Positions 1 through 64,000 of a stretch of DNA of 64,000 nt are shown piece by piece. The DNA is from Desulfovibrio sp. JC010 (GTDB lineage: Bacteria; Desulfobacterota; Desulfovibrionia; Desulfovibrionales; Desulfovibrionaceae), in NCBI RefSeq assembly GCF_010470675.1, contig NZ_VOIQ01000010.1:62001-126000 (forward strand), in the 5' to 3' direction. Numbering within the stretch: the stretch's first letter is position 1; every line of letters begins with the position of its first letter. The notes under the pieces are model-generated. The model made no database searches, was not told where the DNA came from, and was given only the letters and a program-made list of their open reading frames with translations. A program made the position numbers and the translations under genes.

Positions 1-91
1 CTTTCCTGAAACCCCACAGGAAAGAGAACCGGTCTGCTCACCGGAGATCTTTACGCCACAGCTGGAGTTTTTCTCGGCAGTCTGGGAGTAA
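1..91 (+). CDS. 3' end of an unidentified upstream gene (partial)
   Basis: A frame open from the left edge (codons from base 2) encodes about 29 residues ending ...LEFFSAVWE and stops with TAA at 89-91, 24 bp before the symporter start. Its composition (acidic, Pro/Phe rich, no rare-codon clusters) is protein-like. One competing frame, rich in Arg and Ser, is also open from the edge and stops at 94-96. I cannot name the product. An 8-bp hairpin (1-8 with 17-24) lies inside it. If real, this gene may be co-transcribed with the symporter and racemase. Confidence 0.35.
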   Translation, partial: FPETPQEREPVCSPEIFTPQLEFFSAVWE

Positions 92-115
92 CCTGTAAAC
101 TTACAAGGGGATGAT

Positions 116-1501
116 ATGGAATTCTTGACCTTACTGGACGGAATAGTTGGTAAAATCGGCGCATTTGCATGGGGACCGCCCATGCTTGTCCTGCTCGTCG
201 GAACCGGAATCTGGCTTACTTTTTCTCTACGCGGACTGCAATTCAGAAAACTGTGGTACGCCCTCTACCTCGCTCTTATTAAACGCAAAGAAGATACTGA
301 CGAACCCGGTGATATCACTCACTTTCAGGCCCTGATGACCGCCCTTTCCGCAACAGTGGGTACCGGTAACATCGCAGGTGTGGCAACCGCCATCGCTGTC
401 GGTGGTCCCGGCGCACTGTTCTGGATGTGGATGACAGGCCTCGTAGGCATGGCCACCAAGTACGCGGAAGCAGTACTGGCCGTTAAATACCGCGTTGTGG
501 ACGAAAACGGCGAAATGAGCGGTGGTCCCATGTACTACATTTCCAAGGGCCTCAACATGCCCTGGCTGGGTACCCTCTTCGCCATCTTCGCATCCATCGC
601 CGCTTTCGGTATCGGTAACATGGTTCAGTCCAACTCCGTTGCCGATGCAGTTGAAGCCACTTACGGCGTTTCCCCCTACATCACTGGTGCACTGCTGACT
701 ATCCTGACCGCTGCCGTTATCCTCGGCGGTATCAAAAAGATCGGTAAAGTTACCGGACTGCTCGTGCCTGTCATGATCGTTTTCTACATGGTCGGCGCAT
801 CCTACATCATTCTGATCAACATCGCTGAAGTTCCCGCAGCCCTCGCTTTCATCGTAGAGCAGGCATTCAACCCCACCGCAGCAGTCGGCGGATTTGCCGG
901 ATCAACCATCATGCTCGCAGTACGCATGGGTGTTGCCCGCGGCGTATTCTCCAACGAATCCGGTCTCGGTAGTGCTCCTATCGCAGCAGCAGCAGCACAG
1001 ACCAAAGAACCTGTAACTCAGGCTCTGGTCTCCATGACCCAGACCTTCATCGATACCATCATCGTCTGTACCATGACCGGTCTCGTACTGATCCTTACCG
1101 GTACCTGGTCCAGCGGTGCCACAGGTGCTGAGCTGACCACCATCGGTTTCGGCGCAGGTTTCAGCGGCGGTGAACATATCGTTACCATCGGCCTGATTCT
1201 TTTCGCCTACTCCACCATCCTCGGCTGGTGCTACTACGGTGAAAAATCCATAGAATACCTGTTCGGTGTAAAAGCAGTACTGCCCTACCGTCTTGTATTC
1301 ATCTGCTTCGTAGGTGTAGGTGCCATCGCCAAGCTCAGCTTCGTATGGAACCTTTCCGACACCTTCAACGGTCTCATGGCTATCCCCAACCTTGTCGGCC
1401 TCCTGCTGCTGACTCCGGTTGTTGTGACTGAAACCAAGAAGTACTTTGCAAAGCAGGGTTCCACAGCAAAAACCTCCGCTGCTACTGAAACTGAAAAGTA
1501 G
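116..1501 (+). CDS. agcS: Sodium:alanine/glycine symporter, AGCS family
   Basis: A 461-residue polytopic inner-membrane protein that should take up L- or D-alanine, or glycine, with Na+. Length and pattern fit the AGCS family: about ten hydrophobic segments, an early [11 protein letters not shown] stretch (near residues 82-92) that is characteristic of the family, and the SGGPMYYI motif near residues 134-141. The ATG is preceded by AAGGGG five bases upstream. Its C-terminal tail is Lys/Thr/Ser rich and cytosolic in character. Alanine racemase follows 144 bp downstream on the same strand, so alanine is the likeliest substrate. Family assignment is firm; substrate is inferred from the neighbour. 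Confidence 0.93.
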
Positions 1502-1537
1502 TTTCGTAGAAGCAAAAAGACATACGGCCTCACATGT

Positions 1538-1571
1538 CCCCCTTCCGGGAGTACCACCGCCCGGAAGGGGG
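1538..1571 (+). other. 12-bp perfect inverted repeat between agcS and alr
   Basis: CCCCCTTCCGGG (1538-1549) pairs perfectly with 1560-1571 across a 10-base loop. No U-run follows, so it is not a classical terminator. It may stabilise the 3' end of agcS mRNA or reduce read-through into alr. Confidence 0.5.
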
Positions 1572-1645
1572 GCTGAAATAAGCCTCTTAAATTCCACGTA
1601 CCAGTCTGCACTGATTACAGACACACAGGAGCCGCGAGGTAAGTT

Positions 1646-2791
1646 ATGAATAATCCGGCCAGCTTTGCCCCGGTCTGGGCTGAAATTGACCTGCAAGCCA
1701 TTAAACACAATTTTTCGGAAGTACAGCGTCTGGTAAAAAAGCAGTCAAAAATCATGGCTGTGGTCAAGGCGGATGCGTACGGACACGGGCTGCCTGAAGT
1801 AGCCAAGAATTTAAGCAGTGCCGGAGCGGATTATTTCGGTGTGGCACGGCTGGACGAAGCAATCACCCTGCGCAGTCAGGGGATTGATAAACCTATTCTG
1901 GTCCTCGGGTATACTCCCCCGGAAGCTGCTGCACAATTGCAGAAACACGACATCATCCAGACCGTTTTCTCTACGGATTACGGATTGCGGCTCAATGAGC
2001 AGGCCCGTACCGGCGGGAAAATTAAAATCCATATTAAAATCGACACCGGCATGGGCCGTCTGGGGCTGGTGCAGGAAACCATGAACGGCATGCTCCCGGA
2101 ATCAGTAGCCGTAATCCACCAGCTTCCCCATCTGGAGACAGAAGGAATTTTCACCCATTTCGCGGCCAGCGATGAAGCGGATAAAACCAGTGCTCTGGCC
2201 CAGCTTAGACTGTTCAAAAACACTCTGGCCGAGCTGGAACAACGCGGCATCCATATCCCCCTCAAGCATGCGGCCAACAGCGCGGCGATTATAGATCTCC
2301 CGGAATCCTATCTGGATATGGTCCGCCCCGGAATCATGCTTTACGGGCTATACCCTTCAAGCGGCGTGCACCAGATCAATGCCGACTTGAAACCGGCCAT
2401 GCAGATCAAAGCCCGCATTGCTCAGGTCAAGGAAGTTCCCGCAGGATTCAGGATCAGCTACGGGCACACTTACACCACCACCGCTCCCACCAGACTGGCC
2501 ACAATCCCGCTGGGCTATGCCGACGGCTACAGACGACAGCTTTCCTCAGCCGGGAAGGTGCTGGTCCACGGAATACAGGCTCCGATTGTGGGCCGGGTCT
2601 GCATGGATCAGAGCGTCATTGATGTCGGAAAAATTAAAGATGTTCAGGCCGGAGATGAAGTGGTCATCATTGGAAAGCAGGAAAAGGCGGAGCTTTCCGC
2701 AGAACGGATGGCCTGTGAGCTGGGAACCATCAATTACGAGATAGTCTCCACACTCATGGCCCGGGTAACCAGAATCTACAAGGGGATTTAA
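1646..2791 (+). CDS. alr: Alanine racemase (PLP-dependent)
   Basis: A 381-residue cytosolic enzyme interconverting L- and D-alanine for peptidoglycan. It has the N-terminal PLP-barrel with AVVKADAYGHG, where the Lys near residue 41 forms the internal aldimine. The second catalytic base is the Tyr of RISYGHTYT near residue 269. The barrel HAANSAA and the VRPGIMLYG motif are present, and the C-terminal beta domain has GRVCMDQ. Length is typical. GAGG lies six bases before the ATG. Pairing with agcS suggests use of exogenous alanine for D-Ala supply, or D-Ala catabolism. Nothing is missing. Confidence 0.97.
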   Translation: MNNPASFAPVWAEIDLQAIKHNFSEVQRLVKKQSKIMAVVKADAYGHGLPEVAKNLSSAGADYFGVARLDEAITLRSQGIDKPILVLGYTPPEAAAQLQKHDIIQTVFSTDYGLRLNEQARTGGKIKIHIKIDTGMGRLGLVQETMNGMLPESVAVIHQLPHLETEGIFTHFAASDEADKTSALAQLRLFKNTLAELEQRGIHIPLKHAANSAAIIDLPESYLDMVRPGIMLYGLYPSSGVHQINADLKPAMQIKARIAQVKEVPAGFRISYGHTYTTTAPTRLATIPLGYADGYRRQLSSAGKVLVHGIQAPIVGRVCMDQSVIDVGKIKDVQAGDEVVIIGKQEKAELSAERMACELGTINYEIVSTLMARVTRIYKGI

Positions 2792-3337
2792 AATTTCATA
2801 ATTTTCCGGCCGCAACCTTTAATACGCAATCCCTCAAACAAAGTGCGTAATGTCCCAGTCCACACTCCCGGGACATAAAAAGGAGTGGTCGGAACAACTC
2901 CCGGTGCCTGGAGCGTCTTTCCAATCCGCATCATGGAAAAACGCCATGAAACCGGGAACATCAGGAGGCCCATGAAAATGGACCATGATCGGCGGCAGAA
3001 TATTACCCCTTGAAATACTTCTGCCACTCGCGATCTGAGACACCGTCGCAAATATGCATCAACCCCATGCATGACAGCGGCGAATGGAGGTACTATCAAC
3101 TCAGAAGTACGTAAACAGAAACCAGAAAATTCCGGTCGGCCCAAAGCTAGACACAGCCGAACCACCGGAAGCATGCCGTCCGACTCTGGCGGCAAAACAG
3201 TTACTAAGCTGAAAGTAAAAACAGAGTTAATGGATTCTTACCCGGACGTTGTTGTCCGGGCCCATGGCTAAGGTGTGCATTAGTAAAGCCCGGCCCCGGG
3301 TTTCCGGGGCCGGGCTATTGTTTTGGCAAAGTTAAAT
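2792..3337. other. 546-bp gap without a convincing gene
   Basis: Between alr (+) and potC (-), both of which end here. A 66-codon frame (3071-3271, +) has a plausible C-terminal half rich in Lys/Val/Glu, but its ATG has no ribosome site. A GGAGG inside it (3086-3090) is followed by no start codon at usable distance. Minus-strand frames at 2788-3195 and 2834-3043 look like noise. A 7-bp perfect hairpin (3241-3247 with 3254-3260) and a strong terminator-like hairpin close the gap on the right. It could hold a gene remnant or an RNA; I see no known RNA family. Confidence 0.4.
3287..3316 (+). terminator. 13-bp GC-rich hairpin, terminator-like
   Basis: AGCCCGGCCCCGG (3287-3299) pairs perfectly with 3304-3316 over a 4-base loop. 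On the + strand ATTGTTTT follows, a weak U-tract. On the - strand it lies 21 bp past the potC stop and is followed by TTTACTAA. It could end transcription from both sides. Confidence 0.7.
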
Positions 3338-4192
3338 CTACTCCCCGCGCTTGGAGAAATACAAATTACAAAGTGCCAGCAGTGAAGTACCAACAATCAG
3401 CAGCAGCGAAACCGCATTGATCACCGGGGTACTGCCGTCACGCACCTGCAGATAAAGGTTGATGGGCAGAGTCGGTTCCGATCCCACCAGAAAGAGGGTG
3501 GTGTTGAAGTTCTCAAAACTCATCAGAAATGCCACTGCCCCGGCCCCTATAATAGCCGGACGCAGGAACTTCAGGGTGATGTACCAGATTACTTCCAACT
3601 GGGTAGCACCGAGATTCAGGGCCGCCTCTTCAAGGGAATGGTCGAACTTGCGCAGCCTTGCCGAAACCACAAGAGTCACGAAGGTGGTGATAAAGGAAAA
3701 CTGTCCCAGCACCACCAGCCAGAAGCTGGGCCGGAAGAGTTCAAAATCAAGCCCGAAAGTTTCATCGAAATACAACCCGGCGGTATTGGATGCCAGCAGC
3801 AGGGAGATACCGAGGATGACACCGGGAATGACCAGCGGAGCCAGCATCAGAAAATAGAGCAATCCCTTGAATCGGAACTCCTCCTTCTCGAAAAGGAAGC
3901 TGGCGCAGGTGCCCACGATGACACTGAAAATGGATACAAAGAACGCGGTCTGGAAACTGGTCACAATGGAGCGCAGGTTCTGGTCATCATGAAACAGCCC
4001 GATACGCTCCGGTCCGCTGGATAAAAACCAGTCCAGAGTAAAACCCTTCCACGGCAGAGCCGGAAAGTTGGAATCGTTAAAAGCCAGCACACAGGTGACC
4101 ACCAGCGGGGCGAACAGAAATACAAAATACAAAAGGATGAAACAATTGAAAGACCAATTGTAGGCTTTGCTGCGCGGCAAGGAACGGATCAT
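3338..4192 (-). CDS. potC: Spermidine/putrescine-type ABC transporter permease (PotC-like)
   Basis: A 284-residue inner-membrane permease with six predicted membrane segments and a BPD_transp_1 signature. The EAA loop reads SLEEAALNLGATQLEVIWYI near residues 185-204 and would dock on the ATPase. The N-terminus has the PotC-like segment ending APLVVTCVLAFNDSNFP. Its ATG overlaps the PotB-like stop by four bases (ATGA), so the two permeases are translationally coupled. It is the last gene of the cassette, followed by a strong hairpin. Polyamine specificity is inherited from PotD-like similarity and is not visible in the permease itself. Confidence 0.88.
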   Translation of the reverse strand: MIRSLPRSKAYNWSFNCFILLYFVFLFAPLVVTCVLAFNDSNFPALPWKGFTLDWFLSSGPERIGLFHDDQNLRSIVTSFQTAFFVSIFSVIVGTCASFLFEKEEFRFKGLLYFLMLAPLVIPGVILGISLLLASNTAGLYFDETFGLDFELFRPSFWLVVLGQFSFITTFVTLVVSARLRKFDHSLEEAALNLGATQLEVIWYITLKFLRPAIIGAGAVAFLMSFENFNTTLFLVGSEPTLPINLYLQVRDGSTPVINAVSLLLIVGTSLLALCNLYFSKRGE

Positions 4193-5043
4193 GAGGCCAC
4201 CTCCCCGAGTTTCTGGCGGGTCAATTTAAGCCCGACCCAGATGATCAAAGAACTAAGTATCAGCAGCAGGAAGCCGAAGGCCGAACCCTGATTCCAGTTG
4301 AAACTGGCAATGAACTGGTTGTATATCTGCTCCGTAAACCAGAGGGAGTTCTTGCCGCCCATGAGGTTCGGGGTCAGGTAGTTACCGAGCACGAGCATGA
4401 AGACCACGATGGAGCCGGAAGTGATGCCCGGCTTACAGTGGGGAATGATGATCGTCCGCCAGATGGTCCACTGCCCGGCCCCCAGATCATGGGCCGCTTC
4501 GATGAGTGAGTCGTCAAGGCTCTCCATGACCGAAACCAGCGGCACCACCATGAACAGCATGGAAGTATAAACCAGCCCCATGATCATGGTCGCGTCGTTG
4601 TAGAGCATCTCAACGGGCTTATGAATCACTCCGATCTTGAGCATGAAAAAATTAAGCACTCCGGACTCGCGCAGCAGAATCATCCAGCCGTAAATGCGGA
4701 CCAGTTCACTGACCCAGAAAGGCAGCAGAAGCAGAATCATCAACGCCCCCTGCACCCGCGCCCTAGCCAGCTTGGCAATATAAAATGACACAGGCATGGA
4801 GAGCAGAAAGACGATAAACGTAGTCACAATGGCGTAGAGACAGGTACGCACAAAGGTAAGCCAGTAAATGGGTTCACCAAAAAAATTAGCATAATTCTGC
4901 AGGGTCCAGACCATGTCGCCGTAATCGTTCTCACCGCGAAAACTCATGGTCAGCAAATCACAGAGCGGCAGCACGATGAGGAGCATCAGCCACATGATCA
5001 CCGGGGCGAAAAATATCCAGAAAACCATTCGTGAACGGACCAT
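4189..5043 (-). CDS. potB: Spermidine/putrescine-type ABC transporter permease (PotB-like)
   Basis: A 284-residue six-helix inner-membrane permease. The EAA-loop motif (SLIEAAHDLGAGQWTIWRTI, about residues 178-197) is intact. The N-terminal helix ends LPLCDLLTMSFRGENDY, as in PotB proteins. GGGGAG stands six bases before the ATG. It starts two bases after the PotA-like stop and overlaps potC by four bases, so the three are one translational unit. Confidence 0.88.
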   Translation of the reverse strand: MVRSRMVFWIFFAPVIMWLMLLIVLPLCDLLTMSFRGENDYGDMVWTLQNYANFFGEPIYWLTFVRTCLYAIVTTFIVFLLSMPVSFYIAKLARARVQGALMILLLLPFWVSELVRIYGWMILLRESGVLNFFMLKIGVIHKPVEMLYNDATMIMGLVYTSMLFMVVPLVSVMESLDDSLIEAAHDLGAGQWTIWRTIIIPHCKPGITSGSIVVFMLVLGNYLTPNLMGGKNSLWFTEQIYNQFIASFNWNQGSAFGFLLLILSSLIIWVGLKLTRQKLGEVAS

Positions 5044-5045
5044 GA

Positions 5046-6128
5046 CTACTCCCCTGCTCCGAAACAGATACCGGAATCAGGATGCCAGCCCACGGAAATT
5101 TCATTACCCGGTTCAATGTGATCGAACCTCCGGTTCTGGGGCAGGCTGACGATAAGCTCGTGCTCCTCTTTAGTCACGGTCAGCAAACGGCTGTTGGCCC
5201 CGTCAAAAAGGATGCTTTTCACGGTGACCTCAAAAACATTCAGCCCGCTGCGGTCTTTCGGCTCAATGAGCATGGCCTCCGGACGCAGAAAAAGATCGGC
5301 CCGCCCTCCGGTGGAACACGCACCATGGGGCTTGGTCTGAAAGGAGTACCCTTCATCAGTGACAATACTGACTTTCTCGCTGTCGCTCTCAACAACCTTG
5401 CCGCTCCACTTGTTGTTGTCACCCACAAACTGGGCCACAAAAGGAGTCGCGGGTTTGCCGTAAAGTTCCTGCGGACTGCCAACCTGCTCGAAACGGCCGT
5501 TATTCATGACCGCTACCCGGTCAGACATGACCAAAGCTTCGGACTGGTCGTGGGTGATGTAGATAAAAGTAGTCCCCACCTTGGCCTGCAGCTTCTTCAG
5601 TTCCACTTTCATCTGCTCGCGCAACTTCAGGTCCAGCGCGCCCAGAGGTTCATCAAGGAGCAGCACCGAAGGCTCCAACACCAGACAACGGGCAATAGCC
5701 ACCCTCTGCTTCTGGCCTCCGGAAAGCTGATTGATCTGCTTGGCTCCGTAACCGGGCAGCCCGACCCGCTCCAGAATGGTCTCGGTCTTCTTTGCGATTT
5801 CAGCAGCACCGACTCCGCGACGCTTCAGGCCGAAAGCAATGTTCTCCGCAACATTCATCATGGGAAACAAGGCAAGATGCTGAAACACAAGATTAACCGG
5901 ACGCTTGTTGGGCGGCACACCGAGCATGGACCCGCCCCGGATTTCAATATCCCCGGAAGTGGGCTCCTCAAATCCGGCAATCATACGCAGCAGGGTGGTC
6001 TTGCCGCACCCGGAAGGTCCGAGAATTGAAAAAAACGATCCGGCAGGCACATCGAAAGAGACATGGTCGACAGCGGTGAAGTCGCCGAATTTCTTCACCA
6101 TATCAGAAACAGAAAGATCATTGATCAT
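5046..6128 (-). CDS. potA: Polyamine ABC transporter ATP-binding protein (PotA-like)
   Basis: A 360-residue ATPase energising the PotB/PotC pair. Walker A is GPSGCGKTT, the signature is LSGGQKQRVAIARC, Walker B is VLLLDEPLGALD, and the switch His is in ITHDQSEAL. A C-terminal TOBE-like regulatory region follows from about residue 270. I place the start at the ATG of MINDLSVSDM. A longer frame reaches 6173 but begins inside the hairpin after potD, and its extra 15 residues are not family-like. A clear ribosome site is lacking, so the exact start is less sure than the function. Confidence 0.9.
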   Translation of the reverse strand: MINDLSVSDMVKKFGDFTAVDHVSFDVPAGSFFSILGPSGCGKTTLLRMIAGFEEPTSGDIEIRGGSMLGVPPNKRPVNLVFQHLALFPMMNVAENIAFGLKRRGVGAAEIAKKTETILERVGLPGYGAKQINQLSGGQKQRVAIARCLVLEPSVLLLDEPLGALDLKLREQMKVELKKLQAKVGTTFIYITHDQSEALVMSDRVAVMNNGRFEQVGSPQELYGKPATPFVAQFVGDNNKWSGKVVESDSEKVSIVTDEGYSFQTKPHGACSTGGRADLFLRPEAMLIEPKDRSGLNVFEVTVKSILFDGANSRLLTVTKEEHELIVSLPQNRRFDHIEPGNEISVGWHPDSGICFGAGE

Positions 6129-6159
6129 AAAACATCGCCCGGGCTGGAAATTGAACACA

Positions 6160-6185
6160 GGCGGAGGGCCCAAAGACCCTCCGCC
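6160..6185 (-). other. Intergenic 9-bp hairpin between potD and potA
   Basis: GGCGGAGGG (6160-6168) pairs perfectly with CCCTCCGCC (6177-6185). It lies 27 bp after the potD stop and has only a weak U-rich tail on the - strand. The usual role of such a hairpin is partial termination or 3'-end protection, giving more binding protein than transporter. Confidence 0.5.
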
Positions 6186-6211
6186 ACAGAAAAACGATAT
6201 AGCAGCAGTGA

Positions 6212-7270
6212 CTAGTTGGCTGCCTTGATTTTATCGAGAATCTTGCCTTCCATGCTTTCCAGCTTGGCAGGTACCGGCGGATACCACTTAATGTTGTCGA
6301 TAACCGACTGAGGGAAGGAGCGGGCAAAGTTGGCTGCAACAGCCTTCTCGGTGTACTTCAGAGCATCCGCGGAAGCAGTGGCGTATTTTTCTTTGGATGA
6401 GAAGTAGCCTGCGTTTTCAGGCCTCATAGCAAAGTTGATCCACTTGTAGGCAGCTTCAACATTCTTGGCTTTAGCCGGGATGACGAAAGTATCGATCCAG
6501 CCAAGAGCACCTTCTTTGGGAGCCTTGAAGTCAATAGCCTTATTCTCTGCGTGGAGTTTCCAACCACCGTTATCCCAGGCCATGGCAACAAAAACCTCAC
6601 CGGAACGCATGGATTCCAGCAGGGCGTCGCCGTTGGCATAGTAGTTCTTTACGATGGCTTTGCCCTTGATCAGAACCTCAGCAATCTCATCGAGCATGGC
6701 TTTGTATTCTTTGGGTTTATTATAGAGGGCGAAAGGATCATAGCCGAGAGCAAAGCCCATGGCGATAAGAGTGGGTCTCTTGAGACGGTAACTTACACGG
6801 CCTTTGTATTTGGGATCAATAAGAGCCTTAAAGGAATCAACACCCGGAGCCTTGTCACTGTTGATAATCAGTCCGGAAGTTCCCCAGCAGAAAGGTGCTG
6901 CGTATGATTTATCCTTAACAAGGGTATTGGCCTTGACCGCTGTAAGCATTGACGGGATGAACAGGCTGGAATCAAGCTTGGAATAGTCCATGGGCTGATA
7001 CAATTTGTATTTTGCCTGTACGGAGGAAATACGGTCCTGAGAAGGCTGGGCAAGGTCGAATCCTGCACCACGGGTGGCCCGCAGCTTGGCGATCATTTCT
7101 TCGTTGTTGGAAAAAGTAACTTCGACTTTGATTCCGGTTTCCTTCTCAAAATCATCAATCAACTTCTGATGAGCATACCCTTTCCAGGTTAACAGTTTCA
7201 GGGTCTCCGCTTGCGCGGTTCCGGCCAGGGCGAACACTGTGAGCAAAGCAAATACAAGAATCCTTTTCAT
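6212..7270 (-). CDS. potD: Periplasmic polyamine-binding protein (PotD-like)
   Basis: A 352-residue extracytoplasmic solute-binding protein. The start at 7270 gives a classic Sec signal (MKRILVFALLTVFALAGTAQA, with cleavage after AQA) and has GGAG nine bases upstream. The longer frame to 7336 adds residues before the signal and is unlikely. The mature protein begins ETLKLLTWKGY, typical of PotD/PotF. Ligand-pocket residues such as FCWGTSGLI and AMAWDNGGW (near residue 230) resemble the family. First gene of the polyamine cassette, upstream of the ATPase. Which polyamine is bound cannot be read from sequence. Confidence 0.92.
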   Translation of the reverse strand: MKRILVFALLTVFALAGTAQAETLKLLTWKGYAHQKLIDDFEKETGIKVEVTFSNNEEMIAKLRATRGAGFDLAQPSQDRISSVQAKYKLYQPMDYSKLDSSLFIPSMLTAVKANTLVKDKSYAAPFCWGTSGLIINSDKAPGVDSFKALIDPKYKGRVSYRLKRPTLIAMGFALGYDPFALYNKPKEYKAMLDEIAEVLIKGKAIVKNYYANGDALLESMRSGEVFVAMAWDNGGWKLHAENKAIDFKAPKEGALGWIDTFVIPAKAKNVEAAYKWINFAMRPENAGYFSSKEKYATASADALKYTEKAVAANFARSFPQSVIDNIKWYPPVPAKLESMEGKILDKIKAAN

Positions 7271-7480
7271 GACACACTCCATGTTTATGTAACAAACAGA
7301 CTTAAAAATTACGCAAGTTGTTACAGGCACATACAAACTCTAACAACACCACTCCGTCACAAAACAGCAAAGGTCACGTTACAGTTATAAATGAATTCAA
7401 GGCAAGATTTTTAAGAAATTACTCATAGTGAAAACATTTTGAACACTTACGAACATCTGGATTAATCCTGAGCAAAAATT

Positions 7481-7511
7481 AAGCCCTCCCGCGCAAAGCA
7501 CGGAAGGGCTT
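7481..7511 (-). terminator. Rho-independent terminator of the NSS transporter operon
   Basis: AAGCCCTCCCG (7481-7491) pairs with CGGAAGGGCTT (7501-7511) with one mismatch over a 9-base loop. On the - strand AATTTTTGCT follows. It sits 25 bp past the small-subunit stop. Confidence 0.82.
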
Positions 7512-7535
7512 GATCAATTTATATTCAATTCAGGC

Positions 7536-7631
7536 TTAGCTGTTCTTGAAGGCTATACGAAAGCAGGCCCAGGCCCCGCCCCAGGTAATGCCCAGTCCGA
7601 AAATCATCATGATGATTGCTGAGAATTCCAT
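7536..7631 (-). CDS. metS: MetS-type small subunit of NSS methionine/alanine importer
   Basis: A 31-residue protein with a single membrane helix, starting MEFSAIIMMIFGLGITWGG. The AIIMMIFGLGITWGGA stretch is the hallmark of MetS-like subunits that accompany NSS-family methionine/alanine carriers. AAGGAG lies six bases before the ATG, and the gene begins two bases after the carrier's stop. The position directly downstream of the carrier matches the known metP-metS order in Corynebacterium-type systems. Too short for routine gene calling. The terminator follows closely, so it is the last gene of the operon. Confidence 0.85.
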   Translation of the reverse strand: MEFSAIIMMIFGLGITWGGAWACFRIAFKNS

Positions 7632-7633
7632 GA

Positions 7634-9142
7634 TTAGCTCCTTTTCAAAAAGCTTCTGTTTATTCCGCTGATATTGGCGAATCCCTGACCGCTGCGGGCG
7701 CAGATCAGGCCGAACACAAGGCAGATTGCGATTGTGGACCAGCCGAAGGCAATGGTTGCCGGGGTGGAATAACCGCCGTAGTTCTTGGAAAGATCGCCGA
7801 TAAAGTTTGAAACCAGCATGAAACCGAGCATGGCCGGAACAACGAAGCGCAGGCTGTTAATCCAGAGCGCACCGACCTTAATTTCAGAGGTCAGGTTCAC
7901 GTGGTTGCGCAGGTCATCGAGTCTGCAGAACCATGCGATGAAGATAATCTCAATGAATCCGCCCATGAGGATACCGAAATTGTTGATAAAGTGATCCACG
8001 ATATCCAGCAGGAGCAGTCCGCCGCCGGTGGTGAAAGCGATGCTGACCAGAAAGCCAAGACCGCAGAACACAGTGGCTGCAACCTTACGGGACATGTTGA
8101 TCTTATCGATAAGCGCGGAAACAACAACCTCCGCAAGAGAGATCATGGAGGACAGCCCTGCAACAGTGAGTGCGAGGAAGAACAGGGTTCCGAAGAACGC
8201 GGGAGCCGGCATCAGGTTGATGGCTGTGGGCAGGGTGATGAAGGCCAGTCCGACACCGGAACCGGCAACTTCGCTGACCGGTACCCCCTGCTGGTGGGCC
8301 ATGTAGCCGAGCACACTAAAAATCATGATCCCGGAAATGATGCTGAAACCGCAGTTGATAAACACGGTCATGCAAGCATTGTTGTTGATGTCGGAATCTT
8401 TGGGCAGGTAACTGGCATAGGAAAGCATGATGGCAAAGCCGATGGACAGGCTGTAGAAAATCTGTCCGAAAGCATCGGCCCAGACCTTGCCGTCCATGAG
8501 GGCATGGAAGTCAGGCTTGAAGAGCCACTGCAGACCGTCAGCAGCACCGGGAAGCATCAGCCCCCGGCCGATAAAGATGAATACCAGCAGAAAAAGCAGA
8601 GGCATGAAAATTTTGCTGACCCGTTCAATACCGCTTTTTACCCCGGTGAACACAGCCACAAAAGTCATCAGCCACGCAGCTGCAGTGGCGGCAAGAATGG
8701 AAGTCTGCACTCCGCCCATATTCATGGGTGAATCAGTCAGGCCGAGGAATTCCCCGAAAAAGAAATCCTTGGGTGCGGCTGTCCAGCCCTGATTGAAAGC
8801 AAGCAGAAAATAGTTGATGGCCCAGGCCACAACCACCACGTAATAGGTGGTGATAATGAAGGAAACCATGACCTGCCACCAGCCCAGCCATTCCCATTTC
8901 TTGGAAATGGAGGAAAAAACCTTCGGTGCGGAACCTTTGAATTTCTGCCCCAGACCGAACTCAAGAATCATAAACGGCATACCCGCAGCCAGCATGGCTA
9001 CAAAGTAAGGGATAAGAAATGCCCCGCCGCCGTTTTCATAAACCATATACGGAAAACGCCAGATGTTTCCCAAACCAATCGCAGAACCCACCGCAGCCAT
9101 GATAAATCCGGTGCGGGAGCCCCATGTTTCTCTATTCTGCAT
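7634..9142 (-). CDS. metP: Sodium-dependent amino-acid transporter, NSS family (MetP-like)
   Basis: A 502-residue inner-membrane symporter of the neurotransmitter:sodium symporter fold. The N-terminal Na+ site motif AAVGSAIGLGNIWRFPYMVYE (first helix, near residues 16-36) is diagnostic. About twelve hydrophobic segments follow, and length is typical of bacterial NSS proteins. TAAGGAG stands eight to nine bases before the ATG. Coupling to the MetS-type subunit favours methionine and/or alanine as substrate. The AT-rich 170 bp upstream must hold its promoter, but I see no confident -10/-35 pair. Confidence 0.93.
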   Translation of the reverse strand: MQNRETWGSRTGFIMAAVGSAIGLGNIWRFPYMVYENGGGAFLIPYFVAMLAAGMPFMILEFGLGQKFKGSAPKVFSSISKKWEWLGWWQVMVSFIITTYYVVVVAWAINYFLLAFNQGWTAAPKDFFFGEFLGLTDSPMNMGGVQTSILAATAAAWLMTFVAVFTGVKSGIERVSKIFMPLLFLLVFIFIGRGLMLPGAADGLQWLFKPDFHALMDGKVWADAFGQIFYSLSIGFAIMLSYASYLPKDSDINNNACMTVFINCGFSIISGIMIFSVLGYMAHQQGVPVSEVAGSGVGLAFITLPTAINLMPAPAFFGTLFFLALTVAGLSSMISLAEVVVSALIDKINMSRKVAATVFCGLGFLVSIAFTTGGGLLLLDIVDHFINNFGILMGGFIEIIFIAWFCRLDDLRNHVNLTSEIKVGALWINSLRFVVPAMLGFMLVSNFIGDLSKNYGGYSTPATIAFGWSTIAICLVFGLICARSGQGFANISGINRSFLKRS

Positions 9143-9313
9143 ATTACTATACTCCTTAAAAGACTAAGCGGAGTAGTAGTCCAGAAGGAGTACGGGGTCA
9201 ACAAAACAACGAAGTGATTTTACGAATTCAGCAAAAACAACACAGAAAATTTACTTTTTCAAAAACCAAATACACACATTTTTGCAAACAGACTCAAAAA
9301 ACACAAATTTTAA

Positions 9314-10234
9314 CTACGAAGAAATTGTAAATTGTTCAATGCGGTTGCGTCCGTTTTCCTTGGCCAGATAAAGGGCTTTATCCGCCAGATCCAGCAATAC
9401 ATCGGAACCGTCGCCATTATCAGGGATCATACTTGCGACTCCTACGCTCACCGTGACGACCGGAGCATGGGAACCGTTGTGGGAGATTGCCAGTTTCTCA
9501 ATATTTGAACGCAGCACCTCGGCAATCCTGGTTCCCCCTTCAAGGTCGGTATCCGGGAGCAGGGCAACAAACTCCTCACCGCCGTAACGCACAACAAGAT
9601 CGGTGGACCGCTTCAGGCTTCCGGCCAGTTCCCGGGCCACCAGACGCAGACATTCGTCGCCCATGGCATGCCCTTTGGTATCATTATATGCCTTGAAAAA
9701 ATCAATATCGATAAACGCGGCGCTAAGAGGACTGCCATGCCTGCGGGCCCGCTGCCATTCAACATCCAGACGGTTTTCGAGCTGTCTGCGGTTGGGCAGT
9801 CCGGTCAGGGCGTCGATCATGGAAAGTTCTTTAAGCATGTCACGCTGTTTTTTTAATTCCAGCTGGGTTTTGACCCGCACTTTGACAATGGGCAGGCTGA
9901 AAGGTTTGGTGATGTAGTCCACAGCACCGATTTCCAGCCCTTTGGCCTCGTCTTCAACCTGATTTCTGGAACTTATAAAAATTACCGGAATATCTCTGGT
10001 GCCCTTATTCTCCTGCAACGCACGACAGACTTCATAACCGTCCATTCCGGGCATGACAATATCAAGCAGGATCAGATCCGGGGGATCTTCAGACGCGGCA
10101 ATATCAAGTGTCCCGGGACCGTCCAAAGCAACAGCAACCCGGTATTCCCCGCTAAGTGCCGCCCCCAGTAATTTGATGTTTGCCGGGGCATCATCCACGA
10201 TGAGAATCTTATATTTTAAATGTTCAATGCTCAT
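9314..10234 (-). CDS. Response regulator with diguanylate cyclase output (REC-GGDEF)
   Basis: A 306-residue cytosolic protein. The receiver (residues 1-125) has the acidic pair DD14-15, phospho-Asp58 in LILLDIVMPGMDG and Lys110 in TKPF. The GGDEF domain (about 140-300) has an intact GGEEF active site at 218-222 and the inhibitory RxxD site (R209-D212) five residues before it. It should therefore make c-di-GMP and be product-inhibited. It starts five bases after the hybrid kinase stop, so it is very likely the kinase's output. In the Tor system the output is a DNA-binding regulator; here it is an enzyme. Confidence 0.93.
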   Translation of the reverse strand: MSIEHLKYKILIVDDAPANIKLLGAALSGEYRVAVALDGPGTLDIAASEDPPDLILLDIVMPGMDGYEVCRALQENKGTRDIPVIFISSRNQVEDEAKGLEIGAVDYITKPFSLPIVKVRVKTQLELKKQRDMLKELSMIDALTGLPNRRQLENRLDVEWQRARRHGSPLSAAFIDIDFFKAYNDTKGHAMGDECLRLVARELAGSLKRSTDLVVRYGGEEFVALLPDTDLEGGTRIAEVLRSNIEKLAISHNGSHAPVVTVSVGVASMIPDNGDGSDVLLDLADKALYLAKENGRNRIEQFTISS

Positions 10235-10239
10235 TGATG

Positions 10240-13200
10240 TTATTCCCGAATACCCTTGAACTGCATTTCCAGATCATCCAACTCAACCACGGCACCCTTG
10301 AAATCAAAACCGCCGATGGCCTTTTTAAGCCTTTCCAGTCCGGGTTGATACTTATCATCATATAGCTGCGGGGATATTTTTTCAAACACACTTTCAGCTT
10401 CAAAATCATTCCGGCCCAGCAGCGTCCTAAGTTCCGTAAATAAATCTTCGATATTCTCACCACCTGCTTTCGCAAAATCTTCCGGATCAGGCAATGCAGT
10501 CTCTTCCGGCAGGTTGGCGATGGAACCGAGGACTATCTGCAATTCGGTTTCATACGAATCCAGCAAAGGACGTACGGCGTATAAATTATTGTCCGTTATG
10601 GCCCGCTCCAATTCCCCGCAGACCCTGTGCAGTGAATAGGCGGAAAAATTCCCGCTCACGCCTTTTATTGTATGAGCCAGTACCGCTGCCTGTCTTTCCT
10701 TGCCGGACTCAAGCAACCAGCGCAATCGTTCTGCCGAATCGGAATAGTCGGCTTCGAAATCACCCAACATGGTCCGCAGCAGCTTTGTGCGGCCCAGCAT
10801 CCGCTGTAAAGCGGATTGAATATCTATGCCCGGCAGGGAATCGGGAAGAACATCCTTTTCTCCGGAATCCAAATTCGCCGTTACTGTTTCCGTTCCTGAT
10901 TCACTTTCCCGTGGAGCGATCCAGCGGCTCAGCGTCTCGAAAAGCTGATCCGTATCAATGGGCTTGGAAACATAGTCGTCCATGCCCGCAGCAATGCATT
11001 TCTCCCGGTCACCTTTCATGGCATGGGCGGTCATGGCAATAATGGGCAGGTTACAAAGCTTCTCAAGCTTACGCATTTCAGCAGTGGATTCCAGCCCGTC
11101 CATAACCGGCATCTGCACATCCATAAGTACGGCATCGTAAGGATGTTCCTTGGCCTCCACCACAGCCTCAAGGCCGTTGACTACAGTTTTTACATTAATG
11201 CCGACACATTCCAGAATTTCCCGGGCCACATTACGGTTAATGGCATTGTCCTCCACCAGCAGAACGGATGCCCCGGCCAATTTCCTGCTGAACTCTTCGG
11301 TATCACAGGAAACCACGGGCAAAGCCGGAACGTCATCACGCTTGCGGTCAAAAACATTCATGATCATATCAAAAAGCATGGACTGCTTTACCGGCTTGAT
11401 CAGAAAAGCGTTCACACCTGCTTTTTCCGCCCGGATCATAATTTCCTCCCGGCCGAAAGCGGTCATCATGATGATAGGAATCTTGCGCACAAAGGGGTTC
11501 TTGCGGATATTGACGGTCAAATCGATACCGTCCATGCCGGGCATCTTCCAGTCCAGAATAAGCAGCTTGTACGGATCACCACCATTGGCGGACAATATGC
11601 TCAAAGCTTCTTCCCCTGAATTCGCAGCAGTAACATTAAAACTTAACGATTCAAGGGTTTCGCGCATGATTTCACGGGCCGAGTCATTGTCATCCACAAT
11701 CAGAACCTTAAGTCCGCGCAGATCCGGAGGGGTCTGCACCAGACGGGATGAAGGAGTGGCACTTATGCCGAACTCAATGGAAAAATAAAAAGTTGTGCCC
11801 TTGTCTGAAGAACTCTCGGCCCAGACTTTTCCGCCCATTGCTTCTACCAGCTGTCTGGTAATGGCCAGCCCCAGTCCGGTGCCGCCGAACTTACGGGTGG
11901 TGGAACCGTCCGCCTGCGTAAAAGGCTCAAAAAGCTTGGGCAGCATTTCTTCATCAATACCCATGCCGGAATCACTGATCGAAAAGGTCAATAAGGTTCT
12001 ATCTTTATTGACCGGTCCCGGATTGGCTCGGACAACAACTTCCCCGGCATCAGTAAATTTTATGGCGTTGTTGGTCAGATTGATCAGAACCTGCCCCAAC
12101 CGGAGCGGGTCCCCGACCAAACGGGGCGGAACCTTTGGTGCCACGGAAACCACCAGCTCTATCCCTTTATCCGAAGCATTATTGGCAAAGAGGTCCGAAA
12201 GATTTTCCATAACATCGGCCAGTTCGAATTCGGTTGTTTCGAGGTCCAGCTTACCGGCTTCAATCTTGGAAAAATCCAGAATATCATTGATGATAGTCAA
12301 CAGGGACCTTGCCGACTGCTTAATTTTATGCAGATAATCCCGCTGCTTGGGAGTCAGTTCCGAACGCAGGGCAAGGTCGGTCATGCCCAGAACGCCGTTC
12401 ATGGGCGTCCTGATCTCATGACTCATATTGGCCAGAAATTCGCTTTTGGAACGGTTGGCTTCATCAGCTTCGCGCTTGGCCTGTCCAAGCTCAATGACCG
12501 TTTCAGAAAGCCGCTGTGCATTCTCCTTTTGTTCATCACGGGCCTTGAGCAACTCACGGGTACGCTCATCAACCTTCTGCTCAAGGGTGGCCTGATAACT
12601 TTTTATCTCCTCCTCCGCTTTTCTGCGGATTACAATCTCTTCACGCAAGGAGTAGTTATACTCCTTCAGTTTCTTCATGAAGTTATTGAAATGATCGGCC
12701 AGCAGACCAAGCTCATCCCTTTCTTCACGTCGCATACGTATGGAGAAATCACCTTCTTCAGCCTGATCAAATTTCTCCTGCAACTCATGAATTGGCCGGG
12801 ACAGGGCATTACCGATAAACCCCGAAATAATCATCACCATCAGCAGGGCGGCCCCCATGACAATCATGATGACCAGCCCGATATCATCAAGGGGCTGGTA
12901 AAAATCGGATTTATAGCCGGAGGAGGTCACAACCCATCCCAGCTCCGGTATGTCATTAAAATAAATAACCTTATCCCTAAAAGATTCTTCGCCGGGATTC
13001 TTCCATTCATATTCGAAATGCCCGTTTTTCAAGCCAATAATCTTCTCGATAATCTCCCTTTGGCCGGAATCATCGATTTCCTTATAGCTGGTCCCTGCCA
13101 GCTTGGGATGAATCAAAAAATTTCCTTTATAATCAAGTATACTGGGATACCCGGTTTTACCGAATCCCAGGCTCAGAAAATTGTCCTGCAAATCATCAAG

Positions 13201-13803
13201 GTTGATCAGTTGGTTAAATTCATCACGATAGGAAGAGGCGGTTATGATCCAGTCCCAAGGCTGGAAATAGGTCATGGAGACTGCTTTAGGCCGGACCTCC
13301 TTCTCAAGAGGCTCTTTCCAGTCATACTCAAGATATCCATTCTTCTGCTTGATCTGCTCTTTCACAAAAGACAAACCGCTTAAATCCACCCCGAGCAGGC
13401 TGCGCTTGGGATGAACCACCATTACGCCTTCGCTGTTCAGACAGTAGACTCTTCCGGTTCTGCCGATATGCTGACTGCGGAAAGCCTGTGTCGCACGTTT
13501 CTTGGCTTCTGCTTCAGTTATGACTCCCCTGCGTACCTGACGGTGCAGCTGACGGACTATTTCATAATTTTTTTCCGCCACTGCCCGCATGTAATTCTTG
13601 ATTGAGGCGTCCGCAGTGCTGCGGACCATATTGAGAATGGCTTTTGTCGCTACCTGCAGGTCATCTTCAATAGTCTGCTGCAGAATTTTCTTGGCCTGCA
13701 TGTAGATCAGCCCCCCGCCAACCCCGAAGGCCAGCAGAAAAGCCAATGAATACGCTATAAAAAGTTTGTTGCGTATGCGCATGCTGCGTAAAGCCTGAAA
13801 CAT
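10240..13803 (-). CDS. TorS-like hybrid histidine kinase: tandem Cache, HAMP, HisKA-HATPase, two REC, Hpt
   Basis: A 1187-residue membrane phosphorelay protein. Membrane helix 12-34; periplasmic region 35-305 with two clearly related Cache-type repeats (about 112-203 and 214-305, each with a HPK motif); membrane helix 309-333; HAMP to about 385; coiled coil to 455; HisKA with His462 in [10 protein letters not shown]; HATPase with [11 protein letters not shown] and GTGLGLAI; receivers with Asp751 and Asp895; Hpt with His1044 in AHTIKG. All phosphorelay residues are present. The ATG directly follows the TorT-like stop, and GGAG lies six bases upstream. Unlike E. coli TorS, the sensor is Cache rather than helical. 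Confidence 0.94.
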
Positions 13804-14979
13804 TTATTTCTCCGGCCCCAATTCAAATACAGGCTTGTAATCACGGGGTCCGAACAACCCGTCATATGGGTAACTGTCAATATTTTCAGTGGTCACAGTG
13901 GGAATAAAAGGACCGGAGCGGAAAGGAAAATCACGGCCCGGCTTTTCCCCATTCAGGATACGCACCATCATGTCAACGGCCATTCGACCCTGAAAAACAG
14001 TGAGATCAGAAGGAGAACCCATGACCTGCCCTTTAACTATTTTATCGTAAAGGTCGGGAATTATGTAAGTGGAGACAACTCCGGTTTCGGCACTCCTGCC
14101 CGTCAGCTCAAGTATCCCCGGAGCTACATCTGCAGCCACGGCATTTCCCACCAGGTAGTCTACATCCGTATGTTCAGCCAGGGCCTCATGCACAAGCCTG
14201 CTCTGCTGAACCCGCCCGGTATCACCCCACTTCACGGAAACAATCTCGACACTGCCCGGAAAATACTGCATGGCATCCTCGAACCCGTGCAGGGTTTCAG
14301 GGGCCCAGCCGGAAGCCTTGGGGCCGGGGAAAAATGCGATTTTAAGATTGTCACGCCCGGACTTCTCGGCCTGCTCGGCAAGGAATTCGCCTGCATAATA
14401 GCCCATATCGTAGAAGGAGACCAAAGCCTTGGCCGTAATCTGCGGAGCATGGACATCGTTGATAACTTCCACCACCGGGATTCCCTTGGCCGAAAGTTCA
14501 GCAACAATTGAATCCACGCCGCTGTAGCTGATGGAACCGAGAACAATCCCGTCCACATCAGCCCGGCTGAGTTCCTGAAGCTGCTCAATCTGCTTTTCCA
14601 GATGATCATACCCCCCGGCCTCAAGCAGCTTGATACCTATGCCCAGCCTCCGGGCCTCCTCAATAATGCCGTAATTAACTGCAATCCAGTAAGAATCTTT
14701 AATATGGGGAAATGATACGCCAATGGTGTATGGGCGGTTCACTTTTTGCGGTCCGTTCCATTCTTCCAGTTTGGGACCTTTCAGATTTGTGCTGGCCTGA
14801 CCGGGGACTTTACTTTGCGCATCATAACTGCCGTAATAGCTCTTTACCTGTATGGGCCACCAGCTATCTTCAGCTGCAACAGCAGAAGTCCCGGCAGCGA
14901 GCAGAACAAGGACGGCAAGCCCGAATATGACAAACAGATTATTTATCGAAGAATAAAACTTGATCTCGGAAGAATACAT
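13804..14979 (-). CDS. torT: TorT-like periplasmic sensor-binding protein
   Basis: A 391-residue type-I periplasmic binding protein. A hydrophobic signal (about residues 13-36, ending AVAAED) leads to a mature protein starting SWWPIQVKSYYG, strongly like TorT. The line YTIGVSFPHIKDSYWIAVNYG is the TorT signature region. The fold resembles ribose-binding proteins. In the Tor system TorT binds TMAO and signals through TorS; this protein probably presents a ligand to the adjacent kinase. First gene of a three-gene operon. The ligand may be TMAO or something else; the tandem Cache sensor is a reason for caution. Confidence 0.85.
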   Translation of the reverse strand: MYSSEIKFYSSINNLFVIFGLAVLVLLAAGTSAVAAEDSWWPIQVKSYYGSYDAQSKVPGQASTNLKGPKLEEWNGPQKVNRPYTIGVSFPHIKDSYWIAVNYGIIEEARRLGIGIKLLEAGGYDHLEKQIEQLQELSRADVDGIVLGSISYSGVDSIVAELSAKGIPVVEVINDVHAPQITAKALVSFYDMGYYAGEFLAEQAEKSGRDNLKIAFFPGPKASGWAPETLHGFEDAMQYFPGSVEIVSVKWGDTGRVQQSRLVHEALAEHTDVDYLVGNAVAADVAPGILELTGRSAETGVVSTYIIPDLYDKIVKGQVMGSPSDLTVFQGRMAVDMMVRILNGEKPGRDFPFRSGPFIPTVTTENIDSYPYDGLFGPRDYKPVFELGPEK

Positions 14980-15096
14980 CAGGCCCCTGTCCTCATGTTC
15001 ATAGCCACTTGGATATACTTAAATTTTGCCCGACCATTCCCCTGAATGGACCAACAAAATTTCCACCTCAAGCTTGAACATAAGCTAATAGAGACC

Positions 15097-15140
15097 TTTT
15101 GTTAACAACTATAGTTTTATAAATTGTATTTATAACAAAA
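15097..15140. promoter_or_regulatory. Nested AT-rich palindromes upstream of the torT operon
   Basis: TTTTGTTA (15097-15104) is inverted at 15133-15140. Inside it TATAAA (15118-15123) is inverted at 15129-15134 with a 5-base spacer. They lie about 120-160 bp before the torT start and 28 bp after the preceding gene. Candidate operator, or a weak terminator for the upstream gene. Confidence 0.3.
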
Positions 15141-15167
15141 AGAGTCAGGCATGCGCACAGTCTACTG

Positions 15168-16181
15168 TCAGGAACCTTTCAAGGCCTGAAGATAGGCACT
15201 GCGCAAACCTTCATGTTCAATAGTTTCCGCAAAGTGAAGATAAAGGAGCTTGAGTGAGCCGTCCAAAATGGCTTTGCTGTTGTCCAGCCTGTTTTGGACT
15301 AAGGTCTCCCGGTTATAGCCTGCAATCCACTCCGCAAATGCTGCTGCCCTGTGGCTGGCCCTGTGCAGTCTGTCCACCTTGTTAAACCCGCTTTTTGCCA
15401 CCTGCTTACAACGATCGCCATTCGCGGTGAGTTCTGCCACCAGTTTTACAAGCCCGTCCAGATCACTCTGTTCGTAGGTGAAGATGTCCTCACCATCGGT
15501 AAATAATTCGCTCTGCCCATGCCCTATCTCCGGCGTGACAAGACAGGCACCGCATCCTAACGCTTCGAACAACCGATAGTTCATGTCGCCCCGCTCGGCT
15601 ATATTAAGCACCAGTCGGGCCTGTGAAAAAAGTTCCCGGTAATCTCCCTGCGTGACGTGCATATTGGGAATTTTTTTCTGCAATTCCCTAAGCATCCTGG
15701 CCCTGACAGGAAAAATGTCTTCCTTGACATTGCCGACAAAAAGCAGACCCCATTTCTTCTGCAATTCCAGCGGACGATCTTCATCCTTGGCAAAGGCGGG
15801 CAGCCAGAGGACCCGGTCATCCGGCAAACGTTTGCCGCGATATTCATCAATGTGGTCTTTCAGACTGACGGTGCACAGATCAAAAGCCTGAGCGTAAATG
15901 GGATACCAGCCATGAATATGGCTATCCACACTCAAAAAAACCGTCAGGCAGGGGTAGGATTCAAGGCCGAGCAGCATCGGCGGCTGGCTTCGATCTGCAT
16001 AAATAAGAATATCCGGGACAAACCCGCACCTTTCAACTATCCAATCCCAATTCCTGGGCTGTTTGCCAACGAATATATGGGCAAGTTCGCCAACATGATT
16101 GCGGAAGGCATCAAGAAAAAAACGTCCACCTATCCAGGCAACCTTCAGCTGGGAAAGAGGGGAGTTCGTGAAATGGCTCAT
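15168..16181 (-). CDS. CgeB/YkvP-like glycosyltransferase (GT-B fold)
   Basis: A 337-residue cytosolic protein. A C-terminal glycosyltransferase domain shows LLFVGNVKED (new Rossmann half, near 147-156), RLFEALGCGACLVTPE (near 217-232) and a downstream gap-filled tail with paired helices, the pattern of CgeB-like glycosyltransferases. The N-terminal half is degenerate, as usual in this group. CgeB-like enzymes often act in glycosylation of surface structures or flagellin. AGGTGG precedes the ATG by about eleven bases. Divergent from the radical-SAM gene at 16416. Acceptor and donor unknown. Confidence 0.8.
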   Translation of the reverse strand: MSHFTNSPLSQLKVAWIGGRFFLDAFRNHVGELAHIFVGKQPRNWDWIVERCGFVPDILIYADRSQPPMLLGLESYPCLTVFLSVDSHIHGWYPIYAQAFDLCTVSLKDHIDEYRGKRLPDDRVLWLPAFAKDEDRPLELQKKWGLLFVGNVKEDIFPVRARMLRELQKKIPNMHVTQGDYRELFSQARLVLNIAERGDMNYRLFEALGCGACLVTPEIGHGQSELFTDGEDIFTYEQSDLDGLVKLVAELTANGDRCKQVAKSGFNKVDRLHRASHRAAAFAEWIAGYNRETLVQNRLDNSKAILDGSLKLLYLHFAETIEHEGLRSAYLQALKGS

Positions 16182-16314
16182 CCGGATTATCCACCTTTAA
16201 CAATTGATGATACACAGGAAAATCTACCTTCGTACGGGACTTTGCGCAGGGAAAAGAGTAGATTAAGCGACAGCAGATCGAAAGTACACGTTTATGTAAC
16301 TGATTTCAACACAA

Positions 16315-16359
16315 CGCATTAAATGGTACGTTTTTCGCATTAAATTCAGGGATTATAAT
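16315..16359 (+). promoter_or_regulatory. Promoter with perfect -10 and a phased 10-bp direct repeat
   Basis: TATAAT at 16354-16359 is a consensus -10, 57 bp before the radical-SAM start. No good -35 exists at the right spacing. Two copies of CGCATTAAAT (16315-16324 and 16336-16345) lie 21 bp apart, two helical turns, covering the -35 area. This looks like an activator site replacing the -35. Confidence 0.45.
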
Positions 16360-16415
16360 ATTTGACACTACAGCCGCGTATGCTAGTCCATACGTTTATC
16401 AAGGAAAATAATTTT

Positions 16416-17462
16416 ATGGCAATTAGCTCACTCCACTCCCTGCCACCCGGAACCCCAGTCCGAGCCGGAGACATCAACAGGTATGATGCAGAGACACCGT
16501 TCGTGGTTAACTGGGTCGTATCAAATGCGTGCAACTTCTCTTGTTCATACTGCTCCGAAGCAAGCGTCACAAAGTACAATGTGCCGCGCATGGAAGATTT
16601 GAAAAAAAGTGTCAACGCCATAGCCGCCCTTGACCGGACAAAGGTCAAATTCACATTAACAGGCGGCGAGCCGACCATACACCCCGACTTTGTCGAACTG
16701 GTGCAGTACATCCTCGAGACCCTTGGAGACCGGGTTTTCATTCATATAATGACCAACCTGAGTCAGTCGCCTCAATTTTTCTCCGACTTTGCCGAAAAAT
16801 TCAAAAATTATACATCACAGATAGACTTTGACGCATCGATCCATCTGGAACAGGTGGACATGTCCGGCTTTGAGCAGGCTGCCACCATTCTTTCCGATGC
16901 CGGATTCGTGGTTGTCGCCTATGTTCTGGCGCATCCTCGCTATATGAAAATCGTCAGAAAGACTCACGAGCACATCTGTGGTTTTGAACTGGAAAATTTT
17001 CGGGCACGCCCTCCAAAGGTAGTCATTTTCAGCGGCAACAGACCTTCCCCACCGGTTTTCACACAAGAAGACTCCCTCTGGCTCGGCATAGGACAAGGCT
17101 CCGCCAAAACAGTACAAAATCTTTTTGTGGACAGGATCAAAACAACAACACCTGAACTTGTTCTGCACAGGGAATTGTTCGACAGAAACACCCTCATCGC
17201 ATCGCAGCAGAACAACTTCAAAGGGTTGTTATGCAATGCCGGAGTGGACAGTATCGCAATCGACCAGAACGGTCTGGTGGACAGGGCCGTCTGCTTCAGG
17301 GGGAGCGGGCTGTCACAGCTTAATATTTACACTGACCCGAATATTCTCGACCATCTGGGCAGCCCGGTCAAATGCCCGTTTGAACAATGTTTTTGCGGCG
17401 CAGATCTGGTGTTGCCTAAATACATCATCCCTGAATTAGGACCGAATAAGAATACCGCATAA
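16416..17462 (+). CDS. Radical SAM protein with C-terminal cysteine cluster
   Basis: A 348-residue iron-sulfur enzyme. CNFSCSYC (near residues 34-41) binds the SAM [4Fe-4S] cluster, and FTLTGGEPTIHPD is the GGE motif. The C-terminal 70 residues hold further cysteines (LLCNAG, VDRAVCF, VKCPFEQCFCG), which may bind an auxiliary cluster. I start at MAISSLHSLPP because AAGGA lies ten bases before this ATG; a longer frame to 16362 overlaps the -10. First of three + strand genes with the sugar oxidoreductase/acyltransferase and epimerase, so a role in sugar modification is plausible. Reaction unknown. Confidence 0.82.
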   Translation: MAISSLHSLPPGTPVRAGDINRYDAETPFVVNWVVSNACNFSCSYCSEASVTKYNVPRMEDLKKSVNAIAALDRTKVKFTLTGGEPTIHPDFVELVQYILETLGDRVFIHIMTNLSQSPQFFSDFAEKFKNYTSQIDFDASIHLEQVDMSGFEQAATILSDAGFVVVAYVLAHPRYMKIVRKTHEHICGFELENFRARPPKVVIFSGNRPSPPVFTQEDSLWLGIGQGSAKTVQNLFVDRIKTTTPELVLHRELFDRNTLIASQQNNFKGLLCNAGVDSIAIDQNGLVDRAVCFRGSGLSQLNIYTDPNILDHLGSPVKCPFEQCFCGADLVLPKYIIPELGPNKNTA

Positions 17463-17551
17463 TTCAGAAATGGACCGAAATCACTCACCCTGAACAGTAC
17501 AACGACATATACAGAACATTTTATGAATTCAGATAACCACGGAGAATTCTA

Positions 17552-19123
17552 ATGGGCCATTCGCCAAAAATATGTGTAATCGGCTCCGGATACTGGGGCA
17601 AAAACCTGATCCGCAATTTTAATAACCTCGGCAGCCTGTCCATGATCTGCGACAAGGACACGGAAGCAGTCGCCAGCTTTTGCTCCATGTACGAAGACGT
17701 GCAAGGGTGCAATTCCTTAAGCGAAGTCCTTTCCAACGAAGCCATTGACGCCGTCGCCATAGCCACCCCCGCGGAAACCCACTTCTCCATTGCCAAAGAA
17801 GCTCTGCTGGCCGGGAAACACGCTTTTGTGGAAAAACCTTTGGTCCTCTCTGAATCCGAGGCCCGCGAGCTCATCAATATTGCCGAAGAAAAAAATCTCA
17901 CCTTGATGGTCGGCCATCTGCTCCAATATCATCCGGCATTCATCAAACTCAAAGAACTCGTCGATTCCGGGGAGCTGGGACGCATCAACTACATTTATTC
18001 CCATCGGTTGAATCTGGGTAAAATCAGACGTGAAGAGAACATATTCTGGTCCTTTGCACCGCACGACATATCCATGCTTCTTTCACTTGCCGGGGAAATG
18101 CCGGAGTCCGTCCGCACCAGCGGCGGCAATTACCTCCACAACAGCATTGCAGACACGACCATGACGGATATGACCTTCCCGTCCGGCCTCAGGGCACACA
18201 TATTCGTGTCATGGCTGCATCCCTTTAAAGAACAGAAATTCGTTGTTGTGGCAGACAAGAAAATGGCTGTCTTCGACGACACCCTGCCCTGGGATGAAAA
18301 GCTCAAACTCTATCCGCACAAGATACATTGGGAAACAGGCCAGCCGATCCCCGTAAAAGCTGATGCAGAGTTGGTTGTCCTTGAAGAGAGCGAACCCCTG
18401 CGCGACGAATGCAGCCATTTCCTGACCTGTATTCAAACCGGCGAAACTCCAAGGACAGACGGCTTGGAAGGATTACGGGTTCTCAGCATCCTCAATTCCG
18501 GACAACGTTCCCTTGACCTTGACGGACAGGCAGTTTCACCCAATGTGGATGATTCTTCTGACGTTTTTGTGCATGAAAGTTCCAATGTCGATCCTGATGC
18601 CGAAATCGGCAAAGGCACGATGATCTGGAATTTCTCACGGGTTCTCGGCAAATCCAGAATTGGCACCGACTGCCGCATCGGGCAGAATGTGGTCATCGGA
18701 CCGGACGTATTTATCGGCAACCGCTGCAAAATTCAAAACAACATCTCCGTATATACCGGCGTAACATTGGAAGACGATGTATTTTGCGGTCCCTCAATGG
18801 TCTTTACCAACGTTTTTAATCCAAGATGTGAAGTTCCGCGCATGGACCAGATCCGTTCCACCCTTGTCAAGAAAGGAGCGACTCTGGGAGCCAATTCCAC
18901 CATCGTCTGCGGCAACACCATTGGCAGGTACGCCTTTGTGGCAGCCGGGGCTGTAGTCACGCAAAATGTAGCTGATCACGCTTTGGTGCTGGGGAACCCG
19001 GCCCGGCAGGCCGGCTGGATGTGCGAATGCGGCGAAAAATTACCCGAAGATATGACCTGCGAAGTTTGCGGAAAACAATATGAGCAAAAATCTCAAGGCT
19101 TAAACAGGATTGCAGGGAGTTAA
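17552..19123 (+). CDS. Fused Gfo/Idh/MocA sugar dehydrogenase and hexapeptide N-acyltransferase
   Basis: A 523-residue two-domain enzyme. The N-terminus (about 1-315) is an NAD(P)-dependent Gfo/Idh/MocA oxidoreductase: GSGYWGKNLIRNF nucleotide loop and the catalytic-region motif VEKPL. Residues about 345-485 are left-handed beta-helix repeats (GKGTMIWNF, IGTDCRIGQNVVIG, and so on), like WbpD/WlbB N-acetyltransferases. A short tail has four cysteines (CECGEK...CEVCGK), a zinc-ribbon look. In Pseudomonas and Bordetella, WbpB/WlbA and WbpD/WlbB make UDP-GlcNAc(3NAc)A from UDP-GlcNAcA. Here both are one chain, followed three bases later by the 2-epimerase. The dehydrogenase (WbpA) and aminotransferase (WbpE) partners are not in the window. 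Confidence 0.88.
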   Translation: MGHSPKICVIGSGYWGKNLIRNFNNLGSLSMICDKDTEAVASFCSMYEDVQGCNSLSEVLSNEAIDAVAIATPAETHFSIAKEALLAGKHAFVEKPLVLSESEARELINIAEEKNLTLMVGHLLQYHPAFIKLKELVDSGELGRINYIYSHRLNLGKIRREENIFWSFAPHDISMLLSLAGEMPESVRTSGGNYLHNSIADTTMTDMTFPSGLRAHIFVSWLHPFKEQKFVVVADKKMAVFDDTLPWDEKLKLYPHKIHWETGQPIPVKADAELVVLEESEPLRDECSHFLTCIQTGETPRTDGLEGLRVLSILNSGQRSLDLDGQAVSPNVDDSSDVFVHESSNVDPDAEIGKGTMIWNFSRVLGKSRIGTDCRIGQNVVIGPDVFIGNRCKIQNNISVYTGVTLEDDVFCGPSMVFTNVFNPRCEVPRMDQIRSTLVKKGATLGANSTIVCGNTIGRYAFVAAGAVVTQNVADHALVLGNPARQAGWMCECGEKLPEDMTCEVCGKQYEQKSQGLNRIAGS

Positions 19124-19125
19124 AG

Positions 19126-20292
19126 ATGAAGTTGGCAGTCATAGTCGGCGCACGGCCCCAGTTTATCAAGGCCGCCCCTCTGTTTCGTGCATTGAAAAAG
19201 CACAATGGCACACACCCTGCCGGACGCATTAAAGCGGACCTGATTCACACCGGCCAGCATTACGACCACCAGATGAGTCAGGTTTTCTTCAAGGAAGGCG
19301 GCCTGCCAGTCCCTGTTGCCGATCTGGGTATTTCCGGAGGCTCAAATTCGGTCATGATCGGGCGAATGCTTGAAGCTCTGGCTCTCCATTTCAAAACAGC
19401 AACCCCGGACGCCATTCTCGTCTTCGGCGACACCAACTCCACCATTGCCACAGCTCTGGTGGCAGCGGATTTCTCCATCCCGCTCATCCACGTGGAAGCG
19501 GGGCTTCGATCCGGCGACCTGACAATGCCCGAAGAACAAAACAGAATCGTTACTGACCGTCTTTCCTCAATTCTGGCCTGTCCCAGCATGTCATCTATCG
19601 AGAACCTCGGGCAAGAAGACATCAAAGGAGTAACCCTCACAAGGGACGCGCTTCCGGAGCAGGGCATGTCCATCCATTTCGGAAATACCCCGCTGATCTG
19701 TGACACAGGCGATATCATGCTTGATGCCCTGCGCTATGATGTGGAAAACCTTCCCGCGGAAAAACCGCAGGTTGTCGAGGAACTGGCTGACACCCCGTTT
19801 GCACTGTGCACTATGCACCGTGCCGCAAATGTAGATAACAGGGAAACACTTGCAGACCTGCTGGCAGGTCTGGGATTAATCGGAGCAGAGATACCGATAT
19901 TGCTGCCTGTCCACCCCCGGCTCAAGGAACGCATAAAACAATTTTCTCTGGAACTTCCGAAAGGGGTCGTGCCGACATCTCCGTTGGGCCGCAACAATTT
20001 TCTGGCAGCCTTGAAAGAATGCACCGGCGTCCTGACCGACAGCGGCGGCCTGCAAAAGGAAGCAGCATTCCTCGGTAAACCGTGTGTGGTCCTGCGCCCG
20101 ACCTCGGAATGGATGGAACTGGTAGACAGCGGAGCCTGCGTATTGGCAGGAGGCGAAGACGCCAGTGCAGAATCCGTGGCAGCCGCATGGGGCGGTGCCC
20201 GGATGCGCACCCCCGGACCGACGCGCGTCTATGGCGATGGAAAAACAGCTGAACACATCGTCAGTATCCTGAACAGGCTTACTTTCTCCTGA
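19126..20292 (+). CDS. wecB: UDP-N-acetylglucosamine 2-epimerase family (WecB/WbpI-like)
   Basis: A 388-residue non-hydrolysing epimerase of the GT-B-like fold. It carries GDTNST, HVEAGLRSGD, MPEEQNRIVTDRLS, CTMHRAANVDN and the C-terminal LTDSGGLQKEAAFLGKPCVV block, so the active site is intact. Next to the fused dehydrogenase/acyltransferase it fits WbpI, which turns UDP-GlcNAc(3NAc)A into the ManNAc(3NAc)A form; plain UDP-ManNAc formation (WecB) is the alternative. GGGAG lies six bases before the ATG. Its last 14 bp overlap the convergent asparagine-synthase gene. Confidence 0.9.
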   Translation: MKLAVIVGARPQFIKAAPLFRALKKHNGTHPAGRIKADLIHTGQHYDHQMSQVFFKEGGLPVPVADLGISGGSNSVMIGRMLEALALHFKTATPDAILVFGDTNSTIATALVAADFSIPLIHVEAGLRSGDLTMPEEQNRIVTDRLSSILACPSMSSIENLGQEDIKGVTLTRDALPEQGMSIHFGNTPLICDTGDIMLDALRYDVENLPAEKPQVVEELADTPFALCTMHRAANVDNRETLADLLAGLGLIGAEIPILLPVHPRLKERIKQFSLELPKGVVPTSPLGRNNFLAALKECTGVLTDSGGLQKEAAFLGKPCVVLRPTSEWMELVDSGACVLAGGEDASAESVAAAWGGARMRTPGPTRVYGDGKTAEHIVSILNRLTFS

Positions 20293-22219
20293 TCGTCGGA
20301 CCCTGAAAGCTGTCTTCAAGCAACCGTTTCCGCCAGCTCTCGAAAACGATAAGTGTCCATAACAGCTTGCGGTTATCCTGTGTGCCCTTCAGGTGGGAGT
20401 TGACCAGTCCGGAAACCGCATCAGGATCAAAAAGTCCGCCTTGCCTGACATTTTCAGGTGACAGCCTTTCCAGAAGAAGCGGACGCAACTCCCCGCGCAA
20501 CAACTTCGCAACGGGCATGCCGAACCCTTTTTTTCCGCGGTTCAGTATGGGGGTCGGAACCCGTCCCCGGAGCATTCTTTTGAGGATATACTTTTGCTTC
20601 AAACCGTTGAGCTTGTATCGTGAATCCAAACGGTTAACATATTCGGCCAGATCCTTATCAAGAAACGGGGATCGAACCTCCAGCGATGTGGCCATGCTTG
20701 CCCGGTCAACTTTTGGAAGCAGACAGTCCGCCATATAAAATTTACAATAAAAACCGGTAGTTCTGTCTACGCGGTCACGTTCACCCAATTGAGCCAGCAC
20801 GCAACGGAGTTCATTTGTGGTGTCAAAATCACCCAGCATATCACGGGTCTCTTGCGACAACAGGGCTTGCTGCTGCGCTGGAGAAAATGACCCCAGCCAT
20901 ATCTGATGCCTGACGTCTTCCGGGTATGCCATACCCTTGAGAAAATGCTTAACCCGAAAGTCAAAGCTCATATTCTTCCGGGAAACAGGCAGCCGTTTTG
21001 CCACTGACTGAATCCCATGGCGGATGAATCCCGGTATTCTGCTGTACCAGTCGGCGGCAATGTCAGCTACAAAAGGATCGTAGCCGGCAAACAATTCATC
21101 CCCACCCTCACCGCTCAGGGCCACAGTTACACTCTCACTGGTGAATCTGGAAAGAATATAGGTCGGAACAAGAGAACCGTCCGCAATGGGATCATCCATA
21201 AAATCCCATATCTCGTCCAATACGGCTCCAAGGTCGCTGCTGCTGAGTATATAACTCGAATGGTCGCTGCCAAAATGGTTGGCTGCCATATCGGCAAATC
21301 GCGACTCGTCAAAAGAACTTTCCTCGAATCCGATGGAAAAAGTCCGTATCCTGTCTGTATGCGGCAAATCACTCATCATGGACAGGATGGCTGTCGAGTC
21401 CACTCCGCCGCTAAGGAAAAGCCCCAGAGGCACATCCGATATCAAACGCCGTTCGGTTGCCTGCTGCAGCAGTTCACCGACCCTACGGGCCACTTCGGGT
21501 TCACGATCCTTTGAATACTCGATAGTGGAGCCGAAAGAGATGTCCCAATACCGGGTTTCGCTGTACCCGGACCGATCAAACGACGCATAATGGGCAGGCA
21601 TCACTTTAAAAACATTTTCAAGGAGAGTATATGGAGCCGGGACATATTCATGCAAAAGATATCGACAGACGCTGTTGCGGTCTATCTCACGCGGACATTC
21701 AGGGTGCTTGAGAAGCCCCTTTATCTCGGAAGAAAAAGCAATCCCTCTGGAGGTTCGAAACCAATACAAAGGCTTTTTACCGAACCTGTCCCGGGCAAGG
21801 AACAACCGTTGATTCGAACCATCCCAGACGGCAAAGGCGAACATGCCGTCGAGATGGGACAGGAGCGCATCCCCCCACTGTTCATAACCGTGGACAATAA
21901 CTTCTGAATCAGTATTGGTCCTGAACCTATGCCCGGCTCTTTCCAGCTCCGCCCTTACGGATTTGTAATTGTAGATCTCACCATTGAAAACCAGCTGGAT
22001 GTCACCGGTTTCATTTCCGAGAGGCTGGTTGGCATTTTCGCTGAGGTCAATGATGGAAAGGCGGCGATGACCGAGACCGACCCATGCCCCTCTTGTTTCA
22101 CGCACGTGCAAACCGGAAGCATCCGGCCCGCGGTGGGCCAGCGAATCGGTCATACGACGGACAGTAAGCTCCAAGTCCGGGACGTAATCAAAACTGACGA
22201 TACCTGCAATTCCGCACAT
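20279..22219 (-). CDS. asnB: Glutamine-hydrolysing asparagine synthase-like amidotransferase
   Basis: A 646-residue AsnB-type enzyme. Met-Cys2 starts the class-II glutaminase domain (MCGIAGIVSF, AHRGPDA). The synthetase half has the PP-loop LFLSGGVDST near residue 264. Length exceeds E. coli AsnB (554) and matches the longer forms common in surface-glycan loci, where relatives such as WbpS amidate sugar uronic acids. With an N-acetylated uronic-acid branch next door, uronamide formation is a better guess than asparagine supply. Ten bases separate it from the upstream GT2 gene. Its end overlaps the epimerase by 14 bp, tail to tail. Confidence 0.88.
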   Translation of the reverse strand: MCGIAGIVSFDYVPDLELTVRRMTDSLAHRGPDASGLHVRETRGAWVGLGHRRLSIIDLSENANQPLGNETGDIQLVFNGEIYNYKSVRAELERAGHRFRTNTDSEVIVHGYEQWGDALLSHLDGMFAFAVWDGSNQRLFLARDRFGKKPLYWFRTSRGIAFSSEIKGLLKHPECPREIDRNSVCRYLLHEYVPAPYTLLENVFKVMPAHYASFDRSGYSETRYWDISFGSTIEYSKDREPEVARRVGELLQQATERRLISDVPLGLFLSGGVDSTAILSMMSDLPHTDRIRTFSIGFEESSFDESRFADMAANHFGSDHSSYILSSSDLGAVLDEIWDFMDDPIADGSLVPTYILSRFTSESVTVALSGEGGDELFAGYDPFVADIAADWYSRIPGFIRHGIQSVAKRLPVSRKNMSFDFRVKHFLKGMAYPEDVRHQIWLGSFSPAQQQALLSQETRDMLGDFDTTNELRCVLAQLGERDRVDRTTGFYCKFYMADCLLPKVDRASMATSLEVRSPFLDKDLAEYVNRLDSRYKLNGLKQKYILKRMLRGRVPTPILNRGKKGFGMPVAKLLRGELRPLLLERLSPENVRQGGLFDPDAVSGLVNSHLKGTQDNRKLLWTLIVFESWRKRLLEDSFQGPTIRRK

Positions 22220-22229
22220 ACTATGCCTG

Positions 22230-23255
22230 TCAGCGTCGGGTGACTCTTCGGATAACGTATGTATCCTGCCGGCTCATCTCGAAATATGAACGAATCTGCA
22301 TCTCGCCGACCAAACCCATGACCACTATCTGGAAGGACCCCAGTCCTGTCAGAATCATGATCATGGTCAGCATTCCCCAGTCGATGTCCATAATGGAGAA
22401 AGAATTGAGCATACCCAGAATCATGGTCAGAATCACTCCCAACAAGAACACCTTGCTGGCTATCTTGCCGAAAAACTGAATCGGCCGAGTCAGAAAATCA
22501 GAGAAAAAACGAACCACAAGCAGATCAAGCAAGACAGTGCTCACCCGCGAAAGATTGTACTTTGTTGTCCCATACAGCCGGGGACGATGATTGACCGGAA
22601 TTTCCACGATCCTGCTGCCGAACCATGCGGCGAACACAGGAATGAAGCGGTGCATTTCGCCATACAGGTTGAGATCTTTCACAATTTCATGCCTGTATGC
22701 CTTGAGTGAGCAGCCGTAATCATTAATCCTGACCCCGGTACCTTCGATAAGCCGGTTAATAATCTTGTTTGCTGCCATGGACGGAATTTTGCGTGTAAAA
22801 AGATCGTCATGCCGATCTTTTCTCCAGCCATTGACCAGATCATATCCTTCGTCCAGTTTGTCCAGCATCATGGGGATATCTGCAGGATCATTTTGCAGAT
22901 CACCATCCAATGTGATGACCTTTTCTCCCTTGCAAAAATTGAAACCGGCCCTGAGAGCTGCCGTCTGTCCGTAATTTTTCTTGAATTCGATGACTAGAAC
23001 ATGCTTGTCCGACTCCTCCAGCTCCTGAAGTCTAGCTCCGGTCTTGTCGGTACTGCCGTCATTGATATAGATGACCTCATATGTCAGCCCCATGTCGAAC
23101 ACGGCTTCCGTAATCTCCTGATGCAGGATAGCCACGTTCTTTTCCTCATTGCGCATGGGTATGATAATAGAAAGATCCAACTGTGGCTCTTTGTCATGTG
23201 AGCCGGAACCCTCCGGACCGGGATTGATATTCGAAGCGTTGTTTCGGGATTCCAT
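22230..23255 (-). CDS. GT2 polyprenyl-phosphate glycosyltransferase with two C-terminal membrane helices
   Basis: A 341-residue DPM1/GtrB/ArnC-type enzyme that should move a sugar from NDP to undecaprenyl phosphate. GT-A core: LSIIIPMRNEE, YINDGSTD, TLDGDLQNDP (DXD-like) and the QTAALRAG stretch. Two hydrophobic segments at about 255-280 and 292-315 anchor it in the inner membrane. I take the ATG at 23255 (AGG nine bases upstream) rather than TTG two codons earlier. Upstream of asnB in one operon. Such enzymes feed lipid-linked sugars to periplasmic GT-C transferases; one candidate GT-C lies at the right edge. Confidence 0.88.
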   Translation of the reverse strand: MESRNNASNINPGPEGSGSHDKEPQLDLSIIIPMRNEEKNVAILHQEITEAVFDMGLTYEVIYINDGSTDKTGARLQELEESDKHVLVIEFKKNYGQTAALRAGFNFCKGEKVITLDGDLQNDPADIPMMLDKLDEGYDLVNGWRKDRHDDLFTRKIPSMAANKIINRLIEGTGVRINDYGCSLKAYRHEIVKDLNLYGEMHRFIPVFAAWFGSRIVEIPVNHRPRLYGTTKYNLSRVSTVLLDLLVVRFFSDFLTRPIQFFGKIASKVFLLGVILTMILGMLNSFSIMDIDWGMLTMIMILTGLGSFQIVVMGLVGEMQIRSYFEMSRQDTYVIRRVTRR

Positions 23256-23503
23256 GTGCAAGACCTGTATAAAAAATTCAAGGTGGACAATATATTACCC
23301 AACGACCTTACATGGATATTATTTTGAGGTCCACTTCTTTGTGATCCTGAGCGGTCCCGGCAGTTCCGGCAAAAACGTGGTGCTGCCCCTCTCCGCCATT
23401 CAATAAAATGACTTGCCTATAAACCGAGTGCTGACATATATGTATCACCAGAACCACGCTCGAAAATATGTGCCATCATGGCGAAATAAGAGAAAGAAAC
23501 AGC

Positions 23504-24679
23504 ATGAACATCCTCATGCCGGGCCTGTTCGACCCGGCCAAAAATGACGCCTGCAAAATCCATTTTTACGAAGTGGCCCGTTCTCTTGCCCGACAAGGAC
23601 ACCGGGTAACCATGCTGGTACCCGCATGCCGGACCGGAGACCTTCCCCTGACACCGGGGCTTTCACTGACAACCCTGCCGTTTCAATATCGTGAAAGCCT
23701 GTGGCACGTATTCCTGCTCTCCCTGATCCAGATCCTCTGGTACGCGCGCACGGTCACACCTGAAACCGATGCCGTATATGTGCGCTGGCGCATGTTCCCG
23801 GCCATATGTTTTCGACTTATCAATAGACTCAAGGGATTATCCCCCGTTGTTATTACTGAGCATAACGGCTGGGTGGAAGACGAAGTCCGCGTCCAGCACG
23901 GTCAAGGCTGGATGGAACGGATTGCACGGCTCCTGCAGATTGCGGACGGACGCTCAGCCCACGGAGTGGTGGCCGTGGTGGACGGCATTGCAGAACGGTT
24001 GCCCGAAGATGTCCGGCACAAAACCGTAGTGGTGGACAACGGTACCAATCTGGACCGCTTTCACCCCATGGGAAGAAAACAATCATTACAACGCAGCCTG
24101 CTCGGCAAAGGAGGAGGACCGATCATCGGCTTTACGGGCAACATATCCCGCTGGCAGGGCGTGGATGACCTCATCAGGGCATTTGCCGCCATTGCCGGAA
24201 ATCATCCCGATGCCAAGCTGATCATTGCAGGGGACGGCCCCTATCTTACGGAACTGAAGGCCATGGCCAAGCAGACCGGACAGGGTGAACGCATCCGTTT
24301 TGCCGGGGATGTGCCGTACGAAAAGATGAACGACTGGCTCAACCTGTTTGATCTGGCTGTGGTACCCAAAAGCGTCTCTCTCGCCCATATCGGATATTCG
24401 CCCCTCAAGGTTCGCGACTGCGCTGCTGCCGGGCTGGCTGTGGCGGCCACACGGGTTCGTGGTCTGACCGAGCTGGAAGAACACGGCTGGCTGGTCACAT
24501 GGTCCCCCGATGAACCCGATGGGCTGGCTAATCTTCTGGACGAACTGCTCAGCGGACCGGACAGGCTGGCAGCCATGGGTACAACGGCCAGACAGTATGC
24601 CGAAACCCATTTTTCATGGGACAAAGCGGCACAAAAGGTCACTGAATTTATACAACAGATCAGGACAGAACAACCATGA
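23504..24679 (+). CDS. Glycosyltransferase, GT4 family
   Basis: A 391-residue GT-B enzyme. N-terminal Rossmann half begins MNILMPGLFDPAKND with the acceptor-side helix HFYEVARSLARQGHRV. The C-terminal donor half has GFTGNISRWQGVDDLI, and the E-x7-E region is represented by the PLKVRDCAAAGLAVAAT block. The start is the ATG at 23504; an upstream in-frame ATG (23468) has no support. Overlaps the next GT4 gene by four bases (ATGA). Adds one sugar in the glycan; donor unknown. Confidence 0.88.
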   Translation: MNILMPGLFDPAKNDACKIHFYEVARSLARQGHRVTMLVPACRTGDLPLTPGLSLTTLPFQYRESLWHVFLLSLIQILWYARTVTPETDAVYVRWRMFPAICFRLINRLKGLSPVVITEHNGWVEDEVRVQHGQGWMERIARLLQIADGRSAHGVVAVVDGIAERLPEDVRHKTVVVDNGTNLDRFHPMGRKQSLQRSLLGKGGGPIIGFTGNISRWQGVDDLIRAFAAIAGNHPDAKLIIAGDGPYLTELKAMAKQTGQGERIRFAGDVPYEKMNDWLNLFDLAVVPKSVSLAHIGYSPLKVRDCAAAGLAVAATRVRGLTELEEHGWLVTWSPDEPDGLANLLDELLSGPDRLAAMGTTARQYAETHFSWDKAAQKVTEFIQQIRTEQP

Positions 24680-25824
24680 AAGTACTGCTGGTCAATTACG
24701 AATTTCCCCCGCTGGGCGGCGGTGCTGGCAACGCGACCCGTCATCTGGCCGCAGACCTGACAACCATGGGCGACGAGGTCAAGGTGCTGACCATGGCCCA
24801 CGGAGACCTCCCCGCGCGGGAATGGCGGGACGGATATGAGATCATCCGGGTGCCGTCACGCCGAAAGCGAGCAGACCGCTGCACCCCGCTGGAGATGAGC
24901 ACCTTCATGGCGGGCGGCGCATACTCGGCGCTGAAACTTTTCCGCACCTGGAAACCGGATGCGGCACTGGCTTTTTTCTCCATCCCGGGTGCGCCCGTGG
25001 CCTGGTTGTTAAACCGTCTGACCGGAGTGCCTTATGCCCTCTCCCTGCGAGGCGGTGACGTGCCGGGCTTTCTTCCGGACGATCTGGCCGGCTACCACAG
25101 GCTGACCACGCCCCTTATACGCTTTCTCTGGAAACGGGCCGCCTTCGTAACGACCAATTGCCGCTGGCTGGCCGACCTGACACAACGCACCGAGCCCGGC
25201 CTGCCCGTCAACATTATTCCCAACGGTGTGGACACAGACTCCCACCATCCGGCCCCGCAGCGCGCGGATGGCCCGCCGCAACTCCTTTTAGTAGGACGCC
25301 TGACCCGGCAAAAAGGAGTGGATATTCTGTTGGAAGCATTGTCATATTCCAACATAAGCAGGGATGTGCGGCTCGATATTGTGGGGAATGGCGACGAACG
25401 GGCTGCTCTGGAAGCGCAGGCAAAGCAGCTTGGGCTGGCGGACCGGGTCACGTTCCATTCCTATCTGCGTGGTGAAGCCCTGCGCAGGCAATATCAAAAG
25501 GCTGACATCTTTGTGTTGCCGTCACGGGACGAAGGTCTCCCCAATGTTCTGCTTGAGGCTGCGGCCAGCGGGCTGCCAGTGCTGACGACAAGAGCCGGAG
25601 GATGCCCGGATGCGATCAGGGACCGGGAGACCGGCCTGCTCGTGGAACCGGACAATTCCAAAGAGCTGGCACACGCATTGAGTACGCTTCTTTCCGCGCC
25701 GGACCGCGCACGGGCCATGGGCCACGCAGGCCGCGAACTTATGATACGAGAATTTTCCTGGACCAAGGTCAACAGCCGATACCGTTCTCTGCTGACAAAT
25801 CTTCTACCAAGGAGCACAGGATGA
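24676..25824 (+). CDS. Glycosyltransferase, GT4 family
   Basis: A 382-residue retaining GT-B transferase. N-terminus MKVLLVNYEFPPLGGGAGN is the glycine-rich acceptor loop typical of GT4. The donor half has LLLVGRLTRQKGVDILLEAL, FVLPSRDEGLPNVLLEAAASG (the E-x7-E motif) and PDAIRDRETGLLVEP. Coupled by ATGA overlaps to both neighbours, so three consecutive transferases are made together and probably add successive residues. Confidence 0.92.
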   Translation: MKVLLVNYEFPPLGGGAGNATRHLAADLTTMGDEVKVLTMAHGDLPAREWRDGYEIIRVPSRRKRADRCTPLEMSTFMAGGAYSALKLFRTWKPDAALAFFSIPGAPVAWLLNRLTGVPYALSLRGGDVPGFLPDDLAGYHRLTTPLIRFLWKRAAFVTTNCRWLADLTQRTEPGLPVNIIPNGVDTDSHHPAPQRADGPPQLLLVGRLTRQKGVDILLEALSYSNISRDVRLDIVGNGDERAALEAQAKQLGLADRVTFHSYLRGEALRRQYQKADIFVLPSRDEGLPNVLLEAAASGLPVLTTRAGGCPDAIRDRETGLLVEPDNSKELAHALSTLLSAPDRARAMGHAGRELMIREFSWTKVNSRYRSLLTNLLPRSTG

Positions 25825-27797
25825 CCCGAAACAGCCCAGACCAGCTCAGTCATGCCGTCACTCTGCACCGCAAAGGCGCATTTTCCGAGGCCGCCGAAGC
25901 CTTGAACGCATACACGGCCAACCGCGACTTCCAGTCACTGACAGCAGGAGACAACCGGGAGCCCGGCACTCCGCTGTTCAGTATCATCGTCACTCTCGCA
26001 CCGGGACACGATCCCGCCCTGCTGCTCAGGGATATCACAGCCCAGACCGTGCAGGACTTCGAGATCATCATGGCTGCTTCGAACACTGACATCACCCCGG
26101 CATCCAAAACATGCATGCTGCTCTGTCCCCCCGCCTTCACCATGGCCGAACAATTCAATGCTGCCGCCAGCATGGCCCGAAGCACCATCCTGACCTTTCT
26201 CGATACTGGATGCAGCGTACCGCCCGATTATCTGGAACGGCTGGCCGCCGCTTTCACTGAACTGGACATCTATGCCTTGCGCGGCAGAATTCCGGCCAGG
26301 GGAGCTTGTAAATTCAATGAACTGGCTGACCATCTGGACCTCGGCCCGGCAGACTGCGCTTCGGCTTTGGAAGTGCCGGTCAATCTGGCCGTGCTCCGGG
26401 AAGCATTTGTGCAACTGGGCGGATTCAATCCGCTGCTGAGCGAAGGAGCCGGGCTTGGGCTGGCCTGCGCCTTGAGCAACGCAGGAGCCGAAAACCGCAT
26501 GGCCTACCGTCCCGATGTTGTGATCCGGCGCGACTGGGCCGCATCGGAAAATCAATGGGCAGAACGTGAAGCACTCATGCAGCTGGACAGCGCATACCTC
26601 AAAGCCACCGCACAGGCATGGCCCACTGTGCAGGCCCGGCAGGCCATGGCGGAAAACGACCGCGTCAAAGGACTGCGCTCCGGGCTGGAACTGCCGGCAC
26701 GAAACACCATCCGGCTTGGGAACAAAGAGCTGGACCTCGGCCTCATGCTCAAGGCCAAGGGCAACCTCCCGGTGCTGCTGGAACATTTCAAAGATGCCCG
26801 CCAGCCCGTCTTCACAAGCATGGTCAGTGCCGCGCTCCTGAAGACAGGCCGCTACGCCGAGGCCAAAACATATCTTGAACAAATGCCGGAAAACGAAGAG
26901 GTCCGCCTCAAACGCAAGTCTGCAGAGCTCCTCTCCGCCATGGAAGCTCCTCTTGAAAAAGAACCCCGCGTGCATGTGCTTCTGCTGGCCTGCGACCGGG
27001 AGAAAGAAGTCGGTCCGGCCCTGCGCGAACTGGCCAAAACTGATTACAGCAACTACGCCATCTACGTGGCGGACAACGGCTCCTCGGATGCGACCTATGC
27101 CCGTTGCGAAACAGTGTTGGCTGAATTCCCGGAGCACATAGAAACGCACCTGCAACGCTTTCCCGTAAACATAGGCCGTCCCATCGGCCATAACTGGCTG
27201 TTGGCGGATCACGATCATTCCGCCGCTGAATACATATGCATTGCTGACGATGATCTCTTTGCCATGGAACCGGGCTGGCTGACCGATATGGTCAAAACCA
27301 TGCAGCTATTCCCGGAAGCAGGAGTGGTGGGCGGCAAGGCCTACGGCCCGGAACAGTACAGAACCATCCACGGCGGCGTACGCAATATTATCTGGATGGA
27401 CCGCGAGGATCTGGTCCTGAGCGGCGGCAAGGATGAACTGGATTACGGCCAGATGGATTACATCGACATGGTGGACCACGTCATCGGCTGCCTGCACATC
27501 TATCGCAGCGACGTCCTCTTCGGTGAGATCGGCATGTTCGATCCGGGCCTATCCCCCTGTCAACGCGTGGATGTGGATCATCATCTGCGTGTCCGCCTGA
27601 GCGGCAGACAGATTATCTACAACGGTTTTATTGAGATCGGACACCTCAGGTCCGGCGGCGGACAGCCCATGACTCCGGCCCGCTTAGGAAACGTGCTCGG
27701 CAACCAGATAAAAATGCTCTACAAGCACGACCCGGATCAGGTACGCGCCGTGCTAGCCGCTCTGGCCAAAGTGCGGGAAAAATGGCTGGGCCAGTGA
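25821..27797 (+). CDS. Two-domain GT2 glycosyltransferase
   Basis: A 658-residue protein starting MTRNSPDQLSHAVTLHRK at the ATG overlapping the previous stop; AGGAG lies upstream. The N-terminal GT-A domain (about 55-300) begins FSIIVTLAPGHDPALLL but has no DXD I can see (it reads TFLDTGCSVPPDY), so it may be degenerate. A short helical, TPR-like linker (about 350-430) follows. The C-terminal GT-A domain (about 440-658) starts RVHVLLLACDREKEVGPAL and has VADNGSSD and the intact IADDDLF metal site. It may add two residues or use the first domain for binding. Confidence 0.85.
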   Translation: MTRNSPDQLSHAVTLHRKGAFSEAAEALNAYTANRDFQSLTAGDNREPGTPLFSIIVTLAPGHDPALLLRDITAQTVQDFEIIMAASNTDITPASKTCMLLCPPAFTMAEQFNAAASMARSTILTFLDTGCSVPPDYLERLAAAFTELDIYALRGRIPARGACKFNELADHLDLGPADCASALEVPVNLAVLREAFVQLGGFNPLLSEGAGLGLACALSNAGAENRMAYRPDVVIRRDWAASENQWAEREALMQLDSAYLKATAQAWPTVQARQAMAENDRVKGLRSGLELPARNTIRLGNKELDLGLMLKAKGNLPVLLEHFKDARQPVFTSMVSAALLKTGRYAEAKTYLEQMPENEEVRLKRKSAELLSAMEAPLEKEPRVHVLLLACDREKEVGPALRELAKTDYSNYAIYVADNGSSDATYARCETVLAEFPEHIETHLQRFPVNIGRPIGHNWLLADHDHSAAEYICIADDDLFAMEPGWLTDMVKTMQLFPEAGVVGGKAYGPEQYRTIHGGVRNIIWMDREDLVLSGGKDELDYGQMDYIDMVDHVIGCLHIYRSDVLFGEIGMFDPGLSPCQRVDVDHHLRVRLSGRQIIYNGFIEIGHLRSGGGQPMTPARLGNVLGNQIKMLYKHDPDQVRAVLAALAKVREKWLGQ

Positions 27798-27804
27798 CGG
27801 TTCA

Positions 27805-28572
27805 CTAATCAGTAAAAAACTCCGCGTACTCGCTGCCGGAAAAAGATTCGCGGATTTCAGCGTAATTTTCCACAACCTCGGCAACAGGCCGGCTGCGGAC
27901 CTTGTGGGATGTGGTTGTCAGCTCCGCTTCCCGCACATTCAGGAATTCAAGCACTTTCGCCATTTCCTGCTGCATATTTTGGGTGATGTTTTCGTATGAG
28001 ACTTCAATGATCGGTTTCATGGCGAAAAATTCACGGGCCCGTTTTTCAAGATCACGCGTGGAGCGAAAAAAAACCGCACACTCATCAACGTCTGCCCGGA
28101 CACGGATATCGGTTTCCACATCCGCGGCACTGGCTGCATTAAGAGTGGCTCCACGCTCCTTGCGTTTGGCGGCAATGAGCCGGGAGACATACATTTTGAA
28201 CAGGTTGGTTCTTCGTATATGAACCACGCGCAAACCGTCCAAAGCAAAAAGGTAACGAGCCAAAGGTTTAAGGTCGGGACTGAAAAGCTGGTTATAGAGA
28301 AGCTTGAAACCCACGGCCCGGACATTCGGGTCATAATCCGAGCCGAATACGGACTGAATGAACGGGACAGGATGGGCATCCCGCCAGGCGATGGTATCCG
28401 GAGCATTGAGACGCTCCATGTCAGGATAATCCCAGTAGATACGGCCCGGACAGAAAAGTTCACTGTAACTGATCAGGTCAGGATGAGAACGAAGCAGGTT
28501 TTTAAGCAGAGTTGTGCCGCAGCGTGCGCCGCCCAGAACGATAAAAGGGAAACGGGGCAAGATTTCCGTCAT
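27805..28572 (-). CDS. PAPS-dependent sulfotransferase
   Basis: A 255-residue cytosolic sulfotransferase. The 5'-phosphosulfate loop is FIVLGGARCGTTLLKNLL near residues 8-25. The 3'-phosphate region is represented by LRVVHIRRTNLFKMYVSRL (Arg...Ser). I start at MTEILPRFPF because AGGAG lies eight bases upstream; the longer frame to 28623 lacks support. Monocistronic, seven bases tail-to-tail from the GT2 gene. It should add sulfate to a glycan or lipid hydroxyl, using PAPS. One of three sulfotransferases in the window; the others are not close copies. Confidence 0.85.
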   Translation of the reverse strand: MTEILPRFPFIVLGGARCGTTLLKNLLRSHPDLISYSELFCPGRIYWDYPDMERLNAPDTIAWRDAHPVPFIQSVFGSDYDPNVRAVGFKLLYNQLFSPDLKPLARYLFALDGLRVVHIRRTNLFKMYVSRLIAAKRKERGATLNAASAADVETDIRVRADVDECAVFFRSTRDLEKRAREFFAMKPIIEVSYENITQNMQQEMAKVLEFLNVREAELTTTSHKVRSRPVAEVVENYAEIRESFSGSEYAEFFTD

Positions 28573-28738
28573 CAGGTCTGCTCCTGAAATCAAAGGGGTT
28601 ATATCGTCAGAGCATGCCAACATTGAAAATGTTTAAAGGCTCTGAAGATTTTTTCAAACTTGAAATACGCTAAACTGATCCGGCAATAGACTATTTAGAA
28701 CAAAAGTGTTCTAATCCGCACTACCCTGAAAACATTAC

Positions 28739-29554
28739 ATGTTAATGGTCGGCTTAGCAATTACGACAGGAAAAACCATATTCATTACCATGCTGGATAG
28801 AATCTTCAAATCACCCTTTTTGAGAAGGGCCGAACGGCTGGGTTTCAACGTTAACCCCAACGGAAGGCCCCGCATTAAGCCGCGCGACCTTAGCGGAGAA
28901 AAAACACTCGTCCTGCTCTGCCTCGGCCAATCCAACGCTGCTAATTTCGGGGAAACCCGCCGAACCTGCGGCCCCGGAGTCTACAACGCCTTTAATGCAA
29001 AAATATACCCGGCCAGAGATCCCCTGCTGGGCGGGGCCAACACTGGCGGCAGCGTCTGGACCCGTCTGGGCGATCTGCTGCTCGAAAAAACCGACTATGA
29101 ACACGTAGTCATCGCTCCCGTGGCTCCCGGAGGCACCAGTATCCGGTTCTGGGAAAAAGGGAGTGGCCTGCTGGCAGCGGCGATTTTCCAAATGCAGTTT
29201 CTCGCCAAAAACAATCTTCCGGTAAACGCCGTGCTCTGGCATCAGGGCGAGGCAGACCGCGAGACCCCGCCGGACGAATACAGCCTCCGTCTCAGAACGC
29301 TGATCAGCGACCTCCGCGCCGAAGCCGGACAGCTTCCGTTCTTCGTTTCAGTGACCACCCGCTCCCGGGAGCTGCTCAGCCCCCCGATCCAAGCGGCCCA
29401 ACGACAAATCACGGACCCCGCCAAGGCCATATTTCCCGGTCCGGAGACAGATCCCCTGACCGGAGACTTGCGTCATGACGGTGTTCATTTCTCAGATCAG
29501 GGACTGACTGAAGTTGCCCGGCTGTGGCTGGAATCGCTTTCCGTGATCCTATGA
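28739..29554 (+). CDS. Sialate O-acetylesterase-like SGNH hydrolase (SASA family)
   Basis: About 271 residues. Family blocks are clear: VLLCLGQSNAANFG (Ser in GQSN), a Gly-rich middle, AVLWHQGEADRETP (the HQGE block) and HDGVHFSDQG (catalytic Asp-His pair). These suit an O-acetylesterase acting on a sugar. No signal peptide, so it is probably cytosolic. The start is uncertain: ATGs at 28739, 28745 and 28790 are possible and none has a good ribosome site. Monocistronic; it ends 30 bp tail-to-tail from a methyltransferase gene. It may remove O-acetyl groups during glycan tailoring. Confidence 0.8.
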   Translation: MLMVGLAITTGKTIFITMLDRIFKSPFLRRAERLGFNVNPNGRPRIKPRDLSGEKTLVLLCLGQSNAANFGETRRTCGPGVYNAFNAKIYPARDPLLGGANTGGSVWTRLGDLLLEKTDYEHVVIAPVAPGGTSIRFWEKGSGLLAAAIFQMQFLAKNNLPVNAVLWHQGEADRETPPDEYSLRLRTLISDLRAEAGQLPFFVSVTTRSRELLSPPIQAAQRQITDPAKAIFPGPETDPLTGDLRHDGVHFSDQGLTEVARLWLESLSVIL

Positions 29555-29584
29555 CGATCATTCCCACAACAAAATCGGATCCGA

Positions 29585-30916
29585 TTACCCTTTAACCACA
29601 ACCCTGTACACGGTTTTTCCATGTGCCTGCTCCGCAGTCAGAGGCAGAGTCGCCTGACAATGCCAGCGGTCAATTCTACCGTACCGCCCGAGAACTCCGT
29701 CCAGCTCGTCTACCGTGAACATGCAATGGCTGTCCCGCGTGAATGATGGAGACTTGGCATGTTCAAGGACCACCAGCATTCCTCCGGGACTCAGACTTTC
29801 CCACGCCCGGTCCAGAGTCGCCTCAAGAAGTTCTCTGGGAACATACAACAACGAGGTCAAAAAAAGCACGGCATCACATTCTTCAGCAAAGGCATGATCC
29901 TGCGCAGCTTCTATACGCATGCGGTGCCGGGTGTCGCCGGCCTTGAAAAATGCGTTGCGGCAGCGAAGAAAAGGAAGGATGTTGTTGAATGAGACATCAA
30001 CGTTCAGTGTCCGCCCGATGCGCCCGGAATCGAAATCCAATTCCATGAGATTGAACCCGGCCCCTCCGCCGCAATCCACAATCCGCAGATCCTGCCTGCC
30101 GGGAAAGTAGGTCTTCACGAAATGGCTCAACAGTCCGCTTCGCGAAGCCACGGGACGCAGGTTGTAGTCGAAGTAGTCAAAAAAACGCTCCGTATCAAAA
30201 CGTTCAGGAGCATACAGTTTCTCAAGATGCACGGTCATGTCGGCATGCTGGGATTGAGCCGGAAGACACACTATATCTTGCGCGATTGCTGTATCGATCA
30301 CCCCTGAATACCCATTTAGAAAAAGATGCGGCAAATCCCCGCCTTCCCCGATCCACTCTGCATACCACGCAGCCACAGAGCGCAGGTCCGGGGCAGGCAC
30401 AGGAGGATTGAAATCAGCATACCCGCTTTCCGCATACACAGCCACCGGCTCGCCCATGAAACTGCTCAACCATTCCAGAGACCACCGGCCTTTATCCTTC
30501 GCGGACCGTTCATCCCAAAAAGGCAATGTCATCACGCCATCAGAACACACAGTATTCCCCTGCGCATGCAGCACTCCTTTCCACCAGTTGGTCCTGAACG
30601 AGGTAATCCCTCTGGAAAAAACAAGACGGTTCAGGGAGTGCGGAACTACGGGAGAAAGATAAAACCGGAAGTTTTCCCGCTCAGCTGCGTAAAGATCCGG
30701 AAGAAGGGATTTCGACATGGGACACAACCGCAGCAGCGTCTCTTTTTCCGCCGCACTAAGTGCAGAAAAATTCGTCACAAGGCTTTCCTCAGCCCTTTCA
30801 AACACACATGCGGTCGGCCCGGTGTAAGAACACAACCGCTTCAGCTCGCCACGGGCACTGAAACGGTTATGTTGTTTTCTCAGTTTATTGACAATAATGC
30901 GCAGTAATTCGATCAA
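29585..30916 (-). CDS. SAM-dependent methyltransferase with large novel N-terminal region
   Basis: 443 residues starting at TTG (30914-30916), with GAGGGA about nine bases upstream; no ATG suits better. The C-terminal 170 residues are a class-I methyltransferase: motif I LRIVDCGGGAGFNLMELD, then CDAVLFLTSLLYVP and SLSPGGMLVVLEHA. The N-terminal 270 residues match nothing I recognise. They are soluble in character and have several tryptophans. Last gene of a five-gene - strand run with deacetylase and formyltransferases. Likely methylates a sugar or lipid in that pathway. Confidence 0.75.
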   Translation of the reverse strand: MIELLRIIVNKLRKQHNRFSARGELKRLCSYTGPTACVFERAEESLVTNFSALSAAEKETLLRLCPMSKSLLPDLYAAERENFRFYLSPVVPHSLNRLVFSRGITSFRTNWWKGVLHAQGNTVCSDGVMTLPFWDERSAKDKGRWSLEWLSSFMGEPVAVYAESGYADFNPPVPAPDLRSVAAWYAEWIGEGGDLPHLFLNGYSGVIDTAIAQDIVCLPAQSQHADMTVHLEKLYAPERFDTERFFDYFDYNLRPVASRSGLLSHFVKTYFPGRQDLRIVDCGGGAGFNLMELDFDSGRIGRTLNVDVSFNNILPFLRCRNAFFKAGDTRHRMRIEAAQDHAFAEECDAVLFLTSLLYVPRELLEATLDRAWESLSPGGMLVVLEHAKSPSFTRDSHCMFTVDELDGVLGRYGRIDRWHCQATLPLTAEQAHGKTVYRVVVKG

Positions 30917-30961
30917 TAGTTATTCCCTCATCCTACGAACATGATAGACGCGCTTGCTTTT

Positions 30962-31918
30962 TTACTTAGTCACATAGATGCTTAAATAAACGGCATCCTC
31001 AACCGGGACCTTCAGTGCTTCTTCAGTCACACAAGAATAATAAAAACGGGCTTGCTTTTCGATCCACTCCGTGCGGATTTCTCTCTGTGTTCTGGGAGAA
31101 ACTTCATTCAATAACCGCCAGTAGTCGTTTCGGAGGCACAAAGTACGTTCGATGACATTCTGTTTAAATATATCTGCATGCGGAAAAGCAGACTCTATTT
31201 GCTGAACCTTAAATCCCGCCTGTAAAAAAACATCCTCCCATTGTTTCACGTCCCAGCGGGTATGAAAGGTGTCAGTAATAGAAAAAGGAGACGATTCATG
31301 AATCATTTCAGAAGAGAAACATTCCCCCATTTCATCATAAGCCGCATAAAATTTATCTGTCCACACTTGGAACAGGCCGATCCCGTCCTCGTGCATGCTC
31401 GCGTAAACATTACGCAAAAATGCCACCGGATCTTTAACAAAATAAAGGGCATTATGATACACTGTACGAAAGGCCCCATCATCAAAAGGAAAATCGGCAG
31501 CGTCATTGTCATGTAAAGTCAATGCATCATGAGCCCTAAATGAAGAAGCCACTTCAAGGGATCTGGGATTGTAGTCCGTCCCATGGGTAAATGTAGTTTG
31601 CGGAAACCGGACAGGAGTTTTACCATCCACAGCAAGTTCCCCACCGAGGGCTATGAACGATGTGGATCCATCACCGCAACTGATATCTATGCTCGGCCCA
31701 GTCATGTCCAGCGAAGCAAACGCTCTGGTCTTGGCATAATTCAGAAACCCTGACACCGGCTGAAAACACGACCAGGTCATGAATTGGATATACTCCTTGG
31801 GTAATCCCTGAAGCTTGTCGCTTACCAGCGGACTCTGCAGCAATTTCCGTTCTTCATCTTCCTTGCCTGAATCCACTTTTTTATTCTGCTGAAATACGCG
31901 CCTTAACAACGACTTCAT
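30962..31918 (-). CDS. SAM-dependent methyltransferase
   Basis: 318 residues. Start at MKSLLRRVFQQN, whose ATG overlaps the preceding stop (TAATG). Class-I fold: GPSIDISCGDGSTSFIALGG is motif I, FPFDDGAFRTVYHNALYF is the motif IV region, and a post-motif ASMHEDGIGLFQVW strand follows. Less GC-rich than its neighbours to the eye. Its immediate partner upstream is the lyase-like/formyltransferase fusion. Substrate unknown. Confidence 0.8.
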   Translation of the reverse strand: MKSLLRRVFQQNKKVDSGKEDEERKLLQSPLVSDKLQGLPKEYIQFMTWSCFQPVSGFLNYAKTRAFASLDMTGPSIDISCGDGSTSFIALGGELAVDGKTPVRFPQTTFTHGTDYNPRSLEVASSFRAHDALTLHDNDAADFPFDDGAFRTVYHNALYFVKDPVAFLRNVYASMHEDGIGLFQVWTDKFYAAYDEMGECFSSEMIHESSPFSITDTFHTRWDVKQWEDVFLQAGFKVQQIESAFPHADIFKQNVIERTLCLRNDYWRLLNEVSPRTQREIRTEWIEKQARFYYSCVTEEALKVPVEDAVYLSIYVTK

Positions 31919-34356
31919 TATAACTTCTCCATAATATTTTTTGCTGAAGCAGACTGCTTCACAAGCTCCCGGTACCCCCGGCGGGCGGCAAGCCAATCGT
32001 TTAATCCCGCCCGTAGGTAGATCCGGCTTTCACAGTCCGGTGCTTCGTCCACATCCTCCGGTTCATCGCACAGGATGTAGCCTGCCACCATTTCTGCCGC
32101 CATTCTCATAATAAAAATTTCCTGTGCGACAAACGGAACGCCGCAGACCGCAGGATCGACAACCTTCCTGACAAGAACCTCTCCGGTATCAATTCCCGCA
32201 TCCACACGATGTACAGTGGCTCCCAAACAATCAAAACGCTTTTCCGCCAAAGCAAACAGGTTCCCCACACCCCGGAATCTGGGTGTGATGCCGGGATGGG
32301 CATTAATAATCGGGCAACCTAACGCCGCAAGAGTTTCCCTAGTTAAAATCGCGCACCGACAGGTAACGATCAAATCCGGGCTAAACCCTGAGACCCGGGC
32401 AAGAACCTCCGGCCGGTTGACATCCGTCGTTGAGAAATCCGGAGTAAACTTTCGTGCTTCATGCCGTCCGCAAAGGGAATTGTACAGCGGCAACACCAGT
32501 TGCAAAGCCACTATATCCAGAGTCTTCAGCACACCGCGCCGCTTAACCGTCCGCGCAAGCGTGCGGACCATTCGCGAAGGAGTAAGCGGCCTCTCCTCCA
32601 CAATGAGCAGATTGCAACCGGAAAGACGTTCCGCCAGATGATTCACCGCCGCAACCGATGGAGTGGAGTTATCGCAGAGAACAACAACCTTTTTTCCGCA
32701 TTCAGCAGCCTGCGGGTCTTTTTCAGCCGCCGGAAAATTCCAGACCGTTTCAGCGGAAAAACCGGGCGCAGGCACGGCAGAATCAAATTTTGCCGCCAGC
32801 TGTGAAAAATCGAAAAAATCAGCAGAGGCCATGTGAATAGACGTTCCCTCACCCACCCGGCGCACCGTCTGCATTCCGGCAGGCCCTGTAAAACTGTCCC
32901 GGAAAATAATTTTGTTTTCTGAAAACGAAATTTCCCGCAGCATGTGGGCACTGCTCTGCGGTCCCGGTCGTACAAGCAGCTTAACAAGCAGCTTCTTGGC
33001 CGATTCCCGCAACCACTTGAAACGAAACAGGGTCAGCCCGGCCATGAGCAGGCACAGGTGGCGAACCGGAGTCATGCGTTGCATCGCAAGCCGCGAAAAA
33101 GGTGCCGTTATGGTTACGCTGTTCTCTTTGACCCGCCCGGATGAACAGCCCGGAGCCTGAGTGCAGTGCTCCTTTTCCTGAATGAGGGCACAGTATCCCC
33201 GGTCCTCGTAGGCCCGTTTTCCAGTAGCCTTGTCAAAGGCGACGATATTCCCGCCGCCCCCAGTTGAAACAACCGCGTAGTAAGACGGCGTTCCGGCTAT
33301 AAGTAACCCGGCCTTGGAAAATTCCTTCCAGACCGAACCACGCAGGCACGGAAGTGTGTAGCCCGCAACATCCATTGCCGGACGTTCCCTGAGATAACGG
33401 GCTGCATCCAGATAATTGGAAGCCAATCTTGCAGCATTAGGCAGATCAAGCCATTCCGGGATAGGGGTGGTTCCATTCTCAACCCCCTTTGCCAGCAGGT
33501 CCAGCATAGCCGAAGCTTCCTGATGGCTGGCTGCCAGCCGGGACACTCCTCCCGGATACACAACGCAGGTTAGCCGCGCTCCGTAATGTCCGCCCAGTGA
33601 ACCGTCCGGATGCACAAAATAGGGCATGAACCCGGTCACAGCCTCCAGCATGGCCGGTTCCAGTTCGGAATAGCCCCGATGCGCAAGCCGGGCGAGGTAA
33701 TGAAGACACTGCGTCTGATAGCCGGGATCAGCACCCTCGTATTCCGCGAACCAGCCTTCCGGCGAAAATATCTTCAGAAGTTCCCGCACAAATTCACGCG
33801 CCCGTTGCCTGTACCGCTCATCCGAGGTATGGCGGTACAACTGGTCAAAAGCCAGCGCAAACAAGGCCATATGATTGGCGATGCTGGCATATCCCTCTTC
33901 ATTTTTCAGCAGGAACTCTCCGGCCCGTGAAAGAGCCGCTTCAACACGTTTCACGGCCTGCCCGGGCAGGTACTCGCCGACCATGTCGAGCACGTCCAGA
34001 ACCCCGGAAACCGTATATGCAGTTGCGCCAAAGGAATGATCGTGGGGAAAAACCTGATCAAACGAACCGTCACGGTGCTGCATATCAGCCCACGCCGACA
34101 AGCCCTGCTCAATATAAGACAGCAGGCGGGAGCTTTGGAAGAAACGGTTTCCATCCACATCAAAAATATACGCCTGAGCAAACAGTCTCAAAGCGTACTG
34201 CATGCTGGCATCGGGAAAAGGCGCAACTTTCCACGCCCAGAAATCCCGCTTGAAGACGCCCTGCGTCCGGGAAAGGGCGTTGCGGTCCATATGGGCCAGA
34301 ATCCGGGGAATAACCGTGAGTCCTGCCTGAGTGTATGTGTGTTCGTAACCGGACAT
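31918..34356 (-). CDS. Fusion of heparinase-like alpha/alpha-toroid protein and formyltransferase
   Basis: 812 residues from the ATG with GGGAGGAGG just upstream; a GTG 18 bases earlier is the alternative. Residues 1-380 are helical repeats with many aromatic residues (DGSFDQVFPHDHSFGATAY, GYQTQCLHYLARLAHRGYSE), like alpha/alpha-toroids of heparinase-II/III-type enzymes, and a beta-rich part follows to about 560. Residues about 565-770 are a formyltransferase domain: INAHPGITPRFRG supplies the Asn-x-His pair and VDAGIDTGEVL the Asp. All three catalytic residues are present. I know no characterised protein joining these two. Lyase or epimerase activity of the first part is inference. Confidence 0.72.
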   Translation of the reverse strand: MSGYEHTYTQAGLTVIPRILAHMDRNALSRTQGVFKRDFWAWKVAPFPDASMQYALRLFAQAYIFDVDGNRFFQSSRLLSYIEQGLSAWADMQHRDGSFDQVFPHDHSFGATAYTVSGVLDVLDMVGEYLPGQAVKRVEAALSRAGEFLLKNEEGYASIANHMALFALAFDQLYRHTSDERYRQRAREFVRELLKIFSPEGWFAEYEGADPGYQTQCLHYLARLAHRGYSELEPAMLEAVTGFMPYFVHPDGSLGGHYGARLTCVVYPGGVSRLAASHQEASAMLDLLAKGVENGTTPIPEWLDLPNAARLASNYLDAARYLRERPAMDVAGYTLPCLRGSVWKEFSKAGLLIAGTPSYYAVVSTGGGGNIVAFDKATGKRAYEDRGYCALIQEKEHCTQAPGCSSGRVKENSVTITAPFSRLAMQRMTPVRHLCLLMAGLTLFRFKWLRESAKKLLVKLLVRPGPQSSAHMLREISFSENKIIFRDSFTGPAGMQTVRRVGEGTSIHMASADFFDFSQLAAKFDSAVPAPGFSAETVWNFPAAEKDPQAAECGKKVVVLCDNSTPSVAAVNHLAERLSGCNLLIVEERPLTPSRMVRTLARTVKRRGVLKTLDIVALQLVLPLYNSLCGRHEARKFTPDFSTTDVNRPEVLARVSGFSPDLIVTCRCAILTRETLAALGCPIINAHPGITPRFRGVGNLFALAEKRFDCLGATVHRVDAGIDTGEVLVRKVVDPAVCGVPFVAQEIFIMRMAAEMVAGYILCDEPEDVDEAPDCESRIYLRAGLNDWLAARRGYRELVKQSASAKNIMEKL

Positions 34357-34377
34357 GCCTCCTCCCAAAAACACGAA

Positions 34378-35139
34378 TCAGATGTACCGCAAACCAAGTT
34401 TTTTAAACAAAAGCACTTCTTCCCCGGTCAGTTGACCGTAGTACGGGGAGTTCCCTGCCGTCACCCTGCCCAAATCTTTCGCGCACATCAGATTATCCAC
34501 CGCCCGGTCAAAAAGTTCAACACTGACGGCAAAAGCCCGCTCATAACATTCAAAGACGTTGGGCACGGCCTCAACAGAGGCCTGGGCCACGATGCGTCCG
34601 CAATCATATTCAGGGGTCATGGTATGGATGCTCACCCCTATGCTCCGGTCTCGGTTGAGCAAAGCCCGGACAACCGGTTCCACTCCCCGATACTGCGGCA
34701 GCGCGGAGCAATGGCGGTTGATGCAACCCATGCGTGGCTCAGAAAGGATTGCGTCCCCTAAACGTATCGGCTGATTGTTGTATACGATATCCACCCCAAG
34801 CCTGCGGACAAGGGCTGTACAAGCTCCCGCGTTGGGAGAATCAAAAAAATCCACAGACAGGTTGTGACGCTTAAACGTCCGGCGCACGCTTAGAAGCCAT
34901 GGCCGTCCCGCCGCCAGTTGTCCGGCACGAATTCGTGCCCAACGCGCAGCCATGCGGGGCAGGGCCGGAGGGCCGTCAAGCTTCAACGCATTCCTAAACC
35001 CGGACCTGCCGGAAACAGGGAATACAGCGGCACCGACAATAGCACCACCCCACTGCTCCAAAAGCTGATCATACATGGCCGGATGAAAAAGGCTCTCCCC
35101 GGAGCAGAAAAGAAAAATACTAGGTGCTGAGTTCTTCAA
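34378..35139 (-). CDS. Formyltransferase-family protein
   Basis: 253 residues from a TTG start (35137-35139) with GGTGG six bases upstream. The formyltransferase core has the Asn-x-His block INRHCSALPQYRG and the Asp in PEYDCGRIVAQ, so the catalytic triad is complete. Relatives transfer a formyl group from N10-formyl-THF to amino sugars (such as ArnA N-terminal domain, VioF) or Met-tRNA. Its first 20 bp overlap the deacetylase gene, so the two are translationally coupled. Deacetylation followed by N-formylation of one amino sugar is the simplest reading. Confidence 0.8.
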   Translation of the reverse strand: MKNSAPSIFLFCSGESLFHPAMYDQLLEQWGGAIVGAAVFPVSGRSGFRNALKLDGPPALPRMAARWARIRAGQLAAGRPWLLSVRRTFKRHNLSVDFFDSPNAGACTALVRRLGVDIVYNNQPIRLGDAILSEPRMGCINRHCSALPQYRGVEPVVRALLNRDRSIGVSIHTMTPEYDCGRIVAQASVEAVPNVFECYERAFAVSVELFDRAVDNLMCAKDLGRVTAGNSPYYGQLTGEEVLLFKKLGLRYI

Positions 35140-36058
35140 GAGTCACCACCTTTCTATTTCGGACAAGCACACCCAAACGCTCTTCCAGCCACTCAACGGG
35201 ATCACGGTGTCCGCAATAATACTTCATGGATACGGTCGGCAACCATGGAACAGTGCTCATTGCATCAGCTGCGGCCAGTTCGATGGGATGCAGTTCATAA
35301 TGCACATGCTTCCCCTGCCTCAACAGCAATGCCGCCTGCGCATAAAAAAAAGCCCGTGGCAGAACAGTATGCTGAGTGCCGTAAAAACCCAACCCCAAGG
35401 CACTGGGGATGGCCCATTCCCAAAGCTGTTTCCCGCCGTTCACCGTTATATTCCAAGGTCCCTGCCCGTGAAACCGATTATGCAGGTCACCGATCCCTCC
35501 GTGCCGGTAATCCCGGCGCAAAAGGCGCAGCCCTATAAGCGACAAACGCCCCAGCAGGCTGTTGAACACGCTTGAATCATAGGAATAACCTAGCTCTGAC
35601 AACACCTGAAGGGTCTGTCCGGTCACGTGATATGCAGGAGCCCTGTAACCCTTAGGAGATACGCCGAGAATTTTTTCAATGGTCGTGTGCCCCGCTTCCA
35701 CTTCTTTGCGGATGCCGTCATCATCAAGAGCAGCCATAACAGGATGGGTCAACGTATGGTTGCCGATGACATGCCCCTGCCCCACAGCCCTTTCAAAAAA
35801 TGCTCTGGCATGCGGATCGTTCAGCCGCTCGGCAATACAGAAAAACGTCGCCCGGATGCCGAGGCGGGAAAAAATATCAGCCATGGCGGGGAGCCAGACG
35901 CGATAGGTCCAGCGGTCTTCCGGCAAAACACTCCCCGGCGGAGCGAAATTCCGGTAATCCTGTATCCCGTCACAATCCACGGAAAATGAAACGGTATTCC
36001 CGGCAGATTCAGATAGTGCGGAACAAGAAACAGGATCTATGGCAAGCGATGATTTCAT
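35120..36058 (-). CDS. Polysaccharide deacetylase (NodB domain)
   Basis: 312 residues. Full NodB set: VSFSVDCDGI (catalytic Asp and metal Asp), GNHTLTHP (His-x3-His metal site), KGYRAPAYH, and C-terminal region HYELHP. No signal peptide, so it should act in the cytosol on a lipid-linked or nucleotide sugar. Metal-dependent removal of N-acetyl would expose an amine for the coupled formyltransferase. First gene of a five-gene - strand unit, read from an AT-rich divergent region. The most canonical of the six NodB-like proteins here. Confidence 0.88.
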   Translation of the reverse strand: MKSSLAIDPVSCSALSESAGNTVSFSVDCDGIQDYRNFAPPGSVLPEDRWTYRVWLPAMADIFSRLGIRATFFCIAERLNDPHARAFFERAVGQGHVIGNHTLTHPVMAALDDDGIRKEVEAGHTTIEKILGVSPKGYRAPAYHVTGQTLQVLSELGYSYDSSVFNSLLGRLSLIGLRLLRRDYRHGGIGDLHNRFHGQGPWNITVNGGKQLWEWAIPSALGLGFYGTQHTVLPRAFFYAQAALLLRQGKHVHYELHPIELAAADAMSTVPWLPTVSMKYYCGHRDPVEWLEERLGVLVRNRKVVTLEELST

Positions 36059-36166
36059 CTTAAGGAGATTACATATTTACATAGTGTTAACAATGAGTAA
36101 TAATCCAAATATATTTTTTTACACTAGCGATATCCTGCAATAAAGTATAAAGCAAATATGCTAATC

Positions 36167-36194
36167 AATACACCATAATTTGGATTGGTGTATT
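36167..36194 (+). promoter_or_regulatory. 9-bp hairpin just before a TTG-started methyltransferase
   Basis: AATACACCA (36167-36175) pairs perfectly with TGGTGTATT (36186-36194) over a 10-base loop. It ends three bases before the AGGAG ribosome site (36198-36202). It lies in an AT-rich 150-bp divergent region and could be an operator or a 5'-UTR control element. Confidence 0.4.
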
Positions 36195-36208
36195 AATAGG
36201 AGTTGGTA

Positions 36209-37081
36209 TTGTTCAAGCCGTTTAGGAAAGAAATTTTGGAGACTCTCCGGTGCCCGGAATGCAAAAACAAAGTCACGCTGCAAAGCGATCAAGACACAAA
36301 GCCTTCCCGCCAATACCGCTGCACCTCCTGCACATGGATTTCTCCTGATACAGCAACACCTGACTTCACGCCGTCAGAGGGATTAAAATTACCAAATTTT
36401 GCAAAAGACCCTGATCTGATTAGATTCAACCAACACCGTCAGGCCGTCTTTGACTATAGCCATCAGCACCCGTTGGTGTCCTTAGTGGAAGAATCTGGAC
36501 ACAAAACCATCCGGTCTTTCAGGCAAAAACTGGCGACAGCGCAAAACAAAACCTCTTTTGTTCTTGATCTGGGGTGTGGAGACGGTGCCCACATTCCGTT
36601 CATGCTGCCAGCAGATATTTATCTGGCAGCAGATATCAATATGCATATTCTTGAGACGCTGGTAAACAGATATCCGGAAATTCCCGCCATAAGAGCAGAC
36701 GGCTACGATCTTCCATTCGCGGATAACAGTTTTGATGCTGTTATCAACGTTTATAATCTTGAACACATGATATATTGTGACTTGTGCCTTGAAGAAATGG
36801 CAAGAGTCGCCAAAAAAGATGGCGATATCTTTATTAGCGTTCCTTGTGAAGGCGGCTTTGCCTGGAGTTTTGGGAGATATCTATCCACCGCTAAAAATTT
36901 TAGTGAAGCTGACTTTGATTACCTGAAAGCTACCTCTTTGGAACATGTCAATTGTATCTGGCAACTTGAAAAAGCTATAAAGCGTCACTTCAGAATTGAA
37001 AAGGCTACAGGATTTCCTCTTCCTTACATGCCCAACTCTCTTTCTTTGATAAAAACCTATCACTGCAAGTTGGCATCCTGA
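36209..37081 (+). CDS. SAM-dependent methyltransferase with N-terminal zinc ribbon
   Basis: 290 residues starting at TTG, six bases after AGGAG. Residues about 10-50 form a CPEC...CTSC zinc ribbon (Trm112-like, common in bacterial class-I methyltransferases). The Rossmann domain has FVLDLGCGDGAHIPFM (motif I), DGYDLPFADNSFDAVINVY (motif IV) and a typical post-strand. Alone on the + strand between two - strand units, AT-rich and with many Lys/Asn codons unlike its neighbours, which suggests separate acquisition. Substrate unknown; UbiE-like small-molecule methylation is possible. Confidence 0.82.
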   Translation: MFKPFRKEILETLRCPECKNKVTLQSDQDTKPSRQYRCTSCTWISPDTATPDFTPSEGLKLPNFAKDPDLIRFNQHRQAVFDYSHQHPLVSLVEESGHKTIRSFRQKLATAQNKTSFVLDLGCGDGAHIPFMLPADIYLAADINMHILETLVNRYPEIPAIRADGYDLPFADNSFDAVINVYNLEHMIYCDLCLEEMARVAKKDGDIFISVPCEGGFAWSFGRYLSTAKNFSEADFDYLKATSLEHVNCIWQLEKAIKRHFRIEKATGFPLPYMPNSLSLIKTYHCKLAS

Positions 37082-37125
37082 CTTCCCAACAACAATAGAA
37101 GAATCAATTAGCAACACGGACTTGA

Positions 37126-38292
37126 CTACAAAAGTCCCCGGCACCGGCGGCAGATCGGAAAACGTTTATGCTGTTTCAGTTGCCTGCGGAATTTACGGTA
37201 GGCCGGGCCGTTCCAGATTTCTGCCAATCCCTGCTCATTGATATTGCCTAAAGGAAGCTGGATGCACCGGGTCATGGGAATAACTCCCCCGTCAGCAAGA
37301 ATTTCCATCACAAACCATGGTATATAACACCGGGTGGGCCAGACAAATCTTTCCGGCTCACGATAGAAACATTTTAGATCAGCCAGTTTGAAATCAGGGG
37401 CAAAGTGAGCACCGGGAGTTGTTTTCTTGATGCGCGAGATCTGCTCGTGCAGCATGCCCACATCCACCTGTAAAAAATCGGTATCACCGGGAAGACCTGC
37501 CACCTGTGCCTCACCCACTCCAGCGAAATGAGTATTGTGTTCCTCTGCGGATGCCGGAGAGACAAAATTCATATGGCTGATGATGGCCCGATCATACAAA
37601 CGCTGCGGCAGAACGGCAAAAAGGTCGGCCAGGGCATGATAGTTAAAATTGCTGATCGTGGTCAGAATAGTCACCGTGGGAAATTTGGTTCCAGCCCGCT
37701 TTTTGGCTTCATGCAACAACTTAAGCCCGTTGATGATACGGTCAAACAGTCCGGGCAAACCCCGAATCTCGTCATGAAGTGCGCCTGCAGCGTCGATGGA
37801 AACGCCCAGTTCACTGATTCCTGACTCCATTATTTCCGGAATCCGTTTTTCAAGGAGCAACCCGTTGGTCGTGGTTTGAAAGTCCATACCAAGGTCGGTT
37901 GTTAAGCGGGCCAATTCAAAAAGGCGGGGATAAAGAAACGGCTCGGTGGTAGTCACGGAAATACGCGGCTTGGGCCTGAACGATGATGCCTCCTGCAACA
38001 AATCTTTGAGCCTGTCAAAATCAAGGGAAGCTGAAGCACCACCGGGATTGAGATTATGGAAAAACGAGCTGTCCTCGTTTTTTTGACCAAAATCGCACAT
38101 CTTACAACGCAGGTTGCACACAGAATTGACTGACAGAAAGATGGTCAAGGGCGAAAAAGCAAAACCATTCATGGGCAGGTAGGCGGGCAAGCCGTTTCTG
38201 GCCATGGTCAACAGGTTGAAATTGCGCCCCGCGCCCACATGCCTGAAGGCGTTGACCACAGCCTGATAGGGAATAAAAGAAGAATCGGACAT
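37126..38292 (-). CDS. Radical SAM/SPASM protein with atypical GGE motif
   Basis: 388 residues. CNLRCKMC (near residues 58-65) binds the SAM cluster. The usual GGEP is replaced by TTTEPFL; the Glu is kept. A SPASM-type C-terminus runs from CYIPWFVMEILADGGVIP through NINEQGLAEIWNG to a final ICRRC, the standard layout for auxiliary clusters. AGGAT lies eight bases before the ATG. Last gene of an eleven-gene run ending at 37126. Substrate unknown; sugar or peptide modification possible. Confidence 0.85.
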   Translation of the reverse strand: MSDSSFIPYQAVVNAFRHVGAGRNFNLLTMARNGLPAYLPMNGFAFSPLTIFLSVNSVCNLRCKMCDFGQKNEDSSFFHNLNPGGASASLDFDRLKDLLQEASSFRPKPRISVTTTEPFLYPRLFELARLTTDLGMDFQTTTNGLLLEKRIPEIMESGISELGVSIDAAGALHDEIRGLPGLFDRIINGLKLLHEAKKRAGTKFPTVTILTTISNFNYHALADLFAVLPQRLYDRAIISHMNFVSPASAEEHNTHFAGVGEAQVAGLPGDTDFLQVDVGMLHEQISRIKKTTPGAHFAPDFKLADLKCFYREPERFVWPTRCYIPWFVMEILADGGVIPMTRCIQLPLGNINEQGLAEIWNGPAYRKFRRQLKQHKRFPICRRCRGLL

Positions 38293-38301
38293 AGTGCTAT
38301 C

Positions 38302-39312
38302 CTATCTGATGACAAGGCGGGATGCCAGTTTAAATAAAGGAAGAGGGAGCCTGCGGAAAACGGCTCCGGCAAGAGCGTAGATGCCTGTAGTATGATCCAG
38401 ATGGCTGATATCGCCTTCAACCGCATCTGAAACAATTCGCTTGCTGCCGCCCCACTTCAACTTGAACCTGATCAGGGATTCCTGACAGGGTGAATCCGAT
38501 CCGAACTCAAATTTCTCCGCTCCAAGATTGAGACTGTGCAGGATAGCGTTCCACATAAGAAAATCATTGGCCCGCAATGCCCGGCCCTGATCCGAAGACC
38601 CGCCATAGGCATAGATGGCTGTTTTTCGGGTATGAAGCAGGATCATGCCCGCAAGCATCCGGCCGTCCTTGTCCGCGCTGAGAATTGAGCCGTGGCCCTG
38701 TTCCATGCAGGGAAGCAAGGCTTCAAATACCTCCTGTGCATATGCTGGAACGCCCAGACGTTTGCGCGTAAGCACAAACAATTCATAAAACCGGGTCACC
38801 GCATCCATCCCCGGAGGATGGACCGTGAAAACAAGACCGTTTTTTTTTCCTTGTCGCACAGCCCTGCGCTTTGAAACAGCACCCCACAGATCGTCACGGG
38901 TCCGCCCCTTGAGAGGAAGATTCACGTTGACCCCGCATTCCCGGCAATCCAAGGAGTCCACCCGGCAATCTTTCCAGATAAACCCGGCAAGATTTTGTTC
39001 CCGCACCATGGCTCTGGTTTTATTGAGAAACAGCGACACATGAGGACCGTGATCCGGCACAGGACCGCCCTTATCCCGCCACGGAACGGATTCAATGCGG
39101 TTTCCCTTGCGCCATTGCGGCAAATACCCCACGACATTTCCCTGATCATCAAATGCAGCCAGAGAAAGGTCTTCCAACCCGAAGGCGTACCCCACCGCCT
39201 CAGCGTAGCATGGCAGATGATAGGGAGACAACAAACCCTCCCGGTCCTTTAAAAAACCGTGAAGCGCGTCCCGTTGTCCGGGATTAATGTGGGATACGAG
39301 AAAAACATGCAT
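38302..39312 (-). CDS. FemAB-like GNAT-fold acyltransferase
   Basis: 336 residues. Two tandem GNAT-like halves as in FemX/BioF2-type enzymes: SKRRAVRQGKKNGL in the first half, and in the second ADKDGRMLAGMILLHTRK, IYAYGGSSDQGRALRANDF and KFEFGSDSPCQESLIRFK, which match the family's conserved C-terminal block. Such enzymes form amide bonds using aminoacyl- or acyl-CoA-type donors, in peptidoglycan bridges or in glycan loci. Nine bases separate it from the radical-SAM gene. Substrate unknown. Confidence 0.82.
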   Translation of the reverse strand: MHVFLVSHINPGQRDALHGFLKDREGLLSPYHLPCYAEAVGYAFGLEDLSLAAFDDQGNVVGYLPQWRKGNRIESVPWRDKGGPVPDHGPHVSLFLNKTRAMVREQNLAGFIWKDCRVDSLDCRECGVNVNLPLKGRTRDDLWGAVSKRRAVRQGKKNGLVFTVHPPGMDAVTRFYELFVLTRKRLGVPAYAQEVFEALLPCMEQGHGSILSADKDGRMLAGMILLHTRKTAIYAYGGSSDQGRALRANDFLMWNAILHSLNLGAEKFEFGSDSPCQESLIRFKLKWGGSKRIVSDAVEGDISHLDHTTGIYALAGAVFRRLPLPLFKLASRLVIR

Positions 39313-39330
39313 GGCTCGTGTTGTCCGTAA

Positions 39331-40935
39331 CTATGTATTAGTCTCGGAAAGCACACTTTCCGGTGTTTTAAGCAGGAACCAGTGCGGAGCCGGACCGTTC
39401 CACGATTCATTACCTTCGGGAATCCAACTCCGGTCACCCCAGAAAAAATAGCCCGCCTGACTGTACCCCTTCCGGGTCCACTCTACATCCAGAGTTGCAT
39501 TTTCCACTTGGTAAATGAGCAGATAATCCGCTTTCCAGTAAGCGGCATTGCCGGAAGCTACGCTCACGTCCCTGCCCCATATAGTAGGAGGTGACTCGAC
39601 ATTGGTCTCCACTACGGCCCACCAGTCAGGAAAACAGTGGACACCTTTTTTTTGTGCAACAAAACAAGGCAGCTCGATAAGCACGCGGAAGCCGTCAAAT
39701 ATCCTGCCAAAATCGTGGTCAGGATCATTGAAGACCATAAGAATACGCTCGCCCGTCCGGACAGGAGCCAAAAAGGCTTCCATCTCGCGCAACGGCTCTT
39801 TGAGAGCAAAAGGGGCAAGAGCCGGGACCATATCGAGTACCCCACGAATGGAAGGAAAATTGGCTGTCCGGGCCAGAGGGGATGCCGCGATCCAATAGAA
39901 AGGAATGGTCCAGAATTGCCCCAGAGCCAACGTTTCCATGGTGGCTGTGGACAGAAGCAACATCTGGAAGGTCTGGTCGTCCCCAACGCGGCAGCGGGTG
40001 CGGTTGATTACAAATAGAACCAAAGCAGTGATAGTAAAAATGCCTATGTGACCCGTGGTGTAAAAAAGCCCTCCAAGAAAAAAAACATAGATAGCGAACT
40101 GGTATTTATTCCGGGAAGTAAAAGTGAGGTGGGCGGACCTGCGGTATTGCCCTTTGCTTTTATTAAAACCGACCAGAAGAAATACGGCCTTTAATGTGGC
40201 GCGGAGAGAACGGGCGTGAAATAAAGGCAGCAGGTGCAAGGCAAGCTTTACCGTAACCGGAATCAGAGCCAGAAGCGGCGCGATACTGCCCAGAGCCACG
40301 GCCTGTACCAGAGAAAGCGGATAGGCGAGAACTGCCACGTTAGGCCCCCCCAGAGAAACACCCAGCCATGCAAGGGCTGCCAATCCCCATTGCTGGGAGA
40401 CCAACCCGAACAACCCCAGCGGAAACCAAGCCCATGACAGGGCGTTGTAATGCTGGAGCGCAAAAGTATTTGCATAAAAAGTAGTGGAAATCCCCGCCAG
40501 CAGCGTGACCATTCCGGTAAATGCCCAGCCGTGAGCATCGCCATAGGCCAGATGGGACAGCAGCCACATCCCCATCCCCAGAAGCACTACCATGCACGAT
40601 GCGCTGCGGTAGGCGTACAGGGACGGAAGAGAATATTGAAAATTGGAACTCAGAGGATAGGCTCCCAACCCCATGGTGGGGCAGGTCCCGGTCCGCCCAT
40701 AAAGACGCAAGGCGTCTGCCGGAGTAAAATAATAAAGACTGTTGAGACCGCCATGGACACTGAAACGATTATACTCGCCCACCTTTCCGTCCAGAAGGAC
40801 GCGGCAATTCCATAGAGTACGGGCCAACTGCCATGGCGTAGTAACCAGGGACGTGAGCGGGGCCAATACCATGCATAGACGGCGGGCTTTAGCCGCACCT
40901 ATATGTGGCTGGAGCCGGGTAAAGAGACCAATCAT
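39331..40935 (-). CDS. Polytopic membrane protein, unknown; possible GT-C type
   Basis: 534 residues from the ATG at 40935, with AGGAT seven bases upstream. About eight to ten hydrophobic segments lie between residues 100 and 350, then a soluble, Trp-rich C-terminal domain of about 150 residues (FPDWWAVVETN, GYFFWGDRSWIP). The overall layout (membrane core, periplasmic tail) resembles GT-C glycosyltransferases and similar lipid-sugar enzymes, but I see no clear DD/DE motif. Four bases after the NodB-like gene. Function not assigned. Confidence 0.7.
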   Translation of the reverse strand: MIGLFTRLQPHIGAAKARRLCMVLAPLTSLVTTPWQLARTLWNCRVLLDGKVGEYNRFSVHGGLNSLYYFTPADALRLYGRTGTCPTMGLGAYPLSSNFQYSLPSLYAYRSASCMVVLLGMGMWLLSHLAYGDAHGWAFTGMVTLLAGISTTFYANTFALQHYNALSWAWFPLGLFGLVSQQWGLAALAWLGVSLGGPNVAVLAYPLSLVQAVALGSIAPLLALIPVTVKLALHLLPLFHARSLRATLKAVFLLVGFNKSKGQYRRSAHLTFTSRNKYQFAIYVFFLGGLFYTTGHIGIFTITALVLFVINRTRCRVGDDQTFQMLLLSTATMETLALGQFWTIPFYWIAASPLARTANFPSIRGVLDMVPALAPFALKEPLREMEAFLAPVRTGERILMVFNDPDHDFGRIFDGFRVLIELPCFVAQKKGVHCFPDWWAVVETNVESPPTIWGRDVSVASGNAAYWKADYLLIYQVENATLDVEWTRKGYSQAGYFFWGDRSWIPEGNESWNGPAPHWFLLKTPESVLSETNT

Positions 40936-40939
40936 CGTT

Positions 40940-42232
40940 TTATCCTTCCACTCCAAGCTGTTCAATTAAAAACAAAAAATCATCACCCCAATTAAAATCA
41001 CTGCCGAGGGTGTGCGGATGCCACAAAAAGGAAGCCTGTCCACGCACATCGCGCACTTCCTGCACCAGTTCCGCCACACGAGAACGTCTGTCCTGAGCAT
41101 TATCATACCGCCCGCTAAACAACTGCGAATCCATCAACACAAGGGGTTGAGCTTTGAGACGAAGTAAACGCCCCCCACTCTCATCCCACGGATGGAAACG
41201 CAGGGCCGCGCCATTGCGGAAACCGGAGAGATCATTGAAGCCGAGGGTGGAATCCTCAAGCAATCCTGCCTGTTCCTGTGCTTTCCATGTCTCTGCAAAC
41301 GAAAATCTCAACCAGTGCTGACGGCATGCGGCAACCCGTGCCCCGGCATACTTTTCCAACGCTTCCCGCTCCCGGAACAACTTTTGCAAATCTCCCCAGC
41401 TGCCGAACGAAGGATGCAATCCGATTTCCCAGCCATAGGTGCGACACAATTCCCGCAGTCGCTGTGTCCGGGGATCGTCCAGCCCGTACGCGGGGTCGAA
41501 CAGGGTGCGCTGTAAAAATGAAGTATCGTCCTGCCGGGCATGAATATGACAAATTTTGCGTAACGAAAGCGGAGCAGCCGCCTTTGCCATTATTTCAAAC
41601 AGATCGTAGCTGCCCGTTGAAAAAGCAAAACAAAACGCATCGCCAAGATGTGAGAAGCATGCCCGCGCCCGGCTCTTCCCGGCAGACCGGCAAGCGGACA
41701 GAAGCCTGAATGCCGTCTGTTTACCGCGAATAGCCCATGTTTTTTCCAGAGCATCCACATCGCAGGTCAACGTAATCTCCACATCCGGCAACGGGCCGAG
41801 TTTTTCCTCGTCACAGCCAAGTTCACGGGCAAGCCACCGCCGCAGAAAAAGAGCCATGCGGTTAACCCAGCAACGCTCCCAAATGACCGGATCAATCGTA
41901 TCAAGCCGTGAGCTTTGCGAATGGACCGGACCGAAATCATCCTCAAAACGCCGTTCCGCCTGACAATGCAGATACCAGAAAGAGGCTCCGATCCAGTCCG
42001 TCAGCCGCCACGGTTCCCCTTCTCCGGGCTCGACACATCCTTGGGGAACGGGAATTGTTCCCGTCGGGGAAAGGCCTTTCGCCCACTGGGGCAGCGCGAC
42101 ATAGCGCAAAGGAAAACCACTGCCGTCAAGCGTCTGCTCCAACCGATCAGGAATGGGCAGGGAAGCTGGCCCCCGGCTCATGGCAGACCAGTAACGCTCA
42201 AGGGCCAAAAGGGTTGCGTCGCGCGGTTGCAT
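40940..42232 (-). CDS. Divergent NodB-like (polysaccharide deacetylase-fold) protein
   Basis: 430 residues. The fold is suggested by ITLTCDVDALEKTW (the two-Asp motif) and WEIGLHPSFGSWGD, which stands where the His-x3-His metal site should be but keeps only one His. I start at the ATG 42232, which leaves an eight-base spacer; the frame opens at TTG 42259. The N-terminal 160 residues are extra. With metal residues partly changed, it may be a deacetylase with altered metal site or a non-catalytic relative. Confidence 0.68.
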   Translation of the reverse strand: MQPRDATLLALERYWSAMSRGPASLPIPDRLEQTLDGSGFPLRYVALPQWAKGLSPTGTIPVPQGCVEPGEGEPWRLTDWIGASFWYLHCQAERRFEDDFGPVHSQSSRLDTIDPVIWERCWVNRMALFLRRWLARELGCDEEKLGPLPDVEITLTCDVDALEKTWAIRGKQTAFRLLSACRSAGKSRARACFSHLGDAFCFAFSTGSYDLFEIMAKAAAPLSLRKICHIHARQDDTSFLQRTLFDPAYGLDDPRTQRLRELCRTYGWEIGLHPSFGSWGDLQKLFREREALEKYAGARVAACRQHWLRFSFAETWKAQEQAGLLEDSTLGFNDLSGFRNGAALRFHPWDESGGRLLRLKAQPLVLMDSQLFSGRYDNAQDRRSRVAELVQEVRDVRGQASFLWHPHTLGSDFNWGDDFLFLIEQLGVEG

Positions 42233-42240
42233 ATTCCGGA

Positions 42241-43125
42241 CTATCCGCCGATACGGCAAATCGCAGGTCGGTCCGAAGGAACAGCATACCGGGAAAATGC
42301 CTGTTCGCGCGATTTTTTATATGTTGGTGCCAGTTTTTTGTAATAGCTTCTCCAGCCGCCAAAGGGCCAGTGATATATAAAGGCCATGACCAGATAGCCG
42401 AGAGTGGTCAGGCTGGTGATCATTTTACTCTCTGACGGTTTCAAATCGTAGCGGAGTACGAAGGGCACTTCCGCAAAACGGCAACCGAGCAGTTTCAGTT
42501 TGACGATCATTTCCAGTGTAGAGGTAAACCCCAACCCTTTGAGCTGAATAAAGCCATTACCGAAAATCCCTATGGCATCCTTGATTATGGATGCCCGGTA
42601 AGCCCTGAACCCGCAGGAATAATCCTTTACCTGCGGCAGGTTAAAAATGACGCGCATGAAAAGATTAGCCATATAGCTGATAAAAGCACGGTAGCCGCTT
42701 ACCCCGGTCTGCCCTCCACCCGGTTGAAAGCGGGAAGTATTGACCGCGTCGTACCCTTCAGCCATCTTGTCGAGCAGAGCCTTAATGAACATGGGATCGT
42801 GGGTAACATCGCAGTCCAGACGGACAATGACATCCTCGGCCCCGGACTTCTGCGCAATGAATTCAAAGCCGTCCCGCTCAGTCTCGCCTAGCCCCCTGTT
42901 GATAACATGGGTAAGCACTTCCAGAGGATATTCTCCGGAAAGCCGCTCAAGCAGGGGCGCGCTGTCATCAGTACTTCCGTCATTCACCACCACAATCCGG
43001 TATTCCTGCTTCAGCTCTTTAAAAACATCATCAAGCTGACTGAATAAAGTGGCAAAAGATTTTTCCTCGTTAAAGGCGGGCAGTAAAACCCAAACAACCG
43101 GAATTTTCATTGCAGACTCAGCCAT
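42241..43125 (-). CDS. GT2 glycosyltransferase, dolichyl-phosphate mannose synthase type
   Basis: 294 residues. GT-A blocks: VVWVLLPAFNEEKS, IVVVNDGSTDD, NRGLGETERDGF and VRLDCDVTHDP (DXD). A hydrophobic stretch near 235-252 gives weak membrane association, without the two C-terminal helices of the other GT2 at 22230. ATG 43125 has GAGG five bases upstream. It should charge a polyprenyl phosphate or extend a lipid-linked glycan. Twelve bases from the methyltransferase/radical-SAM gene. Confidence 0.85.
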   Translation of the reverse strand: MAESAMKIPVVWVLLPAFNEEKSFATLFSQLDDVFKELKQEYRIVVVNDGSTDDSAPLLERLSGEYPLEVLTHVINRGLGETERDGFEFIAQKSGAEDVIVRLDCDVTHDPMFIKALLDKMAEGYDAVNTSRFQPGGGQTGVSGYRAFISYMANLFMRVIFNLPQVKDYSCGFRAYRASIIKDAIGIFGNGFIQLKGLGFTSTLEMIVKLKLLGCRFAEVPFVLRYDLKPSESKMITSLTTLGYLVMAFIYHWPFGGWRSYYKKLAPTYKKSREQAFSRYAVPSDRPAICRIGG

Positions 43126-43137
43126 ATTCACCTCTTT

Positions 43138-45102
43138 TTATTTCTTCAAAAATTTCTGATAATAAAGGCAATCAGGTGAACAGACCTGTTCAAATGATCC
43201 GGCATAAAAATGTTCTCTGGCTTCCCTGAAAAGATCATTGTTCCAATTTTCCAGTAATGATCCCGATGACTTGATGGGAATGTAGCGGAATTTCGGCAGA
43301 CTGTTATGACAAAAACAGGCATTAATCGGCGAAGTCATCCGCATCCAGGTAAAAGGCATGGCGCACGGGTAACCTTTCAGTTCAATATCACCGCCTCCCC
43401 ACGCTAATCCGGCGGGCGGGCAGTGCTTTGCCAGCCCGTACTCTTCATAAAGTTCCGGCCTTTCCCGGAGAACCCTCGTTGCAACTTTGCCGATCAGGCA
43501 GTCGAGCCCCAGCCGGGCAGCCCGTTGCACCGCTTCCACTATTGCCGCACACAACCGATGGGCAACATCATCATCGGTCAGATCGACCATCATCGAGTGA
43601 AAGGAGCGTGGGGTGAGAGTCCAGCAGAGCCAGTGAAAAGTAACCCCGCCAGCACCCAGTTCTCCGGCAAGAGAAACAAAATCAGCCATCTCATCGATAT
43701 TATGTCCCATGACAATAAAGCTGAGGGAAAGCGTGGGATGGGTATACCCCAGTTTCTCCCTGCGCTGCGTAAGGGCGGAAAGGTTGCCGACAACTGTTTC
43801 CCAATTGCTTCTGGTCCGGACCAGCTCGTAATTTCCTTTCGTAGCGGCATCCAGCGAGCAGGCCACATGGTACAGACTCTCGGCCATCACATCGATATCC
43901 CGGGACGCCAAGAGCATGTTGGAAGCCAGCGAAATCTTAAGGTCCGGAAACTCCGCCCCTTTTTCCATGAACAGTCTGGTGGTTGGGTGCAAAAGCGGCT
44001 CTCCGCCGCTGAGCGAAAGACTCTTTGTTCCGCCAAGGGTTGCCATTATCTGATGCAGGTGGATGGGTGAAACCGTATAATGTCTTTTGATGTCCGAATA
44101 ATCACAAAAACGGCAGCGTATATTGCAGCGGCTGGTTACCTTCAGCATATAATTCAGCGGCAGCGTTTCCAGCACGCTTTGCTTCGCATCTATCAGGGAA
44201 AGCAGTTTCCGCTCACGCTCTTCGGCCGTATCATCCGGGAGACCGCTGTCATCAAGCCGACTGACAAGTGAATAATCATCCTGTCCGGCCTTTGCCAGCA
44301 ATTCGTCCATTCTGCCAAGTTCTTCATGGCGGGCTTTGACGACCACAATCGCGTGTTTAGTTCCGGGAACCGAAACAACCTCGGCATGCGGACATCCGGC
44401 AACCTCCAGCGTTTGAAAAATATCCTCTTGCGCCATATCCTGTTTATCTGCGCAGAGGATCAAAAGCACGCCGCCCTTTTTCAGTGCGGCACACGCAGTG
44501 AAAAGCTCCTGCCGGGAGGAACCTATGTCCATCAGGGAAAAACTTTTTTTTATGATGATAAAGTCAAAAAATTCCGGCTGCAGCGCCAGATGATCTTCGC
44601 CTCCGGCAACAATTTCCACATTATGAAAAAGCCCTTTCTTGCGCCAGCGTTGTAGCAAATCCTGAGCATGCATGGCGTACTTGCCGTTGGAATCCAAACC
44701 CAGAAGGGAGGCGGGATTCCATCTATGTGCCGCGTACAGCACATCATATCCCCAGTCACAGCCGAGCACCGCTCCCGTCAGTCCTCCGACATGCGACCGC
44801 CCGAGTTTCTGCGCCACATAGGTCATTTTTTTATCCAAAGCTGCAAAGGCACTCACCGAACAATAGCTGGTCAGGCAATTTCGTTCCATGGTCTCGGGAT
44901 CGCCGCCCCGCTTTTCAGTCTGTTCCGCGCTGAGGCTCCGCCTAAACCAGCCATGCAAAATTTCCCGGCCTTCCCGCGCCCAACGAGGCAGAACAGGCAG
45001 ACTGTCACTCATCCCCTCAAGCGCGCGGCGGCATGCGGGAGAGCGGCCTGCCGCAAAAATCGCAATACGGGAAATTATGGGTATACTGGGGCTGTTCAAC
45101 AA
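43138..45102 (-). CDS. Methyltransferase-like/radical SAM fusion with SPASM-like tail (copy 1)
   Basis: 654 residues. I start at TTG 45102: GGAGG stands eight bases before it and the added N-terminus aligns with copy 2; ATG 45012 is the alternative. Residues about 110-260 are Rossmann, motif I AVLGCDWGYDVLYAA. Then CNIRCRFC (326-333), LSLSGGEPLLHP, and a C-terminal cysteine module: CAMPFTW, NACFCHN, LLENWNN and VCSPDCLYYQ. The domain order is methyltransferase-like, radical SAM, SPASM-like. Copies lie at 54508 and 60821. The first domain may carry out a separate methylation or bind SAM. Confidence 0.82.
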   Translation of the reverse strand: MLNSPSIPIISRIAIFAAGRSPACRRALEGMSDSLPVLPRWAREGREILHGWFRRSLSAEQTEKRGGDPETMERNCLTSYCSVSAFAALDKKMTYVAQKLGRSHVGGLTGAVLGCDWGYDVLYAAHRWNPASLLGLDSNGKYAMHAQDLLQRWRKKGLFHNVEIVAGGEDHLALQPEFFDFIIIKKSFSLMDIGSSRQELFTACAALKKGGVLLILCADKQDMAQEDIFQTLEVAGCPHAEVVSVPGTKHAIVVVKARHEELGRMDELLAKAGQDDYSLVSRLDDSGLPDDTAEERERKLLSLIDAKQSVLETLPLNYMLKVTSRCNIRCRFCDYSDIKRHYTVSPIHLHQIMATLGGTKSLSLSGGEPLLHPTTRLFMEKGAEFPDLKISLASNMLLASRDIDVMAESLYHVACSLDAATKGNYELVRTRSNWETVVGNLSALTQRREKLGYTHPTLSLSFIVMGHNIDEMADFVSLAGELGAGGVTFHWLCWTLTPRSFHSMMVDLTDDDVAHRLCAAIVEAVQRAARLGLDCLIGKVATRVLRERPELYEEYGLAKHCPPAGLAWGGGDIELKGYPCAMPFTWMRMTSPINACFCHNSLPKFRYIPIKSSGSLLENWNNDLFREAREHFYAGSFEQVCSPDCLYYQKFLKK

Positions 45103-45171
45103 CGGCAAAACCTCCGAAAAATATAATCGCTACCAAAAACACGCTAAATGCATGCACCACGAAATCAACTC

Positions 45172-46107
45172 TCAATCCACATAATCCAAGATGCTCATTG
45201 TATCCGCGCAAACATCCAGTATGGCGGCTTCTTCTCCACTGCTCAGCCCGCGCCTGCCGCTCCCGATACCATCAGCATGCAGAGGGCGGCGCAATCCGGC
45301 AAGATGGTCATACCGTCCGGCCTGACGCGCGGTGTCATCCGTGCAGTAAAAATCAAGTGCCCCTGAAAGATCCATCTGCAAAAAAGAAGCCAAGCCTTCG
45401 AGAATTTCCCCCGGAAGGGTAACCAGATCTTCATACCGGATATCCATGCTCTGTACGTCCGGTCGGGCGGAGAATTTCAGCCAGCTGGTGACCGTAAAAA
45501 GCCAATCTTCTGCCAAGCGGCGCAGCCCGGAAGAATTATCCCCGTCCTCAGCGCACAACTGAGGCATGAGGTGCTTGAGTGTTGACGGCAGGGAATCCCG
45601 GGGGTCCCGGTGGATCATGACAAACCGGGCCTCTGGCCAAACGCGGGAGTATTCTTCTGCATATGCCGCATCGCCCAGAATCTTGAAGCCCCATGAACCG
45701 GCCTGTTGCAATTCAGCGAGCCTGTTCATGAGCCGATCCGCCAGATACGCGCGGGCGAAAAATTCGCCGGAGAAATTACCTGTTTCCAGCCCCGTGGCTT
45801 CCTCACCCGAAACAAAGTCAACAGGCCCGGTCCACGCCCCCAGATTCATTGGAGTCAGGTCAATCCCGGCGCAGACAGCGTCGTATTCTTCGCCGTTAAG
45901 CCCCAGCGAGGAAAAAATATTCCGGGTATACCTCCCGGAAAGTCCGGTCACAAAGCTCGGCTTGCGCAGATGCAATTCATAACCCTGCACATGTCCGGGA
46001 GCGCAACCGAGCATGGCTGTGAGCAGAGAAGTCCCGGAGCGCGGCCAGCCGCCTATGAGGACCGGAGTACCAGATAGGCTGGCCGGAATCCCACTTTTCG
46101 TTTCCAT
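45172..46107 (-). CDS. Sulfotransferase
   Basis: 311 residues. PSB loop PVLIGGWPRSGTSLL near residues 15-29, and RFVMIHRDPRDSLPS gives the 3'-phosphate-binding Arg and Ser. GGAGG nine bases before the ATG supports this start, although it lies 55 bp inside the GNAT-like gene, a long overlap. Sulfation of a glycan hydroxyl is expected. Different in sequence from the sulfotransferases at 27805 and 56525, so they probably act on different positions. Confidence 0.83.
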   Translation of the reverse strand: METKSGIPASLSGTPVLIGGWPRSGTSLLTAMLGCAPGHVQGYELHLRKPSFVTGLSGRYTRNIFSSLGLNGEEYDAVCAGIDLTPMNLGAWTGPVDFVSGEEATGLETGNFSGEFFARAYLADRLMNRLAELQQAGSWGFKILGDAAYAEEYSRVWPEARFVMIHRDPRDSLPSTLKHLMPQLCAEDGDNSSGLRRLAEDWLFTVTSWLKFSARPDVQSMDIRYEDLVTLPGEILEGLASFLQMDLSGALDFYCTDDTARQAGRYDHLAGLRRPLHADGIGSGRRGLSSGEEAAILDVCADTMSILDYVD

Positions 46108-46868
46108 TTATTGAGTCCTCCTTCAGGGGAAAACGGATTCGCACCGCTGTACCATGGGCCGTAATGCAGTATACCCGGCGGGAGGGAAAGCGTCATGCAG
46201 GCATCAAGAAAACACAGATGCAACAAATGCATGACATCGTATTTACGATGCGCCGCATGAGCCATGATTTCATCATACTGCACATGTTGACCTACCCTTT
46301 TACCCAAAATATACGCAGCGAGAACTCCGTCCGGAGAAAAGGCCCCTATACAAATGTCCTGATACATGGGCTGGGAATAGGGCACATATTCCGGAAAATC
46401 ATGTTCAGGGCCGCGGGCAAGAATCCCACTCTCTATAGGCCGCCCCTGCCGGACGGATGCGGACTGCACCACTTCCCAGATGCCTTCGGCATGTTCGGCA
46501 GGGTTGATGCGGCGGCAGATATACCCTTCTTTTTCAGCCTTTACACCTCGAAGACGATACCGGGTTTTTCTGTCAACCCCGGCAAGATAGGTTTGCACAT
46601 CCACTGGTGGGCGTAAAATAGCCGAGAGCAAAATACGATCCGAAGCCCCGGGAACATCAAGATATTCGGAATGTCGCTGCGCCGGATACGGTGCCCCCTT
46701 CCACGCAATCCAGTTGTCTGCTTTTTCCCGGCAGCGGGGATCATCTGTCTCCGGCGGTGACAATGCGATAACCTCAGGTTTGCCGTACAAGGCCAGATCA
46801 TCTTCAGTTAATTTCTGGAAACGTTGGGGCTTTTTTTTAAAACGGGAAAACAAACGGTTCCAGATCAT
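46053..46868 (-). CDS. FemAB/GNAT-like acyltransferase
   Basis: 271 residues. The second half looks GNAT-like: IGAFSPDGVLAAYILGKRV, a beta-bulge region, then HYGPWYSGANPFSPEGGLNKWKRK, which resembles the substrate-end motif of FemAB relatives. The first half, with LAGVDRKTRYRLRGVKAEKEG, is like the first GNAT half. GGAGGG lies before the ATG, which overlaps the previous stop by four bases. Likely transfers an acyl or aminoacyl group to an amino sugar exposed by nearby deacetylases. Weaker match than the gene at 38302. Confidence 0.65.
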   Translation of the reverse strand: MIWNRLFSRFKKKPQRFQKLTEDDLALYGKPEVIALSPPETDDPRCREKADNWIAWKGAPYPAQRHSEYLDVPGASDRILLSAILRPPVDVQTYLAGVDRKTRYRLRGVKAEKEGYICRRINPAEHAEGIWEVVQSASVRQGRPIESGILARGPEHDFPEYVPYSQPMYQDICIGAFSPDGVLAAYILGKRVGQHVQYDEIMAHAAHRKYDVMHLLHLCFLDACMTLSLPPGILHYGPWYSGANPFSPEGGLNKWKRKVGFRPAYLVLRSS

Positions 46869-47842
46869 GGAGCACCCTCCACATAATGCTGTGGATGCAG
46901 CAGAAAAAGAAGAGGCACCGAAGGCAGCACCTTGACGAGCCCATCCAGCCCAGCACTAAAAAAATCCAGATTCCGGGTCCCGGTAAATGGAGGCTCCAGC
47001 ATACCACCGCCTTTCAGCGGAACCAGCTCACGGGCCGCAGTACAGGTCAACGCCCCCGGAGGCTGATGATCGGCCAGTTTCAAATGCTTCATGGAATCAG
47101 GCTGCAGGGTCACACTCAAAGTCCCGCTCTTGGCAAGCCCGTTGTCAGATATATAGTTAGTTACCATGAAACCGTTTTTCCGGGTCCATAGCGGCTGGTC
47201 GATCCAGGTGTCAAAATTCAAAGACTCCAGGCTGATCCGGTTCCTGCGGATGGACTCTGCAAGCTCGGGATGCACATTGGAAAGCTTCGGAAAATCAGGC
47301 TGCCGCCCCAGTTCCGCAAAAAAATCAAAGGCCGTCCCGAAGCCATTCTCATCCAATCCCTTATAACGGGAATTTCCGTGAATGCTGCCCGTGACAGGCT
47401 TAATTCCATTGGCGGAAAAAACCGAGAGCATTTCCCGGAGGATATCTTCCAATGAGCATTCCTGTCCGGAGATGAGATAATGCGGATCCAGATGCACACC
47501 TGTTTCATGTCCCATGCCCTCCAGCTCGCGCATGGCCGTTAACTGCTCTTGCGGCGACAGTCTGCCCAGATTGGCAGGATGGTCCGGAGCAAGAAAAAGG
47601 AAGGCCGCAGGCAGTGAACGTTTAGCCAGCTCACGCCCGAAACAGATCAGCTCTTTCGGTCCGACGGCATGCACATCACAACGCAGCAGGACAAAGGGGG
47701 AGGCCTCACCCCTTGCTTTCCTGTCCAGAGAGCGGGATAAGATAAATTCGGCCCGTTCATCCCGCAATTGTTCCAGCAGAAAAAACAACCGCTCCGCTCT
47801 TTGGTTCAAGCGGGAAAAACATCGCAAAAATTTCTTTAACAT
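46865..47842 (-). CDS. NodB-fold (polysaccharide deacetylase-like) protein
   Basis: 325 residues. I start at MLKKFLRCF (47842), whose ATG overlaps the stop of the upstream gene (ATGTTAA); the frame runs on to 48094 inside that gene, but that part is a shadow. VLLRCDVHAVG carries the Asp motif with the second Asp replaced (DVH), ETGVHLDPHYLI gives a His-x3-His site, and SIHGNSRYKG fits a later loop. Metal chemistry is plausible but non-standard. Four-base overlap with the downstream GNAT-like gene. Confidence 0.72.
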   Translation of the reverse strand: MLKKFLRCFSRLNQRAERLFFLLEQLRDERAEFILSRSLDRKARGEASPFVLLRCDVHAVGPKELICFGRELAKRSLPAAFLFLAPDHPANLGRLSPQEQLTAMRELEGMGHETGVHLDPHYLISGQECSLEDILREMLSVFSANGIKPVTGSIHGNSRYKGLDENGFGTAFDFFAELGRQPDFPKLSNVHPELAESIRRNRISLESLNFDTWIDQPLWTRKNGFMVTNYISDNGLAKSGTLSVTLQPDSMKHLKLADHQPPGALTCTAARELVPLKGGGMLEPPFTGTRNLDFFSAGLDGLVKVLPSVPLLFLLHPQHYVEGAP

Positions 47843-50166
47843 AATCTCGCCGTCATTGCGTAGTAAGGAAAAAAGGACCGCTTGGGGCGACGCCATGAAA
47901 AAGGTGATCCTCCCGGCAAAAAACGGACATTGCCGAACCCGGCTTTTTGCAACATGGTGCGCAACCGGACCGGGGAAACATAATCCAGATCGGAAAGCTG
48001 TCGCCGCCCCAGCTTGCGGGCAACCATATCCCCAGCTGTTCTGGGCAGCCAATGCACGAAGGGCAACTTGGTAAACGGCTCGCGGAAAAACCACGGGTTA
48101 AACTGGTAAAAGCAGACCGCTCCGCCGGGCACAAGACTTTTGCGAATATTTTCAATGGCTGCCCGCTGACGCTCGCGCCCTACGATATAACAAAAAGTAT
48201 TGTTGAGGATTACAGCATCATATTCCCTTTCGCCGGGTGCATCCTCCACATAATCCAACTGCCGGAAAGAAAGAAACCGGTTCAATTCGGGATGTGTTTC
48301 CAGCAATGCGTCACCCAGTTTCAAAAAACGTGGATTAATGTCAAATCCGGTCACCCGCGCTCCACTCACCCGGTGCAGGCCGAGAGCACAAAATCCAAAA
48401 CCGCAGCCAAGCTCCGCCACATGATGCCCGGACGACAACCGAAGCCCTCCGACAAGCATGCGGGTTCGCCCCGTTAGCATTTCAGTATTCACGCGCAATG
48501 TTCCGGCTGCCTGCTCCCGCGTCATACCCTGAGCCTCGAAATCCTGAACAATCAGCCGCTCAATGGTCGGAAAAAAACGCTGCAGCCGATCCTCTTCATG
48601 CATTACCTGCCCCTTGCCTGTTTTACGATCCACCTCAAACCTTACAGCTCCCTCCGGGATAGAAAAATTTTTGCTCCCGACGCGGTCAGAAAATCTTATT
48701 GCAGCAGCGTGGCTCAGCGGCCGCTCGAACTCCAGCACGATTCGATCACCGTCATGGCTGACCCGGCTGCTCGCTTTTAAGGTTGCGTTCCATTGGCAGA
48801 CAGTGCCGAGCGGTGCCTTCCAGACGGAACCAAAATCCAATTCACCCAGCAGTTCCGCCAACTGCGGCAGGTGGATATCAGGGTGATTCATGACCACACA
48901 GTGCGCTCCTTCCCGCAAACGGGTCGGAAGATAACGCAGCAGCAGCTCCAGGTTATGCGCCTCCGGCTTCATGCCGGTATCCAGACTGCTGTGAACACCG
49001 GGAACCATAATTCCAGAGGCTCGCGGCACCCCGCTCCCCAGATTAAACCCGCAGTGGGGCAATTTGTTGTCCTTGCCCAGCAATTCTCCGTAACCGAATC
49101 CGTTTTCCTCTCCCCATGCATAATGGGTCGCACCCAGGTATCCTACACCTCCGCGCCCCCCATGCGTCGTAAAACCGGACACAGGCTCGCCCATGATATT
49201 TTCAAGACGTTGCTTCTCTTCACCCAGCCCCACCGCTGAAGAGGCCTCGGTGTGCAGCGCAATTTCATGCCCGCGCTCCCGAAGCAGAGATATAAGTCCG
49301 GCCTTGGCCGTCCGGGTCAGGAAAAAGAACGATGCCCGCAGTTTCAGCTCGTCATAGGTTTGTAAAATGGACGCAAGATCATCCGCACCGACCGGCCTGT
49401 CCATATCATGACGAACAGAAAAAGCAGCAGTATATCCTTCAGGCCAGTCATGAGCGCGCAGTACAGGACATCCCGCCTCTGAAAAAAGACGCTCAGCCTG
49501 ATCCATGAGCCAGCCTTCCAGCTTCCATGTGGGACGGTTGACTTCCATGGAGTAGTACCCCGTATCTCCCAGTGGAGGCAGGCTGTGCTGGTACACGGAT
49601 ATATCAAAAAAAGGAAATCCTAGAACAAGCCGCACTCCGTCCGTCACGGCGACGATGCCTTTTTTGCCGTCCGGGGTCACCCCGTGCAACAACGGTTTCC
49701 ATCTCTCATCGGGCTGGAAAAACTTCACGGAGAATTCACCCCGGCACCAACGTGAATCTTGGGGACTAAATGAGAACGGGTCTGAATAATCCTTACCTTT
49801 GGCAGGAATCTTACGCACTTTGCAGCTGGAATAACCGCAACCGATGTTAAGCTCCTCCAGAAAAATATCTGCCGCGCTGGTTTCAATGCATTTCACATCC
49901 AAAGCCGCACAGACACTCGCGTCCAACGGAGCTTCAATAACTAAAGGAGAGTTCTCCCATTCTGACCGCCACACCGTATTACGCCCCAGAAAACCATACG
50001 CAGCCCCCCGAAGATCGCCATAAAAAGGGTCAACCCCCAACAGTCCATGCTTCCTGACCACCAGATCGAACGCGCCGCTCAGATACCATGCGTTTTCATG
50101 CTCCTGAAGGCGCAAAATTTCCTGCCGGGACGGCAGAATGAGAGCCGGGACAGAGTTTGCCGTCAT
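47836..50166 (-). CDS. NodB-like deacetylase fused to a SAM methyltransferase
   Basis: 776 residues, with AGGAGG nine bases before the ATG. An N-terminal region of about 240 residues is of unknown type. The NodB-like part (about 245-500) shows FSVRHDMDRPV (Asp motif), ASFFFLT, and HEIALHTEASS, where the His-x3-His site is incomplete. A class-I methyltransferase follows from about 590: VAELGCGFGFCALGLHRV, then YDAVILNNTFCYIVG and LVPGGAVCFYQF. I know no characterised enzyme with this pairing. It could deacetylate and methylate the same residue. Coupled by ATGA overlap to the upstream GT4 gene. Confidence 0.78.
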   Translation of the reverse strand: MTANSVPALILPSRQEILRLQEHENAWYLSGAFDLVVRKHGLLGVDPFYGDLRGAAYGFLGRNTVWRSEWENSPLVIEAPLDASVCAALDVKCIETSAADIFLEELNIGCGYSSCKVRKIPAKGKDYSDPFSFSPQDSRWCRGEFSVKFFQPDERWKPLLHGVTPDGKKGIVAVTDGVRLVLGFPFFDISVYQHSLPPLGDTGYYSMEVNRPTWKLEGWLMDQAERLFSEAGCPVLRAHDWPEGYTAAFSVRHDMDRPVGADDLASILQTYDELKLRASFFFLTRTAKAGLISLLRERGHEIALHTEASSAVGLGEEKQRLENIMGEPVSGFTTHGGRGGVGYLGATHYAWGEENGFGYGELLGKDNKLPHCGFNLGSGVPRASGIMVPGVHSSLDTGMKPEAHNLELLLRYLPTRLREGAHCVVMNHPDIHLPQLAELLGELDFGSVWKAPLGTVCQWNATLKASSRVSHDGDRIVLEFERPLSHAAAIRFSDRVGSKNFSIPEGAVRFEVDRKTGKGQVMHEEDRLQRFFPTIERLIVQDFEAQGMTREQAAGTLRVNTEMLTGRTRMLVGGLRLSSGHHVAELGCGFGFCALGLHRVSGARVTGFDINPRFLKLGDALLETHPELNRFLSFRQLDYVEDAPGEREYDAVILNNTFCYIVGRERQRAAIENIRKSLVPGGAVCFYQFNPWFFREPFTKLPFVHWLPRTAGDMVARKLGRRQLSDLDYVSPVRLRTMLQKAGFGNVRFLPGGSPFSWRRPKRSFFPYYAMTARLC

Positions 50167-51764
50167 ACTCCGGCCCTCCTTTGAACCTCAGGGAATTCAT
50201 ACATTTTAAGCAGACGTTCGGCGTAAACATGCCAGTTGTCGCGGGCAATGAAGGCACGGCAGTTGGCAACCATTTTCTGCTCTGCACCTTCGTCAAAGCG
50301 GGCCACAGCTGCGGCGATACCTTCCGCTGTCACCGGGTCATCCAGCAGCATCCCTATGCCGCACTCTTCCACCGCGTCTTTCAATACGGGAAAAGGACTG
50401 GCCAGAATAGGAACACCCGCATTGGGATATTCCCACAATTTGTTGGGGGAGCAAAACCAGTGATTGAGGCAGACATTTTCATAAGGAATGGCCCCAAGCG
50501 AGGCACCGCTGGTCCACAAAGGCAGCTCCGACTGCGCAGCGGGAGGAATAAAACGGATACGGGTTCCTTGCGGATCTACTTCATGGGCAATGGAGCGCAA
50601 AGCGGATTCATAAGCACCCCATCCCATCATGACCAGCACCCATCCTTCAGGCAGCAGCGGCCCGGAACGCACCAGAACATCCAACCCGCGAAACCGGGCG
50701 AACCCTCCCTGATAGAGCAGAATGCGGGTGCCGGATTCAAGCCCCGCTGCACGGTGCAGCCGTCCGTCCGCTGGAACAACCTCGGCCGGGAAGGTCGCAT
50801 TCCTGATCACTACGGCCTCCGGCAGGGCCGGATATTTAGCGGTCAGAAAATCAGCAATATGATCGTTAACCGTTATAAAACGGTCAACATAAGGCGCAAT
50901 CTGCCGTTGCAGACGGGCGTAATACCAGCGTTGAAAAGGAGTGAACAGACTCAGCTCTTCATAAATCTCATGACTGTCATAGGTAAGCTCACAGCCGGTC
51001 TCCCTCTTGTGCGCCACCCCGATAGGCATGCTGTTGAGGTCGTGGCAGTGCACAATTCCGGGCGCATCTTTTTTCAACGCACCCCGGATTTCATGTCCGA
51101 CAATGCGATAAAAGACATATTGCGAAAGGTACTTCTGCAAGGGAAAAGCATTCATCAGAGCCGCCAGCCGGGACGGCTTCGAAACGGCCTTTACTTTCGG
51201 AGGTTTTGAAACGGCAGTTTTTTTTACTGCGGAGGACCTGGGAGCTTCGGAAGACTGCGCGGAAGCGGAAGGTTGTGCGGCAGTGGCGGCCCCGATTTTC
51301 CGGTTTCGTTTACTCTGGTCATAGCTGGCATACCGGTTGAGCATAAAATGTGCTCCCTTGACGGTAGCCAGAGCAAAAAAAAGCACGCCAACAACGTAAA
51401 GCAGTATGAAAAGCGGACCGATAGAGCCTACAGCCCGGTAGACGATATCCTGAACGGCCGCAGTGAAATCCCTGTTAAGGATTACGCCGAGAAGCAGCAG
51501 GCAGAATAACCCGGTTCCCGCAGCAAAGGTGAACGCCGCCCCCCGCAGCAGAAGAAGCTTGTCCTTCTTTTCCTGCCATGGGACGCGGACAATCCGGGTT
51601 CCTGCAGGCAGAAGATTTTCCGCCCGGCTGTCCCGCACATCCTGAATGCCGTAGATGGTAACCTTGTGCCCTGCCGCAGAAAGAGTTTCTGCTTCCTTGA
51701 TCACTCGGGCGTCATGGCTTACAGAATTAAGAACAACCATCCCAATGGCGTTATTTTTTATCAC
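50163..51764 (-). CDS. GT4-type glycosyltransferase with inserted membrane segments
   Basis: 533 residues from a GTG start ten bases after AGGAGG. The N-terminal Rossmann start (VVLNSVSHDARVIKEAETL) is interrupted by two hydrophobic helices (about residues 76-100 and 117-141) and a Ser/Ala/Lys-rich linker to about 190, before the acceptor domain resumes with GIVHCHDLNSMP. The donor half has LLYQGGFARFRGLDVLV and the PNKLWEYPNAGVPIL block. The insertion should tether the enzyme to the membrane. First gene of the eleven-gene unit. Divergent from the gene at 51894. Confidence 0.82.
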   Translation of the reverse strand: MIKNNAIGMVVLNSVSHDARVIKEAETLSAAGHKVTIYGIQDVRDSRAENLLPAGTRIVRVPWQEKKDKLLLLRGAAFTFAAGTGLFCLLLLGVILNRDFTAAVQDIVYRAVGSIGPLFILLYVVGVLFFALATVKGAHFMLNRYASYDQSKRNRKIGAATAAQPSASAQSSEAPRSSAVKKTAVSKPPKVKAVSKPSRLAALMNAFPLQKYLSQYVFYRIVGHEIRGALKKDAPGIVHCHDLNSMPIGVAHKRETGCELTYDSHEIYEELSLFTPFQRWYYARLQRQIAPYVDRFITVNDHIADFLTAKYPALPEAVVIRNATFPAEVVPADGRLHRAAGLESGTRILLYQGGFARFRGLDVLVRSGPLLPEGWVLVMMGWGAYESALRSIAHEVDPQGTRIRFIPPAAQSELPLWTSGASLGAIPYENVCLNHWFCSPNKLWEYPNAGVPILASPFPVLKDAVEECGIGMLLDDPVTAEGIAAAVARFDEGAEQKMVANCRAFIARDNWHVYAERLLKMYEFPEVQRRAGV

Positions 51765-51893
51765 AGAGAAGTGACCTCCTAAACCGAAAATGTCAGAAAA
51801 TTGTACCTACACCTTTTATGAAGCAAAATAAATACCATTTTCCACAAGACCTTGGCATATCGTCATCTATTCAACGGTTATACGGAGTCGCTG

Positions 51894-54488
51894 ATGCATA
51901 ATGAACGCTCATGGGAAGAGGTTCAGACAGAACTTGCCGACCAGTCAGGAGAATCGGGAATTCTTGCACGGTCCAAAGCATACAAACCATATTTTCTGCG
52001 CTTCGGACGGGGGGTGCGCATTGAGGAAGGCTGCCGTTTTTCCCACCCCGGACGCATCGTTCTGGACGACGATACCCGCATCAATCAGGGCGCGCTCATT
52101 TACGGAAGCGGCGGCATCCGCCTGGGGCGGCATTGCCGAATCGGGCCGAGGACCTTCATCCACAGTGCCAACCATGACATTTCTCCCTCTGCAGAAGCCT
52201 TCTTTGAAAGGGGATATGAATACGAGCGGGTTGAAATCGGCGACAACTGCCTGATTTCCGCCAACGTTTCCATACTGCCCGGCGCGCGTCTCGGGGCAGG
52301 CTGCTTTGTCTCCTGCGGAGGGGTCGTACCCAGAGGGCTTTACGAACAGAACTCCTTCCTGACAGGGGTTCCGGCCAGACCCCGTCCCCGCCCCACTCCG
52401 GAATGGCATGAAGCACCCGCCATAGCCGTCATCGCCGCCCCTGAAAGCCGCGAAGCAGAAGCCGCCCGCCTGCTCGTCACCTCGCTGGGGTTGCCGCAGG
52501 TCCGGGTTTTCGCCCCGGACAGCCCAATACCCGACTCCGTCCATGCCACACTCCGGCTGGACGGCAGCGAAGCTGAAGACGACCAGTGGAGCATATCCTT
52601 GCCTGGCCGTATTCTGGACGGCGACGCCCGGTTGACCCATCCATTTTCCATGGCGGACACGCCCCTGCCGTCCACGGGACAGCACCTTGTCTACCCGGCG
52701 ATTCCCGAAAACACCGCCCCGGAAACGCGGGCAGCGATCCTGAGCCTGCGGGCAGTGCTCAAACGCGCGGAAAAAGGCACGGCAAACGCTCCCGAGGAAC
52801 TGCTTATACTCCTTTGGGCCTTTGCCAGACAACACTCCACTTCTCTGGAACCGTTTCTGGACCGCCTTGCGGCACCGCACGGGCTGGACACACAGCCGAC
52901 CACAAACAGCCTGATCCGGAAAATACTGGACAAAGCGTATGGAGAAAAAAGACTCAAACGGACGCTTTTAACCACTCTCACCGCTGCAGGATTTCCCGGC
53001 GGCGCAAGCGTAGCGGCCCGGATTTGCAAAAAATATTTTTCCAGCAGCCATGAAATTGTTTTCGCCTTATGCCTGCGCTGCCGCACCCTGCTCCGGGCAG
53101 TCTGGAAAGAGCGGGCACAGCGGCTGTTGAAAACTCCCGTTCCGCCGGTCCTCGGCCTGTACGGGCTTGCGGCTGTTATGCATGGGGAAACCGAAATCCA
53201 CCAGCAGATCCTGTCCCGGCTGCTGAGCGAAGATATGTATGATGCGGAGACCGGCCTTATCCGCAACCGCAGCAACAGCGCATCCTATTGTTATTCTCCC
53301 GTGTTGAGCGGCTTTCTGGCCTTGACCGCTGATCAGGATATCATAGCTGATCGACTCTGCTCCACAACTGTCCGTTCCCGAAGCTGGCTGGTTTATGAAG
53401 ATGCTGATTCAGACTGGAAAATCTCCACGGAACACGGAACCGGAGCTTACGTATCACCTGACAGACGCCAGATCTCCAGCTCCCTGCTGACAAACTGGCT
53501 TGACTCGCTGACTGTCCCCGATCTTGAGGACGGCAGTTATGAACTCAACGAAAACAATTATTCCCCGAACGCGCTTATACTTGAACAATGCTGGCTGGCC
53601 CTGTTCCGAACCATGGCAGCCGAATCCGGAATCACCCTTGCGCGAATCCTTCCATGGCCGCAGGGGTACGAGAACGCCTTAAGCATCACCTTTGATGTGG
53701 ACCGCAACACTTCCGTAGAACAGGCACGGAGCCTGCTTGACTGCCAACGCGAGCACTATAACAGCGCATGTGCAAGCTGGTATTTCATTTCAGAAGCTGA
53801 GCACAGTTCCGGAATTCCCGAATTCGTACGCAACAACATGCAGGAGTCGGGCGTTCACGCCCTTGGCCGCCGGAACGAAACACAGGGCTGCGGCGTAACC
53901 TTCCACTCCGGCCTGCGTTCGGATTATTGGGAAGGAACCAGAAGCATTGAATGGCTGGAGCGCGATAACGCCCTGTACGGTGAAATTCTCTCCAGTCAGA
54001 TCGGGATTCCGCGTCCGACTCTGATCGACCACGGTAACACCTGCCGGGTGACGGATGTTTGGCTCCTGCCCATACGATTTCCGTTGGAGGGGGCCACTTC
54101 GGATAATTCTTTGGACTATTTTGACCGTCTGGGGCCACGATTTGAGGAGCTGCTCCGTCTTGGAGGGCATGCCATTATCTGCACCCACCCGGATCTGCGG
54201 CACGGTTTGCTCGCCTCCCTTGCCGAGCGACTGGACATGCGCGCCCTGTGGCGGGTGCCTGTGGAGGCAGCTGTGGAGCGTTGCCGCCGCCTGCTTTCCT
54301 ACGGCGCAATCTCGACAGCAGAAACAAAAGACGGCGGGTTCGCGCTGGTCAGCCGCTACACCATAGCCGATGTACAGGTAGAGTTATTTGCTCCCGGAGC
54401 TAAAAAGAGCCGCCGCATCTGCATTCAGATGAACAGCGGTTTTCCACGCGAGGTGGAGTCGTGTCGACAAGTTGAGCAAAACACATGA
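51894..54488 (+). CDS. Hexapeptide acyltransferase fused to a NodB-like domain
   Basis: 864 residues from the ATG with GGAG six bases upstream; an in-frame TTG at 51852 is the alternative. Residues about 35-165 are left-handed beta-helix repeats (IRLGRHCRIGPRTFIHSANH, VEIGDNCLISANVSILPG), the maa/NodL type of O-acetyltransferase. A long helical middle of unknown type runs to about 585. The last 280 residues are NodB-like: ITFDVDRNTS, VTFHSGLRSDYW, IDHGNT and CTHPDLRH. No known protein joins adding and removing acyl groups in this way, to my knowledge. 19 bases upstream of MT/radical-SAM copy 2. Confidence 0.78.
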   Translation: MHNERSWEEVQTELADQSGESGILARSKAYKPYFLRFGRGVRIEEGCRFSHPGRIVLDDDTRINQGALIYGSGGIRLGRHCRIGPRTFIHSANHDISPSAEAFFERGYEYERVEIGDNCLISANVSILPGARLGAGCFVSCGGVVPRGLYEQNSFLTGVPARPRPRPTPEWHEAPAIAVIAAPESREAEAARLLVTSLGLPQVRVFAPDSPIPDSVHATLRLDGSEAEDDQWSISLPGRILDGDARLTHPFSMADTPLPSTGQHLVYPAIPENTAPETRAAILSLRAVLKRAEKGTANAPEELLILLWAFARQHSTSLEPFLDRLAAPHGLDTQPTTNSLIRKILDKAYGEKRLKRTLLTTLTAAGFPGGASVAARICKKYFSSSHEIVFALCLRCRTLLRAVWKERAQRLLKTPVPPVLGLYGLAAVMHGETEIHQQILSRLLSEDMYDAETGLIRNRSNSASYCYSPVLSGFLALTADQDIIADRLCSTTVRSRSWLVYEDADSDWKISTEHGTGAYVSPDRRQISSSLLTNWLDSLTVPDLEDGSYELNENNYSPNALILEQCWLALFRTMAAESGITLARILPWPQGYENALSITFDVDRNTSVEQARSLLDCQREHYNSACASWYFISEAEHSSGIPEFVRNNMQESGVHALGRRNETQGCGVTFHSGLRSDYWEGTRSIEWLERDNALYGEILSSQIGIPRPTLIDHGNTCRVTDVWLLPIRFPLEGATSDNSLDYFDRLGPRFEELLRLGGHAIICTHPDLRHGLLASLAERLDMRALWRVPVEAAVERCRRLLSYGAISTAETKDGGFALVSRYTIADVQVELFAPGAKKSRRICIQMNSGFPREVESCRQVEQNT

Positions 54489-54507
54489 TCTCAAAACAAA
54501 GGTTTCA

Positions 54508-56451
54508 ATGATTACTGAAACACTACACAAGATAATCTCCATGGCAGTAGCCCAGATTCGCTGCATTGGACCCGACGCAGACTGGGTGCGAGACGCAGTA
54601 GACGCCATGCGCCAGTGGAACAACCACGAACTCCGTAGACAAACCGAAAAATACCGGGGACAAAAAGACGAAGACAGCCATATCCGCTCCTTTTGTTCTC
54701 CCAAAGCCTTTGCCGCTTTTGACCATATAGCATCAACTGCGTCCAAAGCCACAAAAGACGGAGGCTCCATAAAAGGAAAACGGGTTCTGATTCTAGGTTC
54801 AAGCTGGGGCCTTAGACCCATGTACCTGAACAGGGCCCGGAAACCGGAACACATGTTGGCTCTGTGCTTTCACGGACAGTTTTTCCCTGTGGGGAAAAAG
54901 ATATTGGAACGCTACTCACAAAGATTTACAAACCTGCACATTGCAAAAGCGGGCCTCTCAATCCTTGAGCGTAACGAACCGTTTCACATCGGTATAGTTA
55001 CGGCAAGCATGCCCTTTCACGATACTGAAGATGCCCGCATGGAATTAATGCGTATAAGCGAAAGCATACTGCCCGGCGGCGTACTCGCGTTTACGAATTT
55101 GAACACTCTGGAAGGCATGTCCTATACAGACCTGTCCGCGACTTTGGAGGCTTTCGGGTTTCGCGCCGTGGCAGTTAAGCATTCTTACCTGCAACTTTTT
55201 AGAAAAGACGCCCCTGTACAGACTGCAACAGCGCAGGAAGCCCTGACTATGACCGGGCAGGATATCGACACTCGCATATCCAGAATAAAAACAACTGAAA
55301 AAAAAAGGAAAGAGTCGGTAGAAGAACGAAAGGCAAAAATTGCACGGCATATCCAATCAGCTGAAACAAAACTTTCCACACTTCCAGCTTCATATCTGCT
55401 CAATGTTTCATCGATATGCAATCTCAAATGCATCTTCTGCGGCTACCCGGACAAATTGCGGCATCATGCTATCTCCGAAACTTTGCTGCATCAGGTTATA
55501 AACGGCATTGGCGGTACAGCGGCAATAACCCTGACAGGCGGCGAACCCCTGCTGAACTCGATGGCATGGAAAATAATAAATACAGCTGCCGACTACCCGG
55601 ATTTAAACTTGTCAGTAACCAGCAATTTGAATCTCCGAAATCTGGATGTGGCAAAAATTGCACACGGCTGTTCCCATATCAATAACTCCATTGACGCAGC
55701 CTCTGCTGAAACATACAGCATAATGAGACAAGGCGGAGACTGGAATCTCCTTAACGAAAACCTGTCACTTATAGAGCAATACAAAAAAGAAAATAACCAG
55801 CAGCATCCAGAACTGCAGATTAACTTTATCGTCACCGGCCACAACTATTCTGAACTCAGCGCATTTGTTGATTTCGCAGCTGGACACGGCATCAAGACCG
55901 TCGATTTCAAATGGCTGCTCTGGCAGGATACCCCCAGAATAACGGATCAGGCCCGCGTTAGGATTGATGATATGGAAGTAATGGCAACCTTGTGCCGGGA
56001 AATGAAGCTGGCAGATGAACTGGCCTCGCGGAACGGCATACGTATAGGATGGGAAAAAGTACCTTTTGCCATAAAAAAGTTCACGCCCGGTCTGTATGAA
56101 AAATTTGAACTGGATAAATTGAAATCTTATACAGATATGATGAGCGGAAGAACATCCGACAATCAGAAACTGCTGCAAACCATGCCTGACGGCTGCATGC
56201 CGTGCATTGCACCATTTTCCCGCTTACAAATATCATCTCCCCCGTATGCAAGTTTCTGCTGCCATGCAAAACCCGAATTTACATACATACCGATTGATAC
56301 AAAAAAATCCATACTTGATGTTTGGAACTCGCGGCAATTTCAAAAGGCACGCCGTCTATTCCTTGAGGAAAAATATTCCGAGGTCTGCCATCCGGAATGC
56401 AGGCTTTATCAGATTTATCTGAAAACCCATAAAGCGAAGGGTAGAAATTGA
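54508..56451 (+). CDS. Methyltransferase-like/radical SAM fusion with SPASM-like tail (copy 2)
   Basis: 647 residues from the ATG of MITETLHKII, with AAGG five bases upstream. Same order as copy 1. The Rossmann part keeps RVLILGSSWGLRPMYL, but the usual acidic residues of motif I/II are gone, so its methyltransferase activity is doubtful. CNLKCIFC at 304-311 and ITLTGGEPLLNS are intact. The tail has CIAPFSR, ASFCCHAKPEF, ILDVWNSRQF and VCHPECRLYQ, aligning with copy 1. A coiled-coil-like Lys/Glu stretch links the two halves. Shares an operon with the hexapeptide/NodB fusion. Confidence 0.82.
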   Translation: MITETLHKIISMAVAQIRCIGPDADWVRDAVDAMRQWNNHELRRQTEKYRGQKDEDSHIRSFCSPKAFAAFDHIASTASKATKDGGSIKGKRVLILGSSWGLRPMYLNRARKPEHMLALCFHGQFFPVGKKILERYSQRFTNLHIAKAGLSILERNEPFHIGIVTASMPFHDTEDARMELMRISESILPGGVLAFTNLNTLEGMSYTDLSATLEAFGFRAVAVKHSYLQLFRKDAPVQTATAQEALTMTGQDIDTRISRIKTTEKKRKESVEERKAKIARHIQSAETKLSTLPASYLLNVSSICNLKCIFCGYPDKLRHHAISETLLHQVINGIGGTAAITLTGGEPLLNSMAWKIINTAADYPDLNLSVTSNLNLRNLDVAKIAHGCSHINNSIDAASAETYSIMRQGGDWNLLNENLSLIEQYKKENNQQHPELQINFIVTGHNYSELSAFVDFAAGHGIKTVDFKWLLWQDTPRITDQARVRIDDMEVMATLCREMKLADELASRNGIRIGWEKVPFAIKKFTPGLYEKFELDKLKSYTDMMSGRTSDNQKLLQTMPDGCMPCIAPFSRLQISSPPYASFCCHAKPEFTYIPIDTKKSILDVWNSRQFQKARRLFLEEKYSEVCHPECRLYQIYLKTHKAKGRN

Positions 56452-56524
56452 TTATAAAAAACAAGATGCAGCACGTTCAAATCATAAAAACCAGCGTGAC
56501 CTACCTGTTGTATGAAAGCCCGGA

Positions 56525-57397
56525 TTACCGGATATTTGCGTTTTCATAAATATCCAGATCATCAGCAAAAACATCGCTCAGTATCTGGCGCAACTCATTG
56601 TCATAGAACTCGCTGTAATACGGAAAAGACTTGAAGACTGCCCCCTGTTTGTAGGCCAACAATTCACTGAACGGGATATCGGCAAAACACTCCTTTCCCG
56701 CCTGTCGGACATGTTCTCCTTCAGGAACGGTTACGGAATTATAAGTCGGTTCGTGTCGGAAGCCGTATTTCTTATTCAATGAATGTAGATATTCATTCAT
56801 ACGTTCCAGACGAACCACATCATCGACCCCGCCCCGCTCCCAGCAGGACAAAGTGGATTGCCGCCGCCAGATTGAAGCCATATTGTCAAAGTCAACCTGC
56901 TGTAAAAAGTGCATAAACTGACGAAAAGTGAGATTTTTTTCCGTCACATCTGGCCCCAGAACCGTGGAAAGATTCTTTAATTGCGCCTCGCTTGGATAAT
57001 TCACCGTATGCAGATAGCTGCTCACGGCTCTGTCAAAGGGATCGCGGACAACAACAAACTTGTGCAGACTATCCCAATTTTTTTCCAATCCCTGTTCAAG
57101 CTCTTCACGGTGGGTATCCACCCAATCTTTTCTAAAAGCTGCCACAGAAACGCCACGCAGCCGATATCCCATATTGGCGAAAAACCACATCGTCACAGAT
57201 GTGCTGCCGCACCGAGGCCTGAAAAAAGCTGCAAAGCCTTTTTCAGAATTCAACACCCAGTCAAGCATGGCCCCGCGCTGGGCAGGCGGAGAAAAAGGAT
57301 AATTCTCAGGCGTAACCCACGTCTCATGCCGGCTGGCTATTTTTTCCCGCACCCGATTCAGACAACGCAGGGGAAACTTCAAAATATCATTACTCAT
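56525..57397 (-). CDS. Sulfotransferase (Sulfotransfer_2-like)
   Basis: 290 residues. AFFRPRCGSTSVTMWFF (near residues 35-51) is the PSB loop, and FVVVRDPFDRAVSSYLH is the 3'-phosphate motif, both clean. This family normally sulfates carbohydrate chains. GAGG ten bases before the ATG; the start overlaps the upstream stop by eight bases (57390-57397). It ends 73 bp tail-to-tail from MT/radical-SAM copy 2. Third sulfotransferase of the window. Confidence 0.85.
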   Translation of the reverse strand: MSNDILKFPLRCLNRVREKIASRHETWVTPENYPFSPPAQRGAMLDWVLNSEKGFAAFFRPRCGSTSVTMWFFANMGYRLRGVSVAAFRKDWVDTHREELEQGLEKNWDSLHKFVVVRDPFDRAVSSYLHTVNYPSEAQLKNLSTVLGPDVTEKNLTFRQFMHFLQQVDFDNMASIWRRQSTLSCWERGGVDDVVRLERMNEYLHSLNKKYGFRHEPTYNSVTVPEGEHVRQAGKECFADIPFSELLAYKQGAVFKSFPYYSEFYDNELRQILSDVFADDLDIYENANIR

Positions 57398-59606
57398 GAA
57401 TGTTAAACCTCATTTGTGAACAGGCGGGAAAATCAAACCAGACCATTATGCTGCCGCGTTTCACCGGTCTGGTCGAGAGAGTCGCGTCCGGTGATGTAAC
57501 GGAAGCGGCCCGGATTAAAAAACTGCACCCGGGAATGGATTTGCCGCCCCGGTTTTCCAAAGTAAAAGAATTATGATCCAAAGCTGTTATTTCCAAAAAT
57601 GCCAATTTCAACCAGTAACCCATGAGAGTGTCAACAGTGGTGATAAGCAACTCCCCCTTATCGGCCTGAACACGCATAAAGCGAAGCACTTTGTCAAAAG
57701 ATTTGGAGATAGTATAAAATCCGTTATTACAGTCAAGATATCCAAAATCCTGCCCTTCCTTTTCAATATACGGGTAATAGGACCTATGGATACTCACCCC
57801 GTATTCCCTGATCAGCCGCCGGATCGAGGACGAAGTGTAATAACGCCCGGGACATGAGCAGGAGGCCCATGTGATGGACTCGCCATCCGGCAGAGGAGAT
57901 TTCCAGTACAGGGGCGTGGGTGTGTAGGTTCCACTTTCATTGTGCAGCAGGTTGATCTCATGCCGCTCCATAGGTGCAAAATCTTCTGACGAATCCTGCC
58001 AGAAAAATTTAATGCCGCAACTCCTCCAAGTCGGCACCATATAATATTCCGAAGATGGGTCCGTACCTTTTGCACCAACGCATACAGGGCATTTATGCGC
58101 ACCGTGATCTATCCAGACCGGACTGCCGTATCTGTCCGCAATTTCCTTTAAAGCCCGTTGATTATCACTCGCCGAAGAATGCCCGGGGGAACTGGTATGC
58201 AGGCAAATATCATGCCCCAACCCGCGAAGGTCATCCAAAAACAAGCGGAAAGCCTCATTATCGGCATAGGCAACCATCGGCTCAGTATATTCCGCCGAGC
58301 CGGATGAACCTCCGTGCAGACAAGGTTGACCGGTCGGATTGTTGTAAAAAACGCTTTTGGTGACCACATGACCCTGACCGACAAATCCACCGGCGGCATG
58401 CGCCGGAGACTCGACATCCTCCGCACCGTAATAAACCGCCCGCTGGGACTTCATAAGCGCAGTATCGGCATGCTCGGTCCAGACATGGCTTGCGCTGTAC
58501 CGTCCGGGAGTATGCATAATCCTCGGCGGGGATACCTGATTAGGCCCCACAAACAAACGAAACGTATAGCTGTGTTCTTCACCGGCACGCCGATACGGTG
58601 CTGATTTATCCTTGGAGAGGAGAAAACGGCCGCGCCCCCTGCTGACCAGACGATGCCGCTGGCCCATGAAATTTTCCGCATGCAGCACCAGCGCATGTTG
58701 TCGGCTCTCACCGACACAGCCGCGATACTCCACCATGGACATGTCCGTATTGCGCAAACAGGTCCATTTAGCCGATTTTCCGGCAAACCGGGCCCCTTCT
58801 TTCCAAAGCCAAAAATCACATTTCGAATCTTTGGCCCCCGGCTTAAGCATATCCCCGTTCTTGAGATACAATTCCTCAGGGGGACAGGACGTAAGCAATG
58901 CCAGCCGCATATGGTCCAGAAGTATTGACCGCGTATGCCGCACAGTCATGCGGCAGGTCAGGCTGTGCCCCGTTGTGTCCGGAATAAAAACCAGCCGCAG
59001 TTCAAGATCATCATAGGAACGTTCCACAACCAGAGTCTCAATGCCGTCTTCCTGCTCAAGACGGACAAGCTGATTCCGCCAGCGAACCTGCTGGTTCAGT
59101 TCTTTAAACACTGACGGCGATATTTTCAGACTTTGTATATAACCGGGAAGATCACGATCAATAACAATGACAGATTCCGCTTCATGCAATTCTTTGATGC
59201 GCACGGGCACGTAAAACGAGGACCTGGTGGAACGTCCGTACACCGGCATGTATACCCGAACACAGTCCCCGACACTCAAACCCTGCACAGTATTCAGATG
59301 CAGAATCGGCCCTTTGCATTCTTCCACGCAGTCATACACGCGGCACTGCTTGTATGAGAACTGCATATCATCAATAAGCCGTTCCATTTCAGGAGTAAGC
59401 AGCTGCACGCAATCCCCGGAGAATTCCAGAAAATAATCAGCAACCCCAAGCCGGACTTTCTCTTCGCCGTCATTTTGCTTAACGGGGGGAATCACAGCAT
59501 CAAGGTCATCGGCAAAAGGAAACTTCAACGAACGCGGGACAAGCCCCAAACGACGCCTGACAGCCTTTCTAAGCATAAAGAAATAATACATTACGGTGTA
59601 ACGCAT
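57390..59606 (-). CDS. Large protein with NodB-like C-terminal part, unknown function
   Basis: 738 residues. The N-terminal 350 residues are beta-rich, with no motif I know. From about 440, PMVAYADNEAFRLFLDDL and LGHDICLHTSSPGHSS resemble the metal-site region of the NodB-like proteins at 47836 and 46865, with a His-x5-His spacing, and IDHGAHKCP and WYKSPL-like loops follow. AGGA lies four to five bases before the first ATG; Met6 or Met11 could serve instead. Its 16-bp overlap with the methyltransferase gene upstream implies coupling. Function inferred only from neighbour likeness. Confidence 0.55.
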   Translation of the reverse strand: MRYTVMYYFFMLRKAVRRRLGLVPRSLKFPFADDLDAVIPPVKQNDGEEKVRLGVADYFLEFSGDCVQLLTPEMERLIDDMQFSYKQCRVYDCVEECKGPILHLNTVQGLSVGDCVRVYMPVYGRSTRSSFYVPVRIKELHEAESVIVIDRDLPGYIQSLKISPSVFKELNQQVRWRNQLVRLEQEDGIETLVVERSYDDLELRLVFIPDTTGHSLTCRMTVRHTRSILLDHMRLALLTSCPPEELYLKNGDMLKPGAKDSKCDFWLWKEGARFAGKSAKWTCLRNTDMSMVEYRGCVGESRQHALVLHAENFMGQRHRLVSRGRGRFLLSKDKSAPYRRAGEEHSYTFRLFVGPNQVSPPRIMHTPGRYSASHVWTEHADTALMKSQRAVYYGAEDVESPAHAAGGFVGQGHVVTKSVFYNNPTGQPCLHGGSSGSAEYTEPMVAYADNEAFRLFLDDLRGLGHDICLHTSSPGHSSASDNQRALKEIADRYGSPVWIDHGAHKCPVCVGAKGTDPSSEYYMVPTWRSCGIKFFWQDSSEDFAPMERHEINLLHNESGTYTPTPLYWKSPLPDGESITWASCSCPGRYYTSSSIRRLIREYGVSIHRSYYPYIEKEGQDFGYLDCNNGFYTISKSFDKVLRFMRVQADKGELLITTVDTLMGYWLKLAFLEITALDHNSFTLENRGGKSIPGCSFLIRAASVTSPDATLSTRPVKRGSIMVWFDFPACSQMRFNIHE

Positions 59607-60802
59607 ACAGTCCTCAACAGCTCCTTAATCAAGGACATCACCGGATGCGTCAACTTCCGGCCGTCACGTGCTGCCACAGCCAGCAAAATGAAATGTTTTG
59701 CTGTGTCAAAAGAAATTCGTTTACCGCTGACCGGATTAAAATATGTAGGCGACCCCACTGTCTTTTCCAAAAGTGCATTGAACTCATCTGCGCTGAACTG
59801 CTCCGCTCTATCTGAACCGCTCATCCCCGAAGGCCGCTCTTCCACCACTATGATGCCGTCCGGGCTCAACATGGAGGCTGCCGTGTGCAGAACCTGTTCG
59901 ACCTGCTCCCTGTCGCAGAGCAGCAGACTGCCCCAGAAAGTGATGCAGTCATAAGTCCCGCCCAGCTCGCTCAAATCCTCCATTCGCCCCTGCTCAAATC
60001 TCAAGTGGTCTTCCAGCCCGCAAGCCGGGGCAAGCCAGCGGTTGCCCGTGACCACCCGGTTCTCCATTATATCCGTAACTGTGACGTCATGCCCGCGCTC
60101 AGCCAGAGCCGCCCCCAGAAAACCAAATCCTCCCCCCACGTCAAGCAAACGTATCCGGCGTGAACCGAAAGCCGCCCGGAAGACAACATCCATGAGGAAA
60201 GCGTTGAGCAGCACCCGCTTCAGGTTATTACAAAAAACAAGCTCCGCGGAATGGGCATAATCTTCATCTGGGTCCGAAAACAGATTACCGCTCTCCAGCA
60301 TGCTGTTTCTGAATCCGGCAAAATCATTTGCCAAACCATACACCCTTCCCGGAAGCTTACGCAAATCTTCCTCAAGGCCCTCACCTTTTCGGGTCAACCG
60401 CCAAAAAGACCGGGCACCGGGAGCTCTCTCGACCCGACAGGACGGAAGCCAACGGCACAATCTCCACAAGACAAGCCGCCGCTCCATGGATGACGGCCAG
60501 CAACCCAGCGAAACGAAAATTTCGGAACCATCTCCCATGTCGAGTAGCTTCTGACCGAAATAAGCAGCAACACCCGCATCATTGGGCAAGGGAACAGCGG
60601 ACTCGAAAAAACAGGCAACCTTACACTTCGAAGAAAGCGGAGCACACAAATTGGCATCCCCGCCTGCAATCGGAGTCATGCTCCTCCCCGCATGGGAAAA
60701 CCAGACAATGGAATCCGCCGGGACCTCCTTTCCGCACAATTGGGAAAGACGTCCCCGCAAATGTGCCCGGTCAGCCTGAGGATGGTGATAGAGAGCGATC
60801 AT
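59591..60802 (-). CDS. SAM-dependent methyltransferase with unknown N-terminal domain
   Basis: 403 residues, AGGAAG six to seven bases before the ATG. The C-terminal half is class I: IRLLDVGGGFGFLGAALAERG (motif I), VTDIMENR (acidic motif II), YDCITFWGSLLLCD and LSPDGIIVVEE. The N-terminal 180 residues (RRLVLWRLCRWLPSCRVERA and others) are not recognised. A similar plan, unknown N-terminus plus C-terminal methyltransferase, is seen at 29585. It lies 18 bp after MT/radical-SAM copy 3. Confidence 0.8.
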   Translation of the reverse strand: MIALYHHPQADRAHLRGRLSQLCGKEVPADSIVWFSHAGRSMTPIAGGDANLCAPLSSKCKVACFFESAVPLPNDAGVAAYFGQKLLDMGDGSEIFVSLGCWPSSMERRLVLWRLCRWLPSCRVERAPGARSFWRLTRKGEGLEEDLRKLPGRVYGLANDFAGFRNSMLESGNLFSDPDEDYAHSAELVFCNNLKRVLLNAFLMDVVFRAAFGSRRIRLLDVGGGFGFLGAALAERGHDVTVTDIMENRVVTGNRWLAPACGLEDHLRFEQGRMEDLSELGGTYDCITFWGSLLLCDREQVEQVLHTAASMLSPDGIIVVEERPSGMSGSDRAEQFSADEFNALLEKTVGSPTYFNPVSGKRISFDTAKHFILLAVAARDGRKLTHPVMSLIKELLRTVCVTP

Positions 60803-60820
60803 ACGAACTTCCTGTAAAGA

Positions 60821-62728
60821 CTATACATCAACCATGCAGCAGGCTGTCGTGTTTTCCGGCGTCACCTTATCCAGATCCGGGTACGCAATGTAGATATCCA
60901 CACTGGCATTATCCTGTATGACTATTCCCGTATCATTAACTGCTTCATGGGCGCGGGCGAGGTGTTCCAAAGCTGTCCGGCCCAGTTCACGGGACGACCT
61001 GACATCATCTTCCGGGGAAACCCCCATTTCTTTGTATTCATAATAATTCATTATTTGCAAAACAACTTTATCTGCTCCTGATTCAGCGGCAAGTCTGACA
61101 AAATCCGAGACTTCACTCATGTTTTCCCGCTGCATGCAGAATGTCCAATCTATCTGGGGAAGCTCTGACCTACGTTTAGACGCAAGGGCAGATGTAACGC
61201 CGATAATTTTTGTTAAATCACTACCTTTTCTGATATTGCTGTGTGTTTGCGAAGTAGCCGCGTCAACAGAAAAAGAAATCACACCGAACTGTTCAAGTAT
61301 CCTGTCGATCCAGTACGGGCTGTTTATCAAATTCCCGTTGGTGGAAGCCCGTAACTTTAACTGCGGATACCTGGCAGCCTCATCACACAGCCGCTTCATG
61401 GCAGGAAAAAGGAAAGGTTCCCCGCCTGTCAGGCACAGGTAGGTCAGATAAGGCATGGCCTTTATCACTGCCTCCAACGCGTGATCGGTATAACGAAAAC
61501 GGGGCTTCAGGATTAGAGAACACATGCGGCACTCCAGATTGCAGGCGTTGCCAAGAGAAAAAGTCAGAAGCAAAGGATAGGTCCCGGAAGGCAGTTTGCC
61601 CGTTTTCATTCCCTGCCTCAGACGAAGAATGTTTTCCCTGAACAAAGGAGTACATCGGTCAAGCTCCTCATCCGAATAGCGCAACGGAGCATAAAAGTCA
61701 TACCGTGACTTCAATGATGTCTCCCGCCCTGCCAAATGGTTTTTGTACATTGGGCAAACGGAGGAGCAAACTCTGGCTGCCTGTCCGGAAACCATCAACT
61801 GCCGGGCATAATCCAATTTCTGCGATGCAAGAATATCAGCGATATCCATTTCCGCGCCGGGAAAATAGTAAGTCTGGTAAAATTCCTTCCGCGCCCAGCA
61901 GCATGCCTGATATGTTTGATGGTACAGTATCAGGTTCGTCCAAAAGTAAGTACAAAACGGATACTCCGTCCCAGTATTCTTATCGACATCAATACACTCA
62001 GGACGCAATTTCGGCTGCGGTTTGCCGATAATACCGTGCAGCATTTCACCATGGACAACTTCGACCGACTTCACACCGAAAGCTGAAAGCACTGAAATCC
62101 GACGCTCCTTTTCTTCGGAAGAACTGTTTGCAGGAAGAAGCCAGAACACGTGGCTTCCCGGCTTCCCTATGCGCAATCCGTTCCACAACACATCCTGATA
62201 ATACTCCGTATCCTTAAAACGGAAATGCGCGTCGATAAGAACCATGTCCGCTGATCCGGGCGGACGGTCACACCATCGGTCATCGGTATACAGAGACAAG
62301 CGGTCGAATCCGGGCGTGTTCGGAAACTTAACCTTGATTTTCGCTGCAGCTGCGATGAATCCGCACATAATATCCGTCGCAACAAGGGAAGCAGGTTGCC
62401 AGTGAGTGGCAAAATGCAGGCTGGTAAAACCCCATGCACACCCCATATGCAAAATGTTCAAATCATGAAAATCATTACGTCCCATGCGCGAAAGGATTCC
62501 CTTGAGACGCGCGTCAAACTTCCAAAAGCCCCGCTTGCCGAGAAAATTCTTCACACAATGGCTGACCGCAGGCTCCTGAAGAGCGGATTCGGCATCAGGA
62601 GCCGAACTTCCCCCGTAACTGATAAAACGCTCAGCAACCGTCACGGCGGCAGCGTCCTTCCATGGCCGGCTTGCCCGCAAGGAGGATAAGGGTGGAATTT
62701 TTTGAAACATTCCGCTCAACAAACTCAT
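60821..62728 (-). CDS. Methyltransferase-like/SPASM-like/radical SAM protein with permuted order (copy 3)
   Basis: 635 residues, AGGAG seven bases before the ATG. A Rossmann part (about 90-240) has ILHMGCAWGFTSLHFA and an acidic VATDIM, so it may bind SAM. A cysteine module follows at about 258-330: ACCWARKEF, DILASQKLDYARQL and VCSSVCPMYK. Only then comes the radical-SAM core with CNLECRMC at 396-403 and LCLTGGEPFLFP. The chain ends TACCMVDV (Cys630-631), where a normal SPASM region would begin. Copies 1 and 2 have the cysteine module at the C-terminus, so the order here is different. First gene of its - strand run. Confidence 0.82.
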   Translation of the reverse strand: MSLLSGMFQKIPPLSSLRASRPWKDAAAVTVAERFISYGGSSAPDAESALQEPAVSHCVKNFLGKRGFWKFDARLKGILSRMGRNDFHDLNILHMGCAWGFTSLHFATHWQPASLVATDIMCGFIAAAAKIKVKFPNTPGFDRLSLYTDDRWCDRPPGSADMVLIDAHFRFKDTEYYQDVLWNGLRIGKPGSHVFWLLPANSSSEEKERRISVLSAFGVKSVEVVHGEMLHGIIGKPQPKLRPECIDVDKNTGTEYPFCTYFWTNLILYHQTYQACCWARKEFYQTYYFPGAEMDIADILASQKLDYARQLMVSGQAARVCSSVCPMYKNHLAGRETSLKSRYDFYAPLRYSDEELDRCTPLFRENILRLRQGMKTGKLPSGTYPLLLTFSLGNACNLECRMCSLILKPRFRYTDHALEAVIKAMPYLTYLCLTGGEPFLFPAMKRLCDEAARYPQLKLRASTNGNLINSPYWIDRILEQFGVISFSVDAATSQTHSNIRKGSDLTKIIGVTSALASKRRSELPQIDWTFCMQRENMSEVSDFVRLAAESGADKVVLQIMNYYEYKEMGVSPEDDVRSSRELGRTALEHLARAHEAVNDTGIVIQDNASVDIYIAYPDLDKVTPENTTACCMVDV

Positions 62729-62883
62729 GAAACTGCTCCTTTTATATCGCTTCCCGGCACTATATGTGACATGGCTGAAAAATCAAAACTCCGGCCTTTT
62801 CTCCCAGCCGGATATCAGCTACCTTAAAAATCCAAACATTGGAGTATTTTCTAAAAAACCGCAAACATCGTCACCGGATCGCC

Positions 62884-64000
62884 ATGCCATCTGCAGAAAT
62901 TTCCACCGCTCTAATCGGTATCGTCGCATTGTGCTTTTTTCTTTACCGTCCCATGCTCGACAAGCCCTTTTCCGAAGATGACGGACAATGGCTGTATAAT
63001 GCGCTGCTCAAAACCAGAAGCCCTGACACGAAGCACAAACAGCACCAGTCTCATGGCTATTTCGGCATCTCATGGATATTTTCCCGCGCATTCTCCGCAT
63101 GGTCCAGCCCGGACTCCCGCGCCGCATATACAATTAAAGCTATATGGTACACCCTGACCGCCTGTTCCATATTCTGGCTGACCCTGCTCATCTGGCCTTC
63201 AGCTTTGACAGCGGGCATCGCCGCAACAATTTTCATTGTTGCCACCGCCCTGCCGAGTACATTATTCTTTTTTACATACGGGGAGCATTTTTTCCTGCTG
63301 CCCATCAACATCAGCCTCGCTCTGGTCATCATCGGCACTGCCGGAACATCTTTACCGCTCATCCTGCTGGCGGGAATCTTTTCAGCATGGTCCAACCAGA
63401 TCAAAATAACGTCACTCCCCATCACTCTGGCAACACCGCTGCTCTTCCTTTTAGGGGGTGCTTTTTTTCCGATGCTCGGCCTTTTCTGGCTCGGCTATCT
63501 TCTAGTCACGGCAGCACCGATGCTGTTTATCAAGGACCGATACGAAAAACAGACATATTTTATGGCATTGTACGGTCCGGTGCTACTGTTTTTAATTATG
63601 GTTTTAAAAAAGATTAAGCTGCCTACAGTAAAAAAGATAACAAAAAAAGCATCACAGGCCGCCAAATACGACTCCCCGGTAACGCCTTATGCCAAGGCCA
63701 TGATAACAAAATCACGCAATCGCAAGCTTGAGATTCTTTTAGAAAACATGAGCGCACCGGCATTGGATATGAGCCTGCCCCTGCTGCTCTGCTTTGCGCA
63801 GATTCCGCTTTGCCTGATACAGGGCGGGACCGCCCTTGTCCCGGCAGGGATGCTCTCGCTTTTCATCATCATGCAGCAATGCCAGCAGAACTACCATCCG
63901 CCGCACTTCAATCCCGTCTGGGTACCTGTCGCCATGCTTTCCGCCAAAACCGTGTCCGACCTCGTTTCAATGGGCGGTGCCACCGGAGCGGTCATCTCCG
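62884..64000 (+). CDS. Polytopic membrane glycosyltransferase-like protein, GT-C type (partial)
   Basis: The frame runs from ATG 62884 to the window edge (372 codons so far, no stop). First helix at about residues 7-23, followed at once by PFSEDDGQWLYN (E31-D32-D33), the position and type of the acidic motif in the first periplasmic loop of GT-C enzymes such as ArnT/PMT. At least six further hydrophobic segments follow, with a Lys-rich cytosolic loop near residues 235-280. GGA lies seven bases before the ATG. Such enzymes use polyprenyl-phosphate sugars, like those the GT2 at 22230 would supply. Family inference rests on layout and one motif. Confidence 0.65.
   Translation, partial: MPSAEISTALIGIVALCFFLYRPMLDKPFSEDDGQWLYNALLKTRSPDTKHKQHQSHGYFGISWIFSRAFSAWSSPDSRAAYTIKAIWYTLTACSIFWLTLLIWPSALTAGIAATIFIVATALPSTLFFFTYGEHFFLLPINISLALVIIGTAGTSLPLILLAGIFSAWSNQIKITSLPITLATPLLFLLGGAFFPMLGLFWLGYLLVTAAPMLFIKDRYEKQTYFMALYGPVLLFLIMVLKKIKLPTVKKITKKASQAAKYDSPVTPYAKAMITKSRNRKLEILLENMSAPALDMSLPLLLCFAQIPLCLIQGGTALVPAGMLSLFIIMQQCQQNYHPPHFNPVWVPVAMLSAKTVSDLVSMGGATGAVIS

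Follow-up and report, generated by a model that had tools for sequence, protein, structure and literature searches.

A radical-SAM fusion with a twitch-type cysteine module ahead of its core in a surface-polysaccharide cluster of Desulfovibrio sp. JC010

The SPASM or twitch module of radical-SAM enzymes is treated as a C-terminal extension in passages of a review (PMC9012708), though a curated N-terminal-twitch family exists. Must this module be C-terminal, and what would its place mean for the position of the auxiliary cluster? A natural pair for these questions lies in one gene cluster of Desulfovibrio sp. JC010, where both orders occur behind the same head domain. The cluster falls within the window analysed here, a 64,000-nucleotide stretch of contig NZ_VOIQ01000010.1. 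Three fusion genes have a Rossmann domain, a radical-SAM core and a cysteine module in common. In copy 1 (43138-45108, minus strand) and copy 2 (54472-56451, plus strand) the module follows the core, with tails at 43144-43374 and 56200-56415, respectively. Profiles and BLASTP place these domains in copy 1; in copy 2 they are placed by profiles, a structure model and a Pfam SPASM score of 21.2 bits (cut-off 21.5). A standalone radical-SAM/SPASM protein of classic order (37126-38292, minus strand), with PF04055 and PF13186 both over cut-off, served as a control. In copy 3 the initial annotation had put the module between the Rossmann part and the core. Is this order real, is it new, and how might it have arisen?

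Domain order in copy 3

Copy 3 is an intact frame of 635 aa at 60821-62728 on the minus strand, according to an ORF check and domain profiles. Along the chain run a Rossmann domain (aa 52-226, 62051-62575), a twitch or half-SPASM cysteine module (aa 256-333, 61730-61963) and a radical-SAM core (aa 381-576, 61001-61588), after which the protein ends. Pfam Radical_SAM (PF04055) matches aa 391-546 with 40.7 bits against a cut-off of 29.5. The CxxxCxxC of the catalytic cluster (C396-x3-C400-x2-C403; aa 396-403, 61520-61543) is invariant in alignment A2. The module cysteines are C259, C276, C277, C321 and C325, in the pattern C-x16-CC-x43-C-x3-C. Since a full two-cluster SPASM has seven cysteines and this module has five, one-cluster twitch would be the fitting term.

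Pfam SPASM (PF13186) gives no match to copy 3 at E 1 or better, and the twitch assignment rests on our own profiles and on the NCBIfam family NF033640. Three module profiles were built: one from nine N-terminal twitch segments taken from other genomes, one from 16 classic C-terminal tails, and one from just the copy 1 and copy 2 tails. The classic set holds 16 of 27 distinct tails, omitting five rows of the window's own copies, L001, L008, L031, L037 and two phage frames. The N-twitch profile scores 29.4 bits on aa 256-333, and the copy 1/2-tail profile 13.2 bits on aa 271-333. Neither score was reached by any of 1000 free or 1000 cysteine-fixed shuffles (hmmsearch listed 990-999 of each set). 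The classic-tail profile barely sees the module, with 2.2 bits in the whole protein and 8.4 bits in the segment; the latter value was reached by no free and 6 cysteine-fixed shuffles (1000 each). The copy 1 tail is likewise weak under this profile: N-twitch and classic-tail scores are 17.2 and 5.8 bits for copy 1, 31.2 and 28.9 for copy 2, and 29.4 and 2.2 for copy 3. BLASTP without composition correction also aligns copy 3 aa 276-332 with copy 2 aa 596-650 (E 1.8e-5). The segment at about 258-330, said by the initial annotation to correspond to the tails of copies 1 and 2, does match them. The HMM search of segments that it had proposed places module and core as it had described. The module-before-core order is thus confirmed, in an intact gene.

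The head domain ties the three copies together. BLASTP of the Rossmann parts gives 65.9 bits for copies 1 and 2, 49.7 for copies 1 and 3, and 21.6 (E 0.015) for copies 2 and 3, with 22% identity between copies 1 and 3 over copy 3 aa 52-225. The cores of all three are linked by BLASTP without composition correction, that of copy 3 being 30% identical to copy 1 and 28% to copy 2. The copy 3 Rossmann domain looks like a class-I methyltransferase domain below Pfam cut-offs: Methyltransf_25 reaches 16.6 bits on the whole protein and 18.5 on the domain alone (cut-off 27), and no Pfam methyltransferase cut-off is attained. The domain carries HMGCAWG and ATD, which may correspond to the methyltransferase glycine motif and the acid after strand 2. 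A profile of all three Rossmann parts found weak methyltransferase matches in the PDB, the best at E 8.6e-4 over 48 positions. In copy 2 the acid is absent (LALCFHG, as against LGLDSNG in copy 1 and VATDIMC in copy 3), and Pfam has no match to its Rossmann part (54472-55296). This part of copy 2 may have given up SAM binding.

A structure model of copy 3, from an alignment with six N-twitch rows besides copy 3 itself, has pLDDT above 90 for most of the core. The Rossmann part shows alternating helices and strands at moderate confidence (block means 62-84 for aa 71-220). The model carries no confidence at aa ∼226-345; the twitch, which lies there, falls below 50, as does the C-terminal stretch (aa 608-635, 60824-60907) that ends in CCMVDV. 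The model of copy 2 is good in the core and SPASM and poor in the Rossmann part.

Could copy 3 nonetheless be what is left of a tandem radical-SAM protein in which the first core and the second tail were lost? The initial annotation had raised this, noting a CC pair where a tail would start. The pair is there (C630-C631), at roughly that place. As a tail remnant, it appears to carry no weight, with no statistical support: when the last 80 residues are aligned with the copy 1 and copy 2 tails, their shuffles do as well, 1331, 1942, 1629 and 920 of 2000 reaching the real score in four comparisons. None of 201 core-bearing ORFs, collected as described below, has modules on both sides of its core, and L153 and L163, N-twitch proteins that also carry a domain in front, likewise end soon after the core. 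The shuffle test and the lack of a two-module protein among these ORFs led us to reject a tandem origin, which we consider very improbable.

A frameshift or assembly error could instead hide a C-terminal SPASM, leaving the internal module as a chance match. Nothing in favour of this came to light. The intact frame speaks against such an error, as does the methyltransferase gene (59591-60802), which lies 18 bases beyond the stop. With the module profiles, a six-frame scan of the window found no module after the copy 3 core in any frame. The N-twitch profile exceeded 8 bits in four frames: the module inside copy 3, and the tails of copies 1 and 2 and of the 37126-38292 protein. A further match, of 12.6 bits with the classic-tail profile, falls in a frame of 50 aa (39899-40048, plus strand) inside a gene on the opposite strand and is taken as chance. 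Chance is a poor account of the copy 3 module, given the shuffle results and the colinear match to NF033640. A hidden tail was rejected on this assembly, and the sequencing error considered by the initial annotation is hardly credible.

Recurrence of the module-first order

The best NCBIfam family for copy 3 is NF033640 (N_Twi_rSAM, twitch domain-containing radical SAM protein). In a whole-genome search, it matched two stretches in one frame: profile positions 4-129 (37.9 bits), then 160-324 (43.4 bits). The match stops there, leaving the profile end (about 325-398) unmatched. The first 70 positions also match behind the core in copy 2 and in the 37126-38292 protein, which shows, without reliance on the initial annotation, the front part of the profile to be a SPASM-type module, standing in front of the core in copy 3. 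With 81.6 bits in total against a curated cut-off of 170, copy 3 cannot be filed as a member; it is outside the family by cut-off and, judged by domain layout, of the same kind. Seven N-twitch relatives, cut to module and core except for L142 (whole), were scanned as well. NF033640 was the best family for all of them, always below cut-off (77-146 bits), so copy 3 sits within a broad fringe of this family rather than alone.

No sampled genome of the order (0/297) exceeds the NF033640 cut-off. In the phylum, 2 of 297 sampled genomes do, and 8 of 297 have matches at E 1e-25 or better. The two ORFs over the cut-off (L204, L205) show the module and then a CxxxCxxC core. In a further protein (L210), PF13186 at aa 169-229 (48.1 bits, cut-off 21.5) precedes PF04055 at aa 279-438. 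The order is therefore not new: a catalogued family describes it, and it recurs in other bacteria.

To gauge this recurrence, we used the 201 core-bearing ORFs, a biased sample picked for resemblance to copy 3, N-twitch proteins or radical-SAM models. The module stands before the core in 27 and after it in 129; the rest have no clear module. Copy 3 (L009) is among the 27, L054 and L119 are the same gene, and L072 is a weak call at 9.9 bits. Homologues of the same order, which the initial annotation had suggested looking for, thus number 25 besides copy 3 when the doubled gene is counted once: 8 from six named records and 17 from further genomes. They span the source genome's own class and five named phyla, the named records being from Spirochaetia, Lachnospiraceae (two), Gastranaerophilales, Phycisphaerales and Bacteriovoracaceae. 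On the Bacteriovoracaceae contig (L154), three N-twitch radical-SAM genes are neighbours, and the core tree separates the cores of two of them from the other N-twitch enzymes. Because of these two cores, the module-first order may have arisen more than once. Closer to the source, two genomes of its family have N-twitch modules inside long frames of 1970 and 795 aa (L114, L115).

The whole of copy 3 had no close relative in a genome-contig scan with the full protein or in a viral-contig search with alignment A4. Among the matches listed for the 297 sampled genomes of the order, module and core were covered in two besides its own (G218, G090). At E 1e-5 or better the Rossmann domain was found in 2 of these 297, source included, the other match being weak (27 bits). 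What is unusual here is that a single methyltransferase-like head is common to the three copies while their cluster contains both module orders. Mobile elements carry related sequences: copy 3 has matches in 5 of 50,697 phage records, none covering more than 38% of the protein; the N-twitch relative L053 matches two Vibrio phage records across both its module and its core (76% of the query); and the relative L025 matches 6 of 72,556 plasmid records, one over 98% of the query. In Campylobacter phage CP220 (L082), four annotated radical-SAM genes stand together with a possible amidinotransferase gene and one for a nucleotide-diphospho-sugar transferase domain. Phrase searches of a limited literature collection for radical-SAM proteins whose twitch or SPASM is N-terminal returned no paper, which is no proof of an unpublished arrangement.

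Permutation or separate fusion

How did two orders come to share one head domain? In a natural permutation, the tail of a gene like copies 1 and 2 would have moved ahead of the core, leaving three genes of one lineage with two orders. The common N-terminal domain, with its single weak match outside among the sampled order genomes, fits such an event, as does the match of the copy 3 module to the copy 1/2-tail profile. We compared cores in a tree of 79 sequences: copies 1-3, the 37126-38292 protein, 25 other N-twitch rows and 50 classic rows, the N-twitch and classic rows being chosen by score from the 27 and 129 ORFs. Copy 3 fell on an unsupported fork, and the best tree has no clade of copies 1, 2 and 3. 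Forcing that clade costs 2.7 log units and is unrejected by the AU test (p 0.45); forcing the N-twitch rows, minus two of L154, into one clade costs 2.3 log units (AU p 0.42). Against a permutation, the copy 3 core does at least as well with classic enzymes of other genomes (up to 78.4 bits) as with copies 1 and 2 (67.3 and 59.3 bits), and the same class already contains ready-made N-twitch enzymes. Permutation is a serious alternative that we nevertheless consider unlikely.

We lean toward a separate fusion, in which a ready-made N-twitch enzyme was joined to the shared Rossmann domain, as more likely than an on-the-spot permutation of copy 1 or 2. Our reasons are the presence of N-twitch enzymes in the class and the much closer fit of the copy 3 module to the N-twitch than to the classic-tail profile. 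The copy 1 tail also leans toward the N-twitch profile, less strongly than the copy 3 module. The fuller evolutionary claim, that the three genes are paralogous fusions from one ancestor and that the module of copy 3 moved from behind the core to before it by permutation between neighbouring genes, is doubtful. If true, it would give a permutation pair that allows a direct comparison of how the position of the auxiliary cluster affects radical chemistry. The initial annotation had proposed that the order of copy 3 would put this cluster on the far side of the active site; a permutation would usually leave a module's place in the fold unchanged.

Genomic setting, proposed function and known systems

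Copy 3 is the first gene in a tightly packed run of four on the minus strand. It is followed by the methyltransferase gene (Methyltransf_25, 46.7 bits), by a gene for a 738-aa protein (57390-59606) and by a sulfotransferase gene (56525-57397). Around this run lies a surface-polysaccharide cluster that encodes glycosyltransferases, methyltransferases, a polysaccharide deacetylase, a second sulfotransferase and two formyltransferase-domain proteins. The presence of two sulfotransferase genes (45172-46107 and 56525-57397) beside the radical-SAM fusions hints at a sulfated surface glycan. The gene content is reminiscent of a sulfate-reducing deltaproteobacterium. Five cluster proteins have no Pfam match at E 0.001 (57390-59606, 46865-48094, 46053-46868, 40940-42259 and 39331-40965). 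Those at 46865-48094 and 40940-42259 contain a CDVDA/CDVHA-like stretch that is, to our eyes, reminiscent of polysaccharide deacetylases. In an 818-aa protein (31918-34374), a long N-terminal part without assignment precedes a formyltransferase domain (aa 647-739).

In this setting, copy 3 could also be a degenerate, non-catalytic paralogue kept for binding or regulation. Its divergence, and the failure of the searches made to find a close whole-protein relative, would suit such a role. We regard it as improbable: CxxxCxxC, GGEP and the module cysteines are all kept, and the gene leads its packed run. The reading that we prefer, and think somewhat more likely than not, is that copy 3 is an intact glycan-modifying enzyme, a class-I methyltransferase-like Rossmann domain fused to an N-terminal-twitch radical-SAM protein, the likelier origin being a separate fusion.

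The core cluster of radical-SAM enzymes cleaves SAM, and the resulting 5′-deoxyadenosyl radical takes a hydrogen from the substrate. The copy 3 core would do likewise, its radical taking hydrogen from a carbohydrate of the cluster's surface glycan. The twitch would bind one auxiliary [4Fe-4S] cluster through four of its five cysteines. This auxiliary cluster could accept an electron or anchor the substrate, as proposed for BtrN and MoaA in passages of the review cited above. Those passages describe auxiliary clusters as proposed electron acceptors; BtrN as a twitch enzyme for the oxidation of an aminocyclitol, in which no electron transfer to the auxiliary cluster was directly seen; and the MoaA auxiliary cluster as having an open iron site, studied for contact with GTP (PMC9012708). 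The Rossmann domain would bind SAM or the glycan, and may methylate, which is a guess. The glycan setting and the nearest solved sequence, the cytosylglucuronate decarboxylase BlsE (E 4.2e-6), make an oxidation, decarboxylation or other sugar change the likeliest reaction.

The best fold matches of copy 3 are SuiB, NifB, viperin, BlsE and SkfB (VIA-align, mainly residues 345-615). SkfB, SuiB, BlsE and MoaA have the core fold of copy 3 and a SPASM/twitch-type cysteine module too; BtrN is likened to its twitch type from passages of the literature rather than from a fold comparison. In all five, the module is described in the reviewed passages as a C-terminal extension (PMC9012708), whereas it is N-terminal in copy 3. 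L210, L153 and L163 resemble copy 3 in having another or unassigned domain, then the twitch, then the core. They differ from it in that they have no match to a methyltransferase catalytic domain, L163 having a sub-cut-off match to Methyltransf_14, a C-terminal domain. Beyond its unmatched profile end and its score (81.6 of 170 bits), copy 3 differs from members of NF033640 in the extra Rossmann domain in front, and shares with them a twitch followed by the core in one chain.
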